The position numbers and the translations under genes are program-made. A stretch of 46,400 bases of DNA from Anaerolineales bacterium (GTDB lineage: Bacteria > Chloroflexota > Anaerolineae > Anaerolineales > E44-bin32). The notes below the pieces were generated by a model. The model saw only the letters and a program-made list of their open reading frames with translations, was not told the DNA's origin and did not search any database. Positions 1-46,400 of this stretch are shown one piece after another (positions within the stretch are counted from its first letter, which is position 1; every line of letters begins with the position of its first letter). The stretch lies in the NCBI GenBank assembly GCA_037382465.1, contig JARRPX010000007.1, positions 1-46,400 of the forward strand, read 5' to 3'.

Positions 1-755
1 TGCCGATCGACTTCGTGGTTGGAACCGACCTGGCGCATATGACGGGAAAATCGCTCGTTGCCGCCAGAAGCCATCGTGCGCTGGGGCACGTCGACATTCG
101 CCTGGCTATGCTCATGGTCCTGGGGACCGTCCCGGGCGTGGAGATCGGCGCACAAATCATCGAAGCCTTGAAGCCCAGGGGCAACACGGAGCAGGTCGTC
201 GGTATTTTCTACGTCATCATTCTATCCCTGATCGGATCATTTACGGCCTGGGAGAGCTTGCGCGCCATCCGTATGCGGCGCACCGAACACATCGATGCAC
301 AAGAGGCCGTCGAGCAAACCGGCCTGCTCTACCGCTCGCGTCTTTTTCGCATTCCCCCGCTCGTTCAACTGCCCGTTTCCGGTGTGGGGGAAGTGTCGGT
401 CTGGGCCATCCTTTCCGTCGGATTGCTCACCGGAGTCCTCGCTGGATTTCTGGGAGTCGGCGGCGGGTTCTTGCGCATGCCCCTGATGGTGTACGCCCTG
501 GGGATCCCCACCCACGTCGCCGTGGGCACGGATCTATTCGAAATCGTCATTTCGGCCGGCTATGGGACGGTCAGCCATGCACTCAAGGGCAACGTGGACG
601 TGCTCATCGCGCTCACGATGCAGACCGGTGCAGCCATCGGCGCACAGATCGGAGTCGCCGCAACACGCTACGTATCCGGCCCCAGCATACGATTGATTTT
701 TTCTTTTCTACCCTTTTTAGCCGCCGCCATGGTCCTGCTGAGGATCACTATCTAA
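1..755 (+). CDS. TauE/SafE (TSUP) family permease, 5'-truncated
   Basis: The reading frame is open from the window edge, with about 250 residues visible, so the true start lies upstream; the GTG at 15 is an internal codon. The family exports or imports sulfite, sulfonates or related small anions through the cytoplasmic membrane. The visible part has the two-half layout of the family: one repeat of the VGTDL motif near the left edge and a second (AVGTDLFEI, around 525-545) preceded by the glycine-rich LGVGGGFLRMP segment (around 448-482). Several hydrophobic helices follow and the C-terminus is hydrophobic. The substrate cannot be told from sequence. The next gene, a universal stress protein, starts 12 bases after the stop and is probably co-transcribed. 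Confidence 0.85.
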   Translation, partial: PIDFVVGTDLAHMTGKSLVAARSHRALGHVDIRLAMLMVLGTVPGVEIGAQIIEALKPRGNTEQVVGIFYVIILSLIGSFTAWESLRAIRMRRTEHIDAQEAVEQTGLLYRSRLFRIPPLVQLPVSGVGEVSVWAILSVGLLTGVLAGFLGVGGGFLRMPLMVYALGIPTHVAVGTDLFEIVISAGYGTVSHALKGNVDVLIALTMQTGAAIGAQIGVAATRYVSGPSIRLIFSFLPFLAAAMVLLRITI

Positions 756-767
756 AACGGAGGTTGA

Positions 768-1622
768 ATGGATCGGTCAAAAAATACGGAAGCGAAACCG
801 TCCGCCCTTATCGGCATCGGCAGCCACCCGCTCGATAAAGATGCGCTTGCCTACTCGAAGATCGTTACAAGCGCACTCAATTTGCATCCGGTGCTTTTAC
901 ATGTGGCCAAGAGAAGTTCATCGGTCGAAGACGCTCAAGCCCTGCTCGACAACACGATCGATGAATTTCCGAAGGATAAAGCCGACCACTTGATTCTGAA
1001 GGGCTCGCCAAAAACCGAAATCTTGGGCGAACTTGAACGCAAGAATTACAAACTTTTAATTCTGGGCTGTTCGATTCGCGACCTGGCTCAGCCGGTCTCA
1101 TCACTCAGCCGGGAACTCGCCATGCGGTCGAAAACCAGCGTTCTCGTCGTCCGCGATCCTCCGCAGCGGATTCGGCAAATTCTGATTTGTACGGGTGCCC
1201 ACACGATATCGCTCGAGGTGATTTCCTGGGGAATCCATCTCGCAAAATCCGCCGGAGTCCGGGCGACGATACTCCACGTGGCCTCAGGCGCGCCGGCGAT
1301 GTACACCGGCCTCTCCGCACTCGAAGAGGGCATCTCCGATGTGCTCGAGCGCGATCACGCTTTGGCCCAGCATCTGCGGCAATCTGCGAACATGGCGGAA
1401 GAGGCCGGTGTGGAAGCGAGAATCGAATTCCGGCACGGAATGGTCATCGAAGAAATCCTGCGAGCGTGCGAGATGGAAATTTACGATCTGGTGGTCATTG
1501 GCGCACCCCTGCCCCTCATCCGAATCGAACAACTACTCATGGGACGCGTTGCACCTAAGCTGTTAGCCAGTTGCAAATTCCCAACGGTCATCGTGCGCAA
1601 CAATGACAATTCCTCCGCATAG
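768..1622 (+). CDS. Universal stress protein, two tandem UspA domains
   Basis: A 284-residue cytoplasmic protein made of two UspA-like alpha/beta domains: residues about 10-130, ending in TSVLVVRDP, and about 135-280, ending in FPTVIVRNN. Each half ends with the strand typical of the family. The second carries a degenerate nucleotide-binding loop (VVIGAPLP...GRVAPKLL) in place of a clean G-x2-G-x9-GS motif, so ATP binding is uncertain. The ATG at 768 follows a good ribosome binding site (CGGAGG) 12 bases after the permease stop. Such pairs are common next to transporters, where the Usp may act as a regulator or stress partner. The exact role is unknown. Confidence 0.85.
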   Translation: MDRSKNTEAKPSALIGIGSHPLDKDALAYSKIVTSALNLHPVLLHVAKRSSSVEDAQALLDNTIDEFPKDKADHLILKGSPKTEILGELERKNYKLLILGCSIRDLAQPVSSLSRELAMRSKTSVLVVRDPPQRIRQILICTGAHTISLEVISWGIHLAKSAGVRATILHVASGAPAMYTGLSALEEGISDVLERDHALAQHLRQSANMAEEAGVEARIEFRHGMVIEEILRACEMEIYDLVVIGAPLPLIRIEQLLMGRVAPKLLASCKFPTVIVRNNDNSSA

Positions 1623-1680
1623 TCTGCCGGTCCGCGCGACGTTATCTGAGACACGGACACCGGTATAGGATGGACGCCTC

Positions 1681-2553
1681 ATGCGAGATCTGACGGATGC
1701 GTTTGTAGAGTTGATCCGGCTGGCTTCGACCGATCTTTCTCCCGACGTCGAGAAAGCGCTGGTCGCCGCCCGCGAGCGAGAAGCCCATGGCTCGGCGGCG
1801 AGAGGCGCGATGGACAGCATCTTGCGCAACGTCAACCTGGCGCGGCAGAATTCGACGCCGATTTGCCAGGATACAGGCACGCCGATCTTCTACGTTCGTC
1901 ATTCCCGGGATTGGAGCACGCGTGCGCTGCGCGATCAAATCCGCGCGGCTGTAGCGCGGGCGACGGCCAGGGCCTATCTGCGCCCCAATGCCGTCGACGC
2001 CATCAGCGGCGTAAACAGCGGGAACAACCTGGGGGACGACGCCTTTCCCACGATTCACTTCGAGGAAACGGAAGATGAGACCCTGACCGTCGACTTGATG
2101 CTCAAAGGCGGCGGATGCGAAAACGTCGGTGCGCAGTATTCCCTGCCAAACCGCGCGCTGGGCGCAGGAAGAGACCTGGAAGGTGTGCGCAAAGTCGCCC
2201 TGGATGCGGTGTTCAAAGCGCAAGGCAAAGGATGCGCGCCCGGGATTCTCGGGATTGCCGTTGGCGGCGATCGTGGATCCTCGTACGCCGCTTCGAAAGA
2301 AGTCCTGCTGCGCAAGTTGGACGAGCCCAACCCGGTAGATGAATTGGGCCAGCTGGAGGAACGCTTGAACTCGGAAGCCAGCCAACTCGGCATCGGCCCG
2401 ATGGGATTCGGCGGCGAGACGACCGTACTGGGCGTGAAGATTTGTGGGATGCACCGTCTCCCCGCCAGCTATTTCGTTTCCGTATCCTACATGTGCTGGG
2501 CCTATCGGAGAAGGCGCATGATCGTGCGCGGCGATGAAGTGATTTACGAATAG
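1681..2553 (+). CDS. fumA: Fumarate hydratase class I, alpha subunit (TtdA-like)
   Basis: A 290-residue homologue of the N-terminal (4Fe-4S) half of class I fumarases and of L-tartrate dehydratase TtdA. It should interconvert fumarate and malate in the TCA cycle together with the next gene. Recognisable family segments are QDTGTPIFYV (residues about 62-71), the GVNSGNNLGDDAFP region, the GGGCENVGAQYSLP loop with a likely cluster Cys, GCAPGILGIAVGGDR and GPMGFGGETTVLG. The length fits a split, two-subunit enzyme. The ATG at 1681 follows TAGGATGGA. The beta subunit starts 10 bases after the stop. Tartrate dehydratase is the alternative, but central-metabolism fumarase is the commoner function for this pair. 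Confidence 0.92.
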   Translation: MRDLTDAFVELIRLASTDLSPDVEKALVAAREREAHGSAARGAMDSILRNVNLARQNSTPICQDTGTPIFYVRHSRDWSTRALRDQIRAAVARATARAYLRPNAVDAISGVNSGNNLGDDAFPTIHFEETEDETLTVDLMLKGGGCENVGAQYSLPNRALGAGRDLEGVRKVALDAVFKAQGKGCAPGILGIAVGGDRGSSYAASKEVLLRKLDEPNPVDELGQLEERLNSEASQLGIGPMGFGGETTVLGVKICGMHRLPASYFVSVSYMCWAYRRRRMIVRGDEVIYE

Positions 2554-2563
2554 GAGTTCAGCC

Positions 2564-3187
2564 ATGATTGCGTTAGACATCCCCATCGATGACGGCGCCA
2601 TACGTGACCTCCGCGTCGGAGATTCGGTCTCGCTCTCCGGCGTCATGATCACGGGCCGCGACGCGGTTCATAAATGGATGGTCGAGACGTTCATCACCCG
2701 GACCCGGGTAGCACAAGGCGACGATCAGCAGGTCTATGCGGCCATCAAGCCCATTTTGGATGGTGGCGCCGTCTACCACTGCGGACCGGTCGTCGCCGGG
2801 CTGGATTCGGGGGACCATCGATTCGTCGCGGCCGGCCCGACGACCAGCATTCGCGAGGAGCCTTACCAGGCTGACGTCATGCGCCATTTCAACCTGAAAG
2901 CGGTCATCGGCAAGGGCGGCATGGGAGAAAACACCCTCGCGGCCTGCCGGGACGTGCCGGGCGTGTACCTGCACGCCATCGGTGGGGCAGCATCGCTGAT
3001 CGCCCAATCGGTTCGCCGCGTGCGCGGCGTGTACAAAATGGAATTCGGCGTCCCGGAAGCGATCTGGGTGATCGAAGTGCAGGATTTTCCGGCCGTGGTG
3101 ACGATGGACGCACACGGCAGCAGCCTGCACACCGAGGTCGCGGCACGATCGAAGGCGGTGTTGGAGGAACTACTCGGCGTTGATTAA
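2564..3187 (+). CDS. fumB: Fumarate hydratase class I, beta subunit (TtdB-like)
   Basis: A 207-residue protein matching the C-terminal half of class I fumarase (TtdB family). It completes the heterodimeric iron-sulfur hydratase encoded with the preceding gene. Visible family motifs are LSGVMITGRDAVHKW near residues 27-41, YHCGPVV, the GPTTSIREEPYQ segment and the VIGKGGMGENTLAACR loop, followed by GVYLHAIGGAA. The ATG at 2564 has AGGAG at the normal distance. The stop at 3187 ends this plus-strand operon; the repeat-rich region follows. Confidence 0.92.
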   Translation: MIALDIPIDDGAIRDLRVGDSVSLSGVMITGRDAVHKWMVETFITRTRVAQGDDQQVYAAIKPILDGGAVYHCGPVVAGLDSGDHRFVAAGPTTSIREEPYQADVMRHFNLKAVIGKGGMGENTLAACRDVPGVYLHAIGGAASLIAQSVRRVRGVYKMEFGVPEAIWVIEVQDFPAVVTMDAHGSSLHTEVAARSKAVLEELLGVD

Positions 3188-3212
3188 CCGATTTACAATT
3201 TCTTTTCTTGTC

Positions 3213-3346
3213 GTCTACGAAACATACTCGAATATGCAATCGCGCAGCTTACAATTCTCGGTTCGGTACGAGAGGTAAATCCCAGTCTGGCAGATAGATA
3301 TCTGCCCGTCACCGGTTGTGGATGAATATCCGCAACCAGCATAATC
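3213..3346 (+). repeat. Hairpin-rich repeat, copy A
   Basis: First of two diverged direct copies in the gap between the fumarase genes and the ccm operon. It pairs with 3402-3527, about four fifths identical by eye. Inside it are small inverted repeats: TCTCG...CGAGA around 3258, a perfect GGCAGATA/TATCTGCC palindrome around 3289-3306, and GGTTGTGGAT/ATCCGCAACC around 3314-3337 with one G-T pair. Strand is arbitrary. No reading frame with protein-like content was seen. Confidence 0.75.
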
Positions 3347-3351
3347 CGGCT

Positions 3352-3375
3352 GGTGCCGTATCTGAATCCGGCACC
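3352..3375. repeat. Inverted repeat between the two copies
   Basis: Perfect 7 bp arms GGTGCCG (3352-3358) and CGGCACC (3369-3375) around a 10-base loop. A second small palindrome, ATATCT-CGC-AGATAT, follows at about 3377-3391. Together with the flanking repeats this makes the whole stretch a string of potential hairpins. Confidence 0.6.
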
Positions 3376-3401
3376 TATATCTCGCAGATATGTATCCGCA
3401 G

Positions 3402-3527
3402 GTCTTCGAAATAAACTCGAATCTGCGATCGCGCAGCATACAATTTTCGGCTCGGTACGAGAGTTCAATTCCTTGTCCGGCAGATGGTTATCTGCCCGTC
3501 AGTTGAATATCTGCAACCAGAATAATC
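3402..3527 (+). repeat. Hairpin-rich repeat, copy B
   Basis: Second copy of the element at 3213-3346, about 8 bases shorter because the GGTTGTGGAT arm is deleted. It keeps the CTGCG-ATCG-CGCAG palindrome, the GGTACGAGAG segment and the GGCAGAT-GGTT-ATCTGCC hairpin, and ends with the same AATAATC. Where the hairpin arms or loops differ from copy A, pairing is kept. Confidence 0.75.
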
Positions 3528-3529
3528 AA

Positions 3530-3558
3530 AGAGGGCTGCCCTTAAAGTGCAGCCCTCT
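3530..3558 (-). terminator. Rho-independent-like terminator of the ccm operon
   Basis: A perfect 10 bp stem AGAGGGCTGC (3530-3539) / GCAGCCCTCT (3549-3558) with a 9-base loop. Read on the minus strand it is followed by TTGATTATT, a moderately T-rich tail. It sits 35 bases beyond the last ccm gene (stop at 3593), so I assign it to that operon. The plus-strand side has no T-tract. Confidence 0.7.
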
Positions 3559-3592
3559 TCAACGCCGTAAATGGCTTGCAGAACCGCCGTTT

Positions 3593-3772
3593 CTACGGCT
3601 TGGATTCTTCGTCTTCTTCCATCTCCATGGTCCGATAGACCTCGAGCTCACGACGAAGATTACGAAAACGAAACGCAAGGCTGGCGGCAAAAATCGCCAT
3701 GAAGCCCAGGATCACGCCATATCCCAGGACCATGTAGTTGAAAGTATCGATCGGCCCGTCCAGTACGTTCAT
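3593..3772 (-). CDS. ccmD: CcmD-like small membrane protein
   Basis: About 59 residues with one hydrophobic helix (YMVLGYGVILGFMAIFAASL), then a basic stretch (RFRNLRRE) and an acidic tail. This is the size and layout of CcmD/CcdD-type proteins that stabilise the CcmABC heme-release complex at the cytoplasmic membrane. Two ATG codons are adjacent (3775 and 3772). The second is better spaced from the TAGGAGG ribosome binding site, so I chose it. It is the last gene of the operon, 52 bases after ccmC. The family is defined more by size and position than by sequence, so the name rests largely on context. Confidence 0.75.
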   Translation of the reverse strand: MNVLDGPIDTFNYMVLGYGVILGFMAIFAASLAFRFRNLRRELEVYRTMEMEEDEESKP

Positions 3773-3824
3773 CATGATTCCTCCTACAAAGGTATTTCCG
3801 TGTTCACCATCAACGTATCGTGTT

Positions 3825-4523
3825 TCAAGACAGCAGCTTGATCTTCAACGTGTCCAGTTTCTCCGACAGCCTGTACAGGCGCAAGCGGTGCCAGAGCAAG
3901 GTCGCATAAACGAACGTGAACGTAAGCAGACTGAAAAAGAAAGCCACGCGCATCCTGGGGCTCATGTCGAACGCTCCGGTCGCTGTCGGATCGCCGCTGC
4001 CCACGACGACGGGATGAATCGTGCGAAAAATGCGAATCGAGAGAAAAGTCAACGGCACGGTCAGGAAACCGAGGATGCTGTACACGGCGGCGAAGCGGGC
4101 GCGGCGGTCCGGATCTTCCACACCCTCGCGCAGCAGGAGGTAGGCCAGGTAAATCAACTCCATGATCGTCGCCGTAACCAGGCGCGGATCCCAGGTCCAC
4201 CACGTGTTCCATATCGGCCGCGCCCAGATGGAACCGCTGACGATGTTGATGAAGGTAAAAACCACGCCGATCTCGACCGAAGCCAGGGCGACCCCGTCCC
4301 AGCGGTGTTCCCGGCGAATCAGGAGTAAGACGCCCGCCGCAGCAGCGACGAGGAAAGCCAACGCACCCACCCAGCCTGCCGCAACGTGAAAATAGAACAC
4401 CCGCTGCACGTCTCCCATCACCGCTTCACGCGGGGCGAAGAACAGCGACAAGTAAAGCGCGGCGAGAAACAGCGCGCCGGTGAGCCAATTCAATACTTTG
4501 AGTGCCTTCGGCATCGGTTCCAT
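3825..4523 (-). CDS. ccmC: Cytochrome c maturation protein CcmC (heme handling)
   Basis: A 232-residue, six-helix membrane protein of the CcmC/CcsA family. CcmC presents heme to CcmE with the CcmAB transporter. The tryptophan-rich heme-handling motif WNTWWTWDPRL lies at about residues 79-89. Periplasmic histidines expected to hold heme are present in FYFHVAAG (about residue 46) and RTIHPVV. The frame stays open upstream into ccmB, but the ATG at 4523 is preceded by GTGGAGGATC and starts a normal CcmC N-terminus, so the shorter form is chosen. It lies 91 bases after ccmB. Confidence 0.93.
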   Translation of the reverse strand: MEPMPKALKVLNWLTGALFLAALYLSLFFAPREAVMGDVQRVFYFHVAAGWVGALAFLVAAAAGVLLLIRREHRWDGVALASVEIGVVFTFINIVSGSIWARPIWNTWWTWDPRLVTATIMELIYLAYLLLREGVEDPDRRARFAAVYSILGFLTVPLTFLSIRIFRTIHPVVVGSGDPTATGAFDMSPRMRVAFFFSLLTFTFVYATLLWHRLRLYRLSEKLDTLKIKLLS

Positions 4524-4614
4524 ATTCGATCCTCCACGAGAAACGCCTCCATTCCCGCCCGGAAAAACGAGACGGAAATCAAGACGTTGGTCGAATTCTC
4601 TTCTCCCGGCAGTT

Positions 4615-5346
4615 CTACTCCTCGACGATGTAATCGAAACCCATGAACGCCAGGGCGGTAAAAATGACGTCATAGACGATCAAGAGGTTCAGCCAGGGCA
4701 TGATGGCGGGCATCTCGAGACCCTGGAGATAAGCGTCGCTCGCCTTGAGGGCAGGAACGAGCACGGGAAGCACCACCGGAAAGAGCAGAATCGGCAGCAG
4801 TACGTCACGCGTGCGGGTCTGGACGGTCATCGCGGCCAGCAGCGTACCCACGGCGACGTATCCCCAGGAACCCAGGAACACGACCAGTAACAGACCGGGC
4901 ACGAAAAGATTGACGTTGTAGAGCACGCTGTACAGCGGGAAAATAACCGCCTCGACGGCCAGCATGAAGAGCAGGTTGCTCATCACTTTCCCAAAATACA
5001 GGGCGCTGCGATCGATCGGCGCCAGGAGCAGGCCGTCCAGACAGCCGCGGTCTTTTTCTATAGCGATGGAGCGATTCAGTCCCAGCGTCCCCGCAAAAGC
5101 GAATGTCACCCACAAAACGCCGGCCGTGGCATTCTCGCGGGTACGAACATCGAGTTCGAGGGCAAAGTTGAAAATGATCACCACGAGCAGGGCGAACACC
5201 AGCATGGCGCTCATCATTTCCCGGCTGCGCAGTTCCGCAGCGAGATCCTTCCAGACGATGGCACGGATGACACGCAGATACCCGCGCACAGTCGATTTTT
5301 CCCCGGCATGGACAGCCGGGGATCCGGATTCCGCGCTTCTATTCAC
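4615..5346 (-). CDS. ccmB: Heme exporter membrane subunit CcmB
   Basis: A 243-residue integral membrane protein with about six hydrophobic helices, the permease partner of the CcmA ATPase. Family features are an amphipathic IVWKDLAAELRSRE segment near residue 30, the EKDRGCLDGLLLAP loop (about residues 97-110) and SWGYVAVGTLLAAM. The likely start is GTG at 5346, which overlaps the ccmA stop by 8 bases (GTGAATAG), a sign of translational coupling. CcmAB drives release of holo-CcmE from CcmC using ATP. Confidence 0.93.
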   Translation of the reverse strand: MNRSAESGSPAVHAGEKSTVRGYLRVIRAIVWKDLAAELRSREMMSAMLVFALLVVIIFNFALELDVRTRENATAGVLWVTFAFAGTLGLNRSIAIEKDRGCLDGLLLAPIDRSALYFGKVMSNLLFMLAVEAVIFPLYSVLYNVNLFVPGLLLVVFLGSWGYVAVGTLLAAMTVQTRTRDVLLPILLFPVVLPVLVPALKASDAYLQGLEMPAIMPWLNLLIVYDVIFTALAFMGFDYIVEE

Positions 5347-6037
5347 GCGTCACCGACTGGTACATCTCCGGCAAGCGCTGCGGATCGATCTCCCCGCGTT
5401 GGAACGATGCTGCGATCCTGCCTTTCGATAAAATATCCACCCGGGTTGCCAGACCGGAAGCCCGCTGTAAATCATGGGAGGTCATCACGATTGTGCGCCC
5501 GCGCTGGGCGACCTCCCGCAGTAAATCATCCAACATCGCCGCCGCATCGGGATCGAGCCCCGTGTGCGGCTCGTCGAAAAGGAGCAGCACCGGCTCGTGC
5601 AGCGTGGCCCGTGCGATGGCCAGACGCTGCTGCATGCCGCGGGAAAAGCTGCGGACGAGATCACGGCGGCGGCGGTGCAATCCGACCAGGTGCAGGGTTT
5701 CGCCGATCCGGCCTTCCAGGTCTTGGACGGCGTACATCTTCCCGTAAAAGCGCAGGTTTTCCTCCGCCGTCAGATCCCCGTAGAGCAGTGGTTGGTGTGA
5801 TAACACGCCGATCGACCGCCGCACGGCAGCCGCTTGCGCCGGCAACACGAATCCGGCCACACGCAGTTCCCCTAGATTGGGTCTGGCCAGCGAAGCGAGG
5901 ATGCGCAAGAACGTCGTCTTACCTGCGCCGTTCGGTCCAACGAGGGCGACGAATTCGCCGCGTTCGACATGAAAATCGACGCCGCGCAGAACGGGCTTGA
6001 GCCCAAATCGTTTAACGATCTTCCTGGCTTCAATCAT
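5339..6037 (-). CDS. ccmA: Heme exporter ATP-binding subunit CcmA
   Basis: A 232-residue ABC ATPase. Walker A is GPNGAGKTT (about residues 36-44), the ABC signature is FSRGMQQRLAIARA, Walker B is LLLFDEPHTGLD and the switch histidine is in MTSHDL. It powers the CcmAB complex for cytochrome c maturation, acting on the cytoplasmic side. The ATG at 6037 overlaps the end of the upstream lipoprotein gene by 8 bases and gives the normal family N-terminus; a longer frame upstream adds only non-homologous residues. A general ABC ATPase is unlikely given ccmB and ccmC directly downstream. Confidence 0.94.
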   Translation of the reverse strand: MIEARKIVKRFGLKPVLRGVDFHVERGEFVALVGPNGAGKTTFLRILASLARPNLGELRVAGFVLPAQAAAVRRSIGVLSHQPLLYGDLTAEENLRFYGKMYAVQDLEGRIGETLHLVGLHRRRRDLVRSFSRGMQQRLAIARATLHEPVLLLFDEPHTGLDPDAAAMLDDLLREVAQRGRTIVMTSHDLQRASGLATRVDILSKGRIAASFQRGEIDPQRLPEMYQSVTRE

Positions 6038-7307
6038 CTTCCGCCTGCATGAGATGCAGCGCTTGATTTTTGAGCTTCTCGCGGCTACTCCGATAGGCGT
6101 CCTCGGACAGTTCCCCCGCTTCGAAGGCGTCATCCAGAGCCGCGATCGCCTTGAACAGCGCCTGTTGATCGTCGTATACTTCCTGCGGGTTCGGTTCGTC
6201 AGCCTGCGTTCTCTTTCCTACCCGGAGGCGGCGAACGAACACGAAAAGCGATACGGCAGCCAGAAGCAGCGCAGCAGCGATGAGTGCGATGCGAAGATCG
6301 TCATTCCGAAGCACGGCGAGACTCGAGTGAAGCTGCAGTTCGAGCACATCGCCGCTTTCCAAAGCCGGAACGCTGTAGCTGCGCACGGGGGTGCCGGCCA
6401 TGTCGATCTGCCCCAAATCTTCCAGTCCATCGGCCCGGACGGAAATCTCCTCACTGGCAAGCAGAACCACGACCGCGTCCACCGCATATTTCACCGGCTG
6501 CGAATAATCGAGCGTCGAGTCGTACGGCAGCGTAAAACCGAAAACCAGCTCCACGGGAGCTTCCGGCTGGACGGGTGCTCGATCGATGAAACCCGTATCA
6601 CTGAGCAGGTAGCGGCCTTCCGGGCTGGTTGGATCGTCGATGCCCAAATTGGAAAACCCGTCCGGCAGATAGACATCGACGACGCCGATGCCGTCTCCCT
6701 CTGTGACCGTGCGGTCTTCGAGCCCGTTGATGATCCAGACCTGTGTAACACCGAGCATGCCTTCCCCGACCAGTTGGAAAACCAGATGCAGCCGGTTGAC
6801 TCGCAATCCTGAATCGTCGTCCGTGGGTTCGAAGATGCGCACAGAGAGATCGAGGACGTCGTCGCCCTCGGGAAAATGGAGCGCGTCCGACACGTAGCGC
6901 ACGTCCTGGTAATCCACGTAAGCGAGGTAAATACTCCCTGGAACGATATCGACATCATCGAAAGCAAACGCACCGTTCTCATCCGCCGTCGTACTCATCG
7001 ACACGACGAGCGCCTGATCGTCGGAGGCGACCAGATTCACTTCCAGATTGCCCGGAACCGAACCGCCCGGCGTGCCGTTTTCGATTACCCCGAGGATGTT
7101 TCCCTTCGAAGACAGCGAGGGCTGTGCCTGCGGGGTTTGCGGCGTCGGAATGGCGGCATCCGGTTGCTGTTCAACTCCCTCAACGGTCGGCGCGGCAGCA
7201 CGCACAGCCTGGGCCGTGGCGACGTTTGCCGGCGGCGTGATATCACCCGCCAAAGAGCAACCCGTCAGCACGAGCGAAATCAGCAGCCCCAGTGTACGAG
7301 TTTTCAA
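6030..7307 (-). CDS. Lipoprotein with beta-rich domain and C-terminal membrane anchor, in the ccm operon
   Basis: About 425 residues; I do not recognise a named family. A lipoprotein signal (LISLVLTGCS, lipid Cys near residue 17) is followed by a Pro/Gln/Thr-rich linker. Next comes a domain around residues 75-160 that resembles a carboxypeptidase-regulatory-like beta sandwich (TTADENGAFAFDDVDIVPG), then a second beta-rich region. One transmembrane helix (LRIALIAAALLLAAVSLFVFV) leads to a cytoplasmic helical tail resembling a short helical-hairpin domain. The start is a TTG at 7307 that overlaps the upstream stop (TTGA) and has AGGAGG seven bases away; no ATG gives a signal peptide. Its place among ccm genes suggests an accessory role, perhaps apocytochrome handling, which is inference. 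Confidence 0.8.
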   Translation of the reverse strand: MKTRTLGLLISLVLTGCSLAGDITPPANVATAQAVRAAAPTVEGVEQQPDAAIPTPQTPQAQPSLSSKGNILGVIENGTPGGSVPGNLEVNLVASDDQALVVSMSTTADENGAFAFDDVDIVPGSIYLAYVDYQDVRYVSDALHFPEGDDVLDLSVRIFEPTDDDSGLRVNRLHLVFQLVGEGMLGVTQVWIINGLEDRTVTEGDGIGVVDVYLPDGFSNLGIDDPTSPEGRYLLSDTGFIDRAPVQPEAPVELVFGFTLPYDSTLDYSQPVKYAVDAVVVLLASEEISVRADGLEDLGQIDMAGTPVRSYSVPALESGDVLELQLHSSLAVLRNDDLRIALIAAALLLAAVSLFVFVRRLRVGKRTQADEPNPQEVYDDQQALFKAIAALDDAFEAGELSEDAYRSSREKLKNQALHLMQAEDD

Positions 7308-7783
7308 GCTCGGTCCTCCTGCGCAGAGAGCTTCGCGCCACAGACGACGCAGAATCGATCCCCGACAAGGATCTTCGCTCCACACTGACCGCAGAACTCC
7401 TGTCCCGGCTGCGGCTGCGTAGTGCGAAATTTGGCTACGGAGGCTTCGAGTTCGTCCTCGAGGCTGTGCATTTTCTGCGTTTCTTCAGCCGCGATTGCAG
7501 TATCCGCCCGCAATTCATCCATCATCTTTATATTTTCGGCTCCCTGCTGCATCAGGCGGGAATACTGCATTTGATAGTCCTCATCGAGGACCTTTCCGAT
7601 GGCATGATCCATCTCCAAATCCTCGATCAGGTCCAGGATACGATCTTGTTCGGCCCGCATCGACGAGAGTTCTCGATCCTCTTCTCGGTATCCCCCGGGG
7701 CGGTCTTCAGTGAGCGGGCGCAGGATGAACGCCCCCGCGGATATCGCGATGGCCGTACCTATCAATATGGCGACAAGATCCAT
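7304..7783 (-). CDS. Membrane-anchored coiled-coil zinc-ribbon protein
   Basis: About 159 residues: an N-terminal transmembrane helix (LVAILIGTAIAISAGAFIL), a long charged helical region likely to form a coiled coil (about residues 35-115), and a C-terminal double zinc ribbon with CGQCG and CVVCG pairs. The ATG at 7783 has GGAGAGG upstream and places the helix at the very N-terminus. It shares its end with the next gene (TTGA overlap), so the two are probably translated together. Topology (N-terminal helix plus cytoplasmic helical domain) recalls the first part of CcmI, which is otherwise missing here, but no sequence similarity is evident, so this is only a hypothesis. Confidence 0.8.
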   Translation of the reverse strand: MDLVAILIGTAIAISAGAFILRPLTEDRPGGYREEDRELSSMRAEQDRILDLIEDLEMDHAIGKVLDEDYQMQYSRLMQQGAENIKMMDELRADTAIAAEETQKMHSLEDELEASVAKFRTTQPQPGQEFCGQCGAKILVGDRFCVVCGAKLSAQEDRA

Positions 7784-7849
7784 TTTGCCTCTCCAAGCGA
7801 TGAACGGGTGAAATGTCCGGGACAACGCCCGGTCCGATAGATCACCCGA

Positions 7850-8410
7850 CTAAAAATCCAAAGCCAGTTCGATCGAGCGCACGATCTCGTCCAACGATGC
7901 GTAGGCGCCGATCTGCATGCTCGCAAGCAGGCCATCCGGCCCGATAATGAAAGTCTCCGGCACGCCTCTAACACGATAATCCTTGTAAATCTGACCGCCA
8001 AGATCAGGTCCATTGGGATAGGTAATGCCGAATCGCTGCAGATATTCGTTCGCCTTCGTTTCCGTGTCCGACCAATCCACACCCAGAAACACCACGCCCT
8101 GGTCGCGATACATTTGATAGGCCCGTTCCAGATCCTCGGCTTCGTACACGCAGGTAGTGCACCAGGAAGCCCAGACGTTGACCAGGATCACCTGGCCGCG
8201 CAGGGTACTTGTGTCGATTTGATCGCCGTCGAAAGTATGCAGTACAAAATCTGGTGCCGGTTCACCAATTTTCATCGGACCACGGTTTGCATCGAGCAGT
8301 CCAAATGCGAGTAAAGCCAGGATACCGATGATGAGGGCCCATGCGATGAAGACACCCCAACCCCTTGCACCCGATTGCTTTTCTTGATTCTGCATCGTTT
8401 CTTCCGTCAT
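7850..8410 (-). CDS. ccmG: Thioredoxin-like protein CcmG/ResA/TlpA family
   Basis: A 186-residue membrane-anchored thioredoxin-fold protein. One helix (about residues 18-41) is followed by a periplasmic AhpC/TSA-Redoxin domain with the active site WASWCTTC and the cis-Pro loop VRGVPETFIIG. In the ccm operon it most likely keeps CxxCH cysteines of apocytochromes reduced, as CcmG/ResA does. Start is ATG at 8410; an ATG five codons later has an equally acceptable upstream GGAAG. The dipeptide between the cysteines (TT) differs from the common EP or VP, which could alter its redox potential. Confidence 0.9.
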   Translation of the reverse strand: MTEETMQNQEKQSGARGWGVFIAWALIIGILALLAFGLLDANRGPMKIGEPAPDFVLHTFDGDQIDTSTLRGQVILVNVWASWCTTCVYEAEDLERAYQMYRDQGVVFLGVDWSDTETKANEYLQRFGITYPNGPDLGGQIYKDYRVRGVPETFIIGPDGLLASMQIGAYASLDEIVRSIELALDF

Positions 8411-8455
8411 ATTTTCACGCCCTTTAAACTACGTACAATGGATTCCAGCGGAAAT

Positions 8456-8941
8456 TTATGCGTCTTCCTGACGCCTGCGCAATTGTTCCTCCATACGCTC
8501 CATGTAGGGATCTCTCTCTACCTGCGGTGCTGCGGACAGCTCTTCGGCCGGTTTGCGCCAGGTTCGAGATGCCTTAACCAGTATCCAGACCCCCACCAGG
8601 AAAATGGCCACCGGAAGGACGTAGACGAGAAGGTTGAAGCCTTCGGCCGGCGGCTCGGGTAAAACCTGCGCCCCGTGTTGTTCGACGAAGTACTGGATGA
8701 TCTGATCTTCACTCCAACCCTCGGACAGCTTCAGCCGAATTTCTGCCCGCCAGTCGATACACGCCTGCGTCCCGCAAACATCGAGCGGTGTGTTTTCACA
8801 AACCGGGCAGTACAGCTTCTTGGCGATCGCATTGACTTCGTCGTCCGTAGGCTGCTCTTCCTGTGCACCTGCAGCAAGCGTAGATTGCAGCATCATCAAA
8901 ATGAGAAAAGCCAACAGCCCTGCTAGAATCCGCTTTCGCAC
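8456..8941 (-). CDS. ccmH: Cytochrome c maturation protein CcmH
   Basis: A 161-residue protein with an N-terminal signal/membrane segment, a short three-helix domain containing the redox pair LYCPVC (the family LRCxxC site, around residues 43-48) and a C-terminal helix (LLVYVLPVAIFLVGVWILV) anchoring it in the membrane. It reduces or binds apocytochrome thiols for heme ligation with CcmF. Two further cysteines in PLDVCGTQACIDWR are unusual. Start is GTG at 8941 with GGGGAGGGAG upstream. It is 15 bases downstream of ccmF. Confidence 0.92.
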   Translation of the reverse strand: MRKRILAGLLAFLILMMLQSTLAAGAQEEQPTDDEVNAIAKKLYCPVCENTPLDVCGTQACIDWRAEIRLKLSEGWSEDQIIQYFVEQHGAQVLPEPPAEGFNLLVYVLPVAIFLVGVWILVKASRTWRKPAEELSAAPQVERDPYMERMEEQLRRRQEDA

Positions 8942-8956
8942 TGCTCCCTCCCCAGG

Positions 8957-11011
8957 TCAAATACCCGCCGCAGCCATACGCGCTGCAGTCTTGCGCGGCA
9001 GGAATTCTTCATCCTTTTCCGGCCATGCGGCGATGGCGGTTCCCAGGATGAACACCACCGCTCCCAACCAAAGGAAATTCACCAATGGGTTGAGGTAAAC
9101 CTTGAACGTGGCGGCTTCGAGTCCAATCGACTCCCAGCCGACCAGCAGTACATACAGGTCTGCATCCATCATCGAACGCAGCCCCGGAATGGTCATCGAT
9201 TGTTGTGCGTCGGGGAAGAAATCCTGCCGCGGATACAGTTCGCCGACGAACTTCCCGTCCTGAAAAACGGAAACGACCGCGCGTGTGACCTGCTGCCTTC
9301 CGGGGACCTGGAACTGCGTCAGCGAATCGTAGCGCAGCGAATAGCGGTCCATGTTTAGGCTTTCCCCTACGGCCAACGTCGCTTGTGTCTCCGATTGGAA
9401 CATCTCGATGCCGATGATCCCCATCGCCATGAGCACGACTCCGAGGTGAATGACGTAACCGCCGTAGCGGCGCCGATTTCGGCGGAAGAGGTTCAGCAGA
9501 CTGCGCAAGATGTTTTCGCTGTGCCGCCGTTGCCTCGCCCGGGCAGCCCGCCAGAACTCGTACAAAGTAACGGCGACGACAAAGGCAAGCGACCAGGCGC
9601 CCGCATATGCAGCAAAATTGCGCATCCCGCGAACGGCCAATATTATGGGAACCACGAGCGATAAGGACAGCGGAACCCAGATCGATCGTCCCAGTGCCCT
9701 GGCAGAATGACGGCCGTATGCGGAAAGCGGCGCAATGCCCATCAAGATCAAGAGCGCGATCCACAGCGGCGCCGTGATGCGTTCGTACCACGGCGGCCCG
9801 ACGGTGACCTTCATTCCCGTGAACAGCTCGGAGGCGATGGGGAACAACACCCCCAGAAGGCAAACCGCGGCGATCACGATGAAGAGAAAATTATTCAGCA
9901 GAAATAAAACCTCACGTGAGAACCAGGATGGGATCTCGTTTTCCCCTCTGAGATCGTTCCAACGTGAGATCAACAGAGTCCCCGAACCGATGAACATTAT
10001 CCCGATGAAAACGAAAAACATCGGTCCGATCGCCGACTGCGCAAACGCATGAACCGACGAGAGCACACCGGAGCGGGTCAGGAAAGTGCCCAGGATGACC
10101 AGGATGTAGGTCAGCACGATCAAGATCACGTTCCACTGTTTGAACATACCGCGCTTCTCCTGCACCATGACCGAGTGAAGGAAAGCCGTTCCTGTAAGCC
10201 AGGGCATGAAAGCCGCAATTTCTACCGGATCCCAACCCCAGTAACCGCCCCAGCCAAGGACGTCGTACGCCCAGCGGGCGCCCAGCACCAGACCCAGGGA
10301 AAGGAAAAGCCAGGCGACAAGCGTCCAGCGGCGTGTGATGCGGATCCAACGATCGTCGCTGCGCCCCGTGATCAGCGCAGCAATGGCGAACGCATACGGA
10401 ATGACGAACGAGACGAAACCCAAGTACAGCATGGGAGGATGGATGATCATACCCGGATGCCGCAGCAGCGGGTTCAACCCGCGTCCATCGGCGGGGATCA
10501 GAGGCATCGTACCCGCGGGCTGCAGCATGGACGTCACCTGCTCACCGAGGGACGTCATCCATAATCGGCGAAACGGGTTTTCGAAGAACACGATCAGGGA
10601 GAGGAAGAACAGCAGCGTGACCATAGCCACGAACACGACCCAAGGCAGGAACTCCCGGTCCCGGTCCCATTTGCGCACAGAGACCGCAAAGGCGAACGCG
10701 GACATCAGCCAGGCCCAAAACAGCAGAGATCCCTCCTGCCCACCCCATAATGCCGTTATTTTGAGGTAGGTAGGCATGGAATTGCTCGTCACGGATGCCA
10801 CATATTGAATCTGGAACTGTCCATCGACGAGCAGCCAGACTAGCGCCACCGTCGAGAGGCTGAGCAGCGGCCAGGTAAGCAGCATGGCATGGCGAGCGCT
10901 CTCAATGAATCTCGGCTCATCACGCCGCGCACCATACACAGCTGCAACGGCACTGTAGAGCGCCGTGAATAATGCGATGATGAGAGAAATGTAGCCGATA
11001 TCCGCAATCAA
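8957..11011 (-). CDS. ccmF: Heme lyase CcmF (CcsA family)
   Basis: A roughly 684-residue integral membrane protein with about 15 helices, the core of the cytochrome c heme ligation complex. The heme-handling WWD motif GWGGYWGWDPVEIAAF is present, as are flanking periplasmic histidines (for example in RHPGMIIHPPML and LHSVMVQ). A C-terminal soluble loop with DADLYVLLVG precedes the last helix. A GTG at 11026 would add five residues, but GGAGGAG lies inside that stretch with ideal spacing to the TTG at 11011, so I take TTG as the start. The length is close to typical CcmF (about 650). Confidence 0.92.
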   Translation of the reverse strand: MIADIGYISLIIALFTALYSAVAAVYGARRDEPRFIESARHAMLLTWPLLSLSTVALVWLLVDGQFQIQYVASVTSNSMPTYLKITALWGGQEGSLLFWAWLMSAFAFAVSVRKWDRDREFLPWVVFVAMVTLLFFLSLIVFFENPFRRLWMTSLGEQVTSMLQPAGTMPLIPADGRGLNPLLRHPGMIIHPPMLYLGFVSFVIPYAFAIAALITGRSDDRWIRITRRWTLVAWLFLSLGLVLGARWAYDVLGWGGYWGWDPVEIAAFMPWLTGTAFLHSVMVQEKRGMFKQWNVILIVLTYILVILGTFLTRSGVLSSVHAFAQSAIGPMFFVFIGIMFIGSGTLLISRWNDLRGENEIPSWFSREVLFLLNNFLFIVIAAVCLLGVLFPIASELFTGMKVTVGPPWYERITAPLWIALLILMGIAPLSAYGRHSARALGRSIWVPLSLSLVVPIILAVRGMRNFAAYAGAWSLAFVVAVTLYEFWRAARARQRRHSENILRSLLNLFRRNRRRYGGYVIHLGVVLMAMGIIGIEMFQSETQATLAVGESLNMDRYSLRYDSLTQFQVPGRQQVTRAVVSVFQDGKFVGELYPRQDFFPDAQQSMTIPGLRSMMDADLYVLLVGWESIGLEAATFKVYLNPLVNFLWLGAVVFILGTAIAAWPEKDEEFLPRKTAARMAAAGI

Positions 11012-11130
11012 GGTACGCTCCTCCACTTGGCCCGCGCGCCTCGATCGTGCGCTGCGCGCTGCTTAACTGTCCCAGAAAATTGTATCGCCGTTTTCACCCG
11101 GGGATGCTTTCAAATTGCAGTGACCGGGAA

Positions 11131-11652
11131 TCAGCCTTCTCCGGCTTGCAGCGGCACCTCGTCCTCATAACGCGTCGGGCATTTCAGCAGCAATTCATCT
11201 GCGTAAAAAACACCGTCATCCCCGATGTGTCCGGTGACGATTGCCTGCGCCTCATCACGCAGTAAATCGGGTTTCGGGCCATAGTATTCCACCTGCAATC
11301 GGGTGGCCGTCGGATCGTTGACGGCCCGATAGAGGACTTCCGCAAGACCGCCGGCCTGCTCGATTTCATCCAAGTCCGCGGGACTGTTGACCAGTGTGAA
11401 CTGCAGCGTGAGTGTCTCAGCATCGTAGCGTATCGTATCTCCATCGACCGCGCCGGAGATCTTGAGATTGCGATCCTTTACTTCCTCGCCCTTCGTGATG
11501 AGTTCATCGATGGTGAGATAGTATTGCGCTGCGGCGCTGGTGGAAGCCACGATCAAATAGATCAACGCCGCCAGGATCATCAACCCACCGATGATGAATT
11601 TTCCCCGACTTACGGATGAATGTTCGACGTTGGTACGCTCGGATTGGGTCAT
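11131..11652 (-). CDS. ccmE: Heme chaperone CcmE, CxxxY type
   Basis: About 173 residues: an N-terminal membrane anchor (IIGGLMILAALIYLIVA) and a beta-barrel OB-fold domain with YYLTIDELI, KISGAVDGDTI and VEYYGPKPDLLRDEAQAIVTGHI, typical of CcmE. At the heme attachment site the usual HxxxY is replaced by KCPTRY (residues about 159-164), so the covalent heme ligand would be Cys. Such CxxxY CcmE proteins are known from some archaea and sulfate-reducing bacteria. The ATG at 11652 has TGGAGG upstream; the longer open frame upstream is not CcmE-like. It is first in the operon and diverges from the multiheme cluster. Confidence 0.92.
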   Translation of the reverse strand: MTQSERTNVEHSSVSRGKFIIGGLMILAALIYLIVASTSAAAQYYLTIDELITKGEEVKDRNLKISGAVDGDTIRYDAETLTLQFTLVNSPADLDEIEQAGGLAEVLYRAVNDPTATRLQVEYYGPKPDLLRDEAQAIVTGHIGDDGVFYADELLLKCPTRYEDEVPLQAGEG

Positions 11653-11941
11653 ATCGTTGGCCTCCAGTGGAACAGGCGATTTGGACGAATTCACTGACTT
11701 TCGGGGCGCTGCGTCTTCCTGCCCTCGAATTATCCGCGAAGTCGTCGCCGCATGACAATCTTCACACAAACAGATTAACGCAAAATGAACGCCGGGCGGG
11801 GAAATGAAACTCCCGAAATCCATTGTGAGATCATGGGAATTATAAGACAAATTGGGGCTATATTGACGGATGACAGACGTCATGCCCCGCACAGACCATT
11901 CGTCTATTTCGACTTGTGATATATTGCGCAAAGTGATGATG

Positions 11942-11957
11942 TGGGGTAAATTACCCA
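11942..11957. promoter_or_regulatory. Palindromic operator candidate TGGG-N8-CCCA, site 1
   Basis: The inner part is nearly a perfect dyad, GGGTAA-A-TTACCC. Read on the other strand it matches the site at 27000-27015 at 13 of 16 positions. It lies about 157 bases upstream of the nonaheme cytochrome start. A binding protein is not known; the nearby NarL-type regulator is a candidate by location only. Confidence 0.45.
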
Positions 11958-11965
11958 TAGATAGA

Positions 11966-11981
11966 TGGGGGTTTTGCCCCA
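11966..11981. promoter_or_regulatory. Palindromic operator candidate TGGG-N8-CCCA, site 2
   Basis: Part of a hairpin GATGGGG (11964-11970) / CCCCATC (11977-11983). Its centre is 24 bases from the centre of site 1, slightly over two helical turns. The central bases differ from site 1 and from the distal site at 27000. Confidence 0.4.
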
Positions 11982-12113
11982 TCACTCCCTTTGACACTTC
12001 TCTACCACAACCGTCGTGTCATTCCTGGGGATTCTATGTTGGCGAACGAAAAGCTGTTCTCATCACCATCGAACCCTTATCATTAATCTGGCGAATCAGC
12101 AGGAGTTGTATGC

Positions 12114-13238
12114 ATGTGGTTCAAGCGTCGATCTGTCATTTTAATCCTGGCCAGTATCCCGCTTCTCGCGATCGCGTTTAGCTTGACTTTTACCCCGACG
12201 CAAGCGACGGAGTCACCCACAAATCGTACGCCACAAATAGCCGACAACGATGCGTGTTTTGCATGTCACGCTACGCCGGGCCTGCAAATTACACTTCCGT
12301 CCGGGGAAGAATTGTATCTTACCGTCGACCGCGATACTTACAATGCGTCTGTCCACGGCCAGGGCGGTTACGCATGCATTCAATGCCACACGGATGTTTC
12401 CGAATACCCCCATCCGCAGATCGAAGCCGAAACTCGCAGGGATTTCACGCTCCAGCTCTACACGGTTTGCATCACCTGCCATCAAGACAAATACGCCGAA
12501 ACGCTGGACAGCGTTCATCAGCAGGCGCTCGCGGGCGGCAATCAAAACGCGGCCGTCTGCACGGATTGCCACGGCGCCCACGACACGCAGCCTCCTGGCG
12601 TGCCGCGCAGCGCCATACCAAAAACCTGTGATCGCTGCCATTCACAGATCTATGACCTTTATAAAAACAGCGTCCACGGCGCGGCGCTGATTGAAGACGG
12701 AAATCCGGACGTACCGACTTGTACGGATTGTCACGGCGTGCACGACGTGGAAGGCCCTTCTAACAGCCCGTTTCGCCTCTTCTCACCACAAATTTGCGCC
12801 AAATGTCACTCCGATCCGAAGATGATGGACAAATACGGCATCAGCACCAACGTGTTCAATACGTATGTGTCCGATTTCCACGGCACGACGGTCGTGCTGT
12901 TCGAAAAACTCGCCCCAGACCAGCAGACCAACAAGCCGGTTTGCATCGACTGCCACGGCGTACACGACATGCAGCAAGTCAATGCACCGGAAAGCTCCGT
13001 AATGAAGCAGAATCTGCTTGCCACGTGTCGGAAATGCCACCCCGACGCTTCCGCCAATTTCCCCAGCAGTTGGTTGAGTCATTACGTTCCCAGTCCGACC
13101 AGGGATCGCATGGTGTACTACGTCGGACTGTTCTACAAGATCCTCATTCCCACGGTCGTCGGCGGCATGTTGATTTTCGTAATCTCGGACGCTATTAATC
13201 GAATTCGAAGTCGCCGCAAGGAGCGCCGCAATGCCTGA
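12114..13238 (+). CDS. Membrane-anchored nonaheme cytochrome c
   Basis: A 374-residue protein with an N-terminal hydrophobic segment (signal or anchor, residues 7-27) and a C-terminal transmembrane helix (about residues 338-358) ending in a basic tail. Between them are nine CxxCH motifs, from CFACH at residue 48 to CRKCH at residue 305. The recurrent pattern CxDCHGxHD occurs three times, suggesting duplicated heme modules of the cytochrome c3/NapC type. It should be an exported electron carrier fixed to the membrane. The next gene, a b-type cytochrome, overlaps by 8 bases, so the two probably form a quinol-oxidising complex. ATG at 12114 has AGGAG upstream. The exact family is not recognised. 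Confidence 0.88.
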   Translation: MWFKRRSVILILASIPLLAIAFSLTFTPTQATESPTNRTPQIADNDACFACHATPGLQITLPSGEELYLTVDRDTYNASVHGQGGYACIQCHTDVSEYPHPQIEAETRRDFTLQLYTVCITCHQDKYAETLDSVHQQALAGGNQNAAVCTDCHGAHDTQPPGVPRSAIPKTCDRCHSQIYDLYKNSVHGAALIEDGNPDVPTCTDCHGVHDVEGPSNSPFRLFSPQICAKCHSDPKMMDKYGISTNVFNTYVSDFHGTTVVLFEKLAPDQQTNKPVCIDCHGVHDMQQVNAPESSVMKQNLLATCRKCHPDASANFPSSWLSHYVPSPTRDRMVYYVGLFYKILIPTVVGGMLIFVISDAINRIRSRRKERRNA

Positions 13239-14394
13239 GAAGCAAGCCAAACACTTGCGTTTCACCCTACCCATGCGAATCGAGCACTGGGTGCTGGTTG
13301 CGAGTTTCTCGACCCTGGCGCTGACGGGTTTGGTACAGAAATTCGCTGAGGGAATCATTGCTGACCGAATCATCGGCTTCCTCGGCGGGATCGAGACGGT
13401 ACGCCTGATCCACCATTTCGCCGCCATCGTCCTCATGCTTTTGGCGGTTTACCACATCGGCAGCGTCTCCTACAAGCTGTTCGTCCGTCGGGTACGACCC
13501 AGCATGCTGCCCACGCTCACTGACGTTCGCACTGCGATCCAGGCCTTTCGCTACAATCTCCGCCTGGGGAAAGTCAAAAAGCCACAACAGGGGCGGTTCA
13601 CGTTCGAGGAAAAAATCGAGTATTGGGCCGTGATATGGGGCACGATGGTGATGGCGATCACCGGATTCATGATGTGGAATCCGATCGCGACCACGCGCTT
13701 CCTGCCGGGAGAGGTCATTCCCGCGGCGAAAGCCGCACATGGTGGAGAAGCCCTGCTGGCCGTGCTGGCCATCATCGTTTGGCACTTGTATCACGTGCAT
13801 ATCCGCCAATTCAATAAAAGTATGTTCACCGGCCATCTCAGCGAAGATGAAATGCGCGAAGAGCACCCGCTCGAACTCGCCGATCGCAAGGCCGGCGTCG
13901 CCGAACGCCCCATCGATCCAACGGCTTTTGCACGTCGACGGCGAATTTTTGTACCGGTATATGCCCTTTTTGCGGCCGTCATGATTTTCGGCATCGTCGC
14001 CTTCGTAGCATTAGAAAAGACAGCCATCTCAACCTATCCCCCGGCCGAGAACGTCGTCGTGTATACCCCACTTACGCCAACTCCTTTGCCCACGCCACTG
14101 CCCACAGTACCCGTTCTGCCTTCGGCACCGTCCACTTGGGAGGGTTTTGCTGCAATCTTCCAAGATAAATGCGTCATGTGTCACTCGGGAGAATCGGCAA
14201 GGAATGGCCTCGATCTGACTTCGTATCAATCACTTTTAAAGGGTGGTGTTACCGGCCCAGCCCTCATCCTCGGAGATGCGGAAAACAGCCTTATCGTCAT
14301 TCTGCAATCCACCGGCAATCATCCCGGCCAGCTCAGTGGGGAGGAGTTGGCGGCCCTGCGGAAATGGATCGACGAAGGCGCGCCAGAGAACTGA
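13231..14394 (+). CDS. Cytochrome b561-like membrane subunit fused to C-terminal monoheme cytochrome c
   Basis: A 387-residue fusion. Residues about 15-190 form a four-helix diheme cytochrome b domain of the formate dehydrogenase gamma / b561 type, with histidines in MRIEHWVL, IHHFAAIV, AVYHIG, AAHGGEA and VWHLYHVH as likely heme ligands. A further helix (about 240-262) is followed by a Pro/Thr-rich linker (about 275-300). A C-terminal domain has one CVMCH motif (about residue 314) and ends with LRKWIDEGAPEN, typical of planctomycete-type (PSCyt) cytochrome c. It should pass electrons from menaquinol to the upstream nonaheme protein. ATG overlaps that gene by 8 bases with AAGGAG upstream. Confidence 0.88.
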   Translation: MPEKQAKHLRFTLPMRIEHWVLVASFSTLALTGLVQKFAEGIIADRIIGFLGGIETVRLIHHFAAIVLMLLAVYHIGSVSYKLFVRRVRPSMLPTLTDVRTAIQAFRYNLRLGKVKKPQQGRFTFEEKIEYWAVIWGTMVMAITGFMMWNPIATTRFLPGEVIPAAKAAHGGEALLAVLAIIVWHLYHVHIRQFNKSMFTGHLSEDEMREEHPLELADRKAGVAERPIDPTAFARRRRIFVPVYALFAAVMIFGIVAFVALEKTAISTYPPAENVVVYTPLTPTPLPTPLPTVPVLPSAPSTWEGFAAIFQDKCVMCHSGESARNGLDLTSYQSLLKGGVTGPALILGDAENSLIVILQSTGNHPGQLSGEELAALRKWIDEGAPEN

Positions 14395-14419
14395 GACCCC
14401 GCTGCGCCATGGAGAAACG

Positions 14420-16114
14420 ATGAGCATCCGATCACGACTGCACGATTTTTTCTTTCCGCCCCAACAAAGCAGCCGTTGGAGACGCATCCTGCCGTATGCT
14501 TCATTGGGCGTGCTGACCTTCATCGTGCTGCTCGGCTTCACCTACGCCTGGGATTACACCAATTCCCCCGAGTTTTGCGGCGAGGTGTGTCACACCATGC
14601 CGCCGGAGTTCTCCGCCTATCTCGCTTCCCCCCATGCGCGTGTCGACTGCGTGGAGTGCCACATCGGCCGCGGATTCATCACCACACGCATCACACGTAA
14701 GGCCGGCGACGTCAGGCACATCATTTCGCTGGCCTTCAAGACCTATGAATTCCCCATTCGCGCCGATGAAATGCGGCCCGCACGCGAAACCTGTGAGAAA
14801 TGCCATTACCCGGAGAAATTCTCGGACGACAGCTTGCGGGAAATCCGGCATTATCAGGATGATCCAAACAATACGGCGGTAAGCACCTATCTCACACTCA
14901 AAACGGGCGGCGGCACCAAGCGGGAAGGGCTCGGACGGGGCATACACTGGCACATCGAAAACGAGGTGTATTACCTGGCGGAGGATCTCGAGGAACAATC
15001 CATCCCCTACGTCCGCGTGGTTGAAGATGGTGAAATTGTGGACGAATTCGTCGAGCTGGGCTCCGGCGTCGATCCCGCATCCATCGACGAAACGGATCTC
15101 AAACGAATGGACTGCATCAACTGCCACAACCGCATCACCCATCTCATTCTGACGCCGGAAGATTCTCTGGATCAGTTGATGATGCGCGGCCTGGTCTCAC
15201 CGGCCATCCCGGAAATCCACCGCAAGGCTCTCGAAGTATTGAGCGCCACCTACGCATCCAAACAGGAAGCGCTGGACGGCATCGAAGCGCTGCAAAGTTG
15301 GTACGCCAGCAGCTATCCCGAGTTCGCAGAAGCGAATCGAGAAACGGTCGAAACGGCGGTTCGCGCCATTCGGGATTATTACGATCAATCAGTATTCCCC
15401 GAGCAGAAAGCCGACTGGAACACCCACTCCAACAACATCGGCCATCAGGATTCACCGGGATGTTTCCGCTGCCACGATGGTGAACACATCAACCGGGAAC
15501 AAACGGCGATCCGCCTGGAATGCAACCTCTGCCACTCCATCCCCGTCGTCGCCGGACCGGCGGATTTCACAGCCGAAATCGAAATCAGCCGCGGCCCGGA
15601 ACCCGAATCCCACCTGCATTCCAGTTGGATCAACTTGCATCACGATGCCTTCGACGATTCGTGTGCCGCCTGCCATACCACCGACGATCCGGGCGGCACC
15701 TCCAACACATCCTTCTGCTCCAACAGCGCCTGTCATGGAAACGTCTTTCAATATGCAGGGTTCGACGCGCCCGCTCTGCGCGAAATTCTGCGCGAGCAGT
15801 TCCCGGATGAGACAGAGCCCACCGAGATCACGCTCGAAGAGGGACCGCCCACGTATGATGGTGTCATCGGTCCGATACTCCAGGCGAACTGCAGCGCCTG
15901 CCACAGTGAGGGTGGTATGCGCGGTCTCAACCTGACGACCTACGCGACGGCGCTCGAAGGCAGTGAAAACGGTGCGGTCATCGTGCCTGGCGATCCACAG
16001 GCGAGTCGCATCCTGCAAATCCTGACCGCCGAACAACCCCATTTCGCACAGCTCACTGCGGAAGAACTGCAACTGTTGATCGAATGGATTGCGGACGGAG
16101 CACCGCAAAACTAA
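14420..16114 (+). CDS. NapC/NirT-like multiheme cytochrome c with C-terminal monoheme domain
   Basis: About 564 residues. An N-terminal helix (VLTFIVLLGFTYAW) is followed by a NapC/NirT-type region beginning with the atypical motif CGEVCH (CX3CH, residues 53-58) and SPHARVDCVECH. Further motifs are CEKCH, CINCH, CFRCH, CNLCH and CAACH, an atypical CSNSACH (CX4CH, residues 433-439) and CSACH (491) in a PSCyt-type C-terminal domain ending LIEWIADGAPQN. That gives up to nine hemes. The ATG at 14420 has GGAG upstream; an earlier in-frame ATG overlaps the previous gene and adds no signal. NapC relatives take electrons from menaquinol and pass them to periplasmic partners. Confidence 0.88.
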   Translation: MSIRSRLHDFFFPPQQSSRWRRILPYASLGVLTFIVLLGFTYAWDYTNSPEFCGEVCHTMPPEFSAYLASPHARVDCVECHIGRGFITTRITRKAGDVRHIISLAFKTYEFPIRADEMRPARETCEKCHYPEKFSDDSLREIRHYQDDPNNTAVSTYLTLKTGGGTKREGLGRGIHWHIENEVYYLAEDLEEQSIPYVRVVEDGEIVDEFVELGSGVDPASIDETDLKRMDCINCHNRITHLILTPEDSLDQLMMRGLVSPAIPEIHRKALEVLSATYASKQEALDGIEALQSWYASSYPEFAEANRETVETAVRAIRDYYDQSVFPEQKADWNTHSNNIGHQDSPGCFRCHDGEHINREQTAIRLECNLCHSIPVVAGPADFTAEIEISRGPEPESHLHSSWINLHHDAFDDSCAACHTTDDPGGTSNTSFCSNSACHGNVFQYAGFDAPALREILREQFPDETEPTEITLEEGPPTYDGVIGPILQANCSACHSEGGMRGLNLTTYATALEGSENGAVIVPGDPQASRILQILTAEQPHFAQLTAEELQLLIEWIADGAPQN

Positions 16115-16153
16115 ATTCAAACTCGAACCAAGACAGCAAACAGGACGAACACG

Positions 16154-16636
16154 ATGAGTAGCGATGAAGTTGTGATCGATCGAAGGAAATTCTTGAGCCT
16201 GGCCACCTGGGCCATCGGTGTGCTGATCAGCGCCGGAATGGGCATTCCGGCCATCGCTTTCATCATCGGTCCCGCACTGCAAAGCGAAGAAGAACAGGTG
16301 TGGATCCGGTTGGGTTCGGTTTCAAAGGTCGCCCTGGGTGTGCCGACCCTTTTCAAAACCACGATCGAGCGCAAGACCGGGTGGATCGTCAATGAAGAGG
16401 AACGATCCGTCTACGTTCTGACCGAAGACGGACGGGATTTCGTCGCAATGTCCAACGTTTGTACCCATCTGGGTTGCCGCGTACGCTGGATCGAAGATCG
16501 CGAGGAATTCTTCTGCCCGTGTCACAACGGCGTGTTCGACAAGCAGGGCAGCGTGGTGGACGGCCCACCTCCGCGTCCGCTCGACCGATATGAAGTCAAA
16601 GTAGAAGACGACCTGCTGTACATCCTGGGAGGTTGA
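16154..16636 (+). CDS. qcrA: Rieske iron-sulfur protein of cytochrome bc complex
   Basis: A 160-residue Rieske protein. The N-terminus has a twin-arginine-like DRRKFLSLATW followed by one helix (IGVLISAGMGIPAIAFIIG) that stays as membrane anchor. The C-terminal domain carries the 2Fe-2S ligands CTHLGC (around residue 103) and CPCHNG (around 124), and the proline loop GPPPRPLDRY. It takes one electron from menaquinol at the Qo site and hands it to a c-type heme. It is followed two bases later by cytochrome b6. Start ATG at 16154 follows AGGACGA. Confidence 0.94.
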   Translation: MSSDEVVIDRRKFLSLATWAIGVLISAGMGIPAIAFIIGPALQSEEEQVWIRLGSVSKVALGVPTLFKTTIERKTGWIVNEEERSVYVLTEDGRDFVAMSNVCTHLGCRVRWIEDREEFFCPCHNGVFDKQGSVVDGPPPRPLDRYEVKVEDDLLYILGG

Positions 16637-16637
16637 T

Positions 16638-17297
16638 ATGGCGGCGCGTATTGGTGATTGGCTCGATCAGCGCTTCGGCTGGCGCTCCGTTTGGCAGGCC
16701 GTTTTTCTCCGCAAGATACCGAAGGTGAATTGGTGGTACACGTTGGGCAGCGCCACGCTCTTCGTCGCCATCAACCAGGGGGTTACCGGCATCCTTTTGA
16801 CCACCTATTACGTCCCGACTCCGGACCACGCTTACGAAAGCATCCAATACATCACCACGCAAGTACCGGCGGGATGGCTCATCCGTGGTTTACATCACTG
16901 GGGAGCAAGCGCCATGGTGATGCTCACCGTGCTGCACATGCTGCGCGTGATCGTCGCCGGCGCATATAAATTCCCGCGCGAGATGACCTGGTTTACGGGG
17001 GTTTTGCTGTTGATCGTGGTGCTGGGATTTGGTTTCACGGGGTATCTCCTCCCGTGGGACCAGAAGGCGTATTGGGCCACGACCGTTGGAACCCGCATTG
17101 CTGGGGTCACGCCTTTCATCGGCGATTGGATACTCAAGATCATGCGCGGCGGGGAAGGCCTGTCCGCGGTGACTCTGGCGCGCTTCTTCGGAACACACGT
17201 CTGGATCTTGCCCCTGACGCTCATCCTTCTGCTCGGGACCCATCTCTACCTCATCGTTCGCATCGGTATCAGTTCCGTTCCCAAGAAGGGGGAATAG
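16638..17297 (+). CDS. qcrB: Cytochrome b6-type subunit of bc complex
   Basis: A 219-residue, four-helix cytochrome b N-terminal half. The axial histidines are visible as pairs in the second helix (LHHWGASAMVMLTVLHML) and the fourth (FFGTHVWILPLTLILLLGTHLYL), with a GxGFTGYLLPWDQKAYWATTVGT segment on the Qo side. Two b hemes are expected, plus possibly a Cys-attached one, which cannot be assigned here because no Cys is seen near the N-terminus. GGAGG precedes the ATG by five bases. Split into b6 plus subunit IV as in Firmicutes and cyanobacteria. Confidence 0.94.
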   Translation: MAARIGDWLDQRFGWRSVWQAVFLRKIPKVNWWYTLGSATLFVAINQGVTGILLTTYYVPTPDHAYESIQYITTQVPAGWLIRGLHHWGASAMVMLTVLHMLRVIVAGAYKFPREMTWFTGVLLLIVVLGFGFTGYLLPWDQKAYWATTVGTRIAGVTPFIGDWILKIMRGGEGLSAVTLARFFGTHVWILPLTLILLLGTHLYLIVRIGISSVPKKGE

Positions 17298-17300
17298 CCG

Positions 17301-19412
17301 ATGAACGAGCAAGAAAAACGGGCCTATCTGGAAAACTACGAACGGGAAAAGAAAAAAGGCGTCCCCTTCTTTCCGGACATCCTCTTCAAAGACGCCGTCG
17401 TATCCCTGCTGATCTTCATCGCGCTTGTCGGCCTGGCGTACTTCATCGGCGCCCCGCTGGAAGCACGCGCCAACCCGGCCGACAGCGGCTACACGCCGCG
17501 ACCGGAATGGTATTTCCTCTTCCTGTTTCAATTGCTGAAGTACTTCCCGGGTTCGTTGGAAGTGATCGGGGTCATCGTCATTCCCGCCTTGGTGATACTC
17601 ATCCTGTTCGCGCTACCGTATCTCGATCGAAGCGCGAAGCGCCACTACACCAGCAGACTCCCCATCGTCGGCGCGACGGTGCTGGTCTTTTTCGGCGTGA
17701 TCGCCCTTTCGATTCAAGCCTATCGAGAAACACCGCCGCCCACGGAAAGCGCGAAGGGAGATCCCATCGCCGCACGCTACACCGAAAACTGCGCGCCGTG
17801 CCACGGACCCGGAATTTCGGTTCAGACGGGAACGAATCTGCACGAGATCATCGCCCAGGGAAAACACGAAGGTATGCCGGCCTGGAATGGAGATCTATCC
17901 AGCGACGAGATCGACGCCCTGGTAGGTTTCATCCTCTCCCCCGTCGGTGATCAGCTTTTCCGGGCACAATGCGCCGCATGCCACGATGTCGAGGAATTGG
18001 TCGCCAGTGACCCGATCCAGCTGAAGGACGCCCTCGAAGAGGGACCCAACTTCAGCGAACACGCCGGAGTCGACGTTCCCACCTGGACAGATCTGCTGTC
18101 GCCCGAAGAACGCATCAGCCTGTTGAATTTCCTCATCGCACCGGACGGCCAGCGGCTGTTCGACACAAATTGTGCCACCTGCCACGGCCGCGCTATTGCC
18201 TTCTCCGGCAGCGAGACGGAATTGGAATCCATCATCCGCCAGGGAGGCCAGCACCTGGAAATGCCCCCATGGCGGCAGACGTTGAGCGAAGCCGAGCTGG
18301 AGACGTTGGCCGCTTACGTCGTCGACCCGGGTTCCAATCCGCGGGGAAGCGCACTCTTCGAAGCGCACTGTTCGACGTGTCACGGAGAACGTATCCCGGC
18401 CGCGGACAATGTCCAAACCGCATACGAAACGATTGCCGGCGGCGGGGCGCACGAAATCATGCCCGTTTGGGGAGACATACTCACACCCGAACAAATCGAC
18501 GCGCTGGTTGAATATACCTACAGCACGGCCGTCGGGCCGCCGTTGGAGTTGGGGCAGCAGCTCTTCGATCAGAATTGTGTCTCCTGCCACGGCGATTTTG
18601 GCGAAGGCGGCCCCAATCCAACTCGCCAGGGAGACGTGATCGCTCCCATAAGTTCTGCGGAGTATTTGAACACCCGCGATGACGCCACGCTGAGAGCGGT
18701 GATCGCACAGGGGCAGCCGAATTTCGGCATGGCGCCTTTCGGGATCGCCAACGGCGGTCCACTTGACGATGAAGATATCGATGCCATCGTCGCCTTCATC
18801 CGCAGCTGGGAAAGCAACCCTCCCGTCGAAATGCCGCCGGAGGTCGCCGTAAGCGAATTGCCGCTGAGCAGCGCCGAACTCTACCAAAGCGTTTGCGCCC
18901 AGTGTCACGGAACGAAGGGTGAAGGCCTGATTGGTCCTTCACTGCGCGATCCGAAATTCCAAGCCGCGAACAGCGACCAAGAAATCTTCGATACGATCAA
19001 CCTGGGCCACCCGGCAACTCCGATGATCGCCTGGGGTGAGGTGCTTACCTCCTCACAAATTCAACAATTGGTCCAATACATCCGTGGATTCGAAGGAGGT
19101 GCGCCGAGCGAGGCGGGGGTCGGCGGCGAGAGTCCCTCGTTCGCCAATGACGTCATGCCCATCCTCAACGAACATTGTGCTGCATGCCACGGCACTTTTG
19201 GCGGATGGGACGCCTCCAGCTACGACAGCGTAATGACCACGGGAGACAATGCTCCGGTGGTCATTCCGGAGGACATCGAAAACAGTCTGCTCGCACAAAA
19301 GATATCAGGGACCCAGTCCGAAGGCGCGAAGATGCCTCCCACCGGTCTGATGATGGATGAAGAGATCCAAATCATCCTGGACTGGATCGAAGCCGGTGCC
19401 CTCGATAATTAG
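17301..19412 (+). CDS. Cytochrome bc complex subunit IV fused to seven cytochrome c domains
   Basis: A 703-residue fusion. Residues 1-140 form the three-helix subunit IV part (helices about 33-50, 85-107, 121-139) with the Qo-site motif PEWYFLFLFQLLKYFPG. The rest is a chain of seven c-type domains with CAPCH (164), CAACH (224), CATCH (291), CSTCH (357), CVSCH (426), CAQCH (532) and CAACH (626). The first five lie 60-69 residues apart, like cbb3-type class I domains; the last is a PSCyt-type module ending ILDWIEAGALDN. In Firmicutes a subunit IV-like protein carries a single c domain, so seven is unusual. It should move electrons away from the Rieske protein along a heme wire. GGGGGA precedes the ATG. 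Confidence 0.92.
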   Translation: MNEQEKRAYLENYEREKKKGVPFFPDILFKDAVVSLLIFIALVGLAYFIGAPLEARANPADSGYTPRPEWYFLFLFQLLKYFPGSLEVIGVIVIPALVILILFALPYLDRSAKRHYTSRLPIVGATVLVFFGVIALSIQAYRETPPPTESAKGDPIAARYTENCAPCHGPGISVQTGTNLHEIIAQGKHEGMPAWNGDLSSDEIDALVGFILSPVGDQLFRAQCAACHDVEELVASDPIQLKDALEEGPNFSEHAGVDVPTWTDLLSPEERISLLNFLIAPDGQRLFDTNCATCHGRAIAFSGSETELESIIRQGGQHLEMPPWRQTLSEAELETLAAYVVDPGSNPRGSALFEAHCSTCHGERIPAADNVQTAYETIAGGGAHEIMPVWGDILTPEQIDALVEYTYSTAVGPPLELGQQLFDQNCVSCHGDFGEGGPNPTRQGDVIAPISSAEYLNTRDDATLRAVIAQGQPNFGMAPFGIANGGPLDDEDIDAIVAFIRSWESNPPVEMPPEVAVSELPLSSAELYQSVCAQCHGTKGEGLIGPSLRDPKFQAANSDQEIFDTINLGHPATPMIAWGEVLTSSQIQQLVQYIRGFEGGAPSEAGVGGESPSFANDVMPILNEHCAACHGTFGGWDASSYDSVMTTGDNAPVVIPEDIENSLLAQKISGTQSEGAKMPPTGLMMDEEIQIILDWIEAGALDN

Positions 19413-19425
19413 GGACGCTGATCCG

Positions 19426-20907
19426 TTGGGCGCCAAGATCTCAGCCCGTTTCGGTCCCTTGCGAAACAGCCTGCGCGCCCGTGTTGCGCTGGGCGTCGCA
19501 CTGCCTGTCTTTTTGGCGCTCCTGCTGCTATCGCTCACCTATTATTTGCGTGAGCGCCGGTCGATCGAAGAACAGATCCAATTCGCAGCCTTTCAAGTGG
19601 GCGAAGTGACCCTGGGAAGCCTGCAGCACGTCATGCTGGAAAACGACGCCCAGCTTATGTCAAATGTAATTGAGGATGTGGCAGGCATGACCAACATCGA
19701 ACGCGTACAGGTTCTGGACGCCGCGGGCCGTGTCGCCTCCGATAGTTCCAATCAGGACGTCGGCGTTGTCCGGCACGTGCAGGAAGCCGACTGTCAGGAA
19801 TGCCACGCACAAGCCCCGGATCCACGCCCGCGCACGATCCTGCTCTTGACCGCCAATGACACGCTGCGCATATCGGCGCCGATCGAGAACGAACCGGAAT
19901 GCGGTGCGTGTCACTCGAACGAAACGGGGCACCTGGGTGTTCTCCTGCTCGACGTGTCGCTGCGCGAGTCAAACTTGCTGATCCTCAAGGACCTGCGAAT
20001 CGAGTTGGCCATCGCCGCCATCAGCACGCTGCTCATCACTGCCGGCGTGTACCTTCTCATCCATCGACTCGTCGTCCGGCGCGTCGAGCATTTTCGCCAA
20101 CCACTTGCAGCCCTGGCGCGCGGCGAATTCGACCGCCGTCCTCCAAATCCGGCAAACCCCAAAGATGAGCTGGATGAACTATCCCTTGGTTTCAATCACA
20201 TGACGGATGAACTGCAGCGCCTCCAACGCGAACAGCAAACCAGGAGCGAACTTCGCTGGCAAGCCATCATCGAAGAGCGAGAGCGCATCGCCCGTGAGAT
20301 TCACGACGGCGTGGCGCAGCTCATGGGGTACGTCAACACGAAGACCGCCGCCGTCCGCCTATTAATCGAGAAGCAGGAGTTAACGCAAGCCGAAGAGCAG
20401 CTCAAGCAGCTATCGGACGCCTCGAGCGAAGCCTTCCTCGAAGTCCGCTCCGACATTCTCGGTTTGCGCAACAGTACAATGAAAGCCGGTGAGTTGTATA
20501 CGACGCTGAAGGAATTCACCGACAAGTTCAGTGAGTTGAGTGGGCTGACGATCGATCTTCACCTCCCGAACGGAAACTGCGAATACAACTTTCCCCCGGA
20601 GAGTGAACTGCATTTGCTGCGCATTACCCAGGAAGCGCTGACCAACGTATACAAACACGCAAAATGCGATCGATCCTGGGTGCAGCTCGATTGTGACTCT
20701 CGCCAATTGAAATTGACCGTCAGCGACGATGGCATCGGTTTCGACCCCGACAGCCCCCCCGCTGACCGTAAACCGCATTTCGGTCTGGCCACGATGCGCG
20801 AGCGTGCGGAGGCCATGGGCGCGGTCTTTAAAGTCGAGTCCCAAACAGGATTTGGAACGCAGATAAGCGTATGTCTGCCGTTGGAGGAGCAACCATGCGC
20901 ATCGTAG
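19426..20907 (+). CDS. NarX-type sensor histidine kinase with two CxxCH heme motifs
   Basis: About 493 residues. A first helix (VALGVALPVFLALLLLSLTYY) is followed by an extracytoplasmic sensor region containing CQECH (codons 19792-19806) and CGACH (19900-19914), the second in the context PIENEPECGACHS. Then come a second helix (near 19990-20070), a HAMP region, a HisKA_3 H-box (EREREIHDG-like, phospho-His codon near 20302) and an HATPase domain with DDGIGFDP. Two c-type hemes in the sensor suggest redox, NO or ligand sensing. The start is uncertain. A TTG at 19426, just after the previous stop with AGGGA upstream, is preferred over an ATG at 19357, which lies inside the previous gene. Confidence 0.88.
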   Translation: MGAKISARFGPLRNSLRARVALGVALPVFLALLLLSLTYYLRERRSIEEQIQFAAFQVGEVTLGSLQHVMLENDAQLMSNVIEDVAGMTNIERVQVLDAAGRVASDSSNQDVGVVRHVQEADCQECHAQAPDPRPRTILLLTANDTLRISAPIENEPECGACHSNETGHLGVLLLDVSLRESNLLILKDLRIELAIAAISTLLITAGVYLLIHRLVVRRVEHFRQPLAALARGEFDRRPPNPANPKDELDELSLGFNHMTDELQRLQREQQTRSELRWQAIIEERERIAREIHDGVAQLMGYVNTKTAAVRLLIEKQELTQAEEQLKQLSDASSEAFLEVRSDILGLRNSTMKAGELYTTLKEFTDKFSELSGLTIDLHLPNGNCEYNFPPESELHLLRITQEALTNVYKHAKCDRSWVQLDCDSRQLKLTVSDDGIGFDPDSPPADRKPHFGLATMRERAEAMGAVFKVESQTGFGTQISVCLPLEEQPCAS

Positions 20908-21557
20908 TTGCCGACGATCATTCCCTCTTCCGCGACGGCTTGGTCAGTTTACTTGAAGCCGCGGGATACGAAATCGTCGGTCAGGCTGGCGACGGACGGG
21001 CTGCCGTCGACATGGTTCTCGAGACACGCCCCGACATCGTCCTGCTCGATCTCGCAATGCCCATACTCGACGGCCACGAGGCGTTGAGACAAATCCATGC
21101 CGCCGCCCCGGAAGTGAAAATCGTCGTTCTGACCGTTTCCGATGAAGATGCGGACTTGCGGCGCGCCGTCCAGGCCGGTGCGCAAGGATACCTGTTGAAA
21201 AGCCTCAACGCAGATCAGTTCCTCGAACTGCTCGCCGGTTTACAGAAGGGTGAAGCGGCGATCACACGCAAAATGACCGCCCGGCTGATGGCACAGTGGG
21301 CCGACACCGCGGACGATCAAGAGCCTGCACCCGATCGGCTCACGGAGCGCGAACTTCAGTTGCTGCAGCTCGTCAGCCTGGGATTGTCCAACCGGGCAAT
21401 CGCGCAGAGACTCTCCATCAGTCTTAACACCGTAAAATATCACCTCAAGAACATCCTTCAGAAATTAGACGTTCAAAATCGTACCGAAGCCGTTGCCATC
21501 GCCATACGAGACGGCCTGTTGGACCAGAAAGGAGCGGACACGTCGGAGAGAAGTTGA
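20895..21557 (+). CDS. NarL/FixJ-family response regulator
   Basis: A 220-residue regulator: a receiver domain with the phosphorylatable Asp in IVLLDLAMP (about residue 53), Thr in VVLTVS and Lys in YLLKSL, and a LuxR-type helix-turn-helix (LTERELQLLQLVSLGLSNRAIAQ) at the C-terminus. It is the obvious partner of the upstream heme-sensor kinase, whose end it overlaps by 13 bases. The ATG at 20895 has GGAGGAG nearby; an earlier in-frame ATG lacks a site. It likely binds DNA as a dimer on short inverted repeats; the TGGG-N8-CCCA palindromes here are candidates. Confidence 0.93.
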   Translation: MRIVVADDHSLFRDGLVSLLEAAGYEIVGQAGDGRAAVDMVLETRPDIVLLDLAMPILDGHEALRQIHAAAPEVKIVVLTVSDEDADLRRAVQAGAQGYLLKSLNADQFLELLAGLQKGEAAITRKMTARLMAQWADTADDQEPAPDRLTERELQLLQLVSLGLSNRAIAQRLSISLNTVKYHLKNILQKLDVQNRTEAVAIAIRDGLLDQKGADTSERS

Positions 21558-21762
21558 GATTCGAAAGCCGCTCTTTATTGTCCGCCGCCTCCGCTACGGC
21601 AACCAGAAACCCGCTCCCGTACACCCACAGTCGTTCTACCATCTGCCTGGCCCACCCTTCCGGGTAGGCGCATGCGTGTCCCAACCCACCCTAAATAGAC
21701 CGCACGCCCAACCGCTCGGGTCTGGTCAGGATCACTCATCATCCTTTAATCTTAAGGGGTGG

Positions 21763-22146
21763 ATGCAATCCATCGAGGTGTGGATGGCAAAGCCGAAGGT
21801 CGTCGTTCTTTCGAGTCGCACCTTGTACACCGAAGGCGTACTCAGCCGGCTCAAGGAACATGAAGAACAAGTCGAACTGCGGGTGGTGGATGCCCGGGAA
21901 GAGGACGCCCTGGATCAAATCGTCTCGTACTCGCCTTGGGCCGTGATACTTGACCAAAGCGATGAAGAAGCCAGCCGCCATTGCTCGCTGTCGGAGTTGT
22001 TGGAAGAGCTACCTTCGTTGACGATCGTCCGTCTCGATATGCAGCGCCAGGGCTTTCAGGTCGTGACCAGCGAACAGCACACTGCGGAGGAAGTCGACGA
22101 TCTGCTCGAGGTGGTTGTTCGATCCAAATCTGACGATAGCACTTGA
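21763..22146 (+). CDS. Small receiver-like protein of unknown function
   Basis: About 127 residues (or 120 if it begins at the ATG at 21784). The fold reads as alternating beta strands and helices (KVVVLSSRTLYTEGVLSRL, VELRVVDAR, PWAVILDQSD, LTIVRLDMQ) like a response-regulator receiver. The strand-3 Asp (ILDQSD) is present, but the surrounding acidic pocket and the conserved Thr and Lys are not evident. It has no DNA-binding domain. It may be a degenerate receiver that works with the neighbouring kinase/regulator pair, which is a guess. The ATG at 21763 has AAGGGGTGG and the one at 21784 has GAGGTG, so either could be used. Confidence 0.65.
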   Translation: MQSIEVWMAKPKVVVLSSRTLYTEGVLSRLKEHEEQVELRVVDAREEDALDQIVSYSPWAVILDQSDEEASRHCSLSELLEELPSLTIVRLDMQRQGFQVVTSEQHTAEEVDDLLEVVVRSKSDDST

Positions 22147-22242
22147 ATGGAAGACGAGTAAAAATACGAAAGCTGTAATTCGAATCGAATGAAGCACGCA
22201 AACGGGTATGCTAGATGCCTAAATTCAAGCAGGAGGTCGTAT

Positions 22243-23244
22243 ATGAAGAAACGGATATTCTGGGGTGGTGTCGTCCTTCTGGCCCTCGTATTGGCTGGCT
22301 GCGCCGGTCCACAAGGTCCGGCCGGACCGACCGGTCCAGAAGGCCCTGAGGGACCTGCCGGACCTACCGGACCAGTACCCAAGGCTTCCGAACTCAGCTG
22401 CACCGGCTGCCACAACGACACGTCGCTGATCACCGGAAAGCACACAGCCTGGAGCGCATCCGCTCACGGTATGGGCGAAACATACGTACGCGCAGCAAGT
22501 TCCAGATGCGCAGGGTGCCACTCCGGCGGCACCTTCAGCACGATGATCGCCCAGGGCTTGAACGCAACGCAGATCGAAAGCGGAGATCCGAATCCGACGC
22601 GTACGGACTGCCGCACGTGTCACCAGATCCATACCACCTACACCACCGACGACTGGGCTTTGGAAACCAGCGACCCGGTGACTTTCAACGTCATTTCGGA
22701 CGCGACGTTCAACGGTGGGGCGGGCAACCTCTGCGCCAACTGCCACCAACCGCTCTCGGGGTATCCCGGAGCCGAAAACGGCATGGTCGAAGTCTCCAGC
22801 ACGCATTGGGGACCGATGAGCCCGCCGAGCACGATGCTTCTCGGCCTCGGTGGCGGGGGCGACGTATCCAACCTGCCCAGCCCTCACGCCAGCGTGGTAA
22901 AGGATACCTGCGTGACCTGCCACCTGGGTGACGCGGCCAGCCACACCTTCGAACCGGATGTGGCGACTTGTATAGTGTGCCACTCGGACGCCGAGGATTT
23001 CAACATCGCCAACGTGCAAAGTGACGTCCAGGCGATGATGGACGATCTAGAGAAAGCCCTGGTTTCCGCTGGTCTGCTCGATGCAGATGGCCATCCGGTG
23101 GTCGGAACGTACCCCGAAGACAAGGCTGCAGCCCTGTGGAACTACATCTACATCGAGGAAGATAGAAGCATGGGAGTGCACAACGCGGAGTACATCAAAG
23201 CGCTGCTCCAATTTTCTCTGGAAGCCATGGGAGTGAGCCAGTAA
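22243..23244 (+). CDS. Hexaheme cytochrome c lipoprotein with collagen-like stalk
   Basis: 333 residues. A lipoprotein signal peptide (LLALVLAGC, lipid Cys at residue 20) is followed directly by seven Gly-Pro-x type triplets (residues 22-44), a collagen-like stalk. Six CxxCH motifs follow: CTGCH (53), CAGCH, CRTCH, CANCH, CVTCH and CIVCH. The C-terminal region WNYIYIEEDRSMGVHNAEYIKALL is typical of periplasmic or surface multiheme cytochromes related to the nitrite reductase/hydroxylamine oxidoreductase group. It is a lipid-anchored electron carrier, possibly on the outer face. AGGAGG precedes the ATG at 22243. Enzyme activity, if any, is unknown. Confidence 0.88.
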   Translation: MKKRIFWGGVVLLALVLAGCAGPQGPAGPTGPEGPEGPAGPTGPVPKASELSCTGCHNDTSLITGKHTAWSASAHGMGETYVRAASSRCAGCHSGGTFSTMIAQGLNATQIESGDPNPTRTDCRTCHQIHTTYTTDDWALETSDPVTFNVISDATFNGGAGNLCANCHQPLSGYPGAENGMVEVSSTHWGPMSPPSTMLLGLGGGGDVSNLPSPHASVVKDTCVTCHLGDAASHTFEPDVATCIVCHSDAEDFNIANVQSDVQAMMDDLEKALVSAGLLDADGHPVVGTYPEDKAAALWNYIYIEEDRSMGVHNAEYIKALLQFSLEAMGVSQ

Positions 23245-23267
23245 TCCGGGTACACAAGTATGCGAAG

Positions 23268-23301
23268 AAAAAAAGAACTGCCGTATGGCAGTTCTTTTTT
23301 T
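23268..23301. terminator. Strong bidirectional terminator
   Basis: A perfect 15 bp stem (23268-23282 / 23287-23301) with the loop GTAT. The arms end in runs of seven A or T, so it works as an intrinsic terminator on both strands. It closes the multiheme cluster (plus) and the octaheme/NrfD operon (minus), which converge here. Confidence 0.93.
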
Positions 23302-23408
23302 CTGTGTATCTTTCCACCACTACACAATGGCTGTTCAGTCTTGAATGGAAAGTTGTCCGCCACGTCTCTTGTCCGAGTGGGCATATTGGCCGGCGGGGGA
23401 CTTACCCC

Positions 23409-24659
23409 TCAATCCGCTGAAGCCGCTGCGTAGGCTTTATCGATATTCATTTCATGCTCGGGTTCTTCGTGTTCCACGATGTTGAAATAGCGTACACCGA
23501 GTGTAATTGCCATCAAACCGTAGGCAACGACGCCGGCCCCGGTGAGGATTTCAATAAGCGAAGGAAAATAATGCGTGTACATGGTCGCAGTCGATTGCGG
23601 CAGGTAGGACATGACCACTACCTGACCGGCAAGCGTCACGTCCCAGCGGTATGCGACGAGGCCGATCACTACCATGCCCAACGCCAGCATCCGCAACGTC
23701 GGCTTGCTGCGTGTGCGGGTGTTGAGTAAAAGCACGGCAGGTATCAAGGCGCCCACGACGATTTCCCCAACCCAGAAATTCAGCGCCAAAGGACCGGAGG
23801 TCAGCACGGCCAATCCCTCGGTGCGGCCTGGTTGGTACGTGTAGGTCATGGAAAACGCATCCCAGAAGCGGAAGTACAGGTAGCCAACGAGAATCCAGCC
23901 AACAATCTGGGCAAGCCGTTCGAGCAAGTGATCGTCGACCCGCGCCTTGTTACTTAGGCGCGCCGTTAGCATGGAGATCAAAGTCGTGAACGAGATGCCG
24001 CCTGCGGCAGCCGAGATGATGAACAAAACCGACAACCCGGGGCGATACCAGATCGGGCGCGCTTTCAACACACCGAATGTGGCTCCCAGGGATGATTGAT
24101 GCAGCATCGAGAGTAGCAATCCCGCAACCGCGAGATACGGTGCAAAGCGGTGCAGCGACTCGAGCCGTCGTGCGAGGCGCGGCCAACGTTGCTGCATCCA
24201 GATTGCTTGTCCGACAATGGGTGCAGCCTCTACCGCCAGTACCGTCAGATACAGGCACACGCACATGGTAACTTCCCAGAGTACGGAGTGCGGATTCCAG
24301 AACACGAGCGCATGCCAGAATCGATCGGGCCGGCCGATATCCAGCAGCAGTGTCAACACCGCCATGCTGTAGCCTATCAAGCCGATGAACGTCGCTGTGC
24401 GCGCAACAGGCTGGAAACGTTTGAGACCCAGCAAGTAAACGGCGGCACAAAGCAGAAACGCTCCAGCGCTCAAGGCGATCGAAGACAGATCGATCGTGAT
24501 CCACAGACCCCAGGGTACCAGGTCGCTCAGGTTGGTGACGATCAATCCCTGGGTGAAGACGACAAAAGCCGCGATCACGCCCGCCACCATCAGCGAGGCA
24601 AGGATGAACAACCAGGTTTGAAACCGGGTGAACCTGATAGATTTTATCCTGGCCTTCAT
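23409..24659 (-). CDS. NrfD/HybB-type quinone-interacting membrane protein
   Basis: 416 residues with about ten transmembrane helices. It resembles HybB/NrfD polytopic membrane subunits that exchange electrons with (mena)quinol; a short acidic tail follows the last helix. Family features are the WGLWITIDLSSIALSAGAFLL segment (about residue 47), LLLDIGRPDRFWHALVFWNPHSVLWEVTMCV and ARPIWYRPGLSVLFIISA. The ATG at 24659 overlaps the ferredoxin stop (ATGA) and has AGGAGGTGA upstream; the open frame further upstream is not real coding. No heme or cluster ligands are evident, as expected for the family. Confidence 0.9.
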   Translation of the reverse strand: MKARIKSIRFTRFQTWLFILASLMVAGVIAAFVVFTQGLIVTNLSDLVPWGLWITIDLSSIALSAGAFLLCAAVYLLGLKRFQPVARTATFIGLIGYSMAVLTLLLDIGRPDRFWHALVFWNPHSVLWEVTMCVCLYLTVLAVEAAPIVGQAIWMQQRWPRLARRLESLHRFAPYLAVAGLLLSMLHQSSLGATFGVLKARPIWYRPGLSVLFIISAAAGGISFTTLISMLTARLSNKARVDDHLLERLAQIVGWILVGYLYFRFWDAFSMTYTYQPGRTEGLAVLTSGPLALNFWVGEIVVGALIPAVLLLNTRTRSKPTLRMLALGMVVIGLVAYRWDVTLAGQVVVMSYLPQSTATMYTHYFPSLIEILTGAGVVAYGLMAITLGVRYFNIVEHEEPEHEMNIDKAYAAASAD

Positions 24660-25432
24660 GCGTTCACCTCCTGATCGCGGACGTGCAGATAATACACACG
24701 CGGCTCCGTTCCCAGGTCCTCGCGCAGGCGGTAGGATGGAATGGACTTCAGCATCTGACTGACTTTGGAATCGGGATCGTTCAGATCTCGGAAGAGGCGT
24801 GCCCCGACGGGGCAAGCGACAACGCATGCGGGGGTCGCCTCCGGGTCCATACCCGGCGTCAGGCCCAACGCCATGCCCCGATCGATTCGCTGGTAACAAA
24901 ACGAACATTTTTCGGCGACTCCGCGCGGCCGCCGTTCCACCTCGGGTTGTCCCCATTCCGGAACGGCCGGATTGGGTCCGGTAAATGCTTTCCAGTTGAA
25001 AGACCGGGCGCGATAGGGACAAGCCACCTCGCAATATCGACAACCGATACATTTGTCGTAATCCATCATCACGATGCCGTCTGCACGCTTGTAGGAGGCG
25101 CCCACCATGCAGACTTCGACACATGCAGGGTGATCGCAGTGCATGCAGGGCCGAGCGAGGTACATGGTTTCACCCCCATATTCTCCCGCCTCGACCACCG
25201 TGTTCCAGGATATCCAGGGTGGGACATCATTGTGCGCCCGGCAGGCCAGCGTGCAGTAACCGCAGCCGGTACAAGCCTGCTGGTCGATCACCATCGCCCA
25301 ACGATGCGGGCTGGATCCTTCAGGACCAGAAGACGCCGAGGCATCCTTCACCCAACGCACGCCGAGATACGTCGTGACGGCGGCGACGATTGTCTTCAGA
25401 AACCCCCTTCGATCGACAGCTTGATCAGGCAT
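24656..25432 (-). CDS. Four-cluster 4Fe-4S ferredoxin subunit (HybA/PsrB/NrfC-like)
   Basis: A 258-residue electron-transfer subunit. A twin-arginine signal (VDRRGFLKTIVAAV) opens the protein, so it is exported folded. Four cluster motifs are seen: CTGCGYCTLAC, CMHCDHPACVEVC, CIGCRYCEVACP and a CSFC...CVVACP pair separated by an insertion. It should link the octaheme cytochrome to the NrfD-like membrane subunit. The ATG at 25432 has GAGGTGAGG upstream and overlaps the end of the octaheme gene by 8 bases. No molybdopterin or other catalytic subunit is encoded nearby. Confidence 0.92.
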   Translation of the reverse strand: MPDQAVDRRGFLKTIVAAVTTYLGVRWVKDASASSGPEGSSPHRWAMVIDQQACTGCGYCTLACRAHNDVPPWISWNTVVEAGEYGGETMYLARPCMHCDHPACVEVCMVGASYKRADGIVMMDYDKCIGCRYCEVACPYRARSFNWKAFTGPNPAVPEWGQPEVERRPRGVAEKCSFCYQRIDRGMALGLTPGMDPEATPACVVACPVGARLFRDLNDPDSKVSQMLKSIPSYRLREDLGTEPRVYYLHVRDQEVNA

Positions 25433-26354
25433 CGTCCTCACCTCGTTCCTTCCTGCCATTGAATCGCTGGTACCAACGTTCCAGCCACGGGGAAAGGATC
25501 ATACCGGCCGCCATACCGACCAAGCCGGCAAGCGTGGCAAAACCGAGTGGGTTGACATTTCCGGGATCGTCGCTGATGAGCGCCATTTCCGTCGAGGTAA
25601 CACCGACCTCCGCCTGCGCACTCTCGGCTTCGGGGTGAACCTGAACCGGATCGTGCATTTGATAGGCATGGCAGGCGTTACACGTACTCAGCTGCACGTT
25701 GAAGCTATGATCGCGTACAGCGTGCCCTTTCTCGCCAGATGCCCCTTCTACCGGGCTGATGTGGCAATCGGCACAGGTCAGACCCTCCGAACTGTGCGCG
25801 GAGTGGGCGAAATTGGAAGCCCGATCGCGATGACACGTTGCGCAGAGCATCGAGGCGTCGTTCGACTTCAGACTCGTCTCATGCGGATCGTGGCATCCGA
25901 TGCAGGTCAGATTTGCCTTTCGATGACCGCTCACCTGCCACTCGAAGTACGTCTCCGTGTGGCAAGTGCCGCAGAAATTCGCCGATCGATCGGCGGGCAT
26001 CGGTTCCGCAGGATGGTCATCCGGTATCGGACTGTGGCAAGCCACGCAACTGATCTTGTCTTCATCCCAGGTAGCAGAGTCGGGGTCGTACCCCGTCGTA
26101 TGGCAGCCCATGCACATCGCAGGCTGCCCCTGCTCCAGCCAGGCTTCCTGAAAAACCGGATCGCTGACGGAGTGTCCATGCGAGCCTTCTTCCCACGCCT
26201 CCTGAAATCCTGCGTGGCAGATCTGGCAGTCCTCGGTGGATGTTGCGGTGAACTGTGCTTGTGCGCTGCTGTAGGAGAAAGTAAACACAGTTACGGCCAT
26301 GGGAACGGCAAACAACAGTCCAAAGCAGGCCATTCTGATCCATCGTTTCGTCAT
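25425..26354 (-). CDS. Octaheme cytochrome c, membrane-anchored
   Basis: About 309 residues: a signal peptide (MACFGLLFAVPMAV), eight CxxCH motifs (CQICH, CMGCH, CVACH, CGTCH, CIGCH, CATCH, CADCH, CNACH), and a C-terminal helix (FATLAGLVGMAAGMILSPW) with a basic tail. Sequences between motifs such as GHRKANLTCIGCHDPHET match DmsE/NrfB-like or cytochrome c3-type multiheme proteins. It is probably the electron-accepting or -donating arm of the ferredoxin/NrfD module. Among three possible ATG codons I chose 26354, which has GAGGAG nine bases upstream. Confidence 0.88.
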   Translation of the reverse strand: MTKRWIRMACFGLLFAVPMAVTVFTFSYSSAQAQFTATSTEDCQICHAGFQEAWEEGSHGHSVSDPVFQEAWLEQGQPAMCMGCHTTGYDPDSATWDEDKISCVACHSPIPDDHPAEPMPADRSANFCGTCHTETYFEWQVSGHRKANLTCIGCHDPHETSLKSNDASMLCATCHRDRASNFAHSAHSSEGLTCADCHISPVEGASGEKGHAVRDHSFNVQLSTCNACHAYQMHDPVQVHPEAESAQAEVGVTSTEMALISDDPGNVNPLGFATLAGLVGMAAGMILSPWLERWYQRFNGRKERGEDDA

Positions 26355-26380
26355 CGTGTACATCTCCTCGATTGAGGTTT

Positions 26381-26713
26381 TCATGCCTGGGTAAGAGCCG
26401 GCGCATCGCGAAAAACATCACAATCGATGCAGTCTTCACGCAACTGCCCTTGCTGATCTCGAAAGAACTGCCAGCACGGTTTTCCGCCTTCTTTGTATGC
26501 CGGGCACTGTTCCATTCTTGTCTTCGGACAGTCTCTGAGAAGCCAACATTGGATGGGCGGTACGAGGCTGGACGCTTCGAGAATAAGGGCCTCAGAATCT
26601 TTTTGCCAACGCTCATCCAGTTTGCGCAGAAAATACACCACGCTGACTGTCAGCAGGACCGGGATTCCAAAACGCACCAACATAACAAGCAGTACATTCC
26701 AAAACGCCTCCAT
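26381..26713 (-). CDS. Small membrane protein with two-CW-like cysteine domain
   Basis: 110 residues. One N-terminal helix (LVRFGIPVLLTVSVVYFL) is followed by a helical linker and a C-terminal domain with six cysteines, arranged CWLLRDC...CPAY...PCW...CIDC. This recalls the two-CW domain, thought to bind a metal or cluster, on the cytoplasmic side if the helix is an anchor. Two adjacent ATGs exist (26716 and 26713); the second is chosen. The 40-residue peptide gene upstream overlaps it (ATGA). Function unknown; co-transcription with the octaheme gene suggests assembly or regulation of that module. Confidence 0.78.
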   Translation of the reverse strand: MEAFWNVLLVMLVRFGIPVLLTVSVVYFLRKLDERWQKDSEALILEASSLVPPIQCWLLRDCPKTRMEQCPAYKEGGKPCWQFFRDQQGQLREDCIDCDVFRDAPALTQA

Positions 26714-26835
26714 CATCCTCTTCCTTTCCCACTCTTCTGGCCTTGCTCATACCATGTACCAATCATCAACAGAAGCGAGGCCGGGAGTGCTATTCGAATC
26801 AGTGTCAGGAGAATCAGCGCAAATTCTGTTTTCAT
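26713..26835 (-). CDS. 40-residue single-helix membrane peptide
   Basis: A short frame of 40 codons encoding one hydrophobic helix (FALILLTLIRIALPASLLLMI) and a Gly/Lys-rich hydrophilic tail. A strong AAGGAGG lies seven bases upstream of the ATG at 26835. Its stop overlaps the start of the next gene, a classic sign of translational coupling. It is the first gene of the octaheme/ferredoxin/NrfD operon. I do not recognise a family; it may be a small accessory subunit of the membrane complex. Confidence 0.7.
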   Translation of the reverse strand: MKTEFALILLTLIRIALPASLLLMIGTWYEQGQKSGKGRG

Positions 26836-26901
26836 TTCCAATCCTCCTTTCGCCTTTTATTTCATCTATATCGTAGGACTTGAAACTCGGTCCGTAAATC
26901 C

Positions 26902-26935
26902 GGCACTCACCCGATTTTTCGATTGGGTGAGTGCC
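26902..26935. repeat. 11 bp inverted repeat in the leader of the octaheme operon
   Basis: Arms GGCACTCACCC (26902-26912) and GGGTGAGTGCC (26925-26935) are perfectly complementary around a 12-base AT-rich loop. It lies about 65 bases upstream of the 40-residue peptide start. There is no T-tract on either side, so it is more likely an operator or leader RNA structure than a terminator. Confidence 0.6.
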
Positions 26936-26999
26936 CCACGAAATATGTGAAATATGGTACAAACACCCCACGCGTCGTACCATAAAATGGGGAATAATG

Positions 27000-27015
27000 T
27001 GGGTAATGCAACCCA
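27000..27015. promoter_or_regulatory. Palindromic operator candidate TGGG-N8-CCCA, distal site
   Basis: Same form as the sites at 11942 and 11966; it agrees with the reverse complement of the 11942 site at 13 of 16 positions. It lies 165-180 bases upstream of the octaheme operon, a distance similar to that of the other sites from the multiheme operon. A degenerate relative with a 7-base spacer lies at 26924-26938. Confidence 0.45.
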
Positions 27016-27027
27016 TGTGGCATAAAA

Positions 27028-27057
27028 AAAGCCCGTCGTACACACACGACGGGCTTT
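27028..27057 (-). terminator. Intrinsic terminator of the CDF transporter gene
   Basis: A perfect 12 bp stem (27028-27039 / 27046-27057) with a six-base loop. On the minus strand it is followed by a run of seven T. It lies 92 bases beyond the stop of the cation efflux gene. Confidence 0.9.
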
Positions 27058-27148
27058 CCGGTTGCGCCGGGCGACACCTCTTCCCCGAATTGAAATCGTC
27101 CACGGATCTGAAGAGATCGAAAAACCACATCCTATGTTTACGTCGGGT

Positions 27149-28069
27149 TCATTCTTGTTTGAACGTCTCCGCTTCGAGGTAGATACGCTTGATCCGAGGA
27201 TAGCGCGAGCCGATTTTACTCTCGATTCGATCGATGGCCCGAGCGATTTGGCCGGACGTCAGGTCCTCTCTGAACGTCAGCTTCATGTTCAACAACACAT
27301 CGTCCGGCCCCAGGTGCATCGTCATGGGCCTGTGCACGTCCAGGATTGCATCGTCGCCCGATACGATCTGCCTTATGGAAGACACGATCTCCGGATCGGC
27401 GGCCTCACCCAGCAGCAGCTCGCGACTCTCATACGCCAGAATTCCCGCCATGGTCATCAGGATCACAGCGATGATCAACGAGGCCACCGCGTCGAGGGCC
27501 GGTAATGAGAGCTGCTGTCCAATAAAAATGCCCAGAAAAGCGACGAGCAAGCCCGCCAACGCCGCCGTGTCTTCGAACAAAACGAGGAACAGCTTGGGAT
27601 CTTTGCTGGTATGTACTGCGGAGAATATATTTTGGGTGGGCATGGTTTTTCGCAGTTCCCGCAGGGCGACAAGAAACGAGATCGATTCGAATACCGCCGC
27701 CAGTGCGAGGACGATGTAGTTGCCCACGACATCCTCGATCTCTGTGGGTCGAATCAAATGATTGACCCCTTCGTAGAGCGAAACGCCGCCACCCACACCG
27801 AAAAGGATGATGGCCACGATGAGGCTCCAGAAGTAAATCTCCTTTCCATACCCAAATGGATGGACGTCGTCTGGCGGCCGTTTTGCCAAGTGGATACCGA
27901 GCAGCAGCAGCCCTTGGTTGCCCGAATCCGCCAATGAATGGATACCTTCGGAAAGCATGGCCGAACTGTGCGTAATTGCGGCGACGACGAATTTACTCAA
28001 TGCCACCAGCGTATTCGCGCCAATCGCTGCGTACACCGTAATCGGTTTGTCCTCTAATTCAGCCGCCAT
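27149..28069 (-). CDS. Cation diffusion facilitator family transporter
   Basis: A 306-residue CDF protein with about six helices and a C-terminal cytoplasmic domain. Metal-site residues appear as HSLADSGNQ in helix 2 and FEDTAALAG in helix 5, an arrangement typical of the ZnT9-like branch rather than the FieF branch (HxxxD...HxxxD). The C-terminal domain (DVHRPMTMHLGPDDVLLNMKLTF) is the usual ferredoxin-like fold. The family exchanges Zn, Fe, Mn or other divalent metals for protons; the metal here cannot be told. The ATG at 28069 has no clear ribosome binding site. Confidence 0.9.
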   Translation of the reverse strand: MAAELEDKPITVYAAIGANTLVALSKFVVAAITHSSAMLSEGIHSLADSGNQGLLLLGIHLAKRPPDDVHPFGYGKEIYFWSLIVAIILFGVGGGVSLYEGVNHLIRPTEIEDVVGNYIVLALAAVFESISFLVALRELRKTMPTQNIFSAVHTSKDPKLFLVLFEDTAALAGLLVAFLGIFIGQQLSLPALDAVASLIIAVILMTMAGILAYESRELLLGEAADPEIVSSIRQIVSGDDAILDVHRPMTMHLGPDDVLLNMKLTFREDLTSGQIARAIDRIESKIGSRYPRIKRIYLEAETFKQE

Positions 28070-28300
28070 GGATATGTTCTTTGACCGTATTCTTTTTCGG
28101 CGCCCACGTTCATATCAAACGCACTGAAAACCCATCATTCGCCCACCATACCGACTTGGTTTCGGTTCCCCGATAACGGTGATGGATGTTTGGAGCGATT
28201 ATCAGATGCACGCCCTTCCGATTTCCTTCCGGCGTCCCTTTTATCCTGCTGGCAAACAGATCCGCAACACGGAGGTTTCCTGTCTCGATCGATCAGCGAA

Positions 28301-29002
28301 TCAGCCGATCAAACGCGCCAGCGCATAGGCTGCGGCCGCTGCCAGGCCGCCGACCAGACCCGTTTGCATACTCGAACGTCCTGCAGGCACACCCATGGCG
28401 CGGCCTTTGATGAAACCAAATACCAGCAGCGCCGTCAACGTAACCCCTATCGAAACATAGAATGCATTACCCACATTCTGCAGCAAGATGTAGGGAAGCA
28501 ACGGGATGAATCCGCCAACGACGTACGCGAGCGCGATCGTCCCCGCACTTTCCACGGCCCGGCTCGGTGTGGGTCTCTCCAGGCCAAGCTCGAACTGCAT
28601 CATGAAATCGACCCAGCGTTCCGGATCCTGTTCGAATGCGTCCAGCACCTCCCTCCCGGCGGCCTCGGAAAGTCCGTAATCATGGAGTATGTTGGCCACT
28701 TCCTCCCGCTCAGCAGTGGGAATTTCACGCACTTCACGCCACTCGCGTTCCCGCTCGACGCGATAATGTTCTACATCGCCGCGGGCAGCGAGATAACCAC
28801 CCAGTCCCATCGCAATCGATCCGGCGGCAATTTCCGCCAACCCGCCCGTTACGACGATCTTCGTGGATGCACCTACGCCGGTCAGCCCGGCTGCGAGCGC
28901 AAACGGAACGGTGAGACCATCCGACATTCCGATCACGATGTCCCGCAGGACGTTCGAAGCCTGGAAATGTTCCTCTTTATGGGGTTGCACACTCACCGTC
29001 AT
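28301..29002 (-). CDS. VIT1/CCC1 family metal transporter
   Basis: 233 residues. The N-terminal part has the family signature LRDIVIGMSDGLTVPFALAAGLTGVGASTKIV. A hydrophilic cytoplasmic domain (about 75-140, rich in Glu and His, for example VEHYRVEREREWREVREIP) would bind Fe or Mn, and the C-terminal helices follow. The family moves Fe2+ or Mn2+ out of the cytosol. The ATG at 29002 gives a normal N-terminus; an upstream open frame adds non-family residues. Its neighbour is a CDF transporter, suggesting a metal homeostasis locus that could matter for a heme-rich cell. Confidence 0.88.
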   Translation of the reverse strand: MTVSVQPHKEEHFQASNVLRDIVIGMSDGLTVPFALAAGLTGVGASTKIVVTGGLAEIAAGSIAMGLGGYLAARGDVEHYRVEREREWREVREIPTAEREEVANILHDYGLSEAAGREVLDAFEQDPERWVDFMMQFELGLERPTPSRAVESAGTIALAYVVGGFIPLLPYILLQNVGNAFYVSIGVTLTALLVFGFIKGRAMGVPAGRSSMQTGLVGGLAAAAAYALARLIG

Positions 29003-29089
29003 CGACACGCTTCCCAATCCGGATCCTGATGTGCCGCGCTGAAATTTGCTTTTCCAGGTGAAGACACCGTTAAGACGCAATCGAATAGT

Positions 29090-30211
29090 CTACGAATCAA
29101 CCGCCTCACCTTTGCCCATCCACAACGGCCGAACCTCATCCAGAAACACCATCGCCACCACGGCAAACGGGATGGAATACAGCAGGCCGAGCAGACCGCC
29201 GGCCTTGAATCCGAAAACCGTTGCCATGAGCACGATCGCCGGATGAAGCTGCAGCGCACGGCCGAACAGCACCGGTGAAATCAAGTGGATTTGCACTTCG
29301 GTCAGGCCAACGATGACCAGCAGAGCCCACAGTGCCAGGATCGGTGTTACCGTCAGAGCGCTCAACACGCTCAACAAAGCAGCGACGAATTCACCCAGAA
29401 TGGGCACAATACTGAGGATGCCGCCAACCAGTCCGATCGCCAATGCGAAAGGAACCCGCAGGATAGCCAAACCGGTGCTGAACCCGACTGCATAAAAAAG
29501 GATTTTCAGCGGTTGGACTCTTACCCAACGCCCGAGGCCCACAAGCACACGGAGACTTATCCGACGCATTTCGGCGCTTCTTGTGGACGGGATCCATTCC
29601 GGCAGGTGTTCCAAAAAGCTGTCTTTCGAAACCACGAAGAAATATGCCAAGACAAAAACGATGCCGATATCCAACGAGGCGTTCCCCACACTTCCCACCG
29701 TCCCCAACACCGCTTGAACCACGGTAGAGAGACGCTGTGAGACTACAGTCGCTGCGTCACCCGCCGATGGGATGAGCTGTCCGATGAGCGGCGTCGAGGC
29801 CAGGCTGGACGTTATCGAATTCCACAGCGCCGGACCTTGGGATTGCAGCGTCGCAAGCTCCGCATTGAAGAGGGGTAGCATCAACTCGCCGATTCCCAGG
29901 ACAATCGCCAAAAGCAATAAATACAGCAGGAGGACGCCCGGTGAACGAGGGATGTGCCACTTTTCCATGCGCTGTATGGCCGGCTCCATCCCCAACATCA
30001 ACAACAATGCACCGAAGAGCATGGCCATGAGTTCGAAGAGCAGGGAAAAATTATGGATGACGACCCATAACGCCGCTCCCAACGTGAAAAGCATTAGCCA
30101 CAGCCGTAGGGGTTTGGCGGCAACGATCCGCACGCGTTCCCATCGCGGGCCGGATGCATCTTCATCGATCTGGTCGTTGTTTTCCTCGTCCAAGGTTACA
30201 GGATGCTTCAT
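29090..30211 (-). CDS. AI-2E family (PerM/YdiK-like) permease
   Basis: A 373-residue integral membrane protein with about eight helices and the typical C-terminal block (IGLVGGILSIVPILGEFVAALLSVLSALT, then HLISPVLFGRALQLHPAIVLMATVFGFKAGGLLGLLYSIP). The family name comes from a report of AI-2 export; many members have other or unknown roles, including Na+/H+ antiport, so the substrate is open. Start at ATG 30211 with AGAAGGGC upstream; a longer frame adds basic residues with no family similarity. Confidence 0.87.
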   Translation of the reverse strand: MKHPVTLDEENNDQIDEDASGPRWERVRIVAAKPLRLWLMLFTLGAALWVVIHNFSLLFELMAMLFGALLLMLGMEPAIQRMEKWHIPRSPGVLLLYLLLLAIVLGIGELMLPLFNAELATLQSQGPALWNSITSSLASTPLIGQLIPSAGDAATVVSQRLSTVVQAVLGTVGSVGNASLDIGIVFVLAYFFVVSKDSFLEHLPEWIPSTRSAEMRRISLRVLVGLGRWVRVQPLKILFYAVGFSTGLAILRVPFALAIGLVGGILSIVPILGEFVAALLSVLSALTVTPILALWALLVIVGLTEVQIHLISPVLFGRALQLHPAIVLMATVFGFKAGGLLGLLYSIPFAVVAMVFLDEVRPLWMGKGEAVDS

Positions 30212-30293
30212 GGCTGCCCTTCTGTAAAAATTCGTGCGTCCAAAGAAGGATCGAATCGGCAATCGTTTCCGATAAGCATTTCCTCCAACTTTC

Positions 30294-30917
30294 TCACGCC
30301 GAAAGCGGTTCGTGGTCTTTTCGCGGAGAGCCATGTCGGATGTGGAAAACGTAACCCGGACTCCAGGGGGTGCCGAGAGCAGGGAGTACCCATCGGTCTA
30401 AGCCGATCCACCCGGCCGTTCGCCAGGCCAACGCCAACAGGATTGCACCCAGCAGCATGAGGGGATTCATACTGATCGATCCGGCCAGCAGGTAATTGAC
30501 GTTCATGACCACGCCGAAAAATGCGGCGATGCCCACAAAGATGCCCAGGATCAGCGCCAGTCCGACGAGAAATTCCCCGAGCGATACCACGTAACTCATG
30601 ATGCGTACATTCGGCTGAACGACATTGCTGAGAAACCACGCATACCAACTTTGAACCTGGGGATACGCACCTCCGGTCTTCTGCAGCGCACCCTGTATGA
30701 ATCCGTTCAATCCCGTACCGGCATTGGCGCCGACCCAGGCCGGATTATGCAATTTTCCCCATCCTGCATGAATCCAGAGGTATCCGACAGCCAAACGGGT
30801 AAGCAACCACAACCAAGCCCAACGCACGTTACCGAACAAGGCACGTGAAAATGGCGATTCGGAAATGTGCACGACTTCCGGTTGTTCCATCTTGTCCTTC
30901 CGCTCAGTACTTCGCAT
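30294..30917 (-). CDS. DoxX family membrane protein (DoxD-like)
   Basis: About 207 residues with four helices and the WIHAGWGKLHNPAWVG motif common to DoxX/DoxD, the small subunits of thiosulfate:quinone oxidoreductases and many uncharacterised relatives. No DoxA-like partner is encoded next to it, so thiosulfate oxidation is not established. The start is ambiguous. An ATG at 30926 is only two bases from AGGAGG, the one at 30917 is 11 bases away, and one at 30890 has AAGGA; I list 30917. Confidence 0.82.
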   Translation of the reverse strand: MRSTERKDKMEQPEVVHISESPFSRALFGNVRWAWLWLLTRLAVGYLWIHAGWGKLHNPAWVGANAGTGLNGFIQGALQKTGGAYPQVQSWYAWFLSNVVQPNVRIMSYVVSLGEFLVGLALILGIFVGIAAFFGVVMNVNYLLAGSISMNPLMLLGAILLALAWRTAGWIGLDRWVLPALGTPWSPGYVFHIRHGSPRKDHEPLSA

Positions 30918-31408
30918 TATCTTCATAACCTCCTACTATATCGTCACTCGTAAGGCCTTCTTTCATTGCCTCATCCGTTATTCTCCCGCAGAAGCAGTCC
31001 GAGCGTCTTTATGTCAGTATAAAGAACAAATTAAGCGTTACTTAGAACAGCCGCGAACGTCCCGGCCAATCTGCGGAAAGAATGCGCGGGTAAATCCACC
31101 CCGAACACATACTGCAAGAAGTGGAAATTCGAGGTCTTGTGGTGACAACGATCTCACGAGGGCCGCAAGGTACTGCCGGGCCGCTCCGCCTTTTCGGGTT
31201 CTACCAGAAAATACACCGCAACGCTGCGGGTGTGCCGGCAACGAGCATCACCGCGAACACCGTGAACCGCTCGAGCAGCCAATAGACATGGATGTGGCTA
31301 GCTGCATATGTCCGGCCAGGCTTAAATAGAACCGGGGGTGAAAAGCGTCATGTGAATCCGAAGAGGCATTAAAAAAACGCCACGGGGTAGATCATCAACG
31401 CGATGAGC
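30918..31408. other. Non-coding gap, nothing recognised
   Basis: About 490 bases between the DoxX gene and the pyrophosphatase. No frame resembles a protein and no tRNA, SRP RNA or other common RNA was seen. A small hairpin GATGAGCT/AGCTCATC (31402-31423) overlaps the pyrophosphatase stop. It may hold the promoter of the DoxX gene and remnants of decayed sequence. Confidence 0.5.
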
Positions 31409-31933
31409 TCAAGTCAGCTCATCGAATCGCTTCTGGCACGAGATGATCGTGTCTTTTGCGTGTTCCAATCCCTGCCAGCCGAGTACTTCCACATGCTTTC
31501 CCTCGGGTTCTTTGTATGTTTTGAAGAGATAGGCAATTTCCTCGAGGATATGTTTTGCAGGATCGTCCAATCCTTTGTATTCATTGAATCTGGGGTCATG
31601 AATCGGTACGGCCAAAATCTTGTCGTCGCGATCGTTATTGTCCTCCATCTGCAGGACGCCGATCGGACGAACGGAGATGATACAGCCCGGAAACGTCGGA
31701 TTGGTAACCAGGACGAGCACATCGAGTGGATCCCCATCCTGGTCAAGCGTACGCGGAATGAAGCCGTAATCTCCCGGATAATGCATCGCGGAATATAGTA
31801 CCCGATCCAACACGATGGCCGATTTTTCCGTGTCGAACTGATATTTGTTCTCCGACCCTTTCGGGCACTCGATGACGGCATAAATCTGCTCTGGCGGGCT
31901 AGGGCCTGTCGGTAGATCTCGCCAATAATCCAT
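31409..31933 (-). CDS. ppa: Inorganic pyrophosphatase, family I
   Basis: A 174-residue soluble enzyme that hydrolyses pyrophosphate to two phosphates. The signature DGDPLDVLVL is at about residues 62-71 (two catalytic metal-binding Asp), with upstream HYPGDYGFIPRTL and downstream ILAVPIHDPRF. Length fits prokaryotic family I (about 170-180). Two starts are possible: TTG at 31942 and the ATG at 31933; neither has an ideal site, and I use the ATG. It runs alone, followed by a non-coding gap. Confidence 0.95.
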   Translation of the reverse strand: MDYWRDLPTGPSPPEQIYAVIECPKGSENKYQFDTEKSAIVLDRVLYSAMHYPGDYGFIPRTLDQDGDPLDVLVLVTNPTFPGCIISVRPIGVLQMEDNNDRDDKILAVPIHDPRFNEYKGLDDPAKHILEEIAYLFKTYKEPEGKHVEVLGWQGLEHAKDTIISCQKRFDELT

Positions 31934-32185
31934 CTTTTTCAACCCGTTCCCTATCTATGGCGTATTGCATGTTCGCCTCGGATTCGAATGAAATGCTTTA
32001 CCAAAATTATTGCACGAGATAGATTCCCCTCCTCTCCATGTCGCACACAGCGTACCTGTTTTCGTTCTGAAGCAGCTTCTGCAAGCATCTTGCCGCCCAA
32101 ATCGTCCGAGCTCGCTCGTTATTCCATTTTTATCGACGTGCTATCGGATTTCATTATTGCGTTTTACCAAAGAGTATGAAGCCAA

Positions 32186-33538
32186 TTATTCCGAGTCAGC
32201 CACCTCACCACCGTTCTGGTGGACGATTTCCATCAGTTCCGATTTCTTTTGCGCCAAGATGTCCTCATTGTCGGCTTCGATCACCAATCTGACCACCGGC
32301 TCGGTGTTAGATTTGCGCAAGTTGAACCACCAGGAAGGATATTCGACGGAAAGACCATCCAGGTGGACCTGCTCGCCATCCTTATATGCCGAGGCCAGAA
32401 CTTCCAGCATGCGATCCGGCTCTTTCGTAGAAATGTTGATTTCGCCTGATCGTGCATATTTCATCAATGGACGCACCAGTTCGCTCATGGATTGCTGTTT
32501 CTTGCCCAATAAATTCAGCATGACAACCATGGCCATCAATCCACAATCGATGTACCCAAGGTCCTGAAAGTAGTAATGCCCCGACAACTCGCCGGCGAAT
32601 ACGGCGGAATCCTCGCGCATCTTGCTCTTGATGAATGAATGGCCGACTCGGGTCTTTACAGGCTTGCCGCCGAGCTCCCTGATCCGCTCCGGGACGGCGC
32701 GGCTCGATCTGAGATCATAAAGGATCGTCGCGCCGGGCGATTTCGCCAGAAAGTATTCCGCCAAAACGGCGATCATCAAATCGGCGGGGATGCGTCCCCC
32801 TTTCTCGTCAATAAAACCGCAGCGATCTCCATCGCCGTCGAAGGCGATGCCCAACGCTGCGTTTTCAGTCTTCACTCGCTCCTGCAATTTTTCGGTGGTC
32901 GACGGGATGGCAGGGTTGGGAACGTGAACGGGGAACTCACCATCCGGATTCATGAGCATGGTGATGAAATCACAATGTTCGAATCTGGGAATCAAGCGAG
33001 GCGTATCCAATCCACCCATCCCGTTGCCGGCATCCACCACCACCTTCAGATGCTCGTTCCCTTCGATGAACGTCGACAATTCATCGATGTAATCACCCAG
33101 GAAATCGATTTTCTGTGCCTGGCTCTGACTCTGAGGCGGGGTATCAATGTGCCGCGTCAATGCTTCGATCTCCGGCAGCCCTTGATCCCCGCTGAGCGGG
33201 ATCGCTTTTTCTCGGCAGAGCTTGATGCCGTTGTATTGTTTAGGAAGATGGGAAGCCGTGATCATGGCGCCTCCCCGAAAATCACGCCGGATGATGGCCG
33301 AGTACAGCATGGGCGTGGTTGCCATGCCGATATCGAAGACCTGCAGCCCGGAACTCAAGGCGCCTGCAGCCAGAGCTGTGGCCAGAGAGGCGGATGTTTC
33401 CCGCATGTCGCGCCCGATCACGATTCGTCCACCTTCCAGATATTGGCCGAAGGCGGCACCGATTTTTCGTGCGATTTCTGCGTTAATCTCCTGCGGTGCC
33501 AGGCCGCGAATATCGTATGCCTTGAAAATGCCTGCCAT
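32186..33538 (-). CDS. Phosphomannomutase/phosphoglucomutase
   Basis: A 450-residue alpha-D-phosphohexomutase. The phosphoserine loop reads ITASHLPKQYNG (around residues 95-106), the metal-binding loop is IAFDGDGDRCGF, the sugar-binding loop is GELSGHYYF and the phosphate-binding loop is RKSNTEPVVRL. It converts hexose 1- and 6-phosphates for exopolysaccharide, glycan or glycogen synthesis; preference for mannose or glucose cannot be told. Leu replaces Asn after TASH, a common variation. The ATG at 33538 gives the usual MAGIFKAYDIRG start. It runs in the same direction as transketolase, but 200 bases separate them. Confidence 0.92.
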   Translation of the reverse strand: MAGIFKAYDIRGLAPQEINAEIARKIGAAFGQYLEGGRIVIGRDMRETSASLATALAAGALSSGLQVFDIGMATTPMLYSAIIRRDFRGGAMITASHLPKQYNGIKLCREKAIPLSGDQGLPEIEALTRHIDTPPQSQSQAQKIDFLGDYIDELSTFIEGNEHLKVVVDAGNGMGGLDTPRLIPRFEHCDFITMLMNPDGEFPVHVPNPAIPSTTEKLQERVKTENAALGIAFDGDGDRCGFIDEKGGRIPADLMIAVLAEYFLAKSPGATILYDLRSSRAVPERIRELGGKPVKTRVGHSFIKSKMREDSAVFAGELSGHYYFQDLGYIDCGLMAMVVMLNLLGKKQQSMSELVRPLMKYARSGEINISTKEPDRMLEVLASAYKDGEQVHLDGLSVEYPSWWFNLRKSNTEPVVRLVIEADNEDILAQKKSELMEIVHQNGGEVADSE

Positions 33539-33756
33539 GAGTATGTTCACCTTTGATGTTATTGAGTTTTTCGGTGCTGTCGTCACCGGTCTATTTTTTA
33601 TAATATCCAACTCTGCGGATTTTTGCTTTATGGTTCGGTTATCGCCAGCTTAAATATGCCTAAAAAGGAGCCCTCAAGATAACACACGCCCCACGTCCGG
33701 TCGGGTTATGCTCGAGGACTCAGGATCTTCACGATGATCCAAACTGCGTTTGTTTT

Positions 33757-35817
33757 TCAGGTGGCTTTCTCTCGATCGATCAGTTTCTCCACCTGCCGGC
33801 AGACATTTTCGACGCTCAAACCGTATTCCCGCATGACGATGTCCCCCGGTGCTGATTCCCCGAATTTATCCACACCGATCATCGCGGACACGCCTTGACC
33901 CACGTATGGCACCCAACCAAGAGAGAGGCCCGCCTCGATGGCGACGATTGGAATCCCCGGCGGAAATACCTCCCTCTGGTATTCCATCGGTTGGGCTTGG
34001 AACAATCGCCAGCTAGGAAAGCTGACAACGCTGGCTGAAATCTGCTCCTGTGCCAGTCTCTCACGCGCTTCGAGAGCCAGGTGTACTTCCGATCCCGAAG
34101 CCACAAGTACGACCTGTGGCGATTCTCGGTTTGGACTTTCGGCAAGCACGTAAGCGCCGAAGCGTAAGCCGGCGCGCAGCACCTCATATTTCTCGAGGTC
34201 GAGTATCGGAAGCTTCTGCCGGGTAAGCACGAGAGCGACGGGGCCTTCCCGTTGCTCCAATGCGACCTTCCAGGCCAGGGCTGTCTCGTTCGCATCCGCG
34301 GGTCGAATGACCGTCAAGCCCGGAACGGAACGCAACCCGAGCAGCTGCTCGACCGGTTGGTGGGTCGGACCATCCTGCCCCAGCCCGATGCTGTCGTGGG
34401 TAAACACGTAGATCACCGGCAGACCGCTCATGGCCGCCAGGCGCATGGGGGGCCGCATGTAATCGCTGAAGACGAGAAAAGTGGCCCCGAATGGAATCAG
34501 GCCACCGTGCAGCGCCATCCCATTCAGAATCGCACCCATGGCATGCTCGCGGATGCCAAAATGCATGTTGCGGCCTTCGTGACTCCCGGCTTCGAAATCG
34601 GGACTGCCGGGTATGTGGGTGTGCGTGCTTGGGGAAAGATCCGCTGCACCACCCATGAATTCAGGCAAATACTCGGCGAACTTCTCTATACTTTTGCCGG
34701 AAGCAACGCGGGTCGACATTTCTCCCTGATCTGATTTGAATTCCGGTATATCGTCGCTCCAACCTTCCGGCAATTTACCTTCCACCGTGCGATGGTACTG
34801 CGCAGCGAGTTCAGGGAATTTTTCGATGTAGCGCCCCACATCTTCCTGCCACGCCGCCTGGGCTTCACCACCGCGTTCAACGGCTTTTCTGAAATGAGCT
34901 TCGACCTCCGCCGGGATATAGAATTCCGGTTCCAGGGGCCAATCGAGATTTTCCTTCGTTCGCAGCACTTCATCGTGCCCCAAAGGTTCGCCGTGTGCCG
35001 CTGCCGTATCCTGCTTCTCAGGACTGCCGTAGCCGATGTGGGTGCGCACGTCGATTAAGGTGGGCTTATCGGTATGCCGTCTTGCTTCATCGATCGCGGA
35101 CGACATCGCTTCGACGTCGTTTCCATCCTCGACGTGAAGTACCTGCCAACCATAGGCGCGAAAGCGCGCCATGCGGTCTTCGCTGAATGCCAGTTTGGTC
35201 GAACCCTCGATCGTGATCTGGTTGTCGGCGTACAGCACGATCAGCTTCCCCAACTGCAGGTGTCCCGCCAACGATGCCGCCTCGGAAGAAATGCCCTCCA
35301 TGAGATCCCCGTCACTTGCGAGCACGTACGTGTAATGATCGACGATCGTGTGGTCGGGGCGGTTGAATCGCGCCGCCAATGCGGCCTCGGCGATGGCCAT
35401 GCCCACTGCATTGCCGAATCCCTGTCCCAGAGGCCCGGTCGTCGCTTCCACTCCCGGAGTCCTGCCGTATTCCGGATGACCCGGCGTCTGACTGCTCCAC
35501 TGGCGGAAACGCTTCAACTCCTCGAGCGGAAGGTCAAAGCCGGTCAAATGAAGAAGAGCGTACAGCAGCATCGAACCGTGACCTGCGGAAAGTACGAATC
35601 GGTCCCGGTCCGGCCATGCAGGATCTTTCGGGTTGAACTTGAGGAAGCGATCCCAGAGCGTATAGGCGAGCGTCGCCGAGCCCATGGGAAGACCCGGATG
35701 CCCGGACTTCGCCCGCTCGACTGCGTCGACTGCCAGGAAACGCAGCGTGTTGATACATTTGAGATCCAACTCTTCTCGTTCGTTTGCAATCGACTCTGCT
35801 TTCGCCTTCGTCGTCAT
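33757..35817 (-). CDS. tkt: Transketolase
   Basis: A 686-residue thiamine diphosphate enzyme of the pentose phosphate and Calvin-type pathways, transferring two-carbon units between sugar phosphates. N-terminal [11 protein letters not shown], the ThDP-binding [18 protein letters not shown]...NQITIEG region and the pyrimidine-domain block [15 protein letters not shown] with the catalytic Glu are visible. Domain order is PP-binding, Pyr-binding and C-terminal. Start ATG at 35817 has TTGGAGG upstream. The length is close to the family norm of about 660-680. Confidence 0.96.
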
Positions 35818-35900
35818 GATGAACCTCCAAAATAAGTCGCCCCGACCCAAGAAAATCTTTCCATCGTTCTTCGGGACCGTGTATTGAATTCCTATCGGCT

Positions 35901-36890
35901 CTACGGGCGTGACCGGACGTCTTTTTCACCTTTCGCTTCCATCGATGGAGATGAATCCGATCGCGAATACCAATCCCGCCAGATGAGCTTGTGAACCCCG
36001 ATGCGCCTCGGAACATCGCGCAAACCGGGAATCAAAGGTAGAAAGATCAAGATGAGATATGCTACAGCCAGGACCGCAGCCGCGATAATGTCAGCGTTGG
36101 GTGAATCGGCGATAGCAGGGATCTGGTACAGGAACACGAAAGGCCAGAGCCACCAGCCGCCCGGGTAAGGACCGGTTTCGTGGCTCATACCCCACTGCTC
36201 GCCCAACATATCCAATTTCTGCGCAACGCTTTGATCCACGTCGTCCTGGAAGAACAGCAGCGATCGCGTCGTGTCCAGCAGGTACGGCAAGCTCGGCCCA
36301 CTATCAATGGCGCCTTCCAATAACCCTGCTTTCCCCAGGTTCAGCATGCCCTGCATCATCACTTCAACCGGCCCGTATTGGCCATCCGGCAGCTTCACCT
36401 CTCCGTTGGAAACCTGCGCCTGATCCAGGGCTGCCAAATAAGCGGACAACCACTGCTGACGCTGAGTCTTCGTCGCGGCGCGGTATTGGGACAGCGCCGC
36501 TTCGACATCTGCATCCAACACCGCCGCCCGTTCGAGCGGTTTCAGGATCAAATCTTCCGCAGGGTCGATGGGATTCGTGACCCCAAACCAATTCGCCGGT
36601 GCGATGCCCAGTAATCTCTGGGCGTTCTGAGGGTCGGCGGAATACGGAGGTCCATAATCCTGCAGACTGCTCTTTCCGGCGAGGATGCCCGCGCTGGTTT
36701 TGAGTAAAGCGACCGGCGCATACCGGGCGACGTCTTCCGACCGCACCGTAGGATAATCCGGCGATCCCAAAACTGCAGCCAGGACGATTGCAATCAACAA
36801 AATAACCCCGAGCACGATCAGTCCTTCCCGGATCAAATCATAGGGTTTGCTGGGAATGTTCCTCAGGTACGCACTGGCTCGTTTATTCAT
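35901..36890 (-). CDS. Subunit IV-like protein of a second cytochrome bc complex, with large extracytoplasmic insertion
   Basis: 329 residues: a first helix ([18 protein letters not shown], about 26-43), then about 190 residues of mainly helical, hydrophilic sequence. The later helices follow in a tract including [21 protein letters not shown] (analogous to the PEWYF segment of subunit IV) and [18 protein letters not shown], with a basic tail. Normal subunit IV proteins are about 160 residues with a short first loop, so the insertion is the odd feature. It overlaps the b gene by 8 bases (ATGAATAA). No CxxCH is present. Assignment rests on the adjoining cytochrome b and the helix layout. Confidence 0.72.
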
Positions 36891-37488
36891 CGGATGCCCC
36901 TTGTTCGGGAATCGGTTTGACCGGGCCTTCTCTGCGGACCAACAGCAAATGGATACCGACGAGCCCCGCGATCAGAAGCGGCAAGACGATCAGATGAATC
37001 GACAGCACCTGTCCGATATTCATCGGATTGAACAGCGCTCCCAAGCCGACCGCGTTCATCAAATCCTTGGCCTGCACGGCAATCCACTGCGAATCCCAGT
37101 TCGTTTGCGCCAGAAAGCCGGTCAAGGCTGCGAGTGCGGCGATTACGAAGGTGATCGTCCCGACAAACCAGGTCTTCCAGCGTCCGTCACGCCAGGCCGA
37201 CATGAATATTTTCGTTAGCATGTGCGCCAGCAGACTGAAGAAAAGCAGTTGTACAGCCCAAAAATGGACGGAATTGATGAAATGCCCGGTGGAAGAGTTG
37301 TGATACCACGTAGGTCCGAAGATCGCCATGATCACGCCCGACAAGGCGAGCACGACCAGACTCGAAAGAGCTGATACCCCGAACAGGTAGGCCACCGAAT
37401 TGACGTAGACCGGCATGCTCGTCGGCAGCAGATCATCCAATGTTAAGTTTTCGCGGATTCCCTGTTGAATCTTACGCGTAAGATTCAC
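36883..37488 (-). CDS. Cytochrome b6-type subunit of a second bc complex
   Basis: 201 residues, four helices, cytochrome b N-terminal type. Histidine pairs that would hold two b hemes are HFWAVQLLFFSLLAH (HX13H) and HLIVLPLLIAGLVGIH (HX14H). Compared with the first complex (16638-17297), the Qo-side segment is divergent (TGFLAQTNWDSQ in place of TGYLLPWDQ). No Rieske protein or cytochrome c gene is nearby, so it is not a canonical bc complex. GTG start at 37488 with GGAGG upstream; it overlaps the stop of the 60-residue gene. Confidence 0.82.
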   Translation of the reverse strand: MNLTRKIQQGIRENLTLDDLLPTSMPVYVNSVAYLFGVSALSSLVVLALSGVIMAIFGPTWYHNSSTGHFINSVHFWAVQLLFFSLLAHMLTKIFMSAWRDGRWKTWFVGTITFVIAALAALTGFLAQTNWDSQWIAVQAKDLMNAVGLGALFNPMNIGQVLSIHLIVLPLLIAGLVGIHLLLVRREGPVKPIPEQGASDE

Positions 37489-37667
37489 CTGTCTACCTCC
37501 TCACGAACAACTGCCGGTTCAAAGATCTTCGGCAGGCGGGACCAGGCGGACAAGAAGAAAACCGCCACGACCCCGGCCCAGGCGATGATACTCGGGATTG
37601 CCAGGTTGAATATTCCGAAGATAACATGGGGAACTGTGTCCAACATACTTGGTGGAAGTTGATCCAT
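37485..37667 (-). CDS. Small single-helix membrane protein, first gene of second bc operon
   Basis: 60 residues with one hydrophobic helix (IIAWAGVVAVFFLSAW) preceded by a second weakly hydrophobic stretch (VIFGIFNLAIPS), and a charged C-terminus. AAGGAG lies eight bases upstream of the ATG at 37667; an upstream GTG is too close to it. The stop overlaps the GTG of the b gene, so the three genes are translationally coupled. Position and size suggest a small stabilising subunit, comparable to PetG/L-type subunits, by analogy only. Confidence 0.72.
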   Translation of the reverse strand: MDQLPPSMLDTVPHVIFGIFNLAIPSIIAWAGVVAVFFLSAWSRLPKIFEPAVVREEVDR

Positions 37668-38163
37668 CGCATTCACTCCTTACTGGCTGGCCTGTACGCG
37701 TATTAAGGGCTACCTTCTACCATTACGCCCTGATGCGCCGCCAATCCAACCATCTATCCTTCGATGCTTCCTGATATAAATTCAACCTCAAACGACTGTG
37801 ATCTGTCTTTACGAACGTCTCAACCTAGAATTATGAAAACCTTAAGCATCCCAGGAGAGCGCTTCCCCTTCTGTGATTGCCATTACACGTATTCTTCGTG
37901 GTTCATCGAAGAAAACAGAACCGCCGTCGCTGCGTTTTTCTCAACCGCCAGAAATGTGGCGTGAAATCCAGCAATTACAAAGCCGGATCAGAACGCGAAG
38001 TTTCCATGCGCATACACCGGGAAAAAACCTTACCGCGGAGATTTCGGTGGGTTAATTAACGAAGGCGCACTGCACGTGTGCGTTGGAAACGCGTGTGAAT
38101 AGTGGATTCAAAATCCAAATCGACGGGTCGGAATCACACCGAAGGAAGTTGCTGAAATTGGGT
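37668..38163. other. Non-coding gap, promoter of second bc operon expected
   Basis: About 500 bases with no convincing gene. A 7 bp hairpin TTCTTCG/CGAAGAA occurs at 37892-37913. The left part should contain the promoter of the leftward bc operon and the right part the 3' end of the two-component pair; I see no strong terminator. Confidence 0.5.
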
Positions 38164-38814
38164 TTACGCCTGAATGATCCCCTTGCGAATGGCGTATTTC
38201 ACCAGATCCGTCCGTGAATGCAGGTTCAGCTTGCGCATGATGTTCTCGCGGTGGCGTGCGACCGTTTTGGGGCTGATCCCCAGCGTTTCGGCGATATCGA
38301 TGTTCCGGGCGCCGTCGGCCAAATGGGCAAGCACCTCCTGCTCACGGGCCGTCAATCCATTGAGTGCCTGCTCGTCCCGTGAAGTCTCATCCTGCTGCAG
38401 ATAATCGCTCACCAGCAATTTGGCCATGGAGGGATACAGATAGACCTCGCCCTGCGCTGCCACCCGGATGGCGGTGAGCAGTTCTTCCGGGGCGGCCCGT
38501 TTCGGGACGTATCCGCTCGCACCTGCTTCCAACATGCGGAAAAAGTATTCTTCATCCTCATGGATGGTCAATGCCACGATCGCCGTTTCCGGCCGTAAAC
38601 GCTTGACTTCCTTTGCCGCATCGATCCCCGACATGTCCGGCAAGCCGATGTCCATCAACACGACGTCCGGCCGGAGCTTGGTCAGCGCATCCAGAGCCTC
38701 TCGAGCCGACCCGAATTCTCCAACGATCTCGACATCGGCTTCGTCTTCCAGCAGCATACGAATGCCCGATCGGACGACTTCGTGGTCATCCACCAACATT
38801 AGACGAATCGTCAT
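38164..38814 (-). CDS. NarL/FixJ-family response regulator
   Basis: 216 residues: a receiver with phospho-Asp in VVLMDIGLP (about residue 54), Thr in VALTIH and Lys in YVPKRA, and a LuxR helix-turn-helix (LTAREQEVLAHLADGARNIDIAETLGISPKTVARHRENI). The partner kinase overlaps its start by 29 bases. The ATG at 38814 has GGAGAGG upstream. Its targets are unknown; the second bc operon lies directly downstream in the same direction. Confidence 0.93.
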   Translation of the reverse strand: MTIRLMLVDDHEVVRSGIRMLLEDEADVEIVGEFGSAREALDALTKLRPDVVLMDIGLPDMSGIDAAKEVKRLRPETAIVALTIHEDEEYFFRMLEAGASGYVPKRAAPEELLTAIRVAAQGEVYLYPSMAKLLVSDYLQQDETSRDEQALNGLTAREQEVLAHLADGARNIDIAETLGISPKTVARHRENIMRKLNLHSRTDLVKYAIRKGIIQA

Positions 38815-40285
38815 CGTCTTCCTCTCCATTTTCCTGATACGGGATGACAACACTGACCCGCGTTCCCTCTCCCGGCTGAGACTCGATCGCGAACTTGCCT
38901 CCCAATTCGTGTGTCCGCTCCTCCATGCCTGCCAAACCCCAGGATGGTCGTTTCGAATCCATGCTCGCAAGCGTCAGACTAAAGCCGACGCCGTCGTCGA
39001 TCACGTCCAGCCAGATATTGTGTTTTCCGTAGCGCAGGTAGACGTCCGCCCTTTCCGCATCGGCGTGTCGGACGACGTTCGTCAGCGCTTCCTGCACGAT
39101 GCGGAAAAGTCCCGTTTTCATTTCCTGCGGCAAGTCGATGTGCTCGCCTTCGATATGCACGTTCACCTTGAGGGGCGCTCGTTGCTGGATTTCACCGACG
39201 TACCAACGCAGCGCAGCGGCAAGTCCCAGGTCATCCAGATGGGAGGGACGCAGATCGGAGATGATGCGCTGCAGTTCATTCAGAGAATGTGCGATGAGTT
39301 CCTCCAACTGGTGAAGGTTCTGCGTCACTTTTCCCTCGCTCCCGCGCAAATTGGTCGCGATGCCTCGCAAACCCAGCCCAATTGCGGTCATCGCCTGCCC
39401 CGTCTCGTCGTGCAGCTCGCGGGCGATGCGCTGCCGCTCCGCTTCCTGCGCTGCGACGACTCGTTTGAGCAATTCTCCGCGCATGGCTTCCCTTCGCTGC
39501 GCTTCCTTGAGCCGCTCCGCCTGCAGTTCGGAAAGCTGCCGCTGTCGCTCCACCTCGAAGGAGCGTAAGAATCTGGTCACGAAAACCGCGGCCAGGATTG
39601 CGGCAACCGCGCGCATCAACTGAACGGGGAACCCGAAAAGATCCCGAAACAAAACCTGATTGATCACGTTGGAAGGCGGCAGTGGACTGGGGCGTGTGAA
39701 GGCTTGTCCAATGATGCCATACCAGGCGAAGGCGACCGCCGCCCATAGACTGTCCTGACCGAAGCGGGCCAAACCCACTCGTCGGAAGGCGCGCTGCTGC
39801 GCGATCAACCCAACCGAGGCGAACAACGCCGAAGGGATGGCCAACGAATACCGGCTCCATACATCCGCCACATCCCAGAGTTCTTCTGGAATGGGATAAT
39901 CGCCTTTCAACAGCAGCAAGCCAAATCCCCAGATTGCGGCCAAAATCAGAGGCACCATTAGACTCAACCGCCGGGTCCGCTGGTCGCGAGAAAGCAACGA
40001 GGCGCCGAATGCCGCCAGACTGAGAAAAGAGAACGCCAATATCGCCACACGTGCGCTCTCCAAAAGAAGCTGTACATCCTCCTGTATCGGCAGAATGCGC
40101 AAGATCAGGAACATCTCGATCCATTCGTGCAAACCATGCAGCAAACCGAATCCGGCCAGGGGACGCAGGGCGTTGCGCAATCTTTCATCGCTGCCTCGCC
40201 CCGCTTCCAGCGTGATCGCCAGGCCCATGCTGAAGAAGGCCAGACCGTAAAACAGATAGACGATAGATATGAAAGGCGGTTGCAC
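38786..40285 (-). CDS. Membrane sensor histidine kinase, NarX/DegS type
   Basis: 499 residues. The N-terminal half (1-250) has about seven hydrophobic helices of an unrecognised membrane sensor type. A coiled-coil linker (RQRQLSELQAERLKEAQRREAM) leads to a HisKA_3 H-box (ERQRIARELHDETGQAM, phospho-His) and an HATPase domain (LFRIVQEALTNVVRHA, DDGVGFS, GLAGMEERTHELGG). It phosphorylates the adjoining regulator. Start is GTG at 40285 without a clear ribosome binding site, so the exact N-terminus is uncertain. Confidence 0.88.
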   Translation of the reverse strand: MQPPFISIVYLFYGLAFFSMGLAITLEAGRGSDERLRNALRPLAGFGLLHGLHEWIEMFLILRILPIQEDVQLLLESARVAILAFSFLSLAAFGASLLSRDQRTRRLSLMVPLILAAIWGFGLLLLKGDYPIPEELWDVADVWSRYSLAIPSALFASVGLIAQQRAFRRVGLARFGQDSLWAAVAFAWYGIIGQAFTRPSPLPPSNVINQVLFRDLFGFPVQLMRAVAAILAAVFVTRFLRSFEVERQRQLSELQAERLKEAQRREAMRGELLKRVVAAQEAERQRIARELHDETGQAMTAIGLGLRGIATNLRGSEGKVTQNLHQLEELIAHSLNELQRIISDLRPSHLDDLGLAAALRWYVGEIQQRAPLKVNVHIEGEHIDLPQEMKTGLFRIVQEALTNVVRHADAERADVYLRYGKHNIWLDVIDDGVGFSLTLASMDSKRPSWGLAGMEERTHELGGKFAIESQPGEGTRVSVVIPYQENGEEDDDDSSNVGG

Positions 40286-40392
40286 GTTTTACTCGTTTGC
40301 TAACTTACGCCGGCCGGATGAAATCAATCATCACCTACTTGATCGCAATACGTACCGCAGATTCGTGCCCAGCCTCATCGCATCGCGGAGCA

Positions 40393-41325
40393 TCAACCTC
40401 TGCGCAGTTTCGTTCCGCAACTGCGGCAGTAGTTATCTTCCGCATTCGCTGGAGTCCCACAATAATGGCAGAACCTGCGTTCCCCTTCGGCGCTTGCGGA
40501 TCGTGATTCACCTTTCGATTTGCGGCGATTTCGGCGTCGTGGAGTACCACTCTCAACACCCTGCCGCAGGCGTACCCACAAGATCGCGCCCAGTACGAGC
40601 ATCAAAACGCCAAATCCACCAATCACGTACGGCAGCCAGGTGCTTATGTCCGGCGTACCTCCACTCGTTTCCTCGGGCCGGACAATCAGCGCCGGATTGG
40701 TGAGCTGCCCACTCGGATTGCTGTAAGAGACATCCACCCGAAAGCCTTCGTCGGAATTCAGGGCGCCAACATCGATGATGTGATACAGGATGCCGTCCTC
40801 CTCGACAACATCCGTCGCACCCGAGACGCTCATTGACTCCGCCACCTTCGGCTGCTGCACCCTGAAGCGCAGCGATTCGATATCAAAACCCCCCGGCCAC
40901 TGAAACGAATAGCTTCGTTCACTGCCATCCAGCGTAAGCGCATCGTAATATTCGATCCAAACCCCGGGCACGTCGATTTGTACGGTAATCGTGCTCCATT
41001 CGTCCCCCTCGATCCGGTCCCATTGGACTTGATCGTTCGGTCCGGATACCGGATCCCATTTTGCGACGGCCGAGGGCTCCCCCACACGCGTCGGAATGGG
41101 AAGCTCGACGGTCGTCGGCAGGGGAACGTCGTCCGCCAACTGCATGCGCATGATGACGAGCATCTCGGATCGATCGTACTCCGGCCACAAGGCGATCTCG
41201 AGGCTTTTCACGCGGGGTGCTACCTGTGCCATCGTCGAGAGCGGCACGAGACACAAGGCAATGAACAGGAACACGCGCAAGAAAATTCGTTCAATTTTTC
41301 GGAATCGATGATTGGCCTCAGACAT
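40393..41325 (-). CDS. Membrane protein with beta-rich periplasmic domain and C-terminal zinc ribbon
   Basis: 310 residues. A signal peptide (IFLRVFLFIALCLVPLSTMAQ) is followed by a beta-rich exported domain (about 30-215), a transmembrane helix (LPYVIGGFGVLMLVLGAILWV), a basic Arg/Lys stretch and a zinc ribbon with CHYCG and CRSCG. The layout repeats, in one protein, features of the two unknown genes inside the ccm operon (beta-rich exported domain, helix, zinc ribbon). Start at ATG 41325 with AGGA upstream. Function unknown. Confidence 0.75.
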   Translation of the reverse strand: MSEANHRFRKIERIFLRVFLFIALCLVPLSTMAQVAPRVKSLEIALWPEYDRSEMLVIMRMQLADDVPLPTTVELPIPTRVGEPSAVAKWDPVSGPNDQVQWDRIEGDEWSTITVQIDVPGVWIEYYDALTLDGSERSYSFQWPGGFDIESLRFRVQQPKVAESMSVSGATDVVEEDGILYHIIDVGALNSDEGFRVDVSYSNPSGQLTNPALIVRPEETSGGTPDISTWLPYVIGGFGVLMLVLGAILWVRLRQGVESGTPRRRNRRKSKGESRSASAEGERRFCHYCGTPANAEDNYCRSCGTKLRRG

Positions 41326-41604
41326 ATTAAAGTCCTGCAATCCGTATCCCAGCCAGACCGTGGCCTGCGACACGCATCATCTACTCACTCCTCGGTTCAA
41401 TTCTCTAAAAGCCGGGCGTTTGCCCGTTAGATGCAAGGGATACAGTCAATGGAAAGCGTACACGCAACATGTATATTATTAACACACGCACCACATTATG
41501 TCAATTTTGACCCACTTTCCGCACTTTGCCGAGAACGTTTCGGTGAATCTCTCCTTCGAAAATGCTTAACCGTCAATACCTGCCGTGATCTCTGACCGAG
41601 CGTG

Positions 41605-41610
41605 TATAAT
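41605..41610 (+). promoter_or_regulatory. TATAAT -10 box just upstream of ribonuclease D
   Basis: A consensus TATAAT ends seven bases before the ATG at 41618, and no Shine-Dalgarno sequence is visible. This spacing fits a leaderless transcript that begins at the start codon. No good -35 hexamer was found. Confidence 0.5.
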
Positions 41611-41617
41611 GATATCC

Positions 41618-42766
41618 ATGAATTCTACCCAACTTAAACCGCCAATGCTTGTCGCCGACGCCGATTCGCTGCACTCTATGGTCAAATCCCTTTCCGCACA
41701 ACCTCTCGTTGCCGTAGATACCGAATCGAACAGCATGTACGTCTATAGGGAACGAGTGTGTCTCATTCAGTTCTCTATACCGGAAATCGACTTTCTGGTC
41801 GATCCTTTTGCTTTTTCGGGGCTGAGCGAACTGGGGCCCGTATTCAGCAATCCGAAAATTGAAAAAATATTCCACAGTGCAGAATACGACATAATGTGTT
41901 TGAAACGAGATTTCGGATTCACTTTTCACAATTTGTTCGACACTCGCATCGCCAGCCGTACGCTGGGCGGGAAACGCAGCGGACTGCGCGATCTGATTGC
42001 GGCGGAATTCAAGGTGGAAATCGATAAGCGCTACCAGCGGTCCAACTGGGGGAGAAGACCTCTTCCGGATAAATGGCTCGATTACGCCCGCCTGGATACG
42101 TACTACCTCATCCCTCTGCGCCATCGTTTATATTCCGCGCTCCAAGAAGCTGGGCGCCTGGAAGAGGCACTGGAAGCATCCGAATACATTACCCGCATTC
42201 AACCCCACGAAAACGGCTTTGATCCCAATGGATTCTGGCGGATCCGCAATGCGCGCGATCTATCGCCACGACAATTGGCGCTGCTCCGCCGCCTTTACAT
42301 CCTTCGAGATTCGCAGGCCAGGCGTATGGATCGACCGGCCTTCAAGGTGATGGGAGATCGGACGCTTCACGATCTGGCCGCTGCCGCCCCCGATCGAATC
42401 AAGAATTTGAACGACATCCACGGCATGACGGCCGGGCAAATCCGCCGCTTCGGGGAAGGTATCCTCGAAGCCCTGCGTCTCGGACAAGAAGACCCGCTTC
42501 CGCATCGCCCAAGAGGCAACCACACCGACGACGAGGTCCTCGCCAGGTATGAAGCGCTGCACGAATGGCGCAAACGTACAGCCCGATCTCACAAAGTCGA
42601 TTCGGACATCATCCTGCCGCGTGAGATATTGATGGACATTGCCAAATCTGCACCACGCAGCCTCAAAGCGCTGCACAGCGTGATGTCGCCCCTGACCTGG
42701 CGCGCAAATCGATATGGGGAAATGATCCTGCGTGTCCTATGGGAGCACGACGATTCCACCGAATGA
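41618..42766 (+). CDS. rnd: Ribonuclease D family 3'-5' exonuclease with HRDC domains
   Basis: About 382 residues. The N-terminal DEDDy exonuclease domain has AVDTESNS (DxE), a central HSAEYDIMCL and YARLDTYYLIPL (YxxxD). The C-terminal half contains HRDC-type helical repeats (RQLALLRRLYILRDSQARRMDRPAFKVM, then YEALHEWRKRTARSH). The enzyme trims tRNA and other structured RNA 3' ends. ATGs at 41609 and 41585 are also possible. I favour 41618 because of the TATAAT element (leaderless start). It is followed closely by a beta-CASP nuclease, so an RNA-processing operon is likely. Confidence 0.93.
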   Translation: MNSTQLKPPMLVADADSLHSMVKSLSAQPLVAVDTESNSMYVYRERVCLIQFSIPEIDFLVDPFAFSGLSELGPVFSNPKIEKIFHSAEYDIMCLKRDFGFTFHNLFDTRIASRTLGGKRSGLRDLIAAEFKVEIDKRYQRSNWGRRPLPDKWLDYARLDTYYLIPLRHRLYSALQEAGRLEEALEASEYITRIQPHENGFDPNGFWRIRNARDLSPRQLALLRRLYILRDSQARRMDRPAFKVMGDRTLHDLAAAAPDRIKNLNDIHGMTAGQIRRFGEGILEALRLGQEDPLPHRPRGNHTDDEVLARYEALHEWRKRTARSHKVDSDIILPREILMDIAKSAPRSLKALHSVMSPLTWRANRYGEMILRVLWEHDDSTE

Positions 42767-42773
42767 GGCCATT

Positions 42774-44174
42774 ATGAAAATAACATTCCACGGCGCTGCG
42801 CAAACGGTTACCGGTTCACGACACCTGATCAGCCTCAACAAGCATAGATTGCTGCTGGATTGCGGACTGTATCAAGGCCATCGTAAAGACACTTACGAAC
42901 GGAATCTCAATTTCCCGTTCGCTCCCCGGAAGATCGATTCTGTCGTTCTCTCCCACGCTCACATCGATCACTGTGGCAATTTACCCAACCTGGTCCGCCA
43001 GGGCTACGAAGGTCCGATCAACGCCACGCAGGCAACGATCCACCTCACCGACATCATGACCCGCGATGCCGGCCACATTCAAGAGGCGGACGTCGAATAT
43101 ATAAACAGGAAACGAGAACGCCGCGGAGATCCACCGGTCGAACCGCTCTACACCGTTGCCGATGCCGAGCAAGCCACGCAGTACCTCACGCCTGAAGCAT
43201 ACGATACACCCTTCGAACCGGTGCCCGGCGCGCGGGCGACCCTGGTGGAGGCAGGACACATTCTCGGATCGGCCGGGATCATTCTCGATTTAGAAGAAAA
43301 CCACCACGCCGTTCGCTTGATGTTTTCCGGAGACATCGGCCGCTTCAACCTGCCCATCTTGCGCGACCCCGTGCTGCCGCCCGAGGACCTCGACTACCTG
43401 ATCATGGAATGCACTTACGGCAGCCGTTCGCACGACCCGCCGCAGCAGGCATACGAAAAGCTGCGCGATACCGTCACGCGCACCGTCCATCGAGACGGCA
43501 AGATCATCATCCCCGCATTCGCCGTCGGCCGGACGCAAACGCTGGTTTATTACCTGCACCGCATGATCAGCGAAGGTGACATCCCCCGCGTACCGGTGTT
43601 CGTCGACAGCCCGCTCGCCATCAACGTGACCGACATCACCCGCGCCCATCCCGAATGCTTCGACAAGCAGATTCTGGAATTCATGCGGAAGGATGCCCAC
43701 GGTTCGGCGTTCGGCTTCGATCTTCTCAGCTACACGCGGTCCGTGGAGGAGAGCAAGGAAATCAACAAGCTCGAGGGACCCGCAGTGATCATCTCGGCTT
43801 CCGGCATGGCCGAAGTGGGACGCATCCTGCATCACTTGCGCAACAACATCGAAGACCCCCGCAACACCGTACTCATCACTTCCTGGATGGCGCCTCACAC
43901 GCTCGGGCGGAGACTGGTCGAAGGGGTGAAGAGAGTAAAAATCTTCGGAGATACCTACTCGGTCAACGCGGAAGTGGTCACCATCAACGGACTCTCTGCA
44001 CACGCCGGAAAAGAACTCCTGCTGGAATATGCTTTACAGGCAAAGAACAACTTGAAAGGTATTTTTCTGGTGCACGGCGAGCCGGAATCCGCCGCCGCAC
44101 TGATGGAAAAAATAAAGGAGCAAGGCTTCGATAAAGTGCAGTATCCCGAATTGGGGACGGAAGTGGAAATCTAG
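42774..44174 (+). CDS. MBL-fold beta-CASP ribonuclease (CPSF/RNase J-like)
   Basis: 466 residues. The metallo-beta-lactamase motifs are SHAHIDHCG (HxHxDH, around residue 60), GHILGSA, FSGDIGR and ECTYG, with a beta-CASP region following and a C-terminal KGIFLVHGEPESAA. It cuts RNA using two zinc ions; this subfamily (YsiH/CPSF73-like RNA specificity factor) is common in bacteria. ATG at 42774 is seven bases after the previous stop with GAGG upstream. Substrate cannot be told from sequence. Confidence 0.93.
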   Translation: MKITFHGAAQTVTGSRHLISLNKHRLLLDCGLYQGHRKDTYERNLNFPFAPRKIDSVVLSHAHIDHCGNLPNLVRQGYEGPINATQATIHLTDIMTRDAGHIQEADVEYINRKRERRGDPPVEPLYTVADAEQATQYLTPEAYDTPFEPVPGARATLVEAGHILGSAGIILDLEENHHAVRLMFSGDIGRFNLPILRDPVLPPEDLDYLIMECTYGSRSHDPPQQAYEKLRDTVTRTVHRDGKIIIPAFAVGRTQTLVYYLHRMISEGDIPRVPVFVDSPLAINVTDITRAHPECFDKQILEFMRKDAHGSAFGFDLLSYTRSVEESKEINKLEGPAVIISASGMAEVGRILHHLRNNIEDPRNTVLITSWMAPHTLGRRLVEGVKRVKIFGDTYSVNAEVVTINGLSAHAGKELLLEYALQAKNNLKGIFLVHGEPESAAALMEKIKEQGFDKVQYPELGTEVEI

Positions 44175-44186
44175 ACCGGCCCGCGC

Positions 44187-44192
44187 TATAAT
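44187..44192 (+). promoter_or_regulatory. TATAAT -10 box of the tRNA-Ser gene
   Basis: A consensus TATAAT lies 15 bases before the first base of the tRNA. Seventeen bases further upstream TGGAAA could serve as a poor -35 box. Confidence 0.55.
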
Positions 44193-44207
44193 CGCATCAC
44201 GGTACGG

Positions 44208-44296
44208 GGAGAGGTGCCGGAGTGGTTGAACGGGGCGGTCTCGAAAACCGTTGTGGTCCTTTCGGGCCACCGTGGGTTCGAATCCCACCCTCTCCG
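44208..44296 (+). tRNA. tRNA-Ser (anticodon CGA)
   Basis: A type II tRNA with a long variable arm. The acceptor stem pairs GGAGAGG (44208-44214) with CCTCTCC (44289-44295), followed by discriminator G at 44296. The anticodon loop CTCGAAA carries CGA, and the T arm contains GGTTCGAATCC. The variable arm GTGG...CCAC forms the extra stem typical of Ser. The CCA end is not encoded (CCT follows). Confidence 0.95.
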
Positions 44297-44305
44297 CCTG
44301 ATAGA

Positions 44306-44338
44306 AAAAATTCGGAGTCGAGATGACTCCGAATTTTT
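44306..44338. terminator. Bidirectional terminator between tRNA-Ser and pepF
   Basis: A perfect 14 bp stem (44306-44319 / 44325-44338) with a five-base loop and T-tracts on both strands. It ends the tRNA transcript on the plus strand and, 70 bases after its stop, the pepF transcript on the minus strand. Confidence 0.92.
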
Positions 44339-44407
44339 ATATTTTCCCGCGCAGGAGCGATTCCTCGCACGGGTCATGCCCACCTACTGCGGCAGCATGG
44401 CCGGCAC

Positions 44408-46189
44408 CTAGCTCGGGATTTCGAGCGCCTCCAGCCGTTCCAAACTTGCTTTCAGGACGTCGAACCCGCCCTGCCAGAAAGATTCCGAGCGAACGTCGAA
44501 TCCCGCCTGGGTCAGAATTTGCTCCGGCGACCTCGAGCCGCCTGCCGCAAGCAGCTCGAGATAGCCGGATTTGAATGCATCACCCTGCTCCAGGAAACGT
44601 TGGTAGAGCGAGAGCACGAGCAGCTGGCCGAAGGAATAGGCATACACATAAAAAGGCGCGAAGTAAAAATGCGGGATCGCAACCCACTCCACGCGGAAAT
44701 CCTCACTCAACTCGAGCGAATCGCCAAATTGATCCTTCAGATTCTCCAGGTACAGCGCCGAAAGCTCATCGACCCTCGCCCCTTGCGCAATTTGCTCGTG
44801 CGCCCGGCGTTCGAACAGGGCGAAGTACGCCTGGCGCATGATCGTGGCATAGGCGTCGTCCATCTGACGGAAAAGCAGGTCGCGCTGCACTTCCTCGTCG
44901 GGATCCATGGAAAGCAGTTTGTCGATCAACAACATTTCGCCGAAGGTCGAGGCCGTCTCTGCGAGCGGCAGCGAGGAGTGCTGCGTGAGTGCGGTGTGAT
45001 GGTTCGCCAATAAAGAATGGACGGCATGCCCCAGCTCGTGCGCCATCGTGGCGATGTTTTCCGGTTTTCCTTGATACGATTGCAGCACCCACGGCGTGAG
45101 GGCGGGGGTTACGGTGGCACAAAACGCTCCGCTGCGTTTTCCCTTTCGCACTTCGCTGTCGTAATGCCTTTCGTCTAAGACTTTCTGTGCCAATTCCGCC
45201 ACACGCGGGTCGAATTCCGCGAAGCTGTCCAGCACCATATCTACGGCCTGGTTGAAGTCATAGGTCTTTTCGGTCTTGACGACCGGCGCATAGATGTCAT
45301 AGCGGCGCAGTTTCTGCATGCCGATCCACTTCGCCTTCAATCTGAAGAAGCGGTGGAACAAAGGCACATTTTTCTGGCACACCTCGAGCAGTGTGTCCAC
45401 GACTTCGTCGGGAACGTCGTTGGCGATGTTGCGAATGGAAATCGGTGAGGCGTAACCGCGCAAATCCATCCCCTCACTGCGCCAATCACGGGCGATGAAT
45501 TGATAGATCTGGCCCAGGATGACCGCGTCACGATCGTATACTTCATTGAAAACACGATACGAAGCCTCCCGCAGATCCGCTTCCGGGCTGCGTGCATAAA
45601 CCGCCAGTTCACCCCGCGTGAGTTCTTTTACCTCTCCATCGACCTCCAACGGAAACGTATAGCGGTTGGTGATCGACTGATACAGCGTGACCAGCGCCTG
45701 CGGCCCGTTGACGTCCTTGATGTTGATGACTTTTTCCTCGGGTTCCGTCAATGTGTAAGGCTTTTTCAACCGCAGCGCTTCCAGCCAGTAACGGTAATCG
45801 CCGGAGACATCCAACAGCCGCTGCGCATCGACGTCCTCCAGTCCCTTCCACCATAGGGTGAAGAACATCATGCGGTTGTCCACGTCCGCAGATAGCTGCT
45901 GCATCTGCGCCTGAAAGGTCTGGGCCGCCTGGTCCTGTGTGTCTTCCGAAAAACGCAAGGATCCGTAGGCGCCCAGACGGGAAAGCACCCGAACCGCTTT
46001 TTCATAGTCCTCGAGGATCGATAGAAAAAGTCGATCCTCCAACTCCGGACTCAGCTTTTCTCGATACCCCTCGAAGCTGCTCAAAATCGTTTCGAGCTCC
46101 TGACGGGATTGCTCCACCTCGGGTGAATCCAGCGATTCGAATAAATCCGCCAGACTCCAGCGCTCCTGCTTATACGTTTTCGAACTCAT
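44408..46189 (-). CDS. pepF: Oligoendopeptidase F (M3 family)
   Basis: 593 residues. The zinc protease site HELGHAVHS lies near residue 381, with the third ligand expected in LPLAETASTFGEM. N-terminal helical regions and the C-terminal EWVAIPHFYFAPFYVYAYSFGQLL block fit the family. It cleaves oligopeptides in the cytoplasm; no signal peptide is present. ATG at 46189 has GAGGAGCG upstream. Length is near the family norm of about 600. Confidence 0.94.
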   Translation of the reverse strand: MSSKTYKQERWSLADLFESLDSPEVEQSRQELETILSSFEGYREKLSPELEDRLFLSILEDYEKAVRVLSRLGAYGSLRFSEDTQDQAAQTFQAQMQQLSADVDNRMMFFTLWWKGLEDVDAQRLLDVSGDYRYWLEALRLKKPYTLTEPEEKVINIKDVNGPQALVTLYQSITNRYTFPLEVDGEVKELTRGELAVYARSPEADLREASYRVFNEVYDRDAVILGQIYQFIARDWRSEGMDLRGYASPISIRNIANDVPDEVVDTLLEVCQKNVPLFHRFFRLKAKWIGMQKLRRYDIYAPVVKTEKTYDFNQAVDMVLDSFAEFDPRVAELAQKVLDERHYDSEVRKGKRSGAFCATVTPALTPWVLQSYQGKPENIATMAHELGHAVHSLLANHHTALTQHSSLPLAETASTFGEMLLIDKLLSMDPDEEVQRDLLFRQMDDAYATIMRQAYFALFERRAHEQIAQGARVDELSALYLENLKDQFGDSLELSEDFRVEWVAIPHFYFAPFYVYAYSFGQLLVLSLYQRFLEQGDAFKSGYLELLAAGGSRSPEQILTQAGFDVRSESFWQGGFDVLKASLERLEALEIPS

Positions 46190-46284
46190 CCTACGCTCCT
46201 CGTGAAACGACATGATTGATGACCGGACATCTACTATTGTATCGGCGTGGCAGGTGAATGTCCTTCGATTTCGGGTACATTCCT

Positions 46285-46400
46285 CTAAACATTGAATCGA
46301 ACATAGATTACATCTCCGTCCTCAACGATGTAATCCTTTCCTTCCAGACGCAATTTTCCCTCGGCCCTCGCAGGCGCCAAACCGCCCAGTTCGATCAACG
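46285..46400 (-). CDS. ychF: YchF/Obg-like ATPase, C-terminal fragment
   Basis: The last 37 codons of a gene running off the window edge, ending at the TAG (46287-46285). The visible peptide contains GKLRLEGKDYIVEDGDV and ends VIYVRFNV, the typical TGS-like C-terminus of YchF/OLA1, a P-loop ATPase tied to ribosomes and redox stress. The N-terminal P-loop domain lies outside the window. Confidence 0.85.
   Translation of the reverse strand, partial: LIELGGLAPARAEGKLRLEGKDYIVEDGDVIYVRFNV

Follow-up and report, generated by a model that had tools for sequence, protein, structure and literature searches.

A Chloroflexota locus gathers CbcL-like, ImcH-family and heptaheme bc modules in a putative multi-entry menaquinol oxidation system

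Overall organisation of the locus

The window analysed here is a stretch of 46,400 nucleotides from an Anaerolineales bacterium (contig JARRPX010000007.1, positions 1 to 46,400) and its features are presented in Table 1. The initial annotation counted nine genes on one strand between 12114 and 23244; there are ten, the tenth being I. Start sites of C (14420), H (20895) and J (22243) are based on homology and ribosome-site context. The system runs beyond 23244, where an NrfD/FeS/octaheme module (K-L-M with N, 23409-26716) is convergent on J, and this module is also found beside A-B-C in relatives. Genes for cytochrome c maturation (3825-11997) are divergent from A, and homologues of those at 7850-11997 (CcmG, CcmH, CcmF, CcmE) lie near C in 15 of the 42 full-context loci. 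Pfam analysis of the products confirmed the b561, Rieske, PetB, PetD, HisKA_3/HAMP/heme sensor and NarL-type regulator assignments.

Table 1. Features of the locus and the basis of their assignment.
Feature	Position	Strand	Basis or remark
A, membrane-anchored nonaheme cytochrome c	12114..13238	+	signal sequence, 9 CxxCH, C-terminal TM helix
B, FdnI-type cytochrome b561, PSCyt1 monoheme domain at the C-terminus	13231..14394	+	PF01292, PF07635
C, predicted ImcH-family quinol dehydrogenase, C-terminal PSCyt1	14420..16114	+	PF03264, NrfH match, alignment
D, Rieske iron-sulfur protein	16154..16636	+	PF00355
E, cytochrome b6-type subunit (PetB-like)	16638..17297	+	PF00033 E=2.6e-49
F, PetD-like with PEWY and seven c-type hemes	17301..19412	+	PF00032, repeated PF13442, PF07635
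G, HAMP/HisKA_3 kinase, periplasmic diheme sensor domain (Mcp40H-20 type)	19357..20907	+	Pfam
H, NarL-type response regulator	20895..21557	+	Pfam
I, small conserved protein without Pfam match	21763..22146	+	co-occurs with G-H
J, lipoprotein, collagen-like GXY stalk, six CxxCH	22243..23244	+	aligned relatives
17-bp symmetrical stem with A-run and T-run, candidate bidirectional terminator	23266..23303		between two convergent operons
K, NrfD-family membrane subunit of associated module	23409..24668	-	PF03916 E=2.7e-36
L, ferredoxin-type 4Fe-4S subunit	24656..25459	-	PF13247 and others
M, octaheme cytochrome c (8 CxxCH)	25425..26384	-	Pfam and motif count
N, small conserved protein accompanying K-L-M, without Pfam match	26381..26716	-	gene order of relatives
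CcmC, CcmB, CcmA-like cytochrome c maturation genes	3825..6133	-	PF01578, PF03379, PF00005
CcmG, CcmH, CcmF, CcmE maturation genes, divergent from A	7850..11997	-	named from sequence (read from the open reading frames, without a Pfam scan)

About 34 c-type heme motifs had been claimed for this region and exactly 34 are present, distributed over A (9), B (1), C (9), F (7), G (2) and J (6). Thirty-two of them are standard while two, both in C (seven CxxCH, one CX3CH and one CX4CH), are non-standard but conserved. Residue shuffling gives an expectation of less than 0.05 motif per protein, and the open reading frames outside 8.4-26.8 kb contain a single CxxCH in 16,804 amino acids.

Gene order in relatives bears out the earlier treatment of these genes as one system. 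A-B-C is a conserved core in Anaerolineae, with A and B near C in 30 of 42 full-context loci, and the whole order A-B-C-D-E-F is intact in three loci (L076, L077 and L082). The possibility of unrelated neighbours was rejected, as the order is kept within Anaerolineae and partly across phyla. A search of a plasmid collection gave no match.

A and B are a two-gene version of CbcL-like proteins

The A-B pair corresponds to the fused CbcL-like proteins of other phyla, which have the same neighbour, but is split into two genes. The two genes overlap and encode two polypeptides. Fused A-B proteins (9-19 hemes plus b561) are located near C homologues outside Chloroflexota, in Acidobacteriota, Ignavibacteria, Calditrichota, Zixibacteria and a deltaproteobacterium, with matches down to E=1e-51 for the A part and 1e-39 for the B part.

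All 18 cysteines of A lie inside CxxCH motifs and the protein has 18 histidines. Each of the nine distal histidines is kept in at least 25 of 26 relatives, a conservation which predicts nine bis-His hemes, as measured for the periplasmic domain of CbcL (PMC9129911). The top Foldseek match of the A model (pLDDT 82) is MtrA. The model also aligns to hydroxylamine oxidoreductases with Z about 9 and a high rmsd; despite this Z, an enzyme of that type was rejected because every heme has a conserved distal ligand, leaving A without an open catalytic heme.

The membrane domain of B is a HydC/FdnI-type b cytochrome (PF01292), and B also matches TIGR01583 below the cut-off. A nine-heme membrane-anchored domain together with an FdnI/b561-type b cytochrome is the arrangement of CbcL, MtrH and MtoC (PMC9129911, PMC6295460). 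Whereas CbcL has both domains in one polypeptide, A and B are encoded by two genes and the pair is therefore called CbcL-like rather than CbcL. Separate b561 and PF09699 multiheme genes are seen in CbcBA (PMC7726332), but CbcA is a heptaheme protein and A, with nine hemes, departs from it. The extra PSCyt1 heme of B sets it apart from both CbcL and CbcBA. Among the CbcL homologues given in a 2018 survey, none is from Chloroflexi (PMC6295460).

C is assigned to the ImcH family

On sequence grounds we assign C to the ImcH family (NapC family), its likeness to Geobacter ImcH being drawn from published descriptions. The N-terminal region is NapC/NirT-like (PF03264), a family profile of C matches NrfH (2j7a) in the PDB with E=7e-14, and the TIGR03153 NrfH match (E=2e-17) is below the cut-off. 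The first heme, CGEVCH, is of the CX3CH kind typical of ImcH and is retained by most relatives, and nine motifs fall within the ImcH range of 6-10 (PMC6295460). Three N-terminal TM helices are present in all but two surveyed ImcH homologues, whereas C has one hydrophobic segment; since the single Chloroflexi ImcH of that survey (Anaerolinea thermophila) likewise has one (PMC6295460), three helices are not a strict mark of the family. C is unlike ImcH in its C-terminal PSCyt1 domain and in its CX4CH heme, the cysteines and histidine of which are invariant in 17 of 17 relatives. A genome contig scan identified homologues of C in Acidobacteriota, Ignavibacteria and Calditrichota (35-41%) and returned no Geobacter match. 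The genome also encodes an NrfH-like pentaheme protein, on C46.

D-E-F encode a heptaheme Rieske/cytochrome b complex

D, E and F have the sequence features of Rieske, PetB and PetD proteins, including the CTHLGC, CPCH and PEWY motifs. Like the bc/b6f-type complexes of Anaerolineae, this complex has c-heme fused to a PetD with PEWY, but seven c-hemes are present instead of the usual two. The last of the seven is a PSCyt1 domain, and the best-scoring matches of the F c domains are CcoP-type and class I cytochromes. The heptaheme bc complexes (n=11) form one clade with support of 100/99, which we describe as a new sequence-based grouping; the ordinary diheme paralogue of this genome (C94) falls outside it, among the usual Anaerolineae forms. 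A strict tie between heptaheme bc and ImcH proved to be too strong a claim. Heptaheme bc is present in 4 of 396 genomes of the class, two adjoining C, one on a contig that is too short and one (L230) without ImcH nearby, which decides against such a tie. In L230 the complex is accompanied by a Tll0287-type heme kinase and a NarL regulator.

In this genome PSCyt1 is restricted to putative quinol-oxidising cytochromes

In this genome PSCyt1 occurs only four times, each time as the C-terminal part of a putative quinol-oxidising membrane cytochrome: B, C, F and the ordinary bc complex. This restriction suggests that PSCyt1 may act as a shared exit from B, C and F to one acceptor. The tails of B and C resemble each other in 26 of 35 loci. 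A search of the openly licensed literature for PSCyt1 together with quinol oxidases or ImcH gave papers in which PSCyt1 was absent. A shared exit domain would predict a single partner protein accepting electrons from three different oxidases. We propose only tentatively, and with considerable doubt, that one sensor-controlled Chloroflexota locus stacks three menaquinol oxidases of different energy yield, that one of these, a Q-cycle complex which pumps protons and carries a covalent seven-heme wire, is dedicated to extracellular transfer, and that all of them deliver into one acceptor through an exchangeable exit-heme domain (here PSCyt1, elsewhere a different heme tail), swapped in concert between neighbouring oxidases.

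The G-H sensor pair, I and J

G scores above the cut-off for PF21563 and has the periplasmic CxxCH domain, HAMP and kinase of GSU0582-type sensors, of which diheme variants are Gsu0591, Gsu0599 and Adeh proteins (PMC3831638). Its match to PDB 3b47 is weak (E=0.004), and both CxxCH are invariant across five aligned kinases. In Geobacter Cbc5 (CbcA-E), a HAMP-domain protein with two heme sites, CbcD, is present in addition to CbcA/CbcB and is comparable to G (PMC7894505). In contrast to Cbc5, the diheme sensor is here a full histidine kinase paired with a regulator of its own (H), and all modules share one locus. The control by heme-based sensing suggested in the initial annotation gains from recurrent linkage, as five loci (L079, L132, L134, L142 and L224) have a diheme kinase adjacent to part of the cluster, but the sensor is not a fixed part of the system: heme kinases accompany few of 83 loci and close G homologues are present in 4 of 120 genomes. 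Homologues of I adjoin G/H in L032/L132, L081, L089, L142 and L224. The stalk and six hemes of J are kept in 8 of 8 aligned sequences. An OmcS-like nanowire was considered for J, which modelled poorly (pLDDT 47).

Terminal enzymes in the window and the genome

The earlier statement that the window lacks a terminal enzyme is correct. A cbb3-type oxidase is encoded on another contig of the genome, so export of the electrons is not a necessity. Searches of the genome detected neither NarG nor NrfA; with no NrfA above the cut-off, nitrite ammonification was rejected in spite of the NrfH-like protein. Nitrate reductase and alternative complex III were rejected on two of three molybdopterin matches (C82, C9 and C65): C82 is a NuoG-containing frame among complex I genes, and C9, with its FeS and NrfD-like partners, is probably an operon of the polysulfide/DMSO-reductase type. 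No outer-membrane beta-barrel partner of the Mtr/Pcc porin-cytochrome kind is present among the window genes examined, and a published study found no such conduits in Anaerolineales genomes (PMC7399161).

Proposed function of the locus

The initial annotation held that this combination could not be named from known pathways, which is too strong, since a Geobacter counterpart has been described for every module (PMC6295460, PMC7894505, PMC7726332). The locus resembles the CbcL/CbcBA, ImcH and Cbc complexes, including Cbc3/Cbc4 with FeS and multiheme subunits similar to K-L-M, but gathers them in one place. We consider it probable that the locus encodes a menaquinol oxidation system with several points of entry, used for extracellular electron transfer. 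A+B, C and D-E-F would be three inner-membrane quinol oxidases, probably co-transcribed, each passing menaquinol electrons at the outer face of the membrane through c-hemes to the terminal PSCyt1 of B, C or F. From there, electrons may reach a common acceptor, probably J with other multiheme cytochromes, and then an extracellular acceptor. G-H would sense a redox or ligand state outside the membrane via two c-hemes and set expression, and K-L-M may be a further quinone-linked module. Both the modules and the gene order of relatives give good support to the core of the earlier proposal, in which menaquinol oxidation supplies a multiheme relay, while surface location and flow direction are what we infer.

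Nothing in the sequence fixes the direction of flow. The same complexes could run in reverse, with electrons from reduced minerals, a syntrophic partner or a cathode passing through the relay to menaquinone and on to oxygen via cbb3 or to another acceptor. Relatives of CbcL/MtrH/MtoC are found in Fe(III) reducers and Fe(II) oxidisers alike (PMC6295460), the Chloroflexota isolate Ardenticatena maritima performs anodic and cathodic transfer (PMC5808234), and the cbb3-type oxidase could serve as sink. We nevertheless judge reverse flow unlikely, as ImcH homologues are so far known only from Fe(III) reducers (PMC6295460) and the usual operation of a Rieske/b complex is downhill from quinol. A slightly smaller chance is given to an internal periplasmic hub, in which D-E-F and the others feed soluble cytochromes for cbb3 or a periplasmic reductase without export. 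The CcoP-type and class I affinities of the F domains and the cbb3-type oxidase are suggestive of such a role, but the separate ordinary bc complex, the extracellular function of ImcH- and CbcL-type proteins where tested and the conserved collagen-like stalk of J argue against it.

It is highly improbable that the locus serves respiration of a soluble periplasmic N or S compound by an unrecognised multiheme reductase. The adjoining NrfD/FeS/octaheme module, the NarL-type regulation and the alignment of A to hydroxylamine oxidoreductases point that way, but the nine conserved distal histidines of A, its best structural match to a wire (MtrA) and the failure to find NrfA or NarG speak against it.

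Anaerolineae are described as lacking an outer membrane, and porin-cytochrome conduits were not found in their genomes (PMC7399161). Read as a menaquinol oxidation system for extracellular transfer, the locus is a concrete, conserved candidate for their outward electron route. Should electrons from the heptaheme bc complex reach extracellular acceptors, a Q-cycle could allow energy to be conserved in extracellular respiration.

Organization of the multiheme locus

Contig C7, which makes up the whole window, belongs to a 3.73-Mb draft genome, and the closest named relatives found in a search with its probable ImcH-family protein C are from Anaerolineae and other Chloroflexota MAGs. Composition is uniform across the window (GC3 mostly 0.60-0.75) and shows no sign of recent foreign origin. 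The cluster A to J, which the initial annotation had recognized, is a real and conserved unit, with ten genes on the + strand instead of the nine proposed. The proposed 34 c-type heme motifs (9+1+9+7+2+6) are correct once C is credited with its CX3CH and CX4CH motifs, both of which are kept in relatives. The gene pairs A-B, F-G and G-H overlap, and from B to F the other genes lie 1-40 bases apart.

Coordinates of features in the window and in other loci (L074, L182 and C65, own genome)
Feature	Location	Strand	Details
Multiheme cluster	12114-23244	+	
Symmetrical stem with flanking A and T runs	23266-23303		between J and the convergent K-L-M-N genes
451-aa protein	6030-7385	-	within cytochrome c maturation block; Pfam match sub-threshold only; NCBIfam scan without match
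Divergent second PetB-like cytochrome b	36883-37488	-	in region 35901-40285
329-aa membrane protein	35901-36890	-	unannotated; accompanies the PetB-like protein
HisKA_3 kinase and NarL-type regulator	38786-40285 and 38164-38970	-	near the PetB-like protein
Very large cytochrome	L128:1-8828		34 motifs/1248 aa; directly adjoins an A or C homologue
Very large cytochrome	L126:7462-9984		30 motifs/841 aa; directly adjoins an A or C homologue
Heptaheme bc row	L230:6464-12829		Tll0287-type heme kinase, Rieske, PetB, heptaheme PetD, NarL-type regulator; no ImcH nearby
18-heme protein, C14	L182:6025-7512		495 aa; NCBIfam without match
NrfH-like pentaheme protein, C46	L074:10082-10741		NrfA neither beside it nor found in the genome
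Molybdopterin oxidoreductase frame, C65	C65:8366-9652		contains a single in-frame TGA; may be a selenocysteine formate dehydrogenase

Predicted quinol-oxidizing modules

A is a nonaheme cytochrome with a C-terminal helix as anchor. All 18 of its cysteines lie within CxxCH motifs and it has exactly 18 histidines, the nine non-motif ones all being conserved (each present in 25 or more of 26 relatives), a pattern which predicts nine bis-His hemes, as have been measured in the CbcL periplasmic domain (PMC9129911). The structure model of A (pLDDT 82) has MtrA as its top Foldseek match, a weak one (E=0.015). B is an FdnI-type b561, and the A and B parts are present as one fused protein near a C homologue in Acidobacteriota, Ignavibacteria, Calditrichota, Zixibacteria and one deltaproteobacterium. 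Because of this fusion and the predicted nine bis-His hemes, A+B is most plausibly a CbcL-type quinol oxidoreductase in split form. We file it under neither CbcL, which is a single polypeptide whereas A+B are two genes, nor CbcBA, which is similar in layout but heptaheme.

C matches ImcH in its NapC-like start, CX3CH first heme and heme number (PMC6295460), and a PDB search with the C family profile recovered NrfH. C is probably an extended member of the ImcH family.

D-E-F is a Rieske/cytochrome b complex in which F, the PetD-like subunit, carries seven c-hemes; two are typical of PetD in the nearest lineages of the class, and the own-genome paralogue on contig C94 likewise has two. In a tree of PetB and the PetD N-terminus, one clade with support of 100/99 unites the eleven multiheme forms and leaves the C94 paralogue outside; nine of the eleven have seven motifs, and the two that are truncated by contig ends show five and six. 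This set is biased, as most members were met through nearness to C. A wider search found the multiheme form in 4 of 396 class genomes. In two it adjoins C, in one its neighbours are a Tll0287-type heme kinase and a NarL-type regulator, and in one the contig is too short to show the context. In L230 the same heptaheme complex is paired with a different heme sensor.

A proposed shared exit domain

The whole genome has four copies of the Pfam domain PSCyt1. They form the C-termini of B, C, F and the ordinary bc complex on C94, all of them predicted quinol-oxidizing membrane cytochromes, and the domain is in no other protein. The B and C tails share 40% identity, and local alignment scores among the B, C and F tails (101-160) far exceed those of shuffles (about 26). 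Same-locus B and C tails are alike (score ≥120) in 26 of 35 loci of relatives, and in four of these 26 neither tail is PSCyt1. It is possible that the tails spread by plain duplication among neighbouring genes, without common function; the simplest functional reading of their likeness is that different quinol oxidases would pass electrons to one common partner.

Sensor and putative surface components

In the kinase G, HAMP and HisKA_3 follow a periplasmic sensor region of the GSU0582 type that bears two CxxCH motifs. Both motifs are invariant in five aligned kinases, at identity down to 27%. Few genomes of the class (4 of 120) have a close homologue of G. Diheme kinases of the same type lie next to cluster parts in L079, L132, L134, L142 and L224, and the one in L225 has none adjoining on its short contig. 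CbcD corresponds to GSU0591. Diheme variants of the GSU0582-type sensor have been described in Anaeromyxobacter and in Geobacter, where Gsu0591 is one of them (PMC3831638). A list of cytochromes c includes GSU0591, and the Cbc5 subunit CbcD is described as a HAMP-containing protein with two heme sites (PMC7894505).

In the lipoprotein J, a collagen-like stalk rich in glycine and proline precedes six hemes; stalk and hemes are kept in 8/8 aligned sequences, as are five distal histidines. J would stand at the surface end of the relay. Larger cytochromes with 10, 22, 30 or 34 motifs adjoin A-B-C in many relatives.

Elsewhere in the genome there are a cbb3-type oxidase (C9), two further cytochrome b genes (C94, C125) and another K-L-M module (NrfD, FeS and octaheme subunits), next to which an 11-heme cytochrome is encoded (C64, L181). 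The protein with 18 heme motifs on C14 may be another cytochrome of the surface or periplasm. Neither NarG nor NrfA was found in the draft genome, absences which are tentative because it is about 95% complete.

The cluster would probably function in the manner of the inner-membrane quinol oxidases that serve extracellular respiration in Geobacter. What is new is the gathering of these modules in one locus, the heptaheme bc clade and the restriction of the proposed exit domain PSCyt1 across the whole genome.
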